Shown: positions 1 through 64,000 of the stretch, in pieces
Numbering within the stretch: position 1 is the stretch's first letter
Layout of the letters: the number at the start of each line of letters is the position of its first letter
Origin: Pseudocercospora fijiensis CIRAD86
Taxonomy: Eukaryota; Ascomycota; Dothideomycetes; Mycosphaerellales; Mycosphaerellaceae
DNA length: 64,000 bases
Direction of reading: 5' to 3'
Assembly (NCBI RefSeq): GCF_000340215.1
Contig: NW_006921532.1
Span: 463,844-527,843 of the forward strand
The notes under the pieces: model-generated
Told to the model about the DNA's origin: nothing
What the model saw: the letters and a program-made list of their open reading frames with translations, nothing else
Databases searched by the model: none
Translations under genes and position numbers: made by a program

Positions 1-202
1 ATAGGAGGCAAACTAGGGACGGAACGAAAGTCTTTCTTACCTCTACCTACTTAGGTTCTCTAGTGACGATTGGGGTTAAGAACGAGGCCAATCCGGAAGC
101 CGTTAACGAGCCGTTACTATACTAAGAGCTTCTAAGCGACAGTAGAAGCCCTCTTCGAAGAAGAAAGAAGCCCTTACCGCATAACAACTAGCTGCTAATA
201 AT

Positions 203-1801
203 GCTAATCGAGCTACTTACAAGCGCCGCCGAGAGCCGACTATTAAGTTAAGTAAAGGACCGGATACTAACGACGAGTTGCTAGCTACTAAGACCTAGCA
301 AACCTAGCAAACAGGTATCGATAATAAGGATAATATATCGGCTAAAGAAGAAGATAAAGCTATTAAACAAGAGCGAGAGGTCTTCGAGTACGTAATATAG
401 TAGATAATAGTTAATCCGGTTAACCTACGGTTGCTACTATCGAGCGAGTGCTATCCTTATAAGATTAGTAGCAATAGTAACTCCTACTGCGACGACTTCT
501 ACGATTAGTACGCTAATTGGCTTATAACTAGCTCTAACGGTAACGACTATAAGTTAGCTAGCTTAGAGATTGTTGCCTTAGCGGACAAGATTAAGACTAA
601 ATACTACTTCTATAGTACTAGTATTAAGAAGGTCAATTTCTAGTATACGTACGATATACTGTCTTCTTAGTATTCGCAAGGCAAGAAGGGCCTTAGATTA
701 GACTTTAAGCTGTCGGTTAAGCGCCGGAAGACAGTAACTATTAAAGAGCCGTCTCGTAGCATAGGTAGAGCCTCGTAGGGTCGTCGAAACCGGACAACTA
801 GAGCCCGTACGACAGCAACTTAACAATAACTAGACGCTCTACGTACGAGCTAGGTTAAAGCCGAGGGTTAATCTAAGGGCTTAGAAGCTAAAGCCGACGA
901 CAATAATGCCGCTTTAACTAGCTTACTATCGGATTAGCGCTACGAGTTAGCAAAGCGATAGCCGTATAAGAACAGATACTGCTAGAATAAGGGTGGGTTA
1001 TGCTAGTTTAGCGGTCCGGATAGAGCGGAAGATTACTATAAGATCTACCCTAAGATTGCCTCTCGTTAGGTTAAAGGCACGAGAGACGGCCGTCTAACTA
1101 TTAACGATCTAGGCTCCGCATTAGCATTAAAGATATAGAAGAATAGGGGTAGACAGCTTCTTAACCCGTTTAAGACTCTACGGACTGCTAGAACAACCGC
1201 TACTAGCTCTTCAACCCCTGTTGTAATCTATAATTACTATAACAATAGCTAGGTTAATGCTCCGAAGAAGCGCTCTCGTAGGTCTAGTCCGCTAGTAGCT
1301 TCTAGTCTACTAACGACTGCTATGCTATTAAGTCTATTTCCGGCTTTAATTGCTTCCTATTAGTCGTATATAGCGGATATAGAATTAATAGGCTTCTTTA
1401 GCTAGTTACGTAAAGAGTTAAGTAGCAGCTAGAGTGAACGATACGCAGATATAGCCAATATTAAGCGTGTCTTCGCTAAAGAGGGTAACTTCTTACTCAA
1501 GCAGCTAAGGAGGGTTAAATTAGACCGTTAGGTTGCTACTAGACTCAAAGAAGGGCAATACGATCGCTTTATTACTGTAGTAAAGCGATACATTAGCAGT
1601 TAAGTCCGTAAGCAGCGTCTTAACCGTATTAATAAGTCGTCTAACAGCCTATTCTATAGTTAGCTACAGAAGCGCTGTTTTAGTATAGAAGCGAGGTTAA
1701 GGGTGAATTTCCGGGTAGGTCGGCGGCTTAATAGCTAGTTCTTTAGCTTAACTAATGCCGATTGTCTTTCTACTAACACTACGTATTTTTGTATAGTATA
1801 A
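203..1801 (+). pseudogene. RIP-degraded ORF of unknown function, left of the gypsy element
   Basis: About 530 codons can be read in one uninterrupted frame from 203 to a TAA at 1799-1801 if in-frame TAG/TAA are taken as mutated Gln or Trp codons; I found no frameshift. The readable protein has a basic N-terminus, a Cys-containing block near 975-1060 (two Cys around a Gly-rich turn, followed by an acidic/aromatic stretch), a Ser/Thr-rich linker, and a C-terminal helical Arg/Lys/Gln-rich part. No family is recognised. The frame may extend further left, off the window. It lies in a repeat block upstream of an inserted retrotransposon, so it is probably an old transposon-associated gene rather than a host gene. 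The sequence shows the open frame; the repeat origin is inferred from RIP damage. Confidence 0.5.
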
Positions 1802-2251
1802 ATTAGAGGTGTATCAGATAGTTATAGTCTCGGCTTATATACTTGTAGGAATAAAAAAACAATGCGTTATAGTATCGCGCTAGCATTGAATTAGAAGCCG
1901 TCTAAACTATATATTAAGCCGAGACCTACTAAGCTAAACCGCCGGTGCAGACCGAGTAGAAGCCGAGATTCTAGCTAGAGTAGAGGCTAAGAAGTCGCGA
2001 ATGTCTAGTATATTGCTAGCGCTGTATCTTTACCGTAAGTGCATATTTTTTAAAACGGACAACGGGAGGTTATTTAGCGGTATCGATAGTGTTGTTTCCT
2101 ACCGAAGAGATAATATAGATATATTGTTATAGTATAGTAGTAATGCCCTATTAGTCGTTATAGATTCTAGCTTGCTTAGCAGGTACTCTCCGGATTGCGA
2201 CTCGATTGCGATACGAATTTTACGATATACTAATAGTACTAGTTTAAATAG

Positions 2252-2449
2252 TGTGATAAGGGTTATGTTAGCAGGTAGATAGGGTGGTCGTGAATCGGTA
2301 TAGTATTCGATAGAGATCTAAGAGGAGAGGGAGGAAGGCAGGCTAGTTAGCCTAACGCTAAGCGCCAAGCCCTGCCTAAGGCATTAAGACCCTAGCTTTA
2401 CTCGAGCCCGGTTACATGCCAATTACGTGTAACCTCTTTAGTCCTAATA
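2252..2449 (-). repeat. 3' LTR of the gypsy element
   Basis: This 198-bp repeat matches the copy at 9166-9365 with roughly ten differences. Apart from a small indel region near the outer end, all are transitions, consistent with RIP after insertion. Because the element is coded on the minus strand, this is its 3' LTR. A purine-rich tract on the minus strand immediately inside it (about 2450-2466) is the likely polypurine tract. Confidence 0.92.
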
Positions 2450-3689
2450 TACGCTTCCCTTCTAAAGGCCGCGCCCTCGTAGCCGGTCTTTGTTCTATTC
2501 TCAACCTCTGTCGCTACTAACTTAGCAGGTCTAGCAAGCTTCTTAGTCCGCGCTAAATTGAACACGCAATCACCGATTATATAACTATGTCAAACCTCAC
2601 TTCTAATACAATACAATGTCTAACTCTAACTGCGCCATCCCTATATATAATAAAGTAATATATAACTACAAGAATTAAAGACTATCGACTAATTATAATA
2701 CGAGCGTACCTTCCCTACTATAATAGGTAGGTATACGGGGTATTGCAGTACTGCCCCCGTTCTGCGTAATGTCGTACCGAGTTCTTTGCGTCTACTCTAA
2801 AAGACCTAGCTATGTCCGCTTCCGAGGGTTGTCCGCTTCCGAGGGTTTGTTCTTATTATTACGAGGGCTATTATTGTTCGTAGTTTCGCTAGCCCTAATT
2901 GGTTAGGTTTAGTAGCCTTCAATTGTTAATCTTATCTTATCTTTTTAGAAAAAACACAGCTCGTCTAGTTTCTATAGGTGAAGGCTATTATAAGTGCAGT
3001 AGTAGAGGTTCGCCTCGCTTAAAGGGTTAGATAGATCGAGGAGTAACCTATTGTCCGCAAGATCGACCCCGGCTAGCTTAGCTCTATAGTTTTGCCCTTA
3101 GTTAGTCTATTAGTCGCTCAATCTTTTAACTTAGTTAAAGTTTTAACTTGGCCTTAAAGTTTTGATTAAACCTTTAATAGGCTTAAAGCTTTAATCAAAG
3201 TTTGATTAAAGGTGCCTTAGGCTCGTAGTATAGGTAAGGTTGCGTCTGCAGGCGCAGCGACAATAGTAGGTAATGTTAACAATAGTAGCGCTAGTCGTCT
3301 TAGCGCTAACTTTACCTTGCTTCTAATTTCCTTCTTCGACTAACAATACACTCCGCAACACCGTTACTAATATAGCCGCGCCGGCCGCGCCGATTGCCTC
3401 GGCCTCGAGGCCTCGATAGAATAAGGGAACAAGAGGGGGACCTAAATACTAGGAGAAGGGCCTTATAGGGCGCGTTAGTAGAGAGGTGGTTTCCTAAAAG
3501 AGTAGTGGATAGTTAACGCGTTATAGCGCGCTTATTGACACTCGGCGCGCGTTTACTATAGTAGTATAGTCTTATTGTCCTAGTTTGCCGGCCTCTGATT
3601 AGTTAGCTAATAGCACCCCGGGGGTAGCATTGTTCCTAGGCTTAGTAGTAACATTATAAGCTCTTAGCCTTCTTTGTGTTCTTCACGCT

Positions 3690-6600
3690 AGTCTAATACT
3701 TATCCAACAACTTAGTTATATCCTTAAACGAGTCTTTAGCCTCCTATAAATCCCATTTAGGCGAATAGCCTTGCTATCTCAATAGGTATTCCTTCTTGCC
3801 CTACCTAGTCCGATACTTTAGGATACGTTCTATAGACTATAGCTCTTCGCTATTAGCTAGTATGTCCTCGGATTTAGTAGGTGCTTCATCGCCTTCGCGC
3901 TAGTAGTATAGTTTAAGGAGGGAGATATAGAAGGTGTCGTAGATAGTGTAATAAGGTGGAAGCTATAACTAGTAGGCCTAGCTATTGCCCTTCGGTTCTC
4001 GGATGCGAAATAGGCCAATGTATCTTAGTACGAGCTTGGGCCTTGTTTTACTATTAGGCGATAGGTGTTTGCGGATGCGGAGGTTCTTAGTGCTAAGCAT
4101 AACTATATCGCTTTGTTTGAAGGTTATTAGTGTATAACGCTTACCGTAGTAGGCCTTTTAGTATTCTTAAGCCTTTATCAAATTCTCAGCTATCTTAGTA
4201 TAGATTTCTCGCATCTTCTAGATACGTTCTATTGCCGCTAGTGTTTCCGGTACTTGACGCGCTTCCCTTTCCTTACGCTCGGCCTCGAGCGATAGTAGGT
4301 CTTGTAGCATAGCAGCGTTCTAGCCTATTATAGCTATATATAGTAACACCTTAGTCGATAAGTGGACGCTATTGTTATATACGAATTCAGCTAGTTGTAG
4401 GAGGTTGACTTAGTCCTCGGGGTTCTTATTAATGTAACTACGTAGGTACTGCTATAGGGTAGCATTCTGCCTCTCTGTTTGACCGTTAGTCTGTAGATAG
4501 AAGGCTGTTAATAGCCGATGCTTTAGTCTTAGCTGCAAGCAAATCTCGCTCTAATAGTAAGATATTAGTGTCGATCTACGATCGGACACGATCCCCTTAG
4601 GGGTTCCCTAATAGGTATAGAAGATATCAGTCTATAGCGCCTCTGCTATATTAATAGCAGTCTAATCCTTGCGCGCCGGGATGTATCGAGCGCCTTTAGT
4701 AAATCGATCTACTATAACAAGGATAGCATTATACACATCCTTGCTACCCCTACGCTTAGTAGGAGGAAGGCCTATAATAAAGTCTATTGTTAGCTTAGCA
4801 AATAGCTTCTTTAGAACAGGGAGCGAAGACAACTCGCCGAACGGTAAGTGCTTCGGTGCTTTAACTCGCTAGTATACTGTATAGGTCTATATATACTCCT
4901 TTATATGCCGCTCACTATTTAGCTAGTAGTATGTGCGCGATAGTAACTCGTACGACCTCTCTATGCTATAGTGACTAGCGAGCTCACTATTATAGTGCCT
5001 CTTTAAAAGCTCTTATCTGATCGATTGTTTAGCGGGGACATAATATCTGCCCTTAAACTTTAAGTGACCTTTGTCGTCGATCGACTAGTTGTTACTCTTG
5101 CTAGATCGAGTCGTTCGCCTACTTATAAGCCTATTAATACGGTCAATAGCAAAGGCGTCCCTCTACTAAGCCCGTAAAAGCTTATCTATAAACGATTAAC
5201 TATCCCTATTTGTAAGGTTATTTAACAGCACCCTAGCTATTAAACGAGGTACGCATTGTATGTATCTAATAGCACTAGCAGCCGGAACTACTGCAACCTC
5301 TTCTATAGTGCTGTCGCTATATAGACTATTACTATAGATAGCAATGTCCTTAATCGAGTTATTATAGCTCGAGCGATCTACGTCCTTCTTAACGTACACT
5401 AGAAGAACGACAACTCCGCTATAGTATTTGTTGCCGCCGCGGGGTCCGGAAGTCCGCTTATCCTACGCTTGCTTATTAACAATACGGGCTATAGCAATCT
5501 TATACTGCAGGGTTAGAAACAATAAATTGATATACTAAGTCTCGCTATCGTAATCAGGTCGCCTCGATAGGCTATTAGCAGGGTTACTTACGCCTAGCCG
5601 ATATAACACATTAAAATCAAACCCGGCGAGGTAGACGGCCTATCTAGCCTATCGACCTATAACCCTTATAACCTTAGTAATGCTACGTAGGTTGTTATAG
5701 TCTATATAGACCTGAATTGTGTACTAAGCACTATTAAGATAGTAGCGCCAATACTTAAAGGCTTCTACGATTGCTAAGAGCTCTTGCTCGTAGGTCTCGT
5801 ATCGACGTTCTACATCGATTATCTTTCGCGAAAAGAAGGCAATCGGGTGCTAGTAATAGTCATTATCTGATTGCTGTAATATAATAGCCGATACAGCGAA
5901 CTGTAAAGCGTTAGTCTCAATTCGGATCTGCTTGCTTGGCACGAAATAGTGCAATAAGGGGACATTAGTAAAGCGTTGCTTTAGGCCGTCAAAAGCGGCT
6001 TATGCTCTATCGGTCTATTTAAACTCTCTAGTTAGGTTGGCCTTAGTTTTAGTAAGCTTAGTTAGGGGCATTATATGCCGTAAATAGCCCTTAATAAAGC
6101 GACGATAGAAATTAGCGAAGCCGAGGAACGACTATAGTTCCTTAATTGACGTAGGAACAGGCTATTTAGTAATAGTTTTAATCCGATCAGGATTAGCCTT
6201 AATACCCTTAGTTGATACGAGGAAGCTAAGGAAGGACACCTCCTTAGTAGCAAAGGTACATTTAGAAGGTTTATAATACAGTTTATAGGCTCGCAGGCGG
6301 TCGAGGACCTTACGTACTACGGCCTAGTGTTCTGTAATATTAGGTGAATGTGTGTAAACTAGGATGTTATCTAGGTAAACTATACAGAGATAGTCCAATA
6401 GGCCTAAAAGGGCTCGATTAATATAGGACTAGAATGTTGCAGGGGCATTGGCTAGGCTAAATAGCATAACTAAGTATTCGAAATAGCTATAGCGAGTACG
6501 GAAGGCTATTTTCCATTCGTTACCCTTACGAATGCGGATACGATAGTACGCATCCTTAATGTCTAGTATAGTGTAGTAGTAAGCCCTAGAAAGGCGATCG

Positions 6601-8911
6601 AGGGTCTTATTAATAAGGGGGAGTAGACAGCGGTCTTTAATAGTAACAGCGTTAAGCCTACGATAGTCGATATATAGGCGTAGGCTACTATCCTTCTTTA
6701 GTACGAATAGGATAGGTGCACTAGCAGGGCTGTTACTATACCGAATTCGACTATTAGCTAGGTTTTCCTCTAGGTACTTACGCAACATAGCAAGCTCTCG
6801 CTTACTAAGGTTATAGAGGGGGCCAAAAGGAACCTCCTTGCCCTTTATAATATTAATCTTATAATCCGTCTCCTTGAACATAGGCAATGTCGATGCTAGG
6901 TAGTGTTCAAACATATTAATATAGGTCTCTCGGATAGGCTCTAGTATGCGAGCAAGCTAATTAGGATTATTAGGGGGTGTAGGTTTATCGTTATTACTAC
7001 CGAGCAGGTCGGTAGTCGGATTAGCTAGGGCAGGTGTCAGGTTGCTAATAAACAGGACCCTGATATCGTTAGGGCACTCGCTAATATTAATGTGTTTAAT
7101 GTCCTCTTTCCTAGCGATTCTAAATCGCTACTTCTAGAGGCCTAGGTCTATAGCCACAGCGTAGTACTTAAGAATAGGGTTACTAATAACAATATCGGAT
7201 AGGAGGCTGTCTATGTCTACTGCGTAGGCAGTGAAGTCTAGTAGGCGTTCATTTCCGAGGTCGTCCTTTAGAGCTATAGGAACATAGTAGGCCCTATAGG
7301 TTAAGTGCCGAGCGTTATTAAACTAAGCAAGGGTTGGCAGGTTAGTCTTCGGCAGTTATCGAAGGTCTAATTGCTTAGCTAGGCGATAGCTAATAAGGGC
7401 ACTGACTGAATTTCCTAGATCTAGCATAACCTTAGTTTAATAGGTAGTGCCCTTCGTGTCCTATACAAGGCAGGAGCGTGTTATAGCTAGTACAATGTCG
7501 ATAGTCTTACGCCGTACAAGGCTAACAGTTAGTGCGGCGCTTACTCTTTTTTCGACTAATTGAAAGAGCCGACTAGGGTAGCATTAGCGGCTAAAAGGTG
7601 TTTCCTATACTTAGCGGAAGCACGGTTAATTCGGGCCTAGTCCTTAGGTTTGTCGCATTGGCCTAGTAGATAGCTAGTGCTATTACAATTGAAGCACTTC
7701 AATCCGGTCGGGAGATTGTTACTATAGCTGTTGTTGCTGCTATTATTAGTCGAGCGGTTAGCATTGTAGGGATACGAGCCCCTTCTACGGCCCCTATTAC
7801 GGCCTCCTCTATATAGCCGTCGGCTACGGCTTCTTCTACGGTCGTTGTTACTATTTCTATTGTTAGCATTGTTGTCTTAGTAGGAACCTTAGTTTCCTCC
7901 GCTACGGCTACTACGGCTACTACGGTTAGTACTAGCTAGTCGGATCCTTGATTCTAGTCGTTGCTGAAGCTAAACAGCTCGTTTAGCTGTTTCCACTTCA
8001 ACTATGAATTGAATACGTATTAGGTTAGCTTGTTCGAATATACGGCGACGGTCTAATTCGAGGATAAGTTCCTATCTAAGTTTTAGGCGTATTTCCGAGA
8101 TCTATATAGAATTAGTCTTAGCCGGAAGGTCGTCTTTAAGGGTTTTTAAATAGGCTTCAAATGAGCGAGCCGATTGATTAGTCTTCTATTTAGCTCGAAG
8201 ATACAGGTCCTAAGCATATTATTGCCTTAGTATAGGGTTTCTAAGGGTATCTAGCATAATGGTTTTATAGGTCTGCTACTAAACAGCAGTCTAGTCATTA
8301 AGGGAGTCGAAATGGTTATCCTATGTGCGCTTTAGGTCGCTATTGATATACTGCATAGCGTAGACAACTAGTGAATAGTTATCTAGAAGGGCCCTCGGTG
8401 CATTTCGTTAGTTAAGCTTACAATCGCGTATATAATTATTGTATTGCTTACGACTAGAGCCATTAAATACGGTATAGTCCTTAAGCTTAGTATCCTTCTT
8501 TTAGACAGGTAGTAAAGAAGGTCCTACTGTTAGCTTAGCAGTAGTTATTAGAGATTCCTAGAGGCGGCGAATCTCGAGAAGATTATCCTTTAGCTATTGT
8601 TCTTAACGCAAGGTAGTAAGCCTGTTTTAGGTAGCTTCTTAAAGTCTCGCTACTAGCTAGGGACTAAAGGCTAGTTAGCTATATCGACGGTTAACAATAT
8701 TGTTAAGAATGTCGTCGATAGGCAATTCTAGGTCGTTACCTAGGATTATAGGTTCTTCTTTAACAGGCTCTCCGGCAGGCTCTTTAGTAGGAGGCACTTT
8801 AGCAGGCACTTTAGCGGGAACTGTGCTACTAGCGTTGTTATTGCTAGCGCTGCTAGCGGCAGCACGGTTATTGTTTCGTAACGAGCCGGCTATTATAATA
8901 AGGGGTAGCAC
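3690..8911 (-). pseudogene. gypsy gag-pol polyprotein remnant
   Basis: Read on the minus strand from about 8911. A Gln/Arg-rich Gag is followed near 7690-7650 by a CCHC knuckle in which the His is now Tyr. Reverse transcriptase lies at about 6900-6250; the block 6429-6914 is still open for 161 aa and shows DYRRLN and LDIKDAYYRI, and the YLDD catalytic box near 6365-6385 now reads YLDN. RNase H (about 5990-5690) has its first Asp changed to Asn. The integrase H2C2 region lies near 5000-4890 and its D, D, E signature near 4765, 4590 and 4480. A C-terminal chromodomain (GKKEYLLR...GYSPK) lies at about 3850-3720. Many in-frame TAG/TAA stops interrupt it, and every catalytic change is a C-to-T or G-to-A transition. 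Nothing functional can be made. Confidence 0.9.
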
Positions 8912-9165
8912 TAATAATGTATTATAGGCCCCTAAAATGCGGATGTAGCGGAATTAGTAGATATCGGCTTAGTGCGATTGATTTAGTATAATAGGCCGTA
9001 TAGAAGGCCTTACTTAATAATTGGTACGGTTGTTTAATAGAATAGTACGTATAGGTCCCGTTCTTCGGGCGTAATATAGTCAAATCGATGGTTTTCGTAG
9101 CTATACCGCTAAAAGCTTGAAATAAGGACTATCTAGCTGCTGCCCTTAAAGGGTAGATCGAATAC

Positions 9166-9365
9166 TGTATAATAAGGGTTATATTAGCAGGTAGATAGGG
9201 TAGTCGTGAATCGGTATAGTATTCGATAGAGATCTAAGAGGAGAGGGAGGAAGGCAGGCTAGTTAGCCTAACGCTAAGCGCCAAGCCCTGCCTGAGGCAT
9301 CAAGACCCTAGCTTTACTCGAGCCCGGTCACATACTAATTACGTATAACCTCTTTAGTCCTAACA
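9166..9365 (-). repeat. 5' LTR of the gypsy element
   Basis: This 200-bp repeat is the partner of 2252-2449. Transcription of the element would start here and run toward lower coordinates. I could not assign a tRNA primer-binding site with confidence in the sequence just inside it (about 9150-9165). Confidence 0.92.
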
Positions 9366-9420
9366 AATAGCCTCGAGGTACCGCTAGCGATTCAAACTGC
9401 TTCTAAACTACTAAATTCTA

Positions 9421-9810
9421 GGCTCTTTAATCGCGATAGCTACCTATAGCGTATTAGAGGTATACTAACTAGGTATCTCGGTAGATTCGACTAATCTCGA
9501 GTAGATTGCGGATAGTTAGGACGATAAGGAGATTGTTACTATACCTATTCAACCTCCGCTAGGCGTAGAAGGGCATATCGACACGTCTACTATATTACTA
9601 TCGTTAGCTAATTTAAGAGGCTTATCGCTATAGCTAGTACTACTAAATCTATAGTATATAGAAGCGATTATAAAGGACTATGCTACTAATATTGCGCGTG
9701 CTATAGTAGAAGAATTAAGATAGGAGATTGAAGACTTAAAAGGCCGTATTGCTAAGCTAGAGATAGTCGTTAGTATAAGCGAGTCTTTAAAGGACTAGGT
9801 ATTATAATTA
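9421..9810 (+). pseudogene. Short RIP-degraded ORF with a coiled-coil C-terminus
   Basis: About 130 codons can be followed in one frame with only TAG/TAA interruptions. The decoded C-terminus (about 9690-9790) is rich in Glu/Leu/Lys heptads and looks like a coiled coil. It begins just right of the gypsy insertion and ends at the mariner 3' end. It might be the distal part of the gene interrupted by the retrotransposon, but the left-hand frame could not be joined convincingly. No family recognised. Confidence 0.3.
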
Positions 9811-9819
9811 GTGTCTCTA

Positions 9820-10900
9820 ACCTGCCTTCTAAAACTATGCTTCTGCGTTGTCTTCTATATTCAACTCGTTTACTACGTACCTTATAAACTGTCCGAAGTC
9901 TATAAAGCAATTAGCCTCGTTAATGTTCTTCTTAACCTATACTTTTAGCGACGAGAACGACAACTTAATAGGATTAAAGTCTAGTAAGTACGGCGGCAGT
10001 ATCTTTAGGTAGACACCTGCTTGTCGACACGCTTCTTTTACGCTATTAGTGCGGTAGATTGACGCGTTATCTATTACTAACACTATACTAGGCTCCATTT
10101 GCGGTAGGACCGTGTTCTTAAGCTAAGACTCGAACATAGCTCTAGTAATAGAACCTTAGTAGATAAGGGTGCCTCGAAGATATCTATTAACGCCGATAGT
10201 AGGCAATACACTCTACCTTTTCGAGCGCACCGTCGAGCCCTCTTCTTAAACCGGGCGGTTAATAGGTCTATATCTAAACTTACGCTATCTAGTGCGTTTA
10301 TTCGAGGCACTTTTATCGACAGTTATAACCCTATCCGCAGATATACCTATTTGCTATATTCTAAAGCTATCGCGCAGTTCACTATTCTACTTATAAGCGA
10401 TACGGAAGGCCTTCTTCCTCGTCTATTTGTAGTCCTTTAAGATACGCGATATTGTCGGCTAGCTTACTATAATACTAAACTCGTCCTATAAATACTATAT
10501 TACCTTATCTTAGTACGCCGTCGGTCGGTCTATAAGGAAGTCGAATATACGCTATAGTAAGAGCTAGGTTAGTCGGGTAGGCGCGAAATAGTCGGGCAGG
10601 CGCGAAATAGTCGGAATACCTATATCTTTATATATTAGTAATAGGCGCTATAGACGACCGAGTCTAGCGAGATCGCTAATATAGAACATACTAAACAAGA
10701 GGTAGTTATTATAGAGCTTGTCGATAGTCCGCCTAGCGACATTTATAGTATCGGAAATAGCATTATTAGATAGTATACCTTCGTTAAAGAAGCGCTTAAT
10801 CTCGTTAAGCTAATCGTCCGGCAGGCGCGCTATTATTAGCAACACCTCTAATAGCTCTATACTATTAAAAAGGCGACAACATAGCTAATACGGTATTTGG
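9820..10900 (-). pseudogene. Dead Tc1/mariner-type DD34E transposase
   Basis: On the minus strand a DDE transposase is readable. The first Asp lies in a VDKS block (about 10325). A GxLIYQGS-like strand is followed by LVIDNASIYRT (about 10085-10050) and then LPPY..DFNPIKLSFSSLK (about 10000-9955). The spacing between the second Asp and the third catalytic position is 34 residues, the Tc1 arrangement. The third residue is Lys instead of Glu, a G-to-A change. Gln/Trp codons have become stops. The transposase is identified from the DNAS and PY.D.NPIE motifs. Terminal inverted repeats were not located. Confidence 0.82.
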
Positions 10901-11096
10901 ACATAGTGGTAGAGATCTACGAATGCCAAGAACACCGGCTTGCTAACTAATTATAGTGACAGCTGGTAGGAAACTGAAACTCGGTTCTCCGACTGCATAG
11001 CGCGACTTATTGAATAGCACAATAGCCAGGCAAAGCTTATGGGGTAAGCGGGCTAGCTCGAGTTACGAATGCTGACTCCTACTTCTCCAAGGTACA

Positions 11097-11546
11097 TTCA
11101 GCGACGATGACACAGTGCCCAAAGACGCACCTAGCAAGCTCTGGTGGAAACTTCTCGAGGAAGCCTTTGAAAAAATCGGCAGGCCCATACCAAAAATCCA
11201 TCGCTTTCCCAAGCTTTTAGAAGACGCTGGTTTCGAAAATGTTCACTTCCAGATGATCAAGAGGCCGGTCAACGACTGGCCTAAGGACCCCAAGATGAAA
11301 GAGATTGGGAGGTATTCACGTCTGAACTACCTTGAAGGATTGGAAGGATTTACTATGGCACCCTTCACAAGAGTGCTCGGCTGGACTCCAGAAGAGGCGC
11401 AGGTACTGATTGCTAAAGTGAGGAACGAGACAGTGACGCGGAAATTTCACGGTTGGCAGAAAGGCGTGGTGTGTTACGCGCAGAAGCCGCTGGGATCTGC
11501 CGCCGTAGCTGGAACTGCAGCGCCTCCCCCCACGAATCAAGCATGA
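11097..11546 (+). pseudogene. C-terminal part of a SAM-dependent methyltransferase, truncated at the repeat border
   Basis: This frame encodes the C-terminal ~145 residues of a LaeA/UMTA-like methyltransferase: an N-terminal strand ending in an acidic SDDDT turn, a long helix (LWWKLLEEAFEKIGR), a DAGF-type motif, the typical EGFTMAPFTRVLGWTPEEAQ segment, and a terminal strand ending in QKP. The SAM-binding N-terminal half (motif I GxGxG) is missing. Immediately upstream is a plausible intron (GTAAGC near 11044, a CTGAC branch, acceptor near 11090-11100), and further upstream the sequence turns into RIP-damaged mariner DNA. The gene has most likely lost its 5' half to the neighbouring repeat. 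No Met starts the frame. A functional short protein is unlikely. Confidence 0.7.
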
Positions 11547-13223
11547 GTCGAGATAGACTCCTAACATCACGATTGTTCACCTAGCGGGATGTGGGTCCTC
11601 CAATGCAAGGCCATCGATGAAGGTCTTTTTTGGATCAATAGTTGATGATCCGTTATCAGCAGCACACCAAGATAGACATTTGTAGCGTATTTTGTGGATG
11701 CTGCTGAAGTGAACATCGCAAGACGGGAAGCCTACAAGCATTAGAGCAGTGGTCGGAAGCGAGATGGGGCATCGGTCAAGAGGCAGCAAGCCGAAAACTT
11801 GCCACGCTGAGTGAATAATGAAAGCACAGTTCGTCTTGGACGATTTCCTTCCTCAAGCAAATCACGATATCCTTCCGCATCTGATCGTACAGTCTCATGT
11901 GTATCACATGCAAATTCCCTGCCCGTGATACTCAAGTCACATGCCTCGGCCCGAAAGCCCGCCTCCTTGTGATCTTCGCGGCATGTGAATGAATGAATGA
12001 CTGTAGTCACATGCCGCCATCATTGAGTCCGTGCGCAGGCTGCCACTCTATAAAGGACTCGCATCTTTCGTTTGTAACTTGACTTCGACACCCGCCGAAG
12101 ACTGGGACACCAGTGGTGACTGGGAGGAGGAGCTGAATACCGGCTTCCATCTATGATTGAGTCCATGATTGACTTAGTCTAGGAGGAGGTCTTGCGAGGA
12201 GCTTGCTGAGAGTCTGCGGTTGATATGGCCCGAATGGAAGGCTTCAACAGATTTCCATTCTTCTTCTGAAACTCACGTCTCGCTCCCAATAATCGATCTT
12301 ACCATCTCTATCAAACTACCCTTCACAACCCCCGGATTCGTCACAACCCGCACAAATCAAATTTCTGGGCACACGCTATCTTGGGAGCAATCTTTCTGCA
12401 AGGCGGGTGGAGCGGTTGGACGCGGAGGCTGTGGTAGACATGACGGATGCGAGCGAGACAGATTACGCGGCATGTATGTCTGGTTTGCACGCTCGATGGT
12501 CATGCTGTGCTTTCCATGCGGCCAAGCCAGGTTTGGTGCATACTTGGTGCATCCCTTTCCGTCTTGGCGGGTTGTTCTGATGGCTAGCATTGTGAAGGTC
12601 AGTCGCCAATGAGACGATGACGGCGTGCTTACGAGTGGGCCTGGCGGCCAAGAGGTATTTTCGCTGTGCAGTGAGGAATCAAGGATGCTGGCTGTTGGTG
12701 GAGGAGGGGTTTTTTTCTGCCAGGTGGTTCTTCACAAGGCTGAAACAAGCTTTTTAGCGCCCGAGGACGATGTGTTGATCACCACCATTGTCGAGGTCGT
12801 GTACTGCGAGAAGCATTTCCAGCAACAATTTCTCACAATCTCCCACGACCATGTCACCGCTCGTATTTGGTGCAAGTGCTGAAATGTCAGGCGCGTGCTG
12901 CGCCCAGACGGCAGGGCTCTTGGGCTCTTGGTCGTTTGGTTTAGTTGGCTGCGCCAAGCCCTGCAGAGACAAGTGACGCAGCAGGTGCAGCCGACCCGGT
13001 CTTCTGCAGGCGGTGCTCTGTGCTCTGATTAGAACTCGAGTTGCAAACATACAAAGTTGACGCGTCGGAACCAGCAAGCATTTCCTATTGCCATTTGCTT
13101 TCCGCCGCCGCCGCCACCTCCCTCGCCGCCGGCGCCCTGTGGCCCTGAGTCCCATTCCTACCTTCATTTGGCATCCACTTTCGTTAGCAGCAGCCGCTTT
13201 CCAACACCGCAATACCCGCCTCG
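11547..13223. other. Intergenic region upstream of the PX-domain gene
   Basis: No convincing gene was seen. Open frames of 60-170 codons on both strands lack recognisable domains and overlap one another. A CTATAAAGG box lies at 12047-12055. A polypyrimidine/proline-codon-like CCGCCGCCGCC tract at 13100-13135 is typical of a fungal 5' leader before the start at 13224. Confidence 0.5.
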
Positions 13224-16200
13224 ATGGAGCCGCATGCCAATGGTACGCTGGCGCTGGCACAGGATGTCCAGCAGCAGAATGGAGTCAAGTTTGACGTCAC
13301 GCCTGCCTCGCCGCCTGCTGGCCCACGGCGGACCGATACCATCGAGAGCCAATATTTCGTTGAGGCCCCAGAGACCGCCGACGAGCAGATTGCGCAGGCG
13401 CAGCTGCAGCAGGAGCGACGGCAGCAGTTGCATAGGAACCGCCCCTCTGCGGCCACCATATCCACTATGGCCTCCGTACCACCGCCAGGCTCCATCTTGA
13501 CCGGCAAGCAGGAGCACTACCTCAAGCGTGAACTTATTTCCAATCAGACTCAATGGGAGATTAAGGAACTTTCACATCCAACTGCACTACAACGCTTTGG
13601 AGCGCCCTTCCGATCAGACGCTGGCGAAGTTGCACCTCAAGACTCCGAATTGCCATTGCTACGCTATATCTTCGTACACCATGTACGAAATTTCCCCTTC
13701 CTCAACCAGGCGAAAGAGAAAGAGTTTTGGCAGGACAAGTTGCAAGCTTTTCTCGAGAGCTTTGCAAACAAGCGCATATCCTCTGCCGAAGATCGGCTAG
13801 AGCAGACGAAGAGGGCGAAACTGGCGCTCAAGGCGACCAAATTGGTGGAGCTGATGATGGTGTCAGGAATACCCACCGCTTCTGGCTACGAGGAGAGGAT
13901 TCGTTTTGCAGAGATGGAGGTGGTCGAGCGTGGGGCCAACGAGGAAGGCCTAGTGGTCAATGTGCCAGAGGGCCATGAGATCAACGGATGGGATGTGAAT
14001 GTTGCTGGAGTTCGACTTGTCAGCATCAAGAGGCACGTCCGCTACCACAAGCACGCCGAGTTTATTCTTCGCGTGAAGCACAAGGATGAAAAGGAGATAT
14101 TTGTCGCAAGAAGATTTGGTGACTTTGCTAAGATGCACAAGAACTTGCGTTTGGAACTTCCAGGCAAGGTGCTACCTCCGCTTCCTCGCAAGAACAAGGC
14201 TCAATCCATCTACAGTGGCCGTGACGATGCCGACGCAGATAGTATCTCATCCTTCTCAACCCAGGAAACCCCACCAATCGCATCGACACCTGAAAATGCG
14301 CCGGAAAGTGGGCCAGGAGGCTTCCGCTCCTACCTTTCTAGCTGGACTGGTGGTAGTGGGCACAGCAGAAATGCTTCAAGGACTTCGCTACAACAGTCAT
14401 CCTCGCCGCGCGCATCTATGGAAGTCAACAGAGGCGCCTCCATTGCGTCGACTCCGGCCCGAGAAGTGACGCCAGATACGGTGCTTCATCGAGAAGAGCA
14501 GCGTGTATCGTTGCGTGCATTCCTCCGCAACTTCCTGCAGACTGAACCAATTGCCAATTCGAGAGCTATGAGCGACTTTCTGACCAAGAATCCAATCCAG
14601 CCGAGTGTAGAAGAGTTGCAAGATATCGAGAGAAGAAAAGCAATGGATGAGAAGCGTCTCGAAGAGCAGCGTCAATTCTTTGAGATTGCGAGAGAACGTG
14701 CACGGGAATTGGACATCCACATGGAGAAGTTCAGGCGCAGCGTCGTGGAGAGTAATGGTCTCCGAAACCTCTTTGCCGAGATCAAGAGAAAGGACAAAAT
14801 CGCAGATCTCGATCCCGAGTTTAGGAAGTTCGCAGAATGGCTCCGCATAGAAGTGGCGGCGACATTATACCACCTCTTTCTGGCCGAGGACAATTCGCCC
14901 GAATTGTTTGCACAGGCGAAACGGATTCATAGTCTGGTTCCTTATTCCGCCCTGAAGCAGGTGATTCGCTTCACCAACCCGGCAGCGGTCATGGCCAGCG
15001 TCCTCGATATTTTCATGGCACAACCGCTCGGCGCCAAGTCCTTGCTGCAGCGTATATTCGCCATGGCATTGGGCGACGGAATTAGGAGCCTGCAGAGATC
15101 GATAGAAGCGCTCACAGCTAAAATCGATGAGCCGACGCTGACAGACAAGATCAAGAACTATATTGAGTCATTCGAAGAAGTCAAGAACAACGTCCGAGAA
15201 GAAGCCAGAGATGAGCAAGTCGATCTCCTCGTCAAAGTGTTACAGAGCGAAGAAATCGAGCCTCAGCTATCTTCCGAGCAGATTGGACGCATCTTCAACG
15301 CCTACGTGGCATGGAATAATGCCGTGGAGAATGTCGATGAGGAAATGAGGCAGGGTGCAGAGCTGTTCGCTAGGCTGAAGCAACTGCTCAAGCTCCACAC
15401 GCGTCAGAGAGACAAGAAGATGATGTTGGAGATGGTGGAGGAGCCCAACACCCTGCGCCTCTTCCGCGATCTCTTCACAATCTTCTACGAACCGCTTGTG
15501 CGAGTCTACAAATCTGCAAATGTCTATAACAGCGTCACGGACTTTGCTCGCTTCGCCGATGATGCCATTCAAACCATTGAAAAGGCTCAGCGCCAGGATG
15601 TTTCTGCCGACCCGAACCAGACTGTACAGAACTTCATCGACCTCTGCGAGCGACATGAAGATGACTTGTACAAGTTCATACACGAAGTGCATCTGCATGA
15701 CAATGGCCTGTTCGATAAACTTATGACATGGATCGAGGGAATCCTGGATTTCTTGCGAAACGGTCCCAAAGGCGGAAAGCTTGACATGAACGCACTCTTT
15801 GCGGGCGCTCTAGAATCGAAGCAGATCGACAAGACCATCGCGCTGAAAGAGATTAATAGTCTCATCAAATGGCAGACGGCGCGAAAGCGATGGCACTCTG
15901 ACAAGACACGGCAGAAAATGGCATCCGGCGGTCAGGCTGACGCAAGTAGCATGGGCGGTTTAGCGAACACTTTTAAATCCAGCGACTTTGGCATTAACCC
16001 ACAAGACCTGGCTGACATGGACATGAATGACGAATTTGAGGATGAAGAGATTGATTCGGACGAGGAAGACGAGGCCGATCCGATAGAAGCGGAGCGCAGG
16101 CGAAGAAGCAGACGACAAGACATGTTGAAGAGGACGGCGGGCGAGCCGATCAAGCCTAAAATCACGGAGCTCCATAAGATGATGGACCCATTCTTGAGCA

Positions 16201-16226
16201 TGCTCAGAAATGTGCTGGCGTGCTGA
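13224..16226 (+). CDS. PX domain / DUF3818 protein (yeast YPR097W-like)
   Basis: An intronless gene of 1000 aa. Residues 1-90 are low-complexity. Residues ~93-230 match the PX-associated helical domain (PXB), beginning LTGKQEHYLKREL. The PX fold starts near 260, with RRFGDF at 297-302 and the Pro-rich PPLPRKN at 318-324. A Ser-rich insertion at ~335-430 splits the PX domain before its last helices, which end near residue 465. The remainder to ~800 is the helical DUF3818 region, followed by an acidic stretch (DEFEDEEIDSDEEDE) and a basic tail. Family members bind phosphoinositides and other lipids and act at membranes. The start is chosen because it gives the full PXB domain and follows a pyrimidine-rich leader. 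No transmembrane segment or signal peptide is seen. The neighbouring F-box gene is convergent. Confidence 0.88.
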   Translation: MEPHANGTLALAQDVQQQNGVKFDVTPASPPAGPRRTDTIESQYFVEAPETADEQIAQAQLQQERRQQLHRNRPSAATISTMASVPPPGSILTGKQEHYLKRELISNQTQWEIKELSHPTALQRFGAPFRSDAGEVAPQDSELPLLRYIFVHHVRNFPFLNQAKEKEFWQDKLQAFLESFANKRISSAEDRLEQTKRAKLALKATKLVELMMVSGIPTASGYEERIRFAEMEVVERGANEEGLVVNVPEGHEINGWDVNVAGVRLVSIKRHVRYHKHAEFILRVKHKDEKEIFVARRFGDFAKMHKNLRLELPGKVLPPLPRKNKAQSIYSGRDDADADSISSFSTQETPPIASTPENAPESGPGGFRSYLSSWTGGSGHSRNASRTSLQQSSSPRASMEVNRGASIASTPAREVTPDTVLHREEQRVSLRAFLRNFLQTEPIANSRAMSDFLTKNPIQPSVEELQDIERRKAMDEKRLEEQRQFFEIARERARELDIHMEKFRRSVVESNGLRNLFAEIKRKDKIADLDPEFRKFAEWLRIEVAATLYHLFLAEDNSPELFAQAKRIHSLVPYSALKQVIRFTNPAAVMASVLDIFMAQPLGAKSLLQRIFAMALGDGIRSLQRSIEALTAKIDEPTLTDKIKNYIESFEEVKNNVREEARDEQVDLLVKVLQSEEIEPQLSSEQIGRIFNAYVAWNNAVENVDEEMRQGAELFARLKQLLKLHTRQRDKKMMLEMVEEPNTLRLFRDLFTIFYEPLVRVYKSANVYNSVTDFARFADDAIQTIEKAQRQDVSADPNQTVQNFIDLCERHEDDLYKFIHEVHLHDNGLFDKLMTWIEGILDFLRNGPKGGKLDMNALFAGALESKQIDKTIALKEINSLIKWQTARKRWHSDKTRQKMASGGQADASSMGGLANTFKSSDFGINPQDLADMDMNDEFEDEEIDSDEEDEADPIEAERRRRSRRQDMLKRTAGEPIKPKITELHKMMDPFLSMLRNVLAC

Positions 16227-16717
16227 ATAGAGATCAGATATACCCGAATTGCGATGGATGCTTGCTTGCTTGCTTGCTTGCCTGGGACTAATAGACTTGC
16301 ATATTCAGGTCCGAGGGCTGGTGGTGGTTCGATGCATTCATTTTTTTTTCTTTCTTTTTGGAGATGATACACCTTCATGCGATGATTGTAATCTGTAAAA
16401 TGTGATAGGAATGCATAGGAAGAGTTTTTTTTGAGGTATGTAGAAGAAGACCTCAGCTTATGGTATGGAGCTCCAAACCTTTTCGATGCGCTCGCTCGTT
16501 TGGAGACTTGAGAATAATAGATGGGATTTCGGAGTCTGTGAGCTTATGATCACGTGGGAGAGCCACGATGTACATATGTACCCTCTATCTCTTCTCACGA
16601 TTCTGCAAGATCTTAAAAGAATTAATTTCGGCCACGCCGCCAGCACCATGCTATTCTACCTTCCCATTATTATAATAGAACCATCCAACCCACACTCCCA
16701 TCCATCCCTAACCTAAC
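16227..16717. other. Convergent intergenic region with a short CTTG microsatellite
   Basis: The 3' ends of the PX gene and the minus-strand F-box gene face each other. A (CTTG)n run occurs at about 16260-16280, with T-rich tracts at 16340-16360 and 16424-16432 that may be 3'-end processing elements. No gene seen. Confidence 0.5.
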
Positions 16718-18238
16718 CTAATACCAGCCATGCCCCTCCTCCCCCAACCTCAGATTCTTCGGATTCAAACTAATCAACCTCTGCCCCGGCACCGCCCCAC
16801 TAACGGCACTCTCGAATATGCCCCCCACCGCCCTCCTCCCCACCGACGTAAAACTCCGAAACTCCGACTCCAACCCATTACAAGCCGTCCACTCAGCACT
16901 CGTATACGGACTGCTCCCATCGCCCAAATCCGCCCACCTCGTCACAACGATCGCGTGCTTAAACGGTGAGATTCGATCCCTCGCGTCTTCCAACATTTGG
17001 ATTTCGATCAGGTATTCGCTGGGGCAGTCGGGACAGCGGCGAGCGGGACGACATTCGTCGCAACCTCGCACGATGAAATTCGGGTTTGCGGCGGAGCGAG
17101 AGATTTTGAAGCCGCGTTGGAGTTGTTTGGAGTAAGGGTCTGGTGGGGCGGGGACGTGGGACATCATGCATTTGCAGATTTTCATCAGGTCGCCGTCGCG
17201 CCAGTGGGCGCAGACGGAGAAGAAGGGGAGGAATTCTTCGCGGTCGTAGAGGATGTGGCGGGAGCGGGTTTCGGTTAGGTCTTTGGCTGGGGGTACGAAG
17301 GTTTGGGAGACGCAGCGGAAGAGAAGTCTGTTGTCGTGGACTATGTAGCGGGTTCGGTGGGTCCAGCCTGAGTGTTTGCATTTCCATCTTCGGGAGAGGT
17401 TGTTGACATCGATGCCGTAGGAGGGGCCGTGGCGGGATGCGCGGAGGGCGAGTTGGACGTAGGCGTAGGGAAGTTCGCGGCCGTAGGCGATTCGCATTCG
17501 GGGTAGAACTGAGGCTTTGACGTTGGGGCAGATGAAGATGGGGTTTTTGACAAAGTCGATTTTGAGCATTTCTTTGCCGGGTTGGATACGTTTGTGGTAT
17601 TTGCCACATGGGAAGCAGAGGAGGTGATCGGGATGATGTTGGTCCATGTTGTGCAGGAGGGAATGTTTTCGATGGCGATTGTCCTCGTGATTCAGCATCT
17701 CAAAAGGTAAAGGTCCCAGTTTTCGGTGAAGTGATTTGGAAGCTAGAGCCAGATGCACGGCATCGATGGGATCCAGCATCATGGCCACTCGCTTCCAAAG
17801 CTCGTCTGGCAGACTGGCTACGCGTGCTTCGTGCTCGGGCGATACAAGCACGCCTTGACGTCGCCGTCTCCGTACAGCTGCTGAGGCATATGTGTCGTCT
17901 TCAATGGATCCTCGGTTGTGATCGAGAAGGGAATCGAATGAATCGTGATGAGCCAGTCCGTGCATCATCTCTCCATGGTCTTTCCGCTTCGAATCCTTTG
18001 CATTTGCCAGGGTGGCATTTTCGAAAATAGCATACTCGTTCCGTTCACCGAGTTCGTTCGCTGCATCATTTGGCGCAGCGGTCGCGAGACTTCGTTTTCG
18101 GAGCTTCGCGCCTTCTTTCTTGTTCTTCTTATCAATGGCTTCCTGAGAATACTGCTTGTCGGATCGGAACTTCCTGCTCAATTTCGTGACGAGCCTCCCA
18201 GAGAAGGAGGTCGGGTTTGCGGGTGTGGTGAGCTCCAT
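16718..18238 (-). CDS. F-box domain protein
   Basis: 506 aa, single exon. Residues 1-130 are charged and low-complexity. Residues ~140-180 are an F-box (LPDELWKRVAMMLDPIDAVH...), the Skp1-binding module of SCF ubiquitin ligases. The C-terminal part has paired Cys motifs, CFPC near 208 and GCDECRPARRCPDC near 397, that could bind zinc. This architecture recurs in a lineage-expanded ascomycete family of F-box proteins with Cys/His C-termini. The substrate is unknown. The start at 18238 is the first Met of the frame. DapB lies upstream in the same orientation, separated by about 0.7 kb. Confidence 0.75.
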   Translation of the reverse strand: MELTTPANPTSFSGRLVTKLSRKFRSDKQYSQEAIDKKNKKEGAKLRKRSLATAAPNDAANELGERNEYAIFENATLANAKDSKRKDHGEMMHGLAHHDSFDSLLDHNRGSIEDDTYASAAVRRRRRQGVLVSPEHEARVASLPDELWKRVAMMLDPIDAVHLALASKSLHRKLGPLPFEMLNHEDNRHRKHSLLHNMDQHHPDHLLCFPCGKYHKRIQPGKEMLKIDFVKNPIFICPNVKASVLPRMRIAYGRELPYAYVQLALRASRHGPSYGIDVNNLSRRWKCKHSGWTHRTRYIVHDNRLLFRCVSQTFVPPAKDLTETRSRHILYDREEFLPFFSVCAHWRDGDLMKICKCMMSHVPAPPDPYSKQLQRGFKISRSAANPNFIVRGCDECRPARRCPDCPSEYLIEIQMLEDARDRISPFKHAIVVTRWADLGDGSSPYTSAEWTACNGLESEFRSFTSVGRRAVGGIFESAVSGAVPGQRLISLNPKNLRLGEEGHGWY

Positions 18239-18951
18239 GTCGATGTCCGACGCGTATGTTCCTCAATCAGGCGCCCAGGCCTGCCGCTGTCCTCCTTCTT
18301 CTTTGCGGACGGATACAGCAAGCTCCATCGGTAATCGAGATGTGCGCAGCTTCTAATGCCGGTATGAGGCGGAAGGCGGCTGGTGGTGCTGTGAGCCCAC
18401 GAGAAAGCAATCGTCATGCCGTTGATGCATCGCTCACCGCAAACGCGCCGCGCCCGCGACTTCCGAGCCCCCGATGACGTTACATGTATCCTCACGGTAT
18501 GGATGTATGTATTTCCACGTGCATTGTCCGTCAGCGATTATGATCATCATAGAGCGTCTTTGACACAGCTGTGAGAGAAGACAAGGTCCAAGTCATTAAT
18601 GGAAGTGTTGAGGCTATGAGCCTTGTTCATCGACTATATATGCATCTACAAGACTGCCCACAATGCCCAAAGCATTGCGCATATATCTTAGCGGCACACG
18701 TAGCGTCAGTATCATTTCCTTCTCGCGCCTGACGCGGCAGGCAGGCAGTCATGGGAGGTAAATTGAGCGCTGGAACAATTCTCGATCTGGTATATTGCCG
18801 CAACCGCAACTCAACACGTTTGTTTAGACCGCATGGCGGTGTGGCGCCCCATCACCTGCCCGTCAACGGCCTCATGGGACAGAGAATTCAGATCTTCGGC
18901 ACCGCTCTTGACCGCGAAGCAAGCAATCCCTGTTAATAATGCTGCACACTG
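18239..18951. other. Intergenic, promoter side of the F-box gene and 3' side of DapB
   Basis: About 0.7 kb without a convincing gene; all frames are short and lack domains. A TATATATGC element lies at 18635-18643. Confidence 0.4.
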
Positions 18952-21762
18952 TCAAGAGATGTTGCCGTACATGCCCATCGGCATCGGGGATTCAATGCGC
19001 AGCCATTCGCCGTTGAAGGCATTGACCAACCAATCTCTAAGCTCTGGAGCGACATCAGTATACTATCAGGGAAAACTCGTGTGTCGAGGCAACTTACTGT
19101 TGTACACCATTCTATTGGCATTGTGGAAGAAGATGCCGTGGTCGCTATCCGGAAAGACATGCATATCATAATTCTTCACGCCTGCCTGATCCAAGTTGTC
19201 CAGCAATTGCAGTGTGTTCTGGAAATGGACGTTGTCATCGCTGAATCCATGCATCACCAGGAAGCGCACATTTTTCGACAAGGCCTGCATGTCCGATACC
19301 GAAGTGTTGTCGTATCCGGCTTGGTTGTGTTGGGGCATATGCATGTATCGTTCGGTGTACACAGAATCATAGAATCGCCAATCTACGACTGGTGCCACTG
19401 CCATACCGTACTTAAAAGTCCGACCAGCGTCCTGCTCAAGCGTCTTCAGTGCCATGAACCCGCCATAGCTCCAACCCCAGATCGCCATACGTTCAGCATC
19501 GACGTATTTCTTTGCAGCCCACTTCTTTGCGGCCGCGATCTGGGAATACGCTTCCCAAAAGCCAATGTTGCCACGAACGATGGTGCGCTGCTTTCGCCCT
19601 TGGTATCCAGTGCCTAGACCATCGAGCGTCACAACGATATACCCTAGGCTGCTTGCGACGTATGCTTGGAAATCAACAGTGAATTTGTAGTCAACATGCT
19701 GGAATCCAGGTCCATTATACAGGAAGAAAAGTACAGGATACTTCTTCTTTCCGCTTTCATCAAAATGTGGAGGCCGTCGTTCAACGAGGTTGAGCTTGAA
19801 CCCATCCACCTCAACAGTCGTGAATTTCTTGATTGGCAGTTCGGTCCTCTTGGCAAGCTCGTTTAGTTTTTCGTTCTTCTCGATCGTAATGTCAAGCTTG
19901 GCATCAGAGCCTTCATTGGTAGGCGTAGCCTGGATCTTCTGCCAAGGTATGCCTGGACCTTGATAGGTGAGTAGCATGAATTTGCTTCCGGTGGAGAAAG
20001 AAGCTTCGTAGTACCCGATCTTGCTGGTGTCGGTGATAGCCTTGATGCTCTTGGCGCCAGTAAGTAGACTTGTTGTGTAGATATGCCGTTGCATGCTTCC
20101 ATCTTTAGTGGCCACAAAGTAGGCGATGTTCTTTTCCAGATCAACAGCCGATGGCGCTTTGACCACTTCCCAATCTCCCTCTGTGAGCATCTTTGGCTCA
20201 GGGTTGTCAAGAGGAGCGAAATATGCCAGGTGATCGTTATTCTTGTGAATGATGGTATCAATGTACCCATCATGTTTGCGGCCATTGGATTGATCTGCGG
20301 GCACGAAAGTAGTAGTCTGCGTGATCTCCATCCAGCCACCGTCAAGTGCTTGCACGTCACGCTCTCGCACAGATCTACCAGTCCGCTGGACCGCGTCGAT
20401 GAGTATCATTTTGAGTCGGTCGCTTTCTCTGTTGGTAGATCGCACAAGGACCTTACCACTCTCGCCGGCCCAGACAACCTCTGTGATCAGGCGATCATCA
20501 TCCGGGAAATCGCCTTCAATCGGCACGCTGAAGACTTGATCTTTTACAACATCATAGAACATTAGGCTGACTACCGACATCGGCGCTCCTGCCTTTGGAT
20601 ATTTGATGTGGTTGACTTCGGGGTAGTTCTCCTCGCCTGGCTTGGGCTGCTTGCCGCTTGGCCGACTGAAGAAGTACTGGATCGGGAAGCTGGGCACTTT
20701 GCTCTCGTCGGTCTTGAAGAATGCGACATATTTCCCATCGCCACTCCACCAGGTTGCCGCACCAGTAGCAAGGACTTCTTCCTCGTACACCCAATCAGGC
20801 ACACCGTAGAACAGATTCTTACCTCCGTCACTCGTGATCTGCTGCACCTTATCGGAACTCAAGTGCCGAATAAACATGTTGTTGTCGCGCGTAAACACGA
20901 TTGCATCGCCTGTCGGGCTCCACGAGGCGAGCTGGACACGTCCATTGATGTTGTCAGGGTCCAGTGGTTGGCCTGTCTGCGTTGCTACATCAAAGATCCA
21001 GAAGCGAGAGGTACTGCTATGCCTAAATTGACTTTCTCTGTTGCTTTGAATCATGACCTTCGTGTGATCCGCATTCGGCAGAGCATTGTCAGGAGTAATA
21101 GTCTCGCTGCCAACCAGGAACGTGGCGGACTTCATGAGAGTCTTGCTGTGTTGCTTCTGTACCGAAATGTCTTCGCCTCTGTATCGCACATCTTCCACAA
21201 CCAGGTAATCGCGGCCATCGCCGCCACCTCGCTCCAACAGCAGACCATCTTCCTTGTTGGGACCTGGAAGCCAGCTAATGGCATGTTCCTTAGAGTACCA
21301 CCCTCCGTGTAGAACCGATTCCAGTGTCACCTTCTTGCCATTTCCTGCGGTGCTCGTGGCGTGTGGGTCGTGTGGTCGCGCTGAATGCGGTATTCGTCTG
21401 TCTTGGCCTAGGAACAGGAATAGGGCGGCTACCCAGCCTACTGCTCCAATCGCAATCAGCGTGTATAGTATCCGCCGTGCCTTCTTGTCGGCTGGCTTCA
21501 CAGATCGCTGCCATGCCAGTTGATCCTCCATTTCCAAATCTTCTGGTTGTGGACCATCGGAATACAATGCATCTTTAGCCTTGATCGCGGCCTTATCGCT
21601 GGTGTGTTCCAGCATCAGAGACATTGTCGAACCCGACGATGCTGATGCCCGCCCCTCATCATCATCATTGTCAGGATTTCCGGGTCTTGAAGTACCAGTG
21701 AGTGGTTGCGTCTCTTCGTGGTCTCGAGCCATGATGGCCCCGCGATCGAACTCGGCGTTCAC
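18952..21762 (-). CDS. dapB: Dipeptidyl aminopeptidase B, vacuolar type II membrane protease
   Basis: Two exons: 21762-19098 and 19043-18952, with a 54-bp intron 19044-19097 (GTAAGT donor, ACTGAT branch, CAG acceptor). The spliced frame is 919 codons including the stop, giving a 918-aa protein ending ...MYGNIS. An acidic cytosolic N-terminus is followed by one transmembrane anchor at ~98-118. A DPP-IV beta-propeller and then a prolyl oligopeptidase hydrolase domain follow. Ser765 (GWSYGG), Asp843 (SDDNVHF) and His875 (SDHGI) form the catalytic triad. The enzyme removes X-Pro/X-Ala dipeptides in the vacuole. Reading through the intron gives a spurious earlier stop after LPRHTSFP. A second Met at residue 11 is an alternative start. 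Confidence 0.95.
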
Positions 21763-22245
21763 TGCATGAGTGGCTTTCTATGCAGGCTCATCGATGTCGC
21801 CTTGAGGAAAAGGATGTCTTACGGGGAGGACCAGCCGTTACAAAGTCTCACGCTGACTCTTGGAAACCTGCACCTCCGACGGAGTTCATGTGAGTTCGTT
21901 GTTGTCGGGGATGCCAGGGTCACACAAGGTTCACGCCGGCGCGATGCATGTCATGCAGCCAAGACTTCGATCTAAACAAAGAAACCCATATTGACAACCA
22001 TATGCGACGACTTCATATGAGGCCTATGGAGGCCATAGAACGCGACCAAGCGTGCTCTACATGGATGACGGGGCGTCGCTCGTGATTTTGGGTATGCCTT
22101 CGAACTTCCCGACGTCGTGCTCTATCAAACTCTTTCCCGGCACTCATCCAGGATTGCTCGATTCTTACAACACCCTGTCTCGATGTTGACTTCACGCGCC
22201 TCAAAATGCCACGCAATCACTCTGCTACAAACGGCTACCTTGGAG
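21763..22245. promoter_or_regulatory. Presumed dapB promoter and RPE 3' region
   Basis: About 480 bp lie between the dapB start codon and the stop codon of the upstream epimerase gene; both genes are on the minus strand. No specific operator was recognised. Confidence 0.4.
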
Positions 22246-23110
22246 TCACCGACGCCTTTCAACCGCCTCCCTGAGAGCCTCAATGACCTGGCCAGGATCC
22301 TTGGCACCAAAGACCGCACTGCCGGCCACGATCACATTGGCCCCAGCGTCTGCTGCCGTGTCGATCGTCTTTTCGCTGAGGCCGCCGTCGACCTCGATGT
22401 TGAGCTCCGGGTACCGTTTCCGTAATGCCTCGACCTTTGGCATCATGTCAGGCATAAATTTCTGTCCACCAAAACCCGGCTCCACGGTCATGACCAGTGC
22501 CATCTTGATGCGGTCAGCAAAGCACCCGCGTGCATGAATTGATGATCAGGCATACCTCTGGAACTTCAGCCTTGTTGGGGTTGTCGAAAATGTCGTAAAG
22601 CACATCTACCGGAGTCTTCGGCTTGATAGCGATACCAGCTCTGAGACCTTGATCGTGAATGTACTTGATCAGTTCCTTGGGGTTCGTTCTCTGATCACTG
22701 TGCGATTCCGGACTCTCTGCGGCAGTCGACGAGATGGCTGCTTCGTAATGGAAGCAATAAAGATCGCATCCTGCCTTTTGGAAATCCTTAACCCATTTCT
22801 TTGGCTACTGCGCCGGTCAGCAGTGTGGCCTGGAGGTCGTCGATGCCTACGAACGTTGAATGCATACCTCAGCAATCATCATGTGGCAGTCGAAAGTCCC
22901 CTTTCCAAGAGCTTCCTTCGGGCGATCCACATGTGTCCGGATCTTGGTCACGACGGGTGCTCCGAAAGTCATGTTAGGCACGAAATGGCCATCCATGATG
23001 TCCACGTGCAACCAGTCAGCACCCTGCTTGATCGTGTCTGAACATGCTTGGCCGAGTGCGCCAAAGTCCGCGCTCAAGATGGAGGGTGCGATGATGGCAG
23101 CCGGAGCCAT
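22246..23110 (-). CDS. rpe1: Ribulose-phosphate 3-epimerase
   Basis: Three exons: 23110-22868, 22804-22556 and 22503-22246, with introns 22805-22867 (63 bp) and 22504-22555 (52 bp). Both introns have a GTATGC donor and a TGCTGACC branch point. Exon lengths sum to 250 codons, so the protein is 249 aa, the usual size. It interconverts ribulose-5-phosphate and xylulose-5-phosphate in the cytosolic pentose phosphate pathway. Visible signatures are SILSADFG near the N-terminus, [12 protein letters not shown] (metal and catalytic Asp), [18 protein letters not shown] and the second catalytic Asp in EVDGGLS, all on a TIM barrel. The start at 23110 immediately precedes the first beta-strand. Confidence 0.96.
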
Positions 23111-23879
23111 TTTCTGTGAGGTGTCCGAAGCCAGAGGATGTCCTTTCTCGGCTGTACACGTCAGAAGATAGAAATAGGTTACGACTGCAAAGTCAGCAGA
23201 ACGAGAATGTGTTGCAGCGAATTCAACGTCGTGCTCAAGCTTCCTTCCTTCCCCACCGGGCCGATGCGCGCCTGCCGATCCCGGTTCGAATGTGCATTGC
23301 AGTTCCCTCGCGATGACTTCTTCTGCTGCTGCTGCTGCATCATGCACAACACAATCTCCCGAGTCGCGCGGACGTGCAATCGTGTTCTGGAAGTCTTCAC
23401 AGTCGCACAGTATCTTCTGATACAGTACCGCCATGACGGCAGCCATGCACTGCAGCGTCGTCGGAAGGGAACGATTGGCTGACATTAGCCGCCGCACTCT
23501 GCAGTGCATCGAATGCTGAGCGCTTGCACCCAGCTTCTGGAGGTGATTCGACAGCACACGACGCATCTGCCTCCGGCTGTGCTACCAACGGCCTTCGACG
23601 AGGCTCACGGCGTAGCGCCAGCCTTGACCACGTTGAGGCCCTGCCGTGTGTCCAAAGGCCTGTATTATAAGGACCTCTGGTGCTGGCCAGTCTGCTGACT
23701 CTCCCAACTCGATCTGCCGCCTGTTCTCTCTGTTCGTGTGTGCGTTCCATTTCGCCCTCTCCTTTGTCGCTTTCGTTTCCGCTTTCTCCCTACACACACT
23801 TCGTTGATCGAGGTCTCGAGCATACTCACCGCAGGTCGGAGCCACTATCGTTTGCATATACCCTGGACACCCGACAAAA
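23111..23879. promoter_or_regulatory. Divergent promoter between RPE and the methyltransferase-like gene
   Basis: A 0.77-kb intergenic region serves two outward-facing genes. A pyrimidine-rich stretch at 23752-23800 (CTCTCC/TTTCG runs) resembles fungal core-promoter CT boxes for the rightward gene, and a TGCTGCTGCTGC run occurs near 23325. Several overlapping frames here have no domain and are treated as non-coding. Confidence 0.45.
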
Positions 23880-26564
23880 ATGAACCATTCGACCACATTA
23901 TGCCCTGTGGCATTCACGCCCTCTGCGCCGGCTCGCAAGGGCGAAGCATACCGTAATACAGTAATCGAAGACGCACCGCAAGTCTCGCTCAGACGAGCCC
24001 CACCACAGAGGCTTCAAGCTCGGAATCAAGTCACCTCGCCCTTGAGCGACGACTTTCCCACACCCAAGGCGAGCGCGACGTACACCACTCTGGAGAGCAG
24101 TCCGTCGTTAAGCAGCTCGAGCGCCGATTCCGACTCTGATCAGAGCTCGCTGTGGAGCAAGCGCAGCTCGGAAAGCTTTGACGAATTGTACGACATCACC
24201 GAAAGTGAATCCGAGGAGGTGCCAATCAAGCTCTCAACTTCGGTCAAGCGCCGCGTTGGCAAGAAAGAGACCAAGTCGCGTTTCCCTTCAATCATCATCC
24301 CATCGCCTGCACAGTGGCCCACAATCGAGAAACTCAAGTCAGCATCCGCGCTCTCACCACCTCTGCAAGTCAATCTCTCCCCGTCCATCCTTGCTCAGTT
24401 GCAAAATCGCAACCTTCGCGTACCCAGCACCTCCTCAACACCTTCACTTGATGGCAGTCAGACCTCTGAAGAGCTTGCGAGGTCAAGCTGCCCATCGACT
24501 CCGGATGTCTCTGAAGTCACCGATGTCGAGTCTGCATGGCGACCGCCACTTCAGCTAGACCCATCGGCCATCAACTTGCTCCGACAAATCAGTGGGGAGG
24601 GGGACAGCCAGGCGCAGCAGACTGTCATCGAAATCCCAGATGAGGCAAGGGCAGAGATGAAGGAGATCGTTGACTCGCCACCAATCACTGGATGCTTCAG
24701 GATTGATACCAGCAACCTGGCTCCACCAAACGCAGATGATGCCGATGATGAGCTATCCGCCCTATCCGTGCCATCTCCCGGAGGATTCTTTGCTTCGCTC
24801 GACTCGACCATGGCTCGCAAGACATGGGCAGGCTCTGAAGTGACGCCGAATACTAGCACTGCATCAGAGTTCTACGGAGTTCCCTTTCGCCCCGTTCGCC
24901 ACTCGTCTCTGCCTACAAGCACCGCAGCTTCATTCTATAATGTGCCATGGAACCAGCGACCCGAGAATCCCGTTGAGCATGTGATCGCTATCGCGTCACC
25001 GACAAGCGCACAAGACCCTATCACAGCTCGTAAGGTCGTCTTTTCTCCGACCGACGTCATCAATGAGGTCGATGAGATTGACGAGACATACCAGGATGTG
25101 CTTCTGGAAAACGCCAATGCCAACATTGATCGAACTCAACTCTGGCTTTTTGCCCAGGACGCATACATGACTGCCATTTGCGAGGAGGACGAGGTAGTAG
25201 CCAGCTTTAGAAACATTGCAGACGTCACACCGAGAACTCCAGATCAGGAGCGCCCTGCGTTTGATGAATCCTCTCCGAGCAAGAAGTCAGTCCGCTTTGC
25301 TGAAGACAAGACCGCTGCTGAGCCTTCTCAAGCAAGCACTGCCGAAGATCGCCGCATTTCTCCAATCCACGACGGCACCTTCTGGGAAGCTTGGCGTCAC
25401 ACAAAACGCTCTCGGCGTGCTCGCGATGTCTTTGAGCACAGACAAGCTCGAGCCGAAGCTGAACAGGTCAAGCGTGTCAGCCTTGCGAAGCAGCACGCTC
25501 GGCAGCTTTCAGGTAAATTCGAGATCACCCAGGCGGAGCGACCAGCACCTCAACGCCCAGTGTCTTCGTTCCTACCTACTGCTCCAGAAGACGAGAGAAA
25601 GGAGCTTATCGCACAGGCGGACCGTGAGAGGCAAGCCTTGGACCAGATTCAGTCTTCATCGTGGCATATTGCTGCGCAGCGCGAGGTCAACGGCGGAAAG
25701 CTCCTCACCAGCCCAATCGTACAAACCTTCAAAGGACGCAAAGATGTTCAAGTTCTCGACCTCGCTGGCCAGGTTCACTGCAGCTGGGCATGGTCCGTAG
25801 CTCAGGAACATCCCGACGCTGCTGTCTACACCACTGTCTCCACTGACGCCGAAGCACACGTTCTGTCATCCTCGCTTGACGGTCCCGGCAATCACCACGT
25901 GGTCGCGTCGCCCAAGCTTTGGGAGCTGCCGTTTGAGAACAACTATTTCGATGTCATCTCCGCCCGAAATCTCTACGCTCACCTGAAGACGATCTGGCCA
26001 AAGGGCAGCGCTGCTGATGAGTGGGACCTCACACTCCGAGAATGCCTCCGCATTTTGAAGCCTGGTGGGTATCTCGAATTCGATCTTCTGGACGCTGAGC
26101 TCGTCCACCCAGATGCTGCCAGTCAAGCGCTGGGCGTCGAGTTTGCCTTCAACCTGAAGACTCGAGGCTATGAGCCATGTTCCGGCAAGAGCTTCCTACC
26201 ACGCTTGAAGCGAGCAGGCTTTTGCGACATTAAGCGTGCCTGGATGGTTCTCCCTGTTGCAGATGTCGTGCCACGCTGGTGCGACTCTGGCAAGGCGACC
26301 ACTGCGGGCGGCGAGCGCACCATCTCTGTCGACGGTACTGTTACAGACTTTCAGGCTCCGCTCACTGGCAGCACGAAGGACGTTCGCGCCATGACTGGTC
26401 TTGTGGGTGGCAGAATGTGGGAGCAATGGATGCTGAAGCTCAACAGCGAGATGGGTCGCAGCGAGGAGCGACTTCTTGATGAAGTTGCAAGAGCTTTGGA
26501 CCAAGGCGGTAAGGGAAACGCTTCTTGGAAGTGCTTGGTTGGCTGGGCCCGCAAGGATTTGTGA
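23880..26564 (+). CDS. Large protein with a C-terminal class I methyltransferase-like domain
   Basis: 894 aa, no intron seen. Residues 1-580 are mostly disordered and Ser/Pro/Asp-rich, with a Ser-rich acidic patch near 75-110 and a basic helical region near 510-560. The last ~290 residues form a Rossmann methyltransferase fold: motif I reads VLDLAGQVHCSWAW, a degenerate form of the usual Asp-x-Gly-x-Gly loop. ELPFENNYFDVISA is motif IV, and ECLRILKPGGYLEFDLLDAE is the post-motif strand. Because the glycine loop is altered, catalysis is uncertain; related fungal proteins are annotated as UMTA/Methyltransf_25-like. The substrate cannot be inferred. The start directly follows a pyrimidine-rich leader. 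Confidence 0.75.
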   Translation: MNHSTTLCPVAFTPSAPARKGEAYRNTVIEDAPQVSLRRAPPQRLQARNQVTSPLSDDFPTPKASATYTTLESSPSLSSSSADSDSDQSSLWSKRSSESFDELYDITESESEEVPIKLSTSVKRRVGKKETKSRFPSIIIPSPAQWPTIEKLKSASALSPPLQVNLSPSILAQLQNRNLRVPSTSSTPSLDGSQTSEELARSSCPSTPDVSEVTDVESAWRPPLQLDPSAINLLRQISGEGDSQAQQTVIEIPDEARAEMKEIVDSPPITGCFRIDTSNLAPPNADDADDELSALSVPSPGGFFASLDSTMARKTWAGSEVTPNTSTASEFYGVPFRPVRHSSLPTSTAASFYNVPWNQRPENPVEHVIAIASPTSAQDPITARKVVFSPTDVINEVDEIDETYQDVLLENANANIDRTQLWLFAQDAYMTAICEEDEVVASFRNIADVTPRTPDQERPAFDESSPSKKSVRFAEDKTAAEPSQASTAEDRRISPIHDGTFWEAWRHTKRSRRARDVFEHRQARAEAEQVKRVSLAKQHARQLSGKFEITQAERPAPQRPVSSFLPTAPEDERKELIAQADRERQALDQIQSSSWHIAAQREVNGGKLLTSPIVQTFKGRKDVQVLDLAGQVHCSWAWSVAQEHPDAAVYTTVSTDAEAHVLSSSLDGPGNHHVVASPKLWELPFENNYFDVISARNLYAHLKTIWPKGSAADEWDLTLRECLRILKPGGYLEFDLLDAELVHPDAASQALGVEFAFNLKTRGYEPCSGKSFLPRLKRAGFCDIKRAWMVLPVADVVPRWCDSGKATTAGGERTISVDGTVTDFQAPLTGSTKDVRAMTGLVGGRMWEQWMLKLNSEMGRSEERLLDEVARALDQGGKGNASWKCLVGWARKDL

Positions 26565-26837
26565 GCGTGTTGTGTGAACGATTGAAAGAACACTGAATAG
26601 CCTATAACTATATTAATATTGACTGTAACTATCTTTGAGATCCAACTCGTGGTCAAATCCTCGTCTCAGATTGTTCTTGGACAATAGGCCGATGCATTTT
26701 TGGCAGTTCTCAGATATCACGTGATCGAGGTGAAGCTCAAGCAAGCAAACTCTCTACGCTGCAACTTCAACTTTCCAAAGTCCAACCTCGATGCTCCAGA
26801 CTCTACAATAAACGCCGATCGCCTCTTACTCGTCGAC

Positions 26838-27275
26838 ATGCTCTTCTTCAGCTTCTTCAAAACTCTGGTGAACCACGAGGTGACCGTAGAGCTCAAAAAT
26901 GACATTTCGATCCGCGGCACATTGAAGAGCGTGGACCAGTATCTCAATATCAAGCTGGACGACATATCTGTGGTTGATGAAATGAGCTATCCGCACTTGG
27001 TGAGTTCATCAAATTCCACAGGCACATGTTACAGTAGTCTGCGACTTGCAAACAAGTACTGACGGACACAAACGTTACAGAGTTCTGTCAAGAATGTCTT
27101 CATTCGAGGCAGCGTGGTGCGATACGTGCACCTGCCAGCCGCTGCTGTGGATACACCCTTATTGGAAGACGCTACACGGAGAGGTACGCCATTGCTTGAA
27201 TTGTCATTGTGCCACTGCAAGACTAACAACAGAGCAGAGGCCTCGCAAACCGCTGCTAAAGCCAAGCAAGGCTAA
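26838..27275 (+). CDS. lsm2: U6 snRNA-associated Sm-like protein LSm2
   Basis: Three exons: 26838-26999, 27081-27183 and 27238-27275, with introns of 81 and 54 bp (27000-27080 GTGAGT...ACAG; 27184-27237 GTACGC...GCAG). The frame is 101 codons, giving 100 aa. Sm1 (MLFFSFFKTLVNHEVTVEL) and Sm2 (VKNVFIRGSVVRYVHLP) motifs are present, and the C-terminus LLEDATRRE is diagnostic of LSm2. It forms part of LSm1-7 (mRNA decay) and LSm2-8 (U6 snRNP). An in-frame upstream Met at 26700 would add 46 residues that do not belong to the family, so 26838 is chosen. Confidence 0.95.
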
Positions 27276-27949
27276 AGTGCGCCATGACTTCCACATCAGC
27301 ACATGTACGATCGCGATCACGAAGAGCTAAATCCGCACGCAAGACTGGGCTGCCGACTTGTCCACAAGAGGGCGAGGTTCTAAGCAAATGGGGACAATCA
27401 TTGCACAGCGGGCTATAGAACACAGGCACAGGAAGCGCAAGAGCTGGATAGTACAGTCCGCAGCTTACCTGGATTTGGGAGAATCTATTTGCCCTTTCGA
27501 AGCGCATCTGTCATGATGCCGGCCGCGAGCTCAGGTTTTTCGACCGCTCGTGATGCTACGCGGACCAGAGGGAGGACGAGGTGGGCCTCAAAAGGTTGAC
27601 GTGTGCGTTCGTGGTAGCCCCAGATATCAGGATATTCGCAGGATATGCAAGGCATTCGAGGTCAGCTGCAAGGCACACGATCAAGCTCTAAAGAAGATTC
27701 CGCTGAATGCAACCACAGCATTCTTGAAACTGTGTACGCTCGACAAGATATGTATTGAACCACGTTTCATATTCCACTGCCATGGCGGCGGGGAAGCTGC
27801 GGACTATACGACAGCTTTGGTGCGACCAGGCAAGACAGGAGTCTCGGGTCTTTAAAGGCTGGTCGTTTCGTCAAATTGCATTAGATACACTCACCCTTCG
27901 CCTTCTACCTGCCGGGGAAAATAACAGCACATAGATTGTCGCTCGCTAC
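27276..27949. other. Intergenic between LSm2 and the BYS1-like gene
   Basis: No convincing gene. A 101-codon open frame (27550-27855) lacks recognisable domains and continues nowhere. Confidence 0.4.
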
Positions 27950-28719
27950 ATGAAGCCCAAGATGCAGCTCTTCAAGAAAGCAAAGCTGGTTTTCCTCACG
28001 CTGGCCGTATCTGCTGGTGCTTCGCAGGTCCTGGTCAACAATTACTGCTTGGAAAAGCACGTAGGTGATTGATGTTGCTAGCCTGATAGATCTAGACTAA
28101 AAAGCAGAACAGTGGATTACAGAAATCAATGGCACTTGTATGCGTCGCAACGCTACGACAAAAGCAGACGAACTGATTTCGCCTAGGGAACAGCAACGGT
28201 ACCTGGGCCCTCAATTCTGGAGTCGCCTACATCACCGAGATTGTGGGCAAGGGCAGTAAGTCGGAGCATGATCAAAATGGCAACGACGACGCATCACTGA
28301 CAGCCATAAAGACAGCCTTGGAATCACAAAAGCAAACACATATTGGGTAGAAGGTAACTCGACTCCAACTCGACTCAACTGGTCAACACTCAACTCACTC
28401 CTCATCCTTCTTAGGCACCCCAAAACTCATCCTGGGCTACTCAACCGTCGACGGAGAGCTGTAAGTCTCGCACATGAACGTCATGTCATTCATATGGCAA
28501 TGCAAACGCAGCTGAACTGACACATCTTCGCTTCGCAGGTGGTGGTCGGTCAGCTCTTATGACGGCCAGCCTTATCCTCCCAAACACTTCAATGTCACGT
28601 CGCCGAATGACGATTCGGAAAATTCTTGTGGTGAGGCGGTGGGGTATGAGGCGAAGAATCATAATTGTAAGGATGGGAAGGTTACTTTGACGCTTAACCT
28701 CTGTGCGGAGACGGGGTGA
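27950..28719 (+). CDS. Small secreted protein, BYS1-like family
   Basis: An intron-dense gene. Exon 1 is 27950-28060 and encodes a signal peptide (hydrophobic core LVFLTLAVSAGA). A short second exon lies at about 28104-28128 (boundaries uncertain). Later exons are about 28187-28255, 28312-28353, 28415-28460 and 28539-28719, each joined in frame with canonical GTAAGT/GTAACT donors and AG acceptors. The mature protein, roughly 140 aa, resembles the Blastomyces yeast-phase-specific (BYS1) family: VNNYC after the signal, a GVAYITEIVGKG strand, an LGITKANTYWVEG strand, LWWSVSSYDGQP, and a Cys-containing C-terminus (ENSCG, HNCKDG, NLCAETG). Such proteins are secreted beta-sandwich proteins and effector-like candidates. 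Function unknown. Confidence 0.75.
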
Positions 28720-29277
28720 TGGAGGGAGGATGGATGGATGGATGGAGGATAGTGTGGTGAACTTGGAAGGCTGGAGTAGAGGAAGGACGGGTTACGTGGA
28801 GAAGGCAGATACTAGGCAGGCTCAGATGCTGATATGTGGATTCTGGACCTTTTCTTTGCAGATGAGATGGGTTTGGTCGTTGTTTGTTCGTTGAGTCTCA
28901 CTGCGGAGCGAGCGGCGTTTGCCTCCAATTCCGCTGCGGATATTAACGAGCACTGAAAACAAATAGCAATCAGAAAACAGAAAACAGAAAACAGCTCGTT
29001 ACTCGTCATCTTGTTCCTGTTTCGATCCTGTGGTTGTCAGCTGATCCGTTCATGCACGTTCCGTAGTTCCGCAGGTAGCACGTATGGCAGCGTGGGCTGA
29101 TACCCGACTTTGAGGCCGCCCACCGCCCACCGCCCAGCGATAGCTAGCCTCTTTGTCCAGCTTCGTCACCTCACTTCTGTGACATACTACCCTTCTATTC
29201 ACTACGAACAATTAAAACTTGACTCCATCGAGCACATCTCACGCTCCACAACACAATCGTCAACCGTGCTCATCATC
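28720..29277. other. Intergenic, 3' of BYS1-like gene and promoter of F-box gene
   Basis: Contains a GGATGGAT microsatellite (28725-28750) and three GAAAACA repeats (28974-28994). No gene seen. The long open frame starting at 29110 begins in this leader; the first Met with protein-like context is at 29278. Confidence 0.4.
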
Positions 29278-30612
29278 ATGGGTAGACGTGCATATCATGA
29301 TGACTTCGACTTTCCATATCGACCAGGAACACAAGATGGCGATCCACCAAACGTTTTGCATCCGACCTCTGCAGCATGGCACGAAGCAACACGAAGCAAA
29401 AAGACAGCAGACATCAGAGAGGCACTCGCCTTTCAGAACCAACTAGAGGAAGCTTCTCAAAAGCTGACAAGCATATGCTCTTCCGCTGTTACTGCTCAAG
29501 AAGTGGCTGAACATGCTGCCAATATAGCAGCCGCAAGTGCTGGTCTCCGTCAATTCTGGGCCAAGATGGTCGGCACGCACCTTTTCAATGAGAGACGAGC
29601 AACGGCCGGTGCAGCGAGACGAGTCTTTGACGTTCCCGAGCTTCTCGAGCGCATCTTGACCTTTCTAGGGAGACGAGAACTTCTCATCGTTCAACAAGTC
29701 GACAAAACCATGTTCGATGCCATCGAGAACTCAGTCATACTAGCCAGAAAACTCCACCTCGTCCCAAATGCCACGGGATATCTTGAGACACCTTTCAGCA
29801 GAACTCGGAAATACAGATACCGTACATGTCCCGGCAGCTGCAGAAGAAGATGGACCTCGCCTTTTCACCTTCCTGGCTTCAAATGTTTCCACATGGCTCG
29901 AATGCCATACGTCGCCCCTCAAGGCGGTTTCAACCGAGAAAAGATCAGACATCGAGTCATCGCCGCAGTAGTTCGGCCACGAAAAGAACGCGCTCCCCCA
30001 ATCGGCGCCAGATGTCGGAGGATGTTGATCTGCAATCCGCCCGTCACAGAGATGCAAGTCTATCCCCACTGCTGTGCTTATGTGCACTACGAATACGACT
30101 ACGTTCTCGGAGGCCCAACAGCTCTTGTAGCACTTCCTCCAGCACCAGCTCCTCATCCTCCACCGTTCCAAGTCCTACCACCACCACCTCCTCCAAATCC
30201 TCCCCTCCCACCTTTCCCCCAACATCAATCCATGCCCCCCACCCCTCCTCGCCCCAACATCAAACCAGTCACAAACAAAACCGGAATCACCGTCGGCGAC
30301 CTCCTCGACAAAGCCGCAGAACTCGCCCTCTCCCACAAACTCTGCCCATTCGCCTCCTCAACCCATCACGACCACGACGGAAACGTCAAAGTCGCAGTCC
30401 AATTCGCCACGACAGTGAAATTAAAGGCAGACGACCCAATCCTCAAACCCGCAATGGCCCCAGTGACACTTCCTTTCGATGAGGATATCACGTCTTCAAC
30501 CGGCCCACTGAGTTCCAGAGATCCTACTTCGCATTCGGCGACTTTGGGTCGGTATATGAGGGCGAAGAGGAGTGGTAAGATTGAAAACAACCCCCCCAAA
30601 AAGAAAATATGA
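29278..30612 (+). CDS. F-box protein with proline-rich segment
   Basis: 444 aa from the preferred Met at 29278 (an upstream in-frame Met at 29110 would add 56 residues of leader-like sequence). A helical region at ~40-110 precedes an F-box at ~116-155 (VFDVPELLERILTFLGRRELLIVQQVDK). Aromatic/Cys residues follow, with C..RT-type repeats near 180. A poly-Pro stretch at ~288-330 has a strong C/T codon bias and is followed by a Ser/Thr-rich tail with a basic terminus. It is probably an SCF ubiquitin-ligase adaptor of a species-expanded family, like the one at 16718-18238. Substrate unknown. Confidence 0.65.
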   Translation: MGRRAYHDDFDFPYRPGTQDGDPPNVLHPTSAAWHEATRSKKTADIREALAFQNQLEEASQKLTSICSSAVTAQEVAEHAANIAAASAGLRQFWAKMVGTHLFNERRATAGAARRVFDVPELLERILTFLGRRELLIVQQVDKTMFDAIENSVILARKLHLVPNATGYLETPFSRTRKYRYRTCPGSCRRRWTSPFHLPGFKCFHMARMPYVAPQGGFNREKIRHRVIAAVVRPRKERAPPIGARCRRMLICNPPVTEMQVYPHCCAYVHYEYDYVLGGPTALVALPPAPAPHPPPFQVLPPPPPPNPPLPPFPQHQSMPPTPPRPNIKPVTNKTGITVGDLLDKAAELALSHKLCPFASSTHHDHDGNVKVAVQFATTVKLKADDPILKPAMAPVTLPFDEDITSSTGPLSSRDPTSHSATLGRYMRAKRSGKIENNPPKKKI

Positions 30613-31318
30613 TGGAGAGGGATTTGTTTTTTTTTCTTTGCTGACCATTGCGTTTCTCGATTTAGCACATGATGAGGGAAAATCTATACCTACGTTCGCC
30701 GAATTCAAGGCTTCGGAAGATGGGCGGCAGGGTGGTATGATAACGGATTCTTTCGCTGCGCTTCTTTTTTAGTTCTCAACAACAGTAATTAACAACAAAG
30801 TACCGAGGAAGATATATGGACTTGTTGTTGTAGTACCTACTGGGTCTTATTTTTTGGATTTGGGAGTATCTGCGACAGTTTCACATACATGCACTAGAAA
30901 GGTGCTGGGTCTGAGATGGACAAGACTCTGGACCCGTGGTGGAATGGATAATGAGACTTTGGATATGCAGCAGTTTTTGGCACGACATTGGCCTGAGTAT
31001 GAAGACGCTACAGGATGTGGCGAGCTGGACAGACTAGAAGAAGATCTTACGTGAAGCGCTCCGGTATTGCGTTATGGGGATAGTGTTCGTGGGAACATCG
31101 TGAGACGCGAATAGGTTCTTCTGGTGAAGTAAATGATGCCGTAAGAGAAACGCGGCGGAGAATTTATGCTTGCTCTGGGGTGTGAACTGTGAGTTGCGAA
31201 GTGGCCGATTGAGGTATCATTTCGGTTCATTGCTTGACTATCATGATCATGTGTCCGAATGTCAATGCGCTCTCAAATGTCATGCCTTGCCATCCTGAAC
31301 TCCTCCAAAGATCCACGC
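30613..31318. other. Convergent intergenic region
   Basis: The 3' regions of the F-box gene and the minus-strand RPS15 gene. T-rich runs occur at 30628-30638 and 30848-30857. No gene seen. Confidence 0.4.
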
Positions 31319-32092
<774 letters not shown>

Positions 32093-32275
32093 GTTGTCGG
32101 TCGTTGGGCGGATGAGGTTGACGATGGTCGCTGAGGATCGCAGGTGGACGACCGACTTTTGGAAATCGTGGGCTTCGCACTAGCGCGGCTTGGCATTTAT
32201 GTTTCTGCCTCAGGACTTCAACGATCCTGGATGACGGCTCTTGGCCTGTCGACCCTACCTCCTATTCAGGCGCTT
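32093..32275 (-). promoter_or_regulatory. RPS15 promoter, abutting the repeat block
   Basis: Only about 180 bp separate the RPS15 start codon from the sharp onset of RIP-damaged DNA near 32280. Essential promoter elements of this housekeeping gene must therefore lie in this short interval or in repeat DNA. Confidence 0.4.
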
Positions 32276-32279
32276 CGTA

Positions 32280-33059
32280 GAATACTCGTGTATTATGTGA
32301 GAGGAAGCACGTGAAGGACTATAACTAATTAGGTTTAGCGTCGTTCCTCCTATTCTAGCGAAGCGCCTAACGACAAACCGTTCTATCTAGGCTTAGTTAC
32401 GGTTATAGGTATACTAACTAGTACTAAATTAACTAAATAGCTTAGCAACTATATACTTTAGCGACTTTAATGTATAGAGATGCACCTAGATTTTAATAAG
32501 TATAAGAACATCGCATTTTGTAATAATACCGTCGCTTTATAAATGCAAAAGTTATAAGCTATAAATATAAATTACTAGTTATAGCTATACTATTTGCCTA
32601 CCTATATTAGGTTTACTGTTATACAAACACTATACTTCTCGAATATTTAACTAGCCGCGCCCCTTCTTTAAGATACGCTCTATAACCTCCGCTTATCCTT
32701 TTAACTACCTCTTGTTTATATACTTTACTATTACTTAGTAGAGTAAATCCTCCTTCTAGATCTTCGACGTCTTATATATAAAAGCAGCTGCATATAAAAG
32801 CAGTACCCGCTTGCAAACTTTAAGTGTGTCGTACAAGCTCCGCTTATAGTCCGTATATCCTTTTATAACTTTATCTTTAATCTTCCTGCCGCCGCCGCCG
32901 CTATATAGATCTATTAAATCTATTAAACTACGACGCGACAGCCGATTAGCGCTAGACTAACGATAATAGCAAACTCGATAGTGCGCGTATACTATAGGAA
33001 GAGAAAAGCAGCGCCGCCGCTAGAAGCGCGAAGCCGAGAAGTAGGTAAGCTAGCATAAG
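32280..33059. other. RIP-damaged non-coding edge of the main repeat block
   Basis: CA/TG-poor, TA-rich sequence begins abruptly. Near the border the octamer GGCGCTTCG (32268-32276) recurs inverted as CGAAGCGCC (32360-32368), both following a CCTCCTATT string. No gene was recognised before the helicase frame. Confidence 0.45.
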
Positions 33060-36000
33060 AAGCGACTCGAGCGACAAGAACTAGACTAAGCCCCTTTACT
33101 AGGTCGTATAGCGGTATCTCGGATACGACTAGACTTCGGTGTTCTACTAATAATACTGCCTCGCTTATATTCCGAGTTGCTACGCTATTTCCGCCGTAGA
33201 ATCGATAAGATATATTAAGAATCTATAGCTCGTATTTAAAAGTTAGTATAGTAGGTAGGCTAGTTTAAAGAGACGGTCTAATTCTAGCGAGAAATTATCG
33301 AGAAGGGTTTAGTTAAGATACTCGATCTAAAGCACCCTAATATAGGATACGTGCCGACTATGCTATAGGTTGCAGTCCTATACGCCTTAATCTATAGCTA
33401 GAACGACGTACTATTTATCGCCCGTATAGAAGAGGGTAAGAGTCTGCCTTTCTAGGGCTATGCGCTAATAACTAGGAAGATTGTTATTTAGTATATACTA
33501 CTTAATCGTCTCGGCGCTAAGTAGGCGGTAGCTATAGAGCGAATAGCGGCTTCTACCTCTAGACTGCTTTATACTATATATATCTCTATAGAAACGAAGA
33601 AAATCGATCCTAGTATGTTTAAGAATATTCTCGAGGGTCGTATCTAGTATATCCTTCTTAGTCCTAAGCAGATAGTATCTCCTTAGTTTCTAGCGTTACT
33701 AAACGACCCGCGCGTCCGTAAGAGGGTTAGTCTAATTGTCTTTAATAAGTGTTACTTAGTATATAAGTAGGGAGAGCTATCTAGATTCCGGAACGAGTAC
33801 TCCTAGGTGTACTAAGTACGCGACTATCTACGTACCGATACTAACACCCTTCTTACGTTTGCGATAGTAGATAATAAATATATAGAATATATTAAGAAGT
33901 ATACTAGCCTACGTAAAGAAGGAGACGGCGCATTCGAAACTAAGGTTATCCGTAGTAGTATCGATCGGCTAGAGGTAATATATATTATTAAGTTTATCCC
34001 CTATAAGTACCTTAGCGACTACGATATACTATACATTGTTATCGACAATGCCGTCGCATATCTAGCTATCGGAAATAGCGAAGATCTAGCTGTCGTTAAT
34101 AGCGATAGTGCGGTAAGTATTACCGCCGGGTCCGCTACTCCTTAGAATATACGCAAGTCTCTAGTTTTTATCGATAGTCGTAGCTATATTAATAACTTTA
34201 TCGATATCGCTCGTAACTAGTTGCTCTATCTAACTAAGGACAATCCGGATCTAATAAAGCGATACTAGTATAGAGGTATAGGTCCTAGTATAGACGTAAC
34301 CTATACTATTTTATTCTATACTATATATATGCCTAAACTAGACTAGGATAATCGATACGATAAATATTGCAAGCTAGACTCTAACATCCGATATATAGCG
34401 GCGACAACAGCTACTAGTATTAGACTAGATATGCTAGACATCGTCGACGTATACTAATAGAAGTTTAATATTACTCGAGACCCTAGAGATCTTTAATAGT
34501 AGTTAGGTCGCATTGTACGTCTTATAGCCCGTATTATAGAGGAGGGATTCTTTCTTAAGCTACATTTCTATCGCCCTCGTACCTTTATCTTCGTTCTATA
34601 CTACGCTAGCGATTATATTAAACTAATGCTACTAGAGGCTAGAATGCTCTCTATCCTGCTACTAGAGCAAGCTAATCGTAGTCGGGATCGCGGAGCTCGC
34701 GGAGGTTGTAGTCGTAGTCGCGGTCGTAGCGCTCGTAGAGATCGTAGTCGCTATACTCCTAGACCTAGTAGACTATGTAATAAGCTTCCTAGTAAGGATG
34801 TAGGTAGTATATCTAACTAGGAAGATAACGTACGTAGCGAGGCTAGTATAGATACTAGCGAAGATAGTCCTTCTAGCGCGACTGCTAGCAATAAGGGCAA
34901 AGGCAAAGCAGGTAACTATTAGAACTCGAAGGAGCTAGAGGCTTGTAAGAAGATTCCGAAGATCTTTATAGGTGCACTTAATAACTATCTAAAGATTCTA
35001 GGTAAGTGTTAGCTCTTACTCTTGCTCCTTAATATCGCTACTAACAATCGTAGGCCGATGCTATCGCGTTGTAATAAATAAGCACTACGGAGAACATCTA
35101 TCGTAGTATCTATATCCGCTCGGATAGGTCGCCGACGAAGACTACTATAATGTCTATAATCCAAGCCTTATAGGTAATCTACCTTAGCCTCCTATTAAGC
35201 GCGTTAAGCCGATTAATCTACTAGGTACTAGCAGTAGACCCGGTTTTACACTTCCGCGTATTAGGAAATAGTGCTTAGCGAAGATCGATATAAAGCATCT
35301 ACGTAAGAATCGATTGTTTCGTATTCTAGGCAGCCTATATATACTAGACAGATTGATATAGTCTATATCGGATGTCTTTAAGCTTACTCGGTCGTATAAC
35401 GCTTAGGATAAGAGTATAAACTTCGACATAGAAAATCTAATACGGACTGCACCTAGGTTAGCAGAGTAGGAATACTAGGATAATCTTAATAAGCTGCTCG
35501 CTATCCTTATTAGCATTGCTAAGGATATCTATACCGATTAGGAGGCAGCTAAAGCCGAGAAGAAGGCTAAGCAAGTCGCGGCCTAGAAGAAGGATAAGAC
35601 TGCTACCGCCGCTGCCGCCGCTACATTAGATAGCTTAGATAGTCGTAGCGAGTAAGCAGCTTAACTAGTTATCTCTTAGACCCTAGAGCAGATAGTATAG
35701 GCTCGACAAAACCTAGACTAGTCTCTACGGCGCTCTGCCTTTGCTAATACTATTCGCTAGTCTAGTATCTAACTTAAGAATGCTTTAGCCTCTAGTCCTA
35801 GTCCTACTCCTAGTCCTACTCCTACTCCTAGCGTACTAGGCGATAGTAGTAACTTAGGTAACTCTAGCCCCGAGGAGCCGGCTATCTAGAGCAGTACTCG
35901 ACCTAAGAAGAAACAGAAGGGACGTCGTAGTGCTATTGCTCGGCCTTAAGCCTAACTAGGTTCCTCTAAAGTAGGATCTACTACTACTAAGGTCGCTAGT

Positions 36001-36570
36001 GCCGCACCTTTAGAGGAAGAAGAGGCTATAACTATAGTTTAAGCAGAAGAGGCTTTAACTTAGGCCTATATAAGCCGCCGTAGTGGCCGTAATATTCGCG
36101 TTACTAAGCGTAGAGAGAGCGTATATAGAGAGGGTGCTCGTACGAGAAGCTTAAGTGTAGTAAGTAGCCGTAGTAGTAGAGTTGACGACGATATCTTGTC
36201 CTAGTATCTGCCGAGTAGGTAGTAGAGCATACAGACTAGAGTGCGCTAGAAATAGCGCTAGAAGAAATAGCGCTAGAATTAGCACTAGAGATAGCGCTAG
36301 AGATAGCATTTAATAAGGTCCTTCCTTACTACCCTTCTATTATGTCCTTATAAGCTCGCTAAGCAGGCTCTTCTATCGTGTCCTTATAAGCTCGCTAAGT
36401 AGGCTCTTCTATTGTATCCTTTGCGACGAGGGTTTGTAGATAGTCGTAGGTATCGATAGTATATAAGAGCTAGGCGAGAAGCGTAAATTCGAGGAAGCGA
36501 TAAGGATACCGAGTCCCGCTAAGACCCCGGATTTAGTATAGTAGAGCGCTTAATTAGTAGGATTAAACGT
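33060..36570 (+). pseudogene. Dead RecQ-type ATP-dependent DNA helicase
   Basis: A long plus-strand frame is readable across TAG/TAA stops. Walker A appears as EEGKSLPFQ (about 33428-33455, family form TGEGKSLPFQ). The DEAH-equivalent region at 33739-33780 has decayed from a DECH..QWG-like motif. Helicase C motifs follow: a FxDSR strand (34168-34185), a degenerate ATTA..DMLDIVDV block (34404-34445) and GRIVR (34504-34518). A long basic, coiled C-terminal extension with Ser/Pro repeats runs to about 36570, with short duplicated segments near 36335-36420. There is probably one frameshift near 35080. The architecture resembles RecQ-like helicases multiplied at fungal chromosome ends and in repeats. 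The copy is nonfunctional. Confidence 0.75.
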
Positions 36571-37641
36571 TATAGCTGCTTCCTTCCGCGTATTTATAAT
36601 ACCGACTTTACGACTTTTACGACTTTTATAATAGTATATTACTAATATAGCGAGATACGCCGATTGCGCGCATTTCTAGTAAATAGCGCTAACAAAAGTG
36701 TCTAATACGATAACGACGGCCGCCTTAGGCACTAAGAACCGCCTCCGAAACCCGAGAAGTTACTAATACTAGCGAGAAGTTACTAGCGAGAAGTTACTAG
36801 CGAGACTAGCGAGACTAGCACTATACTTATTGCACCGTATACTCTTGCAGGCACTATAATATATACGGTAAGGATAGATACGTAGGGCGATAATATATAT
36901 CGAGCGCAAGCACTCTTCGAGAAGCTACGACAGCCCTCTTACGTTAACGCCCTCTATTGCTTAGACTCTCCCTAGAACGATTATTCCGATAACTAGTTAC
37001 TATATAAGGTAGAGAAAACAAATAGTAGCGTCCGGGGATCTAATTAACTAGCGGCACTAAGCGGCTGCAGAAGTATACACTCCGAAGCATACTAGCATTA
37101 TATATAGCCTATATGCTACGCGTAATGCGTAACAATTAACGCATTCTATTACCAACTATAGCACGCAAGGTATATAGGAAGGGACTTATTAAGCGAAACA
37201 CGACAGCGATCGCTAAAGCGACACTTATTAGTACCTAGACAATAATAGAGTGTAACCGCGCCCTTAGTATTAGAGACACTATAGAAAAGGGTTGTCGAGC
37301 GCGTTATAGTCGTATAGCAATGTTAATGCGCTTGCTAGAATAGAAGAGAAGGCGTACTATAGTCGGATAATAGTCTTAATGCGCTCGGTTCCAATCGGTA
37401 TATACTATAGTCGAATAGCAGTCTTAATACGTAAAGGGCTATAGTCGTGTAGCAGTGCTACAGTCGTATAGCAGTAAAGACTAAGACTAAGACTAAGCGC
37501 CTTCGGGCTTAATAAGTATACTAGAGGCCCTTACGTAACGACTAAGGTTATTATAACTAACAGTTCTAACGAAGGCGTTACACCGACTTAACTAGATACG
37601 CGTATGTTATCCTATAAAGAATCCGAACGTAGGAAGCCTAT

Positions 37642-37888
37642 AGCCGCTACTTAAGGTGTACCTTACTAAAGAGTTTTTACCGAGTTAGGCCTAGCCGCTA
37701 CTTAAGGTATACCTTACTAAAGAGTTTTTACCGAGTTAGACCTATAGCAATGCTACGAACCTATTAACCTACTTAGTAGGAGAGTCGCTATTAAGCCGCT
37801 ACTTAAGGTGTACCTTACTAAAGAGTTTTTACCGAGTTAGACCGTTAGCCGTATTATAGGTATACCTTACTAAAGAGTTTTTACCTCC
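37642..37888. repeat. Four copies of a ~48-bp repeat (TACCTTACTAAAGAG core)
   Basis: Copies begin at about 37642, 37693, 37794 and 37855 (the last is partial). Each contains CTTAAGGTRTACCTTACTAA followed by AGAGTTTTTACC. Spacing is irregular, so it is a short interspersed cluster rather than a perfect array. Confidence 0.8.
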
Positions 37889-38628
37889 GCTAATCTATCT
37901 AAGACCTCTGCAGTTTGCACTGCGATATTCTAACAAAAACTATGCTCTTTCGGTTAAATACGCAGTCGGCGCCCGCTAAAGCTATAGAAAATAACCTACT
38001 CGCTAGGAGAGTCGCCTTTGTAACGTCTTACGTCGGCAAAGCCTATCGGAGACCTTAAAAGAAAAGAAGGACTAAACAAACTCTACCGATCGAGGAACCT
38101 TAACTAACTTAAGCGGTTCTATCGGTAGTAAGCCGTAGGACTAGTTAGGAGATAGTATTAATCGCTATAGAGCTACCTATATACGATAAAGAGGTATCGA
38201 TACTATTACATACGCCGATAGCTAGTATATTACTAGGGGTGTTAGTATGTTAGTGTATATAGAAGAAGAAGAAGAAGAAGAAGTTAAACTAGGAAGCGTA
38301 GGTCTATATTAGCGCATCGCAGGTAAGGTTTGCCTCTACTAATAGGATTGCGCTATTTAGCTATAATAGCAAGGCAATAATAACGGCTATATATTATCGC
38401 ACTTTTAACGCAACGTAATAGCCGCCGACTGCTGCTAGTTAAATGCCTAAGGCTAGAATTGCTAGCGACTAGAGGCATAGGCAAGGACTTCGCATTAGGC
38501 TATAGCTAGTTTAAAAAGCTCTTCGGCATAATAAGGCACGCACTCTAGTCTACCGCTACTACTTCGCCGCTAGGCACGCACTCTAGTCTACTACCGACGA
38601 GGCGCGCACTCTAGTCTACGGAGCTATT

Positions 38629-38826
38629 AGCTATTAAGCTATTATCGTACGCCTAGCCTTGCCTAGCCTAGCTATTAAGCTATTATCGTACGCCTAGCCT
38701 AGCCTAGCCTAGCTATTAAGCTATTATCGTACGCCTAGCCTAGCCTAGCCTAGCTATTAAGCTATTATCGTACGCCTAGCCTAGCCTAGCCTAGCTATTA
38801 AGCTATTATCGTACGCCTAGCCTAGC
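38629..38826. repeat. Tandem array, 41-bp unit, about 4.8 copies
   Basis: Unit starts at 38629, 38670, 38711, 38752 and 38793, exactly 41 bp apart, with almost no divergence between units. Each unit combines AGCTATTAAGCTATTATCG with three to four CCTAG pentamers. Confidence 0.95.
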
Positions 38827-38995
38827 TAAACCCTTTAACTTTATAAGCACCCCTAACGAGGCACGTACTCTAGTATACCGCTATTGCTTCGCCGCTAGGC
38901 GCGCACAATCTAGAGCTGCTATAGGACAACGACGACATTATAGGCGTTAGTTTAGTGCTTAGACAAGAATAGTCCTACCTTAATATATTAAATAT

Positions 38996-39062
38996 TATGC
39001 TCTATACTCTATGCTCTATACTCTATACTCTATGCTCGACTGCTCTATACTCTATGCTCTGT
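38996..39062. repeat. CTCTATACTCTATG simple repeat
   Basis: About seven imperfect copies of a 7-bp CTCTATR unit lie at the 3' edge of the DUF6589-like frame. Confidence 0.8.
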
Positions 39063-39066
39063 TCCT

Positions 39067-42000
39067 TTAGAAGTTACTGCTACTCTCGGCGCTAAATGCA
39101 TTACCTATTCCTCTAAGCAGACTAATACTAGTATTAGTACTAGTAAGATCTAGAGTCTCGACTTCCTTAACAATCCGAGCGAAGCTATCTACTATATCGA
39201 TCTACGTATTATCTCGCTCTAGATTAAGGATAGTATCCTTAGCCGGACTAAGACTAAGACCTTTACCGAATCGAGTAGCAGCATTAGGACCGTCTAATAT
39301 ATTAGCCTAAAGTATAGTTAAGCGACCCCTTATATACCGCTTATTTGCTATATTAAATATATCGACTATAGATAGTATTAGATCTGCACCGACCTCGTAG
39401 ATATTATCCGATAGAGTGAAGCTATTGCCGTACTGCTACTTCGCAAACCTATCGATACGGATCTTATCTGCATAGTTAAAAATACCTATACTAATATCCT
39501 TCTCGGTACGGTAGCTTGTACGCTATATACCGGAGCTTTCCTTAAATATACTCTTAATAAGGCGAGAGGACTTACGGTTTATAGCGACCTTCTCGAAGAC
39601 CGTAGGAAGGTCGTATGTTAAGTTGCTAAGGCGTGCATAGTCCTAAGATAGGTCGTAGTTATAGAGTTTAATTATCTCGTTAGCACCGATAGTATAGCCT
39701 TTCTTGCTAGATAGATTAATATATATAGTACCGAGGATTGCCTTCTATAGCTTAGGCGTACTGCCCTTATTAAGAAGGTAGTATATATATACTATTAGTC
39801 GCCTATAATTAGCCTATCTAGTACCGATAAAATGTGGAACTATATAGTTAATATAGCGACGGATATAACTAACATCTTCTATACGAACGGCGTATCGGAG
39901 ACGAAAGAATAGAGAGATCTCCTTTAGCATTCTATATATCGAGGTAAAGGCCGCATCTAGGCTAACTAGATTAGTTATACCCTCGTCGATAGAAGGGCGA
40001 TCTAGTATACTATCCTATGCCTCGGGTAAAAACACTAGTTATCGGATCTGCTTTACGATGTCGAGATAGTTAGATACAGTTACCTTGTCCTTAATCGCCT
40101 ATAGGACGACTTTATAACGAGTCTCTTCGCCCTTTAATAGATCTATTATATCCTCTATAATAATCTTTTGGTCGACAAGAATCTAATAGAAGATAGCGAC
40201 AATACGGGCATTAAATAAGCGCTTTAGTAGGCTCTGCATTCGGAAGAACTTAGGGGACTTTAGATCGACCTCCTTTATATTCTAGAAGTTAATATCCGAG
40301 CGTAGGGAAGCAGAGATATTAAGCTTGTCGCCGGCCTTGTTTCTATACTAATTAGTACGGAATACAGTATAGCAGAGGTTTATAAAGGTGTGCATTATAG
40401 TAGGCACGCTAAGGATATGCTGCTTTCTATTATATAGAGCCTTGTTCTCGACACTGCTAAATACTATATATAGTATACGCTCTACGGTTAACTAATTACC
40501 GATGTTTAAGATAAGGCGCTTTACGAAGATCGGGTCCTCTAGCTTTAGTCTAAGGTTAGTTAGGTACAGGTTATTATAGACAAGCAGTATACCCTTATTC
40601 GATATCTTATCGTTCTAGGATAGCGGCATTAACAGGATCGGAGTCTTGCTTTTAAAGCTGCATTCGATCTCTAGAAATTACAGGTAGCTAATCTAGTTAC
40701 TATCTATATTAACGACGTTAGTATTCTTAGCCGCCTTAAAGATAGACTTAACTGCATCGCCGAAGATATATAAGATAGCCTTATCGATCTAGAACAGCTC
40801 GACTAGCTCGACTGTATCGTCGCTATCGATATTGTCGATAATACTCTAAGGAACGACTAGCTTAGAGCGATTATACATATCCTAGGTCAAGCTACTATCC
40901 GGAAAGTTATCGCAAAGCGCGATATACGAGTTAGTAATATTAACCTGCTCGTTATTATCCGCAATATCCTAGTCCTTCTTCTTAGATTACCGATTAAAGT
41001 TATTATAACAAATCTACTAGATAAATAGCATAACCTACTCTTTAATCTTTAATCTCTAGACGTCGGCATTCTTCTTAATTAGCATCTATATAGTCTTATA
41101 CGAAGGTACGAGACCTATATTATAGAAGGTGTTAACAATATATACTAGCAGGTTACCGACATATACTAAAAGAAGACTAAGAGATTTTAGTAACTAAGAA
41201 GCGCGCTTTATTGCTATCGAATATACTACTATATAGGTAAGCGTATAGATCCGCTTCTGTATTATACTACGCTTATCTTCGAACGACATTGCTCGCTGCT
41301 TAGTATCCTTCCGAGTGTTTAGCAATATAAAGTCTTCGAGCAGGCGGTACTAATTTAGGGCGATATTATAGATTACATTATATATCTCGGATAGGCGACG
41401 TAGTTTAGCGAGGCTATCTTCCGGCTTATAGGCATCGAAGAACTTCTTGCCGATTAGATTCTTTACCTCGGACTACAGCTCGACTGCACTAATAAGGTGC
41501 TTATTAGGCTAGAGGTCTTATATAGTATATATGCGCTTCCGATGTGTCTTAGTGCCCTCCTTACTGCCCTAGATATATATTATCTCCTTAAAGCTAATAC
41601 CGAGCATACGTATATTTGCTATAACGGCCTTATACTTCTGCTTCTTAGTTATCCTTAGGCAGCGGTCGCTAGTAATAGTATCTAGCTTAGAATCTTTATC
41701 CTCTTTATTATCTATCTCTACGAGGCTACGGGCGCCTAGGCGCTAGGTAGGTATATCGCTATTATTATCGTTAGATGCGTTGCTATTTCGGTTCTCGAGC
41801 TCAATCTCGTCCTCGCTCTACGATTCTTCTTAGACATTAGCATCCTCGTCCTCGGTTATACTATTATCCTCGTTAGGTTAGGCATAGTTAACGTTGCGAT
41901 TAGCATTTCGTAGGCAGCGAGGAGCTATAGTACGACTTAAAGGCTAGCGTCGAGCGGCTAGGCGGTCCTCGTTACCTAGTATACTCTCGGAGTTATAATA

Positions 42001-42762
42001 GTCGCTATAATACTAGCGCTAGTAGTAGCGATTTATATCGATTATATAGTCTAGTAGGTCGGACGTCTGCCCTAGCAGATCTAGATCCTCCGGAGTAATT
42101 ATCTCTTTATCTTTATCGTCTAGTCGAGGCAGTAAGGCAGTATTGTCTTTGTAATAGTCGAGTTTAGATATAGCTAGAATATTAGAGAGATAAAAAGAAG
42201 AAGTATACTAAGCGCCTTTGCCTATACAATAGTCGAGTTTAGATATAGCTAGAACATTAGAGAGATAAGAAGAAGAAGCATGCTAAGCGCCTCTGCCTAT
42301 ACGACGGTCGAGTTTAGATATAGCTAGAATATCTAAGAGATACGAAGAAGAAGCATACTAAGCGCCTTCGCTTAGACGACGATCGAGCTCGGAGGTATTA
42401 GGCTAATTAGTTAAGTCGGAGTCGCTTATATTGCTAGTATCGTGCCGGTATCGTACTAGTGTCGTATAGGTATCGTATAGGTATTAGTTAGTATTTAGTA
42501 TTTAGAGTGCCGACTCGAATTGCTAGCTAAAGTCGCGTCTACTATATAGCTATACCTTAATAGCGAGATGTCGTATACGTATAGTCCTTACTACAAAGTT
42601 AGTCGAAAATACTAGATCTAGAAGCGCGCGGGTGTTTCGGATATATTAGAGATAGTATATCTAGAGGCTTCTAAGCCGCTAGTAAATGCTATCGGTAAAG
42701 TAATAAGAACTTAGTACTACTATACTATATATACTCGCGTATAGCAAGAAAGTCGATCGGAA
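39067..42762 (-). pseudogene. Dead DUF6589-like gene, 3' portion (5' portion at 52701-53080 beyond the hAT insertion)
   Basis: More than 1000 codons can be read on the minus strand, interrupted only by TAG/TAA, ending at a TAA (39067-39069). From the N-terminal side there are three in-frame 25-residue tandem repeats (42157-42381), then an acidic Asn/Glu-rich region, then a helical body. The segment near 40515-40440 has an LxxGNQLT..R block followed by a P..MHTF.NLCY strand. I take this as the GDQLT signature of fungal DUF6589 proteins, a family of unknown function abundant in fungal repeat DNA; the family call is from memory and tentative. The frame continues across the hAT insertion when the element and one target duplication are removed. 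The copy is nonfunctional. Confidence 0.5.
42157..42381 (-). repeat. 75-bp tandem repeat, three copies, in frame in the DUF6589-like ORF
   Basis: Units begin at 42157, 42232 and 42307. The 75-bp length keeps the reading frame and encodes a 25-residue repeat containing SSSYLSNVLAISKLD-like sequence. Copies differ mostly by transitions. Confidence 0.92.
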
Positions 42763-42770
42763 GTACTTTG
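42763..42770. repeat. Left 8-bp target site duplication of the hAT element
   Basis: GTACTTTG directly precedes the left terminal repeat and is repeated exactly at 52693-52700. Confidence 0.95.
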
Positions 42771-42790
42771 TAGACCCCGCAGTAGTTCGG
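42771..42790 (+). repeat. Left terminal inverted repeat of the hAT element
   Basis: TAGACCCCGCAGTAGTTCGG, inverted at 52673-52692 with a single C/T difference. Followed by G/T-rich subterminal repeats (GGTTTGCTAAGC occurs twice, near 42805 and 42842). Confidence 0.94.
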
Positions 42791-43117
42791 GTTGGTTTGG
42801 TTTGGTTTGCTAAGCCGAAACTCTAGTTTAGTTTGGGTTGGTTTGCTAAGCAACTACATAAGTAGCTGGTTCGAACTATATAATTTATCGGTTTTTAAGA
42901 AGTGTACGAATGTATACGTAGCTTCAAGCAAGCCCTTTGTAAGACTCAGCAGTGTAGCCGGTAGCGTAGCCGGCATTTTTAGTCCTTAGTACTTATAGAA
43001 TTTTCGAATCCTACTTAGGCTACGTAGTTGTATAAAGGTACTTATATAACCTCAAATCTATAGACAATTAGCTAAGGGCACTAACTAATCAAAAGCACAC
43101 ACACATATAAGGCATTA

Positions 43118-43182
43118 TAGTTCAGTTCGGAAACTGCACTCCTTAGGTATGAATTTCATCCTTTCGTTTACGGTTCAATTCC
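43118..43182 (+). promoter_or_regulatory. Possible RNA polymerase III A and B boxes (tRNA-like relic)
   Basis: TAGTTCAGTTCGG (43118-43130) fits the A-box consensus TRGYNNARNNGG with one base of slack, and GGTTCAATTCC (43172-43182) fits the B box. They are 41 bp apart, within the functional range. A full cloverleaf could not be folded by eye, so this may be a tRNA-derived remnant or coincidence. It lies directly before the 43199 ORF. Confidence 0.3.
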
Positions 43183-43198
43183 CTAACTGCTTAGTAGA

Positions 43199-43738
43199 AT
43201 GTCTTTATCTAGATCTAGGCAGAACTCATCGATTTCCTTAGAAGTCCTCCTCCTTAAGAAGTTTATGCACTTTCCTACCGAACTATTCGACAATATTAAG
43301 TACTAGGATAGCTCCTCCCTCGGTATCGGTATAGTATATAAAAGAGCTATAAGGCAGCTCTATAGAACGTTCTACTAGTCACTCGCTATACTAAGGCCGA
43401 ATGCTAGTTCGTTCCTTAGAACTCTTAGTTATTTGGGAGATATAAAGGGTAGGGCAGGTAGTAACTTCGTATTGCATAAGGAGGTAGAGGCTGCTATAGA
43501 AGAGGCCTTCAACCTATAGAAGATAGTGAAAGATATAGAGGTAGCTATAGGTCTAGGTACCTAGTTGAATTTCTAGTAGGTAGAGTATAAGGATATTTAG
43601 AGGGAGTATTAGGTAGAGTTGCGAAGGCAGGTGTATAATATGCTCTAGAAAATAGGGATAGTGCCTATAACTATGACTATTAGGCTCTTCAACCTTCCTT
43701 ATTTTTCCCTATTTTCTTTTTATAAAAATCTAAACTAA
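43199..43738 (+). pseudogene. Small unknown ORF in the hAT element
   Basis: 180 codons run from an ATG (43199) to a TAA (43736-43738) in one frame, with about nine internal TAG codons attributable to RIP. The readable protein has an amphipathic helical N-terminus, KKFMHFPTELFD, and a Gln/Glu-rich middle with LHKEVEAAIEEAF. No family recognised. It is the only plus-strand frame I could follow in the element, and its surroundings (43000-43200) are less RIP-damaged than the rest. GTAGCCGG clusters flank it at 42953-42976 and 43789-43835. Confidence 0.5.
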
Positions 43739-44032
43739 TACAAATCAACCGGAATGTCTATCTTCTTTTAGTTCTTTGAAAAACCTAGCAGCGTAGCTAG
43801 CAGCGTAGCCGGCAGCGTAGCCGGCAGCGTAGCCGGCCTTTTTACTCCTTAGTACTAACGGGATTTTGGGAGACTTCCATTCCGTACGGCTAATAAAGCA
43901 TACTATACTATATATATATGCTTAGAGAGTATTTAGAGCGCGGTATGTAGCGCCGTATAACAGCGGCTCATTTCGCATATAGAAAAGCTTGTAGACGACA
44001 CTACGAACATCCTTCCTACTAGTATATCTATC

Positions 44033-44717
44033 CTATCTAGTACTATCTCGAATATAGACATTCTAGCCTTTTAGAATCTAATCGAGTGCTTTAAAATCCT
44101 TGTCTATAATCGTTATACGCTTCGCGTAGATAGCTATAAGGTTAACCGCTAAAATAGTATTAGTATAGTCCGAAAAGAGGTAGAAGAGAAACATATATTC
44201 GAAGATACGAACTAGGTAGGCTTCTATAGCCTCTTGAAGGGCGCCTATCGCGGAGGCTTAGAAGCGAAGGTCTATTCTGTAATCCTAGGTAATTTCGCGA
44301 ACAAGTCGTTAGAAAGGAGTTTTGCGGATTAGGAGCTTAGAACTCTTCTAATACTGCCGAATCTCACGGAGGGCTACGGCTAAAGAAGGATTAGTAAAAA
44401 GACAGTAAGAATGCCGGCTACGCTACCGGCTACGCTACCGGCTACAAATAGGACTTACTTCCTAGGCGCTATCGACGCTTCGCACGATTGCTACTAGCAG
44501 CAGAAGCGCTAGTTGTCGTCTTACGTAGAGCCTTGCCCGCCGTTGTCTTACGCGGAGCCTTGCCCGCCGTTGTCTTACGCGGAGCCTTGCTCGCGACGCC
44601 CTTTCTAGTACCGGAGCTAGCGGTAGTAGTAGTAGCTATCTTGCGTTAATGTACTGTACTCGTTCTATTATTTCCGATCTTGTTGCGACCCGTAGAAGCA
44701 CTAGGTCCCTTCTTACG
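44033..44717 (-). pseudogene. Histone H3-like gene 1 in the hAT element, with repeated KAPRKTT tail
   Basis: Two exons are clear on the minus strand. Exon 1 (to 44459) encodes a Lys/Arg/Thr-rich tail with three consecutive copies of a (A)(G/S)KA(P/L)RKTT unit, equivalent to the H3 K9-K14 neighbourhood, ending KRR.RLG. A 79-bp intron (44380-44458; GTAAGT donor, TTTACTAAT branch, TTTAG acceptor) splits the Thr codon of the H3 motif GTVALREI. Exon 2 gives VALREIRQYQKSSKLLIRKT, then the RLVREI, DLRFQASAIGALQEA and AIYAKRITI segments (Q restored at TAG). A 44-nt intron-like insert (about 44149-44192, frame uncertain) interrupts the loop after the alpha-2 helix. The stop is at 44033-44035. The initiating Met is not evident (ACG at the expected site near 44716). 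RIP stops make this copy dead. Confidence 0.88.
44380..44458 (-). other. Intron of H3-like gene 1 containing GTAGCCGG repeats
   Basis: The intron has three GTAGCCGG(T/C) copies 12 bp apart between a perfect GTAAGT donor and a TACTAAT branch point. Its removal restores an uninterrupted histone-fold reading frame, which proves it is a real intron of the ancestral gene. Confidence 0.88.
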
Positions 44718-45304
44718 AGGCGTCGTAACTTAGTTAAGTAGACTCGCTATTATAAAAGTCGTCGAATTGAGGAAAAAAGTGCGTTACGAAGGTATACGAA
44801 GGCGCGCGCGGAGCGAGGGTATTGCGGAGGTAGTAGATATAGAGCGTAGAGGTATAGGTATCGATGCGAAGGTTGAATATAGCGGTAGTATCGCGGTATC
44901 GCTAGGCAATAGAGTGAGCTTCGCGCAAGCCTATATTATAGTAACGTTAGAGCAAGGAAAGAAGGCAGGCACGGCTAAAAAAGGCAGGCACGGCTAAAAA
45001 AGGCAGGTACGGCAGACTTTGAAATATAGCCGGCATATGTAGCCGGTATAGTAATAGGCGAAAGCCTCCTTTTAATAAATAGCCGGCGTGATAATAGTAT
45101 CCTACTATAGTATAGATATTCTTTAGTAATGCCTTTACTAGCTATAGTAATCTTATAAGTAACCTAGGCCTATTGCTAGTAAATATAAGAAATATCAGGT
45201 AGGCTATACTAAACAAGCTAGTCATTTAGCAGGAAAAGGCCTACTACCGTCTCTATATACCGGCTACGAGTGCCGGCTACGAGTGCCGGCTATCGCTCTA
45301 AATT

Positions 45305-46018
45305 CAACTCCGCCCTATCTCGGAGGCTAAGGTACCGAGCGGAAACCCTACAGCTTATATTTACTCGGTTGTCGCGGAGCGCTTATAGGTGAGGTATTAG
45401 AAAAGAGTATAAAAAGTACGAGAAGAGTATCCTAGGATATAGGTCGTAAGTGAATAAGAGTAGCACGCCTAGTTATTTATATAGTACGTTACTCTATACG
45501 ACTAAGAGCCTATATTATCTCGTGCTTCGCTTATAAGACCTCGACTCTACTAATATACTATTATTCTCCTACTCGGTCGCTGTCTCAAATCTTCTTCGAG
45601 TTACCGGACTTAGTGCGTATCTGTAGCTATGCAATAGCGCTACGTATTATAGAGAATCAACTCCGCCGTATCTCGAAGGCTAAGGTACCGAGCGGAAATC
45701 CTATAGCTTATATTTACTCGGTTGTCGCGGAGCGATTACAGGTAAGGTATTAGAAAAGAGTATAAAAAGTACGATAAGAGCATCCTAGGATATAGGTCGT
45801 AAGTGAATAAGAGTAGCACGCCTAGTTATTTATATAGTACGTTACTCTATACGACTAAGAGCCTATATTATCTTATGCTTCGCTTATAAGACCTCGACTC
45901 TACTAGTATACTATCGATCTCCTCCTCGGTCGCTAATACGCTGTCTTAATTCTTCTTCGAGTTGCCGGACTTAGTGCGTATCTATAGCTATACAATAGCG
46001 CTACGCATTATAGAGAAT
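45305..46018. repeat. Tandem duplication of a ~355-bp block
   Basis: Copy 1 is 45305-45657 and copy 2 is 45658-46018. They match throughout, with scattered mostly C/T or G/A differences and an 8-bp insertion in copy 2 near 45940. Frames with only TAG/TAA interruptions exist on both strands, so it may duplicate part of a coding exon; the strand could not be decided. It lies between the two H3-like genes. Confidence 0.9.
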
Positions 46019-46408
46019 TTCTCGTTGAAGTTTCTCTCTCGTAGGCTTGCTATCTGCCTCGTAGTACAGAGGATCAAAGTGCTAATGCTAAAGAATCTCC
46101 TTATAGTTAGGATGCTAGGGCTCCTTAGGACCTTTGTGTTTTAGGTCTAAATAGAGACGTATTATAAACGTTCTATCGCCCTTTCGCTTACTACCCGCTA
46201 GGTCGCGATATGCGAAGAAACTAATCTAAATGTAGCTCGTCTCTATAAGAGCCGGGTAAATATAGACCGCTAGGTTTCTACTTCGTACCTTAGATTTAGG
46301 GACGGCGCGGAGATAAAATTAGAAATGTAGCCGGCACCTATAGCCGGTAAAAGGATGCGAAAATAGGCCTCCTCCTAGGTTAATCTAACGACTAAATACA
46401 ATTTCTAA

Positions 46409-47002
46409 CTAATCCGCTATAAACCGACGCCGAATTTTAGCTAGAAGCTGTATATCTTTATTTTAAAGAGTAACCCGCTTCGTATAGATAGCAAGGAGGT
46501 TTGAAAGCTCAAGCTCGGTTACGAGAAATGCCTCCGTAGCTTCCTAAAGAGCACTAATCGCCTTAGCCGTAAATCGCATACTAGACCGAAAATCTAATGT
46601 AATTTCTCGGACGAGTCGCTAGAAGGGAGTCTTAGGGATTAAAAGCTCGGTCCCTCTTTTGTTTTAGAAAAGCCGGATCTAGCGAAGGGCAATAGTACCT
46701 AGTTTAAAGCGCCGCTTCTTTATCGTCGAGTCCTGCCTTGTTCCCTTTCTTTTAATAGAAAGATAACTTTTCTTCGCGATAGTCTTCGTCCGCCTACTCT
46801 TTTTAGCCTTCTCCTATCTACCTATAGCCTTCTTGTTTTTCGGTACTGTTTTCCGAGGAACCCCCTTCCTTCGTATATACTACGGAGAGCCTTGCTCTTC
46901 CGATATCTCGTTCTCGCTACGGTCTCCCTATACTTAGCTTGCTTTACCCTTGCCCTTTAGCCTCTAAAGATATTTATCTGCGCGTTTAGGCGACGAGGGC
47001 AT
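46409..47002 (-). pseudogene. Histone H3-like gene 2 (strongly diverged, CenH3-like) in the hAT element
   Basis: A single minus-strand frame runs from ATG (47002) to TAG (46409-46411): 198 codons with internal TAG/TAA only. The N-terminal ~95 residues are basic and longer than an H3 tail, with no K4/K9-type motif. The histone fold follows: KKRRFKLGTIALR, an extra two residues in the turn before ELLIPKTPF, RLVREITLDFRSSMRF, AISALQEATEAFLV, and AIYTKRVTL then KDIQLLAKIRR. Divergent tail, loop changes and a diverged alpha-N/alpha-1 region are features shared with centromeric H3 variants, but CenH3 status is inference. A pair of GTAGCCGG repeats lies just downstream (46327-46350). RIP stops make the copy dead. 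Confidence 0.85.
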
Positions 47003-47409
47003 ATCGGTAGGACCTAGAAAATTAATAAGCATATAATCGTAAGGAGACATTAATGCTTCTTGCCTTCTAGAACAAATAGTCTTCTATTAAACCGCCTTAT
47101 TAGGTCATCGTTAGATTCGAATAAAGGATAGTAGCTTAAGGAAGGGGAGGCAGCCGGCTTAGGAAGGCCCGAAGAGCCGAATCCTTAAGGCATATTTGTC
47201 TTTAAGAATATAGGGAAAGGGAAGAAGGAGAGGAAGAGCGAATAGAGAATTAGAAATAGTCCGTAGGTAAGCGGGGTCGGTTGCTATAGCAACTAGTCTG
47301 TTTAGGTCCTAGGAATTCGAAACACATTTCGGACATATGCCGGCTATATACGCCGGCTATATTACCTTATACGTAAACGCTTCGTCTCCTTAAAGCTGCT
47401 CTAAGCCTA

Positions 47410-50400
47410 TATACGTTTCCGCTTCTCGACCCGGTATCGCCTTCTGCCTCCGCCCTCCTCCTCTTCGTTATCGCTAATTAGGGTTTCGCTTAGACTAAAT
47501 TTCGCATTCTCTTCGCGCTCTTAGGTTTCTTCGATCTTAAGGTTTTCTAATTCCTCGATCAACTCCTTTAGTATAATCTTTAGTAACCTGCCTTAGCGAT
47601 TCTAGTAGAGGAGATAGTATCGGAATACTATAATAGATTCGAAGGTAGTAGGCGAGTATGTTCGATTAAAGCGGCCCTAGTAACGAGCGATACTAAAAGA
47701 CCTCTTATAGCCTATGCCTACGCTCGGGATAGCGAGGACGTCCCGAGCGACCGACGCTATCGTTAGAAACTTAGGCTCTAACCGCTGCTATATAGCGAGA
47801 ATATCGTCTCCGAATTCGTCTAGAAGACCGGTAAGATCTAGAGATTATTAGCCCTCTTTCCGAGCCTACGGGTTTGTACTTACTCGCGCGCCGATAGAGA
47901 TCGAACTCTTCTTTATTTACTTTAGTAGTTGCTTCCTCTTCTGCCTCTACTTCCTGCCTACGAAATAGGTATAATGTCGGAGCCTTCTAAACCTTCTTTT
48001 TCTTTATAGGAGCTACATTTAGACTAGTTTCTTTCCGACGCTCGTAGAACATCTTTTCTAGAATAGTCCAGTAATGCTTCGGCTATACCTCGTCCGCCTT
48101 CTATTCCGGCCTCTGCTAGTATATATCCTTTTCTACCGGGTTAAGTAAGCACGCAACGCTATAGATATCCCCGAACGAGTTAAAGGTAGCACTATAATAT
48201 TTATGCAACTTAGTATAGGAGGTGTCTATAGCTTTCGTTATAGCTACTTTCTAGGGAACGCTCTTCCTAGCTAGCTTAGCTACGGTTTCCTCGAGCTCGT
48301 TAAAGAGCTAGTTATAGTACGTAAAGACAAGGTAGATCGTCGGTCCTCGGGTTCTTCTAATCGTAGTAGTAACCTTCGCGTAATGCTTATTAATATCGAC
48401 GAGATACTCTGCTTAGCGCTATTCGGCGGCGGTAAGGCCGAGCTACTTAATACCCTCGGAACTCTAATAGATCTCGAGAGCGGTACGTAAAGTACATCCC
48501 CTCGTAACTATATAGAAAGTCGAATCGAACCGGGTCTTAACGTCTTAGGTAAAACGGAGTGGGCGCTAAGGAGGCCGCTTTTGCTATCGCTTATTCTATG
48601 CGATATTCTAGGCATCGGTTTTAGGGCGCTCGATTAGGTTCTTTTAAATAGCCTCGAATCGGTTATATCTCTATAAGCTCGAGTTCGTATATATTGCTAG
48701 ACGACGAAGCTAGAGAAAAAGAGTTAGAACTATACTAGGTTGCCGGCTATAGGTGCCGGCTACGGACAAAAGTCATACCTTATACAAAACGAGAGCGAGG
48801 CTCTCTGCCTTATCCCGTCTTATTGCTATAATAAGTTTCTCGACTTTCGACTTTGCTTTATCCTTATCTAGGATCTTCTGTTAGTCGTCGTTTAATAGTG
48901 CAATTTTAAGCGTCTTAAAGAGGGCTCGGATCGCGATTTGAACTATATAAGCGAGGTAGGGAAACTTCTATAGGGATGTAACTAGCAACGACGTCGGCTC
49001 CGATTTAATAGGGCTAGGGCTATTAATAGGCTCCTCTTTATCGTTATTATCGTACGTATTGTCGTACGTATCCGGAATCGTAGCGAGCTTAACATTCGGA
49101 AGATTAAGCTAGATTGTAGACCTTATAATCTCCTCTACGCACTCGACCCTATCGATATAATTAGTAATTTCAAAGACATATACGAGTGAATTGTATATAT
49201 AACGCCTTATACAATGTTCGATTATTACTAGCGTTGTCCGTAGTAATCGAGATCAGTTTCGTTGTTACACTAACCCTATCTATTGCCGTATAGACAAGCT
49301 TCGCTATATCCTTACTAGTATAGGAACCTAGAATTTCAGGGAATCCGATTATAAGTTCCTAGAGTTTCTAATCCGAATTGATAAAGTATAGCATAATCGA
49401 GAGGAAGGAGGCTCTTATAGTCCGGCTTAACTAGCTATCGATAGCAATAGCTACTCGGCGAGTATTACGGAGGATCTCCCGAATGTCGTCTAACGTAGCC
49501 TCTTTGTTCTTTTCGAACATAATACGCTAGGTTGTCGCGCCGAGAAATAGGGGAGGGTAGTTTGTAAGATATAGGTATATCTTCTATATAGACTCCCTTT
49601 CGTAGAAGTCTTCCGGAAGACCGTTTGTAGCTAGCATTTCGTTTGCTAGTTGCTTAAAGTCTTCGGGGGAGAAATCGGTAGCCTTTAATCCTAGAGCTTC
49701 CTTAAGCGTAGCCTATAATAATTAGCTAGATCTCTACGGTTGATTTAGGTAGCCGGAATCTGTAGCCGGTAGCTATAGCCGGTAGCTATAGCCGGCATTT
49801 TAGAAGACATACCTCTTTCTAGAACGCTATATCTATATTAACTCTCCTCTCTCCTTAAGATTCCCGACACCGTTTAGAATAGAGATGGTTCGTAGGCGAT
49901 GAGTTCCTATCCCCTAGTTTCGGGTATTTTAAGATTGAACCGTAGAAGTTATAGACAATTACTAGTTAACCTTTAAGTCGAGAAGTCGTATAACGGTGCA
50001 ATACCCCCTCTATAAAGAACTTCTAGAATGTATCCGTTCGCTCCTTACTCCCCTATCGCATCGAGTACTTCCGGAGTTTACACTCCTTCGAACGTAAGTA
50101 TAAAGGGAACTATATCTTATAGACCTATTGATTAAACTGCTCTATATACTCGGGTTTCTAAAGATACGCCTAGCTAGCCTTTTCGAAGATTTCCGGGTTA
50201 ATACTCGATGTTCTTATATCTCCGAATAACCTTCTGCTTAGACTCCGTAAAGGTAAGGACTAGGTAGTAGTACCCTATAATGAATTCCTACTACTAGGAT
50301 TCGGAGAGGATGAATCTAGCCCTAATCGTAGTCTAGGACTCGATAGGCTCGAAGGTGAGTATGCGACCTCCTCTCGACGTTGTCGCAATCTCGCTCGTAT

Positions 50401-50540
50401 ACTAGACTGTTTCGACTGTCGTCTCGTTATTACCCTTCCTAGTGTAGCGCCTAGTGTATATACAATGTCGGTCGGTATGTTTTGAGGTTTCGTACGGTAA
50501 GGTAAGGACTTAGGAGTAGTAGATGTGTACTAGTAGCTGT
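47410..50540 (-). pseudogene. hAT transposase remnant
   Basis: The core is readable on the minus strand: a domain upstream of the second catalytic Asp (IAIDS..., about 49455), SDWKLQELIIGFPEI with Trp/Gln restored at TAGs (about 49395-49350), and TTDNASNN (about 49255-49230), which carries a catalytic Asp of hAT transposases. A C-terminal dimerisation block, LEPKFLTIASVARDVLAIPSV and then SIARY..GRF...TFESI, lies at about 47775-47640 and corresponds to the hATC domain. Introns occur at 48710-48778 (69 bp, GTATGA, TTCTAAC, CTCTAG) and about 49734-49812 (GTATGT donor). The N-terminal part (about 49815-50540) is less clear and no zinc finger was resolved. RIP stops make it dead. Confidence 0.87.
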
Positions 50541-50603
50541 AGAGAAACACCCTTTCTTTTATAGCATCGTATCGTTAGGAACAGCTAGGCAGTAAATAGC
50601 TAG

Positions 50604-50715
50604 CTACCTTTTTTTTTTGTTTCCTAGCTACCTAACTACTAGATTTTTTTTCCTAGCTACCCTAGCTAGCCTAACTACTAGAATTTCTTTCCTAGCCACC
50701 CTAACTACCTAAATT
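50604..50715. repeat. Degenerate CCTAGCTACC repeats with T-tracts
   Basis: Several copies of CCTAGCTACC and CTAACTACTAGA alternate with T-tracts, in the spacer between the transposase and the upstream unknown gene. This is a likely promoter/terminator spacer of the element. Confidence 0.55.
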
Positions 50716-52135
50716 TTGCCTTCTATACGGCGGCTCTCTCCTACTAACGGAACCGAGCTACTGTACCTAACGAATCCAAGCTCGTTTTTAGTCTCAATCT
50801 ATCCTCTTTCGGCATAAGACACTCGATAAGCAAATGCTTAGGCCGAGTCTAACTACGAAACCCAAGACTAACTAATAGCTCTATTAACTAATCCTAATCC
50901 TCGAACTCCTTCCGCTTCTTAGTAAAGACCTTAAAGAGCGCTCGAGCTTCTTCGGGTGCCTACGGAGTAGTCGAGATAAAGCCGTATCGCTGAAATAGGT
51001 AATCCTTCGGAGGCTTATATAGAGATTTAGAGAATTCTAACGCTAACCTATCCTACTAGCAGCTTAGATTCCGGATACAAGCCCTCTCTGCCTTAGTAAA
51101 GATTTTATATAGCAGTAGCACTCTGCCTTCGAGAAACGCTTTCTGTTTAACTGTTAGTATCTGCCGGCTACGAACGCCGGCTATATATACCGAGCATAGA
51201 ATAATTACCTGTACCCCTTCCTCCTATAGTAACACTTCTGCCGTCCCTAGATACCTAGCCCCGATCGCATTAATCGCAAGCTACTTTGCCTTTATAGACG
51301 CAAAGGCTTCGCTCTAATACTAATAAAGAAACTTCTACTCTATATCGAGGATATAAAGACGACTAGTCTCGATTCCAATCCTTGCTAGCTTTTCGTAGTA
51401 GCTTTGACTATGATTTTCTAGATTAATAGGACTTATACCTTAGCCCTTTACTAGTATCTCGTCTCTTTAACTGTACTCGATCTACTCCTAGCGCTTATCG
51501 TCTATAGCGTTAGGCCCTAAGACTACACCTATTACTAGATCGACGTATAGTATCTCCTCGCTTTTTTCAGTTCCTTTATTCGTAGTATTAAGCTCTGTCG
51601 CGGCATCCTAAACTCTAGCATTATTGTTCTCGGCTATCTAAACATCTCCGTTACTATCGGTCGTATCGATAGAGGTAGCGACTATAGGTCTGAATGCTAT
51701 TAGTTAACGTATTAAAGAAAAATATGCCGGCTACAGCTGCCGGCTACGGCTGCCGGCTATAACTGCTAGCTACGGCCGCTAGCTAGATTGACTTACGCTG
51801 CTAGAACTTTACGCTCGAAAACTAGCCGCAATTCTTTCCTCCTCTTAGCCTTCTCTTAGATTGTCTTCTTATTCTAACCTTCACTTTTTTCTATAGGCGC
51901 TAGCTATCGATAGAATGCCTTATTCCGCGCCTTTCTTCTCTTATCCTTAGCTCTTTTATCCTTATCTATCTTGTCCTTTCTCTCGCGGTCTCGTACGGAA
52001 TTCTTCTTCGTAGAGTACTCCTCTTTAGTCTTGCGCTTTTTAGTTAGACGCTTAGGCAAAACAAACTCGCGGTCTTTAGTTCTATCTTCTGTTTAGCGCG
52101 CGGCGCGCTTCTCTCTTGCTATTATAAGGGAAAGG
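50690..52135 (-). pseudogene. Unknown Lys/Arg-rich protein gene in the hAT element
   Basis: Three exons are readable on the minus strand. Exon 1 (about 52135-51797) is extremely basic (KRLTKKRKTKEEYSTKK, DRERKDKIDKDKRAKDKRRK) and could bind nucleic acid. A 100-bp intron (51697-51796) has a GTAAGT donor and a GTTAAC-TAATAG 3' end. Exon 2 (51696-51209) contains YVDLVIGVVLGPNAIDDKR and a Tyr-rich helix with KLARIGIETSRLYILDIE. A 66-bp intron (51143-51208) has a perfect TACTAAC branch point. Exon 3 (to about 50700) has KDYLFQRYGFIS. No family recognised. Both introns contain GCCGGC repeats. RIP stops make it dead. Confidence 0.55.
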
Positions 52136-52256
52136 GGCGGGGGCGCAGCGTATAGTAGTTATTGTCGGTATAGGTATAGAGGAAGAAGTTGAAAGTGTAA
52201 GAATATCGTAAAGCCTTAATTGTTGCCGCCTACGTAACGTTATATAGGTGAGCTTT

Positions 52257-52556
52257 CGCAACTACGGTAACTACGCCCCGGCAATAGCAACTACGCCCTA
52301 GCAACGGCAACTACGCCCTAGCAACGGCAACCACGCCCTAGCAACGGTAATAAAGCGTAGTAAATACAACCTAGTAACTATTATAGCCGGCAATCGTAGC
52401 CGGCAGTCGAATAAGAGTGTCCTTGTAGTAAAACCACGCCCTAGCAACGGCAACTACGCCCTAGCAACGGCAACTACGCCTAGTAAATGTAACAGAGTTA
52501 CTATTATAGCCGGCAATCGTAGCCGGTAGTCGAATAAGAGTGTCCTTATAGTAAAA
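52257..52556. repeat. Subterminal tandem repeats at the right end of the hAT element
   Basis: About seven copies of a ~19-bp unit (CAACTACGCCCTAGCAACGG) lie in two clusters, embedded in a ~130-bp block present twice (about 52330-52435 and 52460-52556). Each block holds a pair of GTAGCCGG repeats and a TCGAATAAGAGTGTCCTT string. Such arrays near an end are plausible transposase-binding sites. Confidence 0.8.
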
Positions 52557-52672
52557 CTAATATAGTCTCTAGTTTAAACTAGGAATCTATATAGTTCGAA
52601 AAAACCAAACCGGAACTAGGGAGCTAGTTCGCCGCTAAGAAACCAAACTATATACGTTTAGTAGTTCGGAAA

Positions 52673-52692
52673 CCGAACTACTACGGGGTCTA
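52673..52692 (-). repeat. Right terminal inverted repeat of the hAT element
   Basis: Reverse complement of the left end with one transition. Followed immediately by the target duplication at 52693-52700. Confidence 0.94.
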
Positions 52693-52700
52693 GTACTTTG
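52693..52700. repeat. Right 8-bp target site duplication of the hAT element
   Basis: GTACTTTG, identical to 42763-42770. Removing the element and one copy rejoins the minus-strand ORF of the host repeat. Confidence 0.95.
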
Positions 52701-53080
52701 CGAAGGGCCTCGAGTTAGTCTAGTTAAAAAAGAAGGGTAGTGCTACTATCTATTCTTTCGAGGAGCGGCGAGAACTTAGTAATAAGAAGTCGTATATAAG
52801 TAGGCTTAGCGAGGAAGTCTTTCGGATCGCTCTACTTAAGGACCTCTAAGTGTTAGTTTAGTATCTAGCGATATATTAAGAATTAGTATGTTTAGATAGG
52901 CGGAAAGCTATAGAAGTAGGCTTAGCTAAATTAGTATAACTTAACGCGTATACGTCGTAGCGACTTAATTCTTAGTTCGCTATATTCGGAAATAGTAGCG
53001 CTACAAGCTCTAAGTGTTGCTTTAGTCAATTTCGCGTGTCGCGTTATATTAGTATTTTAATAGCTGTAAGCACTAAGAAA
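52701..53080 (-). pseudogene. DUF6589-like gene, 5' portion displaced by the hAT insertion
   Basis: The minus-strand frame of 39067-42762 continues here after removal of the hAT element and one target duplication; the sequence reads through the junction without a frame change. The decoded segment (about 125 codons) includes SRYDVYALSYTNLAKPTSI and LSKHTNSQY, possibly a decayed Cys/His finger in which Cys and His codons became Tyr. That zinc-finger reading is speculative. The start codon is not identifiable. Confidence 0.45.
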
Positions 53081-53149
53081 CAAGACGGTTTGGCTTTAGG
53101 CCTTTAGGCAAAGGATTAGGTAGAGTAGTATATGATTGGTTGCTCGGAA

Positions 53150-54426
53150 GTCGGCAAATGAACCCTAAATTATGCTATCACGTGCAATTCGAACCAATTC
53201 ACCACCGCGGAACGTAATCCTTAATGCACAAAGGCCTGAACGGAGGTAGCTGTCGACCCCGACCTTTCACTCTTATTGCCTTAAAGACAACATGCCATCT
53301 CGCAAGGAAGCTGAGAGCGAAGTGAGGTCGTGGGGCTTCAACCACGTCTTCACATGGTCTGGTAGAGTAACAGAGATGATATCCACTGCCCATTGCTAAC
53401 CACAACATCCGTGCTTGTAGATGGGCCGTAAGTTCATAAGACCACAGCATTGGGCTGGAGCTGATACGCAAGAGAAATGCCTACTACTCTCCTCACCGAC
53501 ATGCCGGGCTCACGACCCATTTGATCCTCGATGGCGAGTTGACGATCACATACCCTGATGATGCGAAGCCAACGAAAGAAACATTTGGTCCAGGGGCGCG
53601 AGTAGACGTCGATGCAAACAGAAAGCACGAAGTGGTGCGTTACCCTTCCTCCGACAGCAGCTAGCATGAGCTGATCTTGGCTCAGTGGATGGGCAAGGAG
53701 GGCTGTACTTATGTGATTGGAGAATAGAGTGGATTGCGATAGGGAGAGACGTGTGCAGAAGACAGAACATGCAAGATCCATGAGATACATGAACAAATGA
53801 TTGATGATTCTTCCTGCATTCTGTTGGAACAGAACAGAAGCCCTAGGAGTGTGTTCACACGATGACCGGACAGTTGAGAGCGTTAGCTGCCGGGCGACGG
53901 CGCGAGTTGGCTGCCGAATTCAAGAGCTGAGAATCGTTGGCTCAAAAGTGCGAGGGCTATTGATAATGCTGCTCCTATCTGTCGTAGCAACGCAGGAGCA
54001 AAATGTCTAATAGACAGCGGAGGGTTCTGCTAGCTGGGGGATTTTGTTTGGCAACATTGTCCCACCAGTGCTTCAATCTTCCGCGTGTGATTCGTACGGA
54101 CGAGTTCACATGCTTCGCGCATTCTTCTGACTGACCGCACTCCCTCACTTTCGTTGCCACGGCACTGGCGCTATTTCTCATGCGACGCACGGCCAACTCA
54201 ACTTCCACTTCCACTTCCACTGCCGAGACTCCAGAATTCAGCATTTCCAAAAGCCTCGACCGTCGCGACTTCCTCTCCGCAGAACGAGGTGTGACAAAGC
54301 GCCTGCCTCAGCTAAACGGTTGACGTTGACCTACCTTCATCTTCGACTTCGCCGCGATACACAAACACAACATCCACAGCAACCATCATAACTACATCCC
54401 TCGCTGGATGCAAACATTCCTTCGAG
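53150..54426. other. Intergenic region at the repeat border, upstream of the Arg/Ser-rich gene
   Basis: Normal base composition returns near 53150. Overlapping minus-strand frames (53199-53796) show no domain. CACAAACACAACATCCAC-like leader sequence precedes the start at 54427. A CTTCCA repeat occurs near 54200. No gene supported. Confidence 0.45.
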
Positions 54427-56940
54427 ATGGTGCCGCCACCCACCAACACCTACTACTGCATACCACCGCCACCATTGCCGGAATTTTACGACAGTAGCAC
54501 TCGACGACCGCCTCCATTGCTTGAGTCTGAGACCACCATAACTTCAAGACCGGCGGCAATGGCTGCGAATGGTGCCGACCGTGGGTGGCGCTACGTCGAC
54601 ATCAAGAAGACTACGAGGACGCCAGCATCCTCGCCTTCAGCTGCTCGAGACCGCGACGTGCCTCCACTCGCCGTATACCACATCTGTCGAATCTGCCTTC
54701 GACCCAGAAGTGAGCGGTATCATCGCGACCATCCCATCCCGGCCGATGGTGTGCCACCGCCTCCGGGTATTTGCAGAAGATGCCGGGTCGCACCAGCAGA
54801 AGATCTCCAAGATGTCGAAGAGGTCACTAAGAAGCGCGAGAGCAACGTGATTCGAGTGGGTGTAGGATGCTTGGTGCCTGATGAGGACGCCTTCACGAAA
54901 TCCGAAATGCGCGACACACGCGCTCGTCGTGCCATGAGCGAGGCTACCTACGCCGAACTCGAGCCAGTTCGAGATCGTAATACAACGATCTATGAAACCG
55001 CCTGCCCTATAAAATGCGACCCAAGCCCACCGAGAGAACGAGAGGAGACCATTTATCGTCACATTCATGAAGTCATCCCACCGCGTCCCCTCCGATCGCC
55101 TGTCCGACAAGCACCAGCATATACCGCACAGGATTTTTCTGGTGCTGCCGAAGCTTCTCTTGCGCAGCAACAGGTTATCGTGGATGCAGATACTTACGAA
55201 GCCACAGCTGGCTCATCGCCCTGGACGAGATCAATCCGAATACCGCCACCGCCGCCTTCAAATGCACGTCAGGAGTTGCTGCGTTCGGAGCTCGTAGACT
55301 GCCAGCAAGAGCGTCAGGCGTCGACACGGCGCAGCGTTTCTAGTCGGCGGCTTCCAACAGGGTTTACGGAAGCTGATCAGACTAAGACGTCTGCAGCCAC
55401 TCAATCGTCAACTTCAACATCAAGTTCCTCATCATCAAGTTCTTCGTCATCAAGTTCTTCATCATCTAATTCTCAGCCACGAGAGCGATCGGAGGCAGAG
55501 ATTCGTAGACTCGCTAGAGACGAAGTCGAGCGGTATCGTCGCTTGGAGCGAAAGTTGGAGAAACATCCAAGTCCATATGCGCATGGCAGAATGGTCGAAG
55601 TCAAGAGAGTTCCAGTCGAACGTCGAATCGAGCTTGAGAAGGACATCCCTGTGCAGATGCCTTGGTCCCGGCCAGAACTAGGACGAAAAGACTCCCGACT
55701 GGAACCTGAGCGGGAGATTGAAGAAGTGGTCATCGAACGCAGCCGCAAACAGGATAAGCCAACTATGCGTGAAGTACCCTTGCCGGATTCGAGCACCTCA
55801 TCTGGTTCATCAAGCACTTCATCTGAGAAAACGCGCTGGCCAACAGCGGCATACGAACCGTCAGCGAGACCACGCCAAGGTCAAGTTAAGTCAGGTTCCG
55901 AACGAGTCAAGATGGTTGTCGAGCAGAAAAACCAGGTCTCCGCGGAGATCAGAACAAAAGGAAGCTTGCCATATCCTGAGGATGAGCGCTCTCTTGCCGC
56001 TACCATGCCTTCGCCTACCTCGCATGTCTCACGCTCAGGACGCACATCGAAGGCGGCGACTAGTCGCAAGGATGATGGCGAATACGAGTACGTGGTGCGC
56101 AAGGTGCAATCATATAGTCGATCACCAACACGCGGACGCTACGATCAGCGTGAGACGACCGAACGATACGTACATCGCACTAGGCCGGGAGAAGAAGGCG
56201 TATTACCAGAAGCGACTGCTAGCAACCAGCGAGGTCGCCGTCCAAGTGATGCCTCTAGTCGAGTGCACTTCTCTAAGAAGGTTGAGATCTCGCCAACGCC
56301 ACCGAACAGTAATGCAAGCTCTCGAGAGTTCCGCGACTTCGCTCGGCGGAGAAAAGGGAGTCGAGAACGTAAGGAGGATCTGATAGCAGAGTATGAGCGT
56401 AGGGGCCGCTTGCGTAACCGAGATACCTATCTCGTCGAAGATGACCGGGACCGCACGCCTCGCCCGGGTCGGAGCCAGCGGGAGCGAGAAGATGATGCTC
56501 CTGAGTCCTCAACGACATCCTCATCGACGTCCGAATCGAAGTCTGATGAGAGTGCCGATGTTGACGATCAACGTGAGATGCGGAGGCGCGCACCCATCAG
56601 GGGAAGTTCACGAAGAAGGCTACCTGACGATCTGACGCGACGATCACGCATTGACGATGATCTTCTTGTCTGGGATGGGAGCACGAATAGTGAAGACAGC
56701 GAGGAATATGTGCAAGAGGCAGACTATCGACAATGGCGAGCGAAGTAGGACAATCCGTCATCAAGAAGGAGGTCACAAAGTGCGGTGCCATACAGATACA
56801 TCCGTTATCCGGCTGACTCGCGGCGGAAGTATGAAACGCGAAGTAAGCAGAAGAAGAAGCAAAAGAATGGATTCTTGGTCGATACCGGGGAGCTGATGAT
56901 GAAGGGGGCGGGGGAACTGATGAACATCCACTGGGCTTGA
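54427..56940 (+). CDS. Arg/Ser-rich protein with a Cys-Cys motif; probable 51-nt intron near the 3' end
   Basis: Exons 54427-56744 and 56796-56940 give 820 aa if the 51-nt intron 56745-56795 (GTAGGA...ATACAG) is removed. If it is not, an in-frame TAG at 56746-56748 ends the protein after 773 aa. The downstream 63 codons remain open with the same basic codon character (KYETRSKQKKKQKNGFL...) to a TGA. Near the N-terminus, residues 84-120 hold C87, C90 and C116, C119 around a conserved-looking HRDHPIPADG stretch, a likely zinc-binding motif. The middle has a poly-Ser run (~325-345) and the rest is rich in Arg, Glu and Ser, mostly disordered. Function unknown; a related filamentous-fungal family is likely. 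Confidence 0.65.
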
Positions 56941-57852
56941 GATAGCTTGGACTATTCTGATTGTGGATGTTTGGTCAATGAGCCTTCTAACCTGAGAATA
57001 TTTACGACAGCCTGCTGAAATGAAACCTCAGTATATTTATGAACCCTCTCAAAATTCTCGACCGCCATTGGGGTGGTCTCGTGGTAGCAGTCTACGCAAG
57101 TATCCTTTGCACCTCCGTAAACGCTGCAGCTGACAATCCAATCCGTCCAGAATCTATCGCTTCTTCCTGACTCCTAAACCTCACTATCATTTTTTTTCTT
57201 TTCACAATAACCATCATCTTTGAAAAAAAAACCAATCAACTTTTGTTTTCTTTATCAGTCAAGAGATGCATTCCTCTACGCCAAACCCTCTATGCTTCAT
57301 ATAGATTAAAAGCCTTTGTGTCTCCATTTAGTAAAAGATCTTGAATATACGTGCTCTAGAGGAACGATGACTTCGCCGCTACCGTTATTAAGAAGCGTTC
57401 TTCCTATTCTCAGCCACGTCTCTTACATACCGCCTGGATCGAAAGTTATGAGAGCTAAGGGCTTCGGGAAGGGGCTTTTTGCTCCCTAAAGCGTTTTTAG
57501 AACACACAGCCTAGAAGGTCGAGATATTAGAGCTAGATCTCGTCAACGAGAAGTCTGAGAGAGAAGTGCTTGCTATTTTAGTTAATGTTGTTATCTAAAC
57601 GGATCAAGATTTACTATCTAGCTAGGTGTTAGAGGTTGGTCGTGACTGGAACACGGTCAAGGGATACAACCATTTTAGGCGCCTTCATCATTGATTTCGA
57701 AGGCCCGGTATCCTTCAACAGCGCCTCGCCGACCTAGATTTTTTCGCAGCGCAAGAAAGTACTGGCTAGAGCAAGCGTTCGTGGCACTGCATTCCATATT
57801 CGCTCTGATACTGCTATACCTGATTTTGGCAAGCCTACTAGGCATTGTCATC
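56941..57852. other. Intergenic, with a decayed fragment near 57400-57640
   Basis: T/A-rich tracts at 57190-57245 suit a 3' region. From about 57400 to 57640 a frame with TAG interruptions (KVMRAKGFGKGLFAP start, then a Glu/Leu-rich stretch) recalls the opening strand of a SET domain, but too little remains to assign it. Confidence 0.3.
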
Positions 57853-59154
57853 TCATCTCGACTCTGGTATTTTCATCTCGTACTCCGGAAGTGGAAATTT
57901 GGAATCACTCGCAATGTTCGCAAACTTCCACACTCCGCTCCAGGCAATGAACCAGAACACGGTCCTAAGAGTGCTGATGCCCCAACTTGACTGTGGATTG
58001 AGCAGGGCTGGTGCTTTGCCGCCAAGTGGGATTTTTTGAGTCTTCTTTATAAAGTCCTTGAGCAAAGCGTGGTGTTTTTCAAATGCAGTATTCGGATCGT
58101 CGGGGTTGGCAGCAAGCTCGCCAGCGATGATGTAGGCTCCAAGAATGGCACATAATGTCCCAGCGCCGGTCACTCCACTTGGGGCGTACGCTGCATCGCC
58201 GACTAGGGCACATCGTCCGTTATGCCACTTGTCAAGCTTGATCTGAGCGGTTTGAACGAAGTAGAAGTCCTGGGTCTTTTGCATCTCTTCGATAATGCGA
58301 GGTGCAAGTGGCCCTGGGAAGTCTGCAAATGCTTCGGCTAATGCTTTCTTTTGCTCATCTTTCGTGCCATCAGCTACAGCTTTCAGCTTTTCATCCGGGA
58401 CTGTCTGGATCGCATAGCCAGACACCTTTTTGGTCTTCTCGTCGACAGGCCTCACGATTATCGATCTGCCCTTGGTCGCATGCTGCCACCTTGAATTCGG
58501 AAAGTCTTCTGAAGTACCAGTAATCGAGAAGAAGGCACCACATTGGTCGACGGGCCTGAAAGCCTTAGCGCTCGTCTCTGGGTCGAATATCATATCGCGA
58601 AGCCGCGATTTCACGCCATCTGCGCCGATCACCGCAGCAAACGACTCCGTCTTCCCATCATCGGACAGCACCACAGTGACATCCTTCTCAGTCTGACGAA
58701 GCTCAGACACCGTGCATCCATACCGATATCTCACATTCGGTATGCTACCAGCGGCTTCTGCTAAGATCTTGGAAAGCTTCCCGCGCGTGATCTCGATCTC
58801 TTGTGTCAGACTCAAGCTCTTCCATCCTTCTTCTGCCTTCGCTGCTTGGCTCGCTACTGGTAAGACGGCAACATTCGTGGAATCTTCGTTTAAAATAGCG
58901 AAGCCCGCCTCTCCGGTCGTATTTGCCCTGATCTCTTGCTCAACTCCCATGCGTTTGACAATGTCTAAGGCCGGTCCGGTGATGTCAATGCCCTGGCCGT
59001 ATGCGAAGCGAGATGTGGATCGTTCTGCTACTGTTACGTCGAAGCCTGCCTTGCCTAACCAAAAAGCTGCTACTGAGCCGGCCGGGCCACCGCCTATGAT
59101 GAGAATGCGGCGCGAAGTTGGTGCCATGGACGCGGTCTGTATGATTATCTCCAA
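57853..59154 (-). CDS. FAD-dependent monooxygenase (class A, PHBH fold)
   Basis: 433 aa from the first Met; the Met at residue 10 (59127) is the more likely start because it directly precedes the FAD-binding strand. GGGPAGS (21-27) is the dinucleotide motif, followed by the conserved acidic residue after the second strand (VAERS). RGKLSKIL is the conserved Arg region. DGVKSRLRD is the DG motif and CALVGDAAYAPSGVTGAGT (~320-340) is the GD motif. These are the marks of flavoprotein hydroxylases acting on aromatic or polyketide substrates with NAD(P)H and oxygen. The substrate is unknown; no biosynthetic cluster surrounds it. A hydrophobic stretch near the C-terminus (FWFIAWSGVWKF) could be membrane-associated. 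Confidence 0.85.
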   Translation of the reverse strand: MEIIIQTASMAPTSRRILIIGGGPAGSVAAFWLGKAGFDVTVAERSTSRFAYGQGIDITGPALDIVKRMGVEQEIRANTTGEAGFAILNEDSTNVAVLPVASQAAKAEEGWKSLSLTQEIEITRGKLSKILAEAAGSIPNVRYRYGCTVSELRQTEKDVTVVLSDDGKTESFAAVIGADGVKSRLRDMIFDPETSAKAFRPVDQCGAFFSITGTSEDFPNSRWQHATKGRSIIVRPVDEKTKKVSGYAIQTVPDEKLKAVADGTKDEQKKALAEAFADFPGPLAPRIIEEMQKTQDFYFVQTAQIKLDKWHNGRCALVGDAAYAPSGVTGAGTLCAILGAYIIAGELAANPDDPNTAFEKHHALLKDFIKKTQKIPLGGKAPALLNPQSSWGISTLRTVFWFIAWSGVWKFANIASDSKFPLPEYEMKIPESR

Positions 59155-60058
59155 ATGAATAGTGCTTGTATTACCGGGTTATGGGTATTGGCAATGCCGT
59201 CTCGCGGCCATCTGCCATTTTTATGTATGCCATTGTCTGAACTCGAAAGCCCGTACGGCGAACTCTCACCGATCCAATATGTCATATACGGCGAACAATT
59301 GCGGCCCCTTCGCCGGATTTAAGCTCCTCGATCGTCATTGTTGACGATCGATCCTACCAGAAGCCTGGTGACTGGTGAAGCGTCGATGGGCTGGCTGGGT
59401 GCTCTGCCTGACGTTCTTTAGAAAGTACGGGAGCACTTTGGCACATTGTGTGCAACTATTATTTTTTGTTGGAAAAAGCGACTAGAACCTTCGCTATTAT
59501 AATATAGATAAGCATTGTACTATATCTATACTCCACTATATCTGAGATACCAAAACTAAGAATTATTTAACTATAGAAAGTACTAGTATTATTTACTATA
59601 AAATACTAGTAGATACAATTTAGAAGCTATACGCGATTTATAAGTAGTATATAACTCTAGTGAGATTATTTTGTAATAGCTATATTTAAAAGTCAGCTAT
59701 AAATCTAGTAAAGATCCGAAGTCGAGAGTCCTAGGATAGATAATAGCCTAGTATATCCTTATTACTTAAAAATCTAGTAACAATATACAGCTACATAGAA
59801 AGTAAAATAGCAATTCTATCTATAACTCTTATGATATACTAGTGTTTGATAGTATAGCGCCGTTAGGAAGGGCGTGAGAAACCCCCGCTCCTAGCGTCCA
59901 GGCCCTTTTGCATGCCACTAGCTTGTGTACGTCTTGGCAGTTTTTCAAATAGCAACCGCCAACATCAAGTCTATTGAGAGATGAACAGTCCAATGGCAGC
60001 CGCCAGCAAGTAACATCTTTTTCCCACATAAGAAGCTCGTCCGACCAGATGATGGCAG
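59155..60058. other. Intergenic with a RIP-like AT-rich relic
   Basis: The first ~300 bp are of normal composition. From about 59460 to 59860 the sequence becomes strongly TA-rich and CA-poor like the large repeat blocks, with no readable frame. It is a short decayed repeat, possibly a solo element. NPR3 starts 200 bp to its right. Confidence 0.5.
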
Positions 60059-62089
60059 ATGGCGCACGCGAAGCACGCGCCGAGTGGCTCTGGTCTCGTC
60101 GCTGTGCTTCTGATCACACGTTCGCGCCCTGGTCCCAAATTGGTCTTCCATTGCCCGGAGCGACCACACTTGCCGCCAAAGCGCAGGCGAAGAGATGATC
60201 CTGACTCCGACGACAGTTCAGAGTCTGAAGACGATGAAGATGAGAAGGCGTCTGAAGTGACCGCCAAAGGCAATAATCCTATCGCAGCACCGATGAAAGG
60301 CAATCGATATGTGCTGCCTGACGAAGCAAATCCAGATCTGAAGGACGACAATATAATTGATGGTGCGTCAAAAGTCTTGGGCCACTCTGTAGAAAGCCTG
60401 GAGAAAGTCCTTTCGCCAGGAAGATGGAGCGATCGGAAGAAATTTGAAATTAATCTCGATGGTCTCAATTTCCTTGGTCACCCTATATATGCAGCCGAAG
60501 ATGGACTTTGGGGTCCAAGCCGTTCGGGTCATTCGGCGCTAAAGGCGCCTGAGAAGTCTGGGAGTAAGGACAATCAGGATGCATTGGACCTGGACATTGA
60601 CGGTCTTAACCTCACTTCACCAAAACCTCCCAGCACGAATCACGGCCGAGATCGTGACTTTACACATTTTCCCGACAGCCTTGACGCGCAAAATGATCTT
60701 CCATTTGGCACTTCAGTGGAGACAACGTCGAGCGCGGATTCAGGGAGCCAGATCGAGCAAATCAACATGTTCCAGGTCGTGTTCGTGACGCGTGGAGCTG
60801 GACCACCAGCGCAGAAGGAGGCTAAGAGTATCTACAGCGATGTTGCCAAGAGATTGAACGAAGCCCTCGAATACTGTCAGCGGCAAGCAGACTATGTTGC
60901 AAGAGAGAGCAGAATGCTGCTTACCATGCGCTCTAAGCAGAAGGATGATCATTATATCGACGGAGCCAACCTTTGGCAGCGAATGGTGGAAGGAAGTGAG
61001 CTTGCTTGGGCACTCAAGGAAGTGTTTGAAAAGATCTCGACCGGGAACGTGGCTGGAATCCGACTTAACGGCATGAATATGAGTCTCCATCTCGAAAGCT
61101 TGGCCAAGGATCCTTGCTTCAAGAAGGCCGAGCTCGGGCCGCTGTCTGCATTGTTGCTACTTGAACCCAAGGAGATACTCCTACGAGAGCTTGCTCATCC
61201 AGACGCCAGTCTTCTGGCCACGTTCATCCGTGAATGTACTCCTGCAAAGAACCTCACCAAAAAAGCTTTACATCTCAACATTTCACTGCAGGAAGTACTT
61301 CACATGAGTTCGCATCTGGTCAAATGGCGCAAAGCTCAAGTCTTATCACAGCCACTCAATGCTCGAAATACGTACGTGGTCTCGCCAGATGCTCCTCTCC
61401 ATGACTTGGAGCAGCACATCTCTGCCTACCACAAGCTGTTCCCGACGCTACCGAACCTACCCAACATGCTCAAAGTGTTGAGTGGTCGACCTATCAAGTA
61501 TGGACTGCTTATACCAAGTAGGGACCACAGAACTGCATACATGGACATCTTGTCATACCTTGTTCGGCATGGTTTTGTTGTGCAATTGAGAACATATGGC
61601 TGGTTGAAGATCTCCAAAGGGGTACTGGACAGAGCTAAACCAAGAGAACTACCACTAACGAGAACACCTGTTGCTGCGCGCGGTCTGCTATCGCCACGAT
61701 CCCGCGCCGTGGACGAAGACGCTGTCAGTGTGACCTCCGATCGTACAGCTGTAGCTTCACCATCGACGATATCGAGCAGAGATGGAAAGAGGCTCAGCTC
61801 AGGCACACAGGTGCCCGTGTCCGATGAGTCAAAACCGAAAGATGATTTTGTCATTGTCTTAAAGCCCACAGAGCCTAGTGATGCGGAAGCGAAACTTTTG
61901 ATTGCCTTGCGGGCGACCTTTGGGGATGGCGAAATGAAGGACTATTTCGATGCTCTTCTAAAGTATTTCGATGGCGAACATGCATTTGAGGAGATTGCAG
62001 CACGAGAAGGACTGAAAAGGGCGCGGGTTGAGGAATGGCTTGCGGAGTTGGACGCCAACGACCATCTCATGACTGTACGGTATATTTGA
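60059..62089 (+). CDS. npr3: Nitrogen permease regulator 3 (GATOR1/SEACIT subunit)
   Basis: 676 aa, one exon. The N-terminal longin-like strand GLVAVLLITRSRPGPKLVFHCPE is characteristic. An acidic insertion (DPDSDDSSESEDDEDE) and a long linker follow, then NPR3 hallmark segments: LGHSVESLEKVLSPGRWSDR, KKFEINLDGLNFLGHPI, INMFQVVFVT, the helical region with VAKRLNEALEYCQR, and a C-terminal winged-helix-like part ending DANDHLMTVRYI. NPR3 with NPR2 and DEPDC5/Iml1 inhibits TORC1 on amino-acid starvation at the vacuole membrane. The start codon gives the complete longin domain. Confidence 0.92.
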   Translation: MAHAKHAPSGSGLVAVLLITRSRPGPKLVFHCPERPHLPPKRRRRDDPDSDDSSESEDDEDEKASEVTAKGNNPIAAPMKGNRYVLPDEANPDLKDDNIIDGASKVLGHSVESLEKVLSPGRWSDRKKFEINLDGLNFLGHPIYAAEDGLWGPSRSGHSALKAPEKSGSKDNQDALDLDIDGLNLTSPKPPSTNHGRDRDFTHFPDSLDAQNDLPFGTSVETTSSADSGSQIEQINMFQVVFVTRGAGPPAQKEAKSIYSDVAKRLNEALEYCQRQADYVARESRMLLTMRSKQKDDHYIDGANLWQRMVEGSELAWALKEVFEKISTGNVAGIRLNGMNMSLHLESLAKDPCFKKAELGPLSALLLLEPKEILLRELAHPDASLLATFIRECTPAKNLTKKALHLNISLQEVLHMSSHLVKWRKAQVLSQPLNARNTYVVSPDAPLHDLEQHISAYHKLFPTLPNLPNMLKVLSGRPIKYGLLIPSRDHRTAYMDILSYLVRHGFVVQLRTYGWLKISKGVLDRAKPRELPLTRTPVAARGLLSPRSRAVDEDAVSVTSDRTAVASPSTISSRDGKRLSSGTQVPVSDESKPKDDFVIVLKPTEPSDAEAKLLIALRATFGDGEMKDYFDALLKYFDGEHAFEEIAAREGLKRARVEEWLAELDANDHLMTVRYI

Positions 62090-63309
62090 GAGGATGATGG
62101 AGCCACAATTGTGGCTATCACGGTCTGTGGTCTGCAGAGATTGCTCTCGAAGGCCATCCAGAAATTTTGGGGCCTGGTCCCGCCGCAGGCTTTGGAATTC
62201 ACATCGAAGCCGTACTTGCCATCGTGAAGCGGCACCTTGTCCACTACCCAGCTAAGCATGTGGGACATTTCAGCGACGGTTTCGAGCGAGACGAAGAGAC
62301 CATCAAAGAAAAGATAAGATTCGACTGGCACCTGTTGATTTCGTCCTGCAGAGACTATGCAAACTAGTCAACTCTGATGAACGTTATCCTGAAGATGTGC
62401 CTGCCTGTTGGTTCGGAGGGGCGCCATCATGCGATACGCACGATAACGTGTAGTTTTGATAGCGTCGAACGACAGAACAGTGAAGCCGCCGATCGATTGA
62501 AGTTAGAGCAAGAAAATCGTCTCCTGAAAGAGCAAGTAAAGGATCTCGAAGCCAGGGTTTGTGATTTGAAGTCGGGTGGGCGAGGAACTGAAGTGGCTCT
62601 CGAAAGCGGCCATTTCTGCCGCGACCCGTACGACCCATTATAGACGGTCGGTGAAAGGGAAATGAGCTTCGAGATGGTTGTACTATTAGGTCGGCTGCCA
62701 TTGTTGGTGGAGATAATCGAAGTTGAAGGCTATGCATCCTAAATATGTATCTCTTCGCAACTCAACAACGGCCTTGCTGACCTCGCCGTTTTGGAACTAC
62801 AGCTCTTATCGGGCCTTATTATCGAGCCTTTTCAACGAACGTCCATGCAGCGAACAGCGGGTGAAATCAGCGAGCAGCCACTAGCAACAGAGGATTTAAG
62901 CAGTTGTCCATATCTTTGTACTCAGTCATCTCTTAGACTGGTCTTCAGCTCCGTACAGCATACAAAACTGGGCCCTCCAAGTTGCAGACCAGAGATGTGT
63001 CCCGGCAGGAGACAGTATAGCTTGAGGGAACTGTCAGGCTAGCAAGACTCGGGCAGGGCGAGAAAGGTATCATTAACAAGCCCAAGCGGTGACTACCAGC
63101 GTAGTTGTATTGACTGATCATCTCCGCCCGACGCCGAGAAGTGAGTATTGCAAAGCGGAGCGAGCAAGTTGCATATGAGTTGAAGTCGCGTCGGCGCGCA
63201 CGGGCCGCACTTGCCCCACGCCAAGAGTTCGCGGCTGGCTTGAAATTTGGACGGTGTCGTGGAAAACACCTCCACTGCTGCTTCGACATCAGCATCGACA
63301 TCGAGCATA
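62090..63309. other. Intergenic between NPR3 and eIF3d
   Basis: No supported gene. An 88-codon frame at 62377-62643 has a short coiled-coil (EQENRLLKEQVKDLEARV), but lacks a recognisable family. The last ~180 bp before 63310 form the eIF3d promoter/leader. Confidence 0.4.
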
Positions 63310-64000
63310 ATGGCGTACGACGACCTACTCAAGCTCATTGAGTCGCTTCCAACGGACCAATGGGGTCCACCAACCACGACCGAAACGACCCTCAATGGCG
63401 TTCCTTACGCCCCCTTCTCCAAAGGCGACAAGCTAGGCCGTATGGCGGACTGGACAGCGGAGGGCAAGGACCGTGAGGGACGTGGCGGAAGGCAACAGTT
63501 CAATAACCGATACCGCGACCAGATTTACGGTGCCGGTCCAGGCGGTCTGCAGACTGCATTCGCGATAGAAGGAACGAACGAGGAGAACACATTCAGCCTT
63601 GTCGACCGCACACAGCCAACGCGCTCAAGAGGCTTCGGCGGACGTGGCAGCGCTGTGTTTGGCCGGGGTCGCGGTGGACAGCGTGGAGCAGCCAACCAGC
63701 GCGGAGGCAGAGGCACTTTCACCCGAGTGCAGGGAAGAGGCGGACAGCAGTATAACGACCGCGGTGGCCGAGGTGGACGCAGAGGCGGTAGATTCGGCTG
63801 GAAAGACTATGACAAGCCACAGCGCAACCGTGAAGCATCTGTCCAACCAAAGGATACCTGGCGCGTGTTGGAGGAGATCGACTTCAGTCGTCTCTCCAAG
63901 CTCAATCTCGATACTGGCGAAGGCGAGGACCTCGACGACTATGGTTTCCTCTACCACTACGACCGCTCATACGACAAACAGCCAGGTGCGCCGACTTCTG
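63310..64000 (+). CDS. eif3d: Eukaryotic translation initiation factor 3 subunit D (5' part, runs off the window)
   Basis: The first ~230 residues are present. [14 protein letters not shown] then WGPP and [16 protein letters not shown] open the protein as in other eIF3d proteins. A Gly/Arg-rich RGG-like region (residues ~95-175: [25 protein letters not shown]) is the RNA-binding segment, and [20 protein letters not shown] and [14 protein letters not shown] lead to the cap-binding domain. eIF3d contacts the 40S subunit and the cap of selected mRNAs. No intron occurs in the visible part; the gene continues beyond 64000. Confidence 0.95.

What the first reader, a model, noticed from the sequence alone, without database searches (positions are those of the whole stretch)
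42771..52692. A 9.9-kb hAT transposon with a gene cargo, defined by TIRs and an 8-bp duplication
The 20-bp ends match with one difference and are flanked by GTACTTTG on both sides. The transposase core and dimerisation domain are readable inside. hAT elements usually carry one transposase gene; this one appears to carry at least four further frames, including two histone H3 genes. I know of no described hAT with this cargo, but that is from memory.
Basis: partly seen in the sequence, partly recalled or inferred. Interest (0 to 1): 0.9.

Follow-up and report, generated by a model that had tools for sequence, protein, structure and literature searches.

The report
Known histone-carrying hAT transposon, mutation-killed copy
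This is one stop-ridden copy of a high-copy jumping-gene family that carries two different histone H3-like genes and is almost certainly one already published from a banana pathogen; new details suggest that the histones were likely working parts of the element rather than a chance copy of the host's gene.

Summary
In detail: 42771-52692 has 20-bp inverted ends (one difference) between GTACTTTG duplications, an insertion-free version of its site exists elsewhere, and two histone H3-like genes lie inside.

It is no chance nesting. The ends occur 965 times (control 16). The H3 segment has 412 candidate places; the 40 scored are full length at 98-100%. Of 150 histone matches scored, all but two host genes carry stops.

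It is not new. Dhillon et al. [quoted passage not shown] That this is that genome is inferred.

Added here: the two H3 genes are distinct paralogues; one keeps introns, against the published intronless-transcript capture, and this likely explains a reported 16-residue insertion. Both recur in a complete sister element. Transversions, which RIP does not make, show weak coding constraint on the two folds together (p 0.028). An intact metagenome protein resembles one of them.

The parts
42763..42770 (.). left 8-bp target-site duplication GTACTTTG
   Evidence: empty site
42771..42790 (+). left 20-bp terminal inverted repeat
   Evidence: family count
43199..43735 (+). gene F, unknown; stop-ridden frame (end approximate)
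   Evidence: 382 candidates, 40 scored full length 97-100%; no Pfam; absent from the sister element
44093..44735 (-). gene H3-D: exon blocks 44735-44459, 44379-44197, 44148-44093 (outer ends approximate); introns 44458-44380 (79 nt) and 44196-44149 (48 nt)
   Evidence: PF00125 E 4.2e-29; frames; introns; host comparison
45300..46357 (-). region E, unknown reading region containing a tandem duplication (spacing 353-361 bp)
   Evidence: no Pfam; single in some copies
46412..47002 (-). gene H3-C: H3-like, no intron, long basic tail
   Evidence: PF00125 E 1.1e-24; 412 candidates (query 46400-47000)
47393..50529 (-). transposase gene in five exon blocks (50529-49812, 49733-49176, 49147-48779, 48724-47882, 47862-47393; inner borders partly approximate)
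   Evidence: sub-threshold Dimer_Tnp_hAT E 0.031; third-position excess of transversions; 138 of 138 scored copies of one block with 18 or more stops
50752..52122 (-). gene A, unknown, three exon blocks (52122-51790, 51697-51205, 51148-50752)
   Evidence: conserved in the sister element; no Pfam
52264..52557 (.). subterminal tandem repeats (20-bp and 123-bp units)
52673..52692 (-). right 20-bp terminal inverted repeat
52693..52700 (.). right 8-bp target-site duplication GTACTTTG

Best explanation
This is one stop-ridden copy of a high-copy transposon family with 20-bp inverted ends and 8-bp target duplications that carries two different histone H3-like genes; it is almost certainly the hAT family published from Pseudocercospora fijiensis, likely moved by cut-and-paste and was likely inactivated by RIP. 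A transposase from an intact ancestor would have bound the ends, excised the element and inserted it elsewhere, leaving the 8-bp duplication (the duplication is shown, the rest inferred). Transposase, gene A, H3-C and H3-D travelled together through at least two subfamilies (shown). Near-identical copies then likely spread and were hit by RIP, so that every scored copy has stops. Before that, the H3-like proteins were likely translated and kept by weak selection; I think that they entered, or competed with, host nucleosomes so as to ease silencing of the element, a step that nothing here tests (about 0.35).
For: Ends, duplication and empty site; copy number; histone domains; stops in all scored copies other than two host genes; among the 30 best-scoring copies 58 of 58 variable allele pairs are transitions, 33 in CpA/TpG context; at 8 varying stop positions unhit copies read Q at 7 and R at 1. 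Both H3 genes lie in all 4 copies held whole: window, C1:1984016, C1:8185935 and the sister element at C12:614177-622775. Transversion test: transposase p 0.0004, both H3 folds together p 0.028. Match to the published family in length, end length, duplication, H3 number and place of the host H3.
Against: The transposase reaches no Pfam cut-off and had no match in the protein search. Two of nine end pairs have unmatched flanks. The published end sequence could not be compared (figure not held). Coding constraint is weak: neither H3 fold alone (p 0.12, 0.092) nor gene A (p 0.054) is significant, the tails show none (p 0.59, 0.95), and H3-C against host H3 shows none (p 0.31). Gene F and region E are not kept in the sister element. 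No scored copy can make these proteins now.
Confidence: 0.8

Rival explanations
1. Passive transduplication, as published: the hAT picked up a host H3 transcript by chance and the cargo was merely carried along, with no role, until RIP destroyed it.
For: Published reading. H3-C has no intron. Coding constraint on the H3 genes is weak and absent in their tails. Capture of genes by DNA transposons is well known.
Against: H3-D keeps introns, one of them 3 nt from a host intron and in the same phase, so it is not an intronless transcript. H3-C and H3-D are only 60% alike over the fold and recur together in a sister element. Third-position excess for the two folds together.
Confidence: 0.5
2. The intron-like stretches of H3-D are not introns but insertions or chance splice-like sequence.
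For: The 48-nt stretch is a multiple of three and is read through in frame in the window copy. Its consensus donor is kept in only 3 of 12 copies. It has hardly any RIP target dinucleotides, so its conservation needs no function.
Against: Taking it out gives H3 length at that place (alignment). Branch and acceptor signals are kept in 12 of 12 distinct copies, sister element included. The first stretch is 79, 91, 91 and 103 nt, always 1 modulo 3, in the 4 copies held, so the frame needs it removed. GCCGGC arrays lie outside the listed exons in 24 of 24 cases, though I partly used them in spotting introns.
Confidence: 0.12
3. Chance nested insertion: cargo from unrelated DNA within a hAT.
For: The region is dense in repeats, and nested copies do occur (L024-L026, L037).
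Against: 30 of 30 H3-C loci cut out continue into the transposase gene; hundreds of candidates; 16 end pairs 9,385-9,998 bp apart among the 100 listed places.
Confidence: 0.01

Closest known systems
Histone H3-carrying hAT family of Pseudocercospora fijiensis and relatives (Dhillon et al. 2019, PMC6710886)
   Same: 9.5-9.9 kb, 20-bp ends, 8-bp duplication, one or two H3-like copies, hundreds of copies, all RIP-inactivated, original H3 on scaffold 6 (here contig C6).
   Different: Paper: intronless transcript captured, unexplained 16-residue insertion, no other domains or direct or inverted repeats. Here: introns in H3-D, further reading regions A, E and F, tandem repeats, and a complete 8.6-kb sister element.
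H3L-carrying hAT of Pyrenophora tritici-repentis (Manning et al. 2013, PMC3538342)
   Same: A hAT with transposase, an additional ORF of unknown function and an H3-like gene that is neither H3 nor CenH3.
   Different: 5.6 kb, one H3L gene, near-identical mostly intact copies with ESTs. Dhillon et al. report no sequence similarity of the elements; not tested here.
[quoted passage not shown]
   Same: Fungal DNA transposons, hAT among them, that carry a chromatin- or methylation-related extra gene.
   Different: An enzyme acting on methylcytosine, not a histone; the hAT families there make 7-bp duplications.

Membership tests
hAT superfamily | 8-bp target-site duplication | tested here: met
hAT superfamily | short terminal inverted repeats | tested here: met
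   20 bp, one difference; 965 occurrences
hAT superfamily | hAT transposase with C-terminal dimerisation domain | tested here: inconclusive
   Dimer_Tnp_hAT E 0.17 and 0.031, under the cut-off; no protein match; motif reading is recalled
H3-hAT family of P. fijiensis | length 9.5-9.9 kb, 20-bp ends, 8-bp duplication, two H3-like domains | tested here: met
   9,922 bp; two domains; published values
H3-hAT family of P. fijiensis | hundreds of H3-like copies, RIP-inactivated, one intact H3 on scaffold 6 | tested here: met
   772 PF00125 candidates, 150 scored; host H3 on C6
H3-hAT family of P. fijiensis | letters of the published end sequence | not testable with these tools
   in a figure and a supplement that are not held
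H3-hAT family of P. fijiensis | H3-like copies without introns (published inference) | tested here: not met
   true for H3-C, not for H3-D
Ptr H3L hAT | sequence relation of transposase or H3L | not testable with these tools
   no Pyrenophora genome on hand; no such name among the 120 rows listed of 1,174

The most novel reading that the evidence does not exclude
The two H3-like genes are not a captured housekeeping gene but built-in genes of a multi-gene hAT lineage: transposon histones that evolved under selection as chromatin modifiers in the element's own service, with an old H3-C family whose intact relatives still live in other organisms.
Probability: 0.35. Interest if true: 0.75.

Novelty: already known. 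Interest (0 to 1): 0.35.

Why it matters
The element is in print, so the discovery claim falls. What remains is a correction and a test: one of the two H3 genes keeps introns, and the pair recurs in a second subfamily, which argues against one capture of an H3 transcript. If transposons keep histone genes because these help them against silencing, this family and the Pyrenophora one make that testable, since RIP leaves transversions as a record of earlier selection.

Tried and rejected
The whole-element DNA search had too many candidates to score; shorter pieces were used. The first literature search missed the key paper; the second found it. Protein searches with the transposase found nothing at E 0.001; the first used a 281-residue piece, which leaves out full-length relatives by length. 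P0061 (Bimuria), a named Dothideomycete hit for H3-C, groups with the host CENP-A and was dropped. P0001 groups with H3-C at 91/95 on long branches, so attraction of long branches is possible; its source organism is unknown. Ten of the 120 proteins were left out of the tree because my pattern did not find their fold start. The H3-C fold was first counted in a wrong frame and redone. The 30 copies are the best-scoring ones, so their likeness is partly chosen. Genome searches for the 373-bp derivative and for gene A did not complete, so those counts are missing. No structure was predicted.
Full report
What is there. The window is C1:463844-527843 of an unnamed 73.9-Mb genome in 30 contigs. The stretch 42771-52692 lies in a strongly RIP-marked block (GC 0.43, TA/AT 1.8, (CA+TG)/(AC+GT) 0.42). 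Its ends are 20-bp inverted repeats with one difference, between two copies of GTACTTTG. The flanks joined without the element, with one copy of the 8-mer, match over exactly 300 bases at C2:3358109 (95%), C7:2265698 (87%) and C6:4322711 (86%) among 33 scored places, so the element sits in a copy of another repeat and duplicated 8 bp.

It is a family. The end pattern with up to 3 mismatches is found 475 + 490 times, against 10 + 6 for the reversed control. Among the 100 places that one search lists, 16 neighbouring pairs are 9,385-9,998 bp apart and 4 pairs span 373 bp (my count from the listing). Of nine end pairs held as loci, six have identical 8-bp flanks (one of them spans 27 kb with another copy inside), one has 7 of 8, two do not match. 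The H3-C segment has 412 candidate places; the 40 scored are full length at 98-100%, the window's own included. Gene F has 382; the 40 scored are full length at 97-100%. These are the best-scoring copies, not a random sample. All 30 H3-C loci that were cut out run on into the transposase gene by more than 500 bp. Copies without cargo exist too, as 373-bp derivatives with the same ends.

Gene content. On the minus strand from the right end: gene A, transposase, H3-C, region E, H3-D; on the plus strand near the left end, gene F. Pfam finds histone domains in H3-C (E 1.1e-24) and H3-D (E 4.2e-29), a sub-threshold hAT dimerisation match in the transposase (E 0.031), and nothing in A, E or F. Calling it hAT therefore leans on the 8-bp duplication, the ends, motif reading (recalled) and the published annotation.

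The scored copies are dead. Each of 138 scored transposase blocks, of 417 candidates, has at least 18 stops. Of 150 histone matches scored, of 772 candidates, two lack stops: by reading, the host H3 on C6 and the host CENP-A on C5. Among the 30 best-scoring copies over 601 bp around H3-C, 58 of 58 variable allele pairs are transitions, 33 of them in CpA/TpG context, and each copy has 9-12 stops. At the 8 stop positions that vary, unhit copies read Q at 7 and R at 1. No transversion among these 30 suggests a recent spread followed by RIP, with the caution that they were chosen by score.

It is published. Dhillon et al. 2019 (PMC6710886; I saw the outline, text parts 1-3 of 7 and the Discussion) describe in Pseudocercospora fijiensis a hAT of 9.5-9.9 kb with 20-bp ends, 8-bp duplications and one or two H3-like copies, 784 H3-like copies in 471 elements, all inactivated by RIP except the original H3 on scaffold 6, and similar events in five further genomes of Cercospora, Pseudocercospora and Sphaerulina. 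Our genome fits: 73.9 Mb against 74 Mb (PMC13041039, passages), 772 PF00125 candidates, host H3 on contig C6. Manning et al. 2013 (PMC3538342; passages and section 20 part 1) describe another H3-carrying hAT in Pyrenophora tritici-repentis. The name P. fijiensis for this window is my inference.

What the parts of that account that I read do not say. First, H3-D has introns. One, of 79, 91, 91 and 103 nt in the four copies held, with the same splice signals, lies 3 nt from host H3 intron 2 and in the same phase. The other, 48 nt, has branch site and acceptor in 12 of 12 distinct copies and a consensus donor in 3 of 12. Forty-eight nt equal the 16 residues that Dhillon et al. report as an insertion in the second copy, which they put down to a mutation before amplification; I think that it is this intron. 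H3-C has none. The inference of a captured intronless transcript thus fits H3-C at best.

Second, H3-C and H3-D are separate paralogues: 60% identical to each other over the fold, 58% and 68% to the host H3, 55% and 58% to the host CENP-A (gaps and stops left out). Third, they recur together in all 4 copies held whole: the window, C1:1984016, C1:8185935 (the last has unmatched flanks) and a complete sister element at C12:614177-622775 (8,599 bp, TTTACTTC on both sides). The sister has transposase, gene A, H3-C and H3-D at 74-91% identity per 250-bp window over most of their length, but no alignable gene F or region E.

Fourth, RIP makes transitions only, so transversions between the two subfamilies record earlier selection. 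Counts at codon positions 1/2/3: transposase 37/26/59 in 909 codons (p 0.0004); both H3 folds together 11/7/18 in 178 codons (p 0.028); H3-C fold alone p 0.12, H3-D fold alone p 0.092, gene A p 0.054, tails p 0.59 and 0.95. Against the host H3, H3-D shows the excess (10/7/17, p 0.033) and H3-C does not (23/16/23, p 0.31); H3-C against H3-D gives p 0.091. This is suggestive, not strong, and uncorrected for several tests.

Fifth, of 1,174 protein matches to H3-C (best 120 listed), the top one, P0001, is an intact 164-residue protein from an unplaced metagenome contig of 1,189 bases, 48% identical over 77% of the query. It alone among the 120 has the H3-C type loop or C-terminal end, and it groups with H3-C at 91/95 in a tree of 116 rows with many unresolved forks and long branches. 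This supports no more than that an H3-C-like histone may exist intact somewhere.

How it likely worked. A transposase would have cut at the ends and pasted the element elsewhere with an 8-bp duplication (duplication shown, the rest inferred from hAT elements in general). The H3-like proteins, with basic tails and a changed C-terminal part of the fold in H3-C, would have entered or competed with host nucleosomes. That this helped against silencing is the mechanism that I commit to, at about 0.35; passive carriage is at least as likely, and nothing here tests the step. Other fungal DNA transposons carry chromatin-related genes such as TET/JBP dioxygenases (PMC12730594, passages). In the six searches of the held open-access library I saw no paper that reports introns in these H3 genes or treats them as selected transposon genes; listings beyond the papers named were not opened.

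Verdict. The introns of H3-D, the sister element and the transversion record are additions worth passing on.

Noticed in passing
42771-52692, for example 43788-43837, 44414-44445, 49750-49795, 51725-51776: Short GCCGGC minisatellites sit in introns and spacers: 24 GCCGGC in the element, 0 in 5,787 listed exon bases, 12 in the other 54,078 bases of the window. They come in clusters, so the 24 are not independent.
   Followed up: partly
L034:1501-1873 and L037:1501-1873: 373-bp derivatives with the same ends and no cargo; the one in L037 sits inside the transposase gene of another copy, with 7 of 8 flank bases alike. A genome count did not complete.
   Followed up: partly
L031/L032 (C1:8185935-8195496): A full-length copy whose two 8-bp flanks do not match, perhaps recombined.
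   Followed up: no
L028:1-1520: A left end only 84% identical to the window copy, perhaps a third subfamily.
   Followed up: no
L070 (C5:606200-606900): Intact host gene that reads like CENP-A, interrupted by an intron within the fold.
   Followed up: no
1-11000 and 32000-53000 against 12000-32000 and 54000-64000: The window alternates between RIP-marked AT-rich blocks and GC-balanced blocks.
   Followed up: no
44149-44196: The 48-nt H3-D intron differs less between subfamilies than the exons beside it; it has hardly any RIP target dinucleotides, which may be the whole reason.
   Followed up: partly
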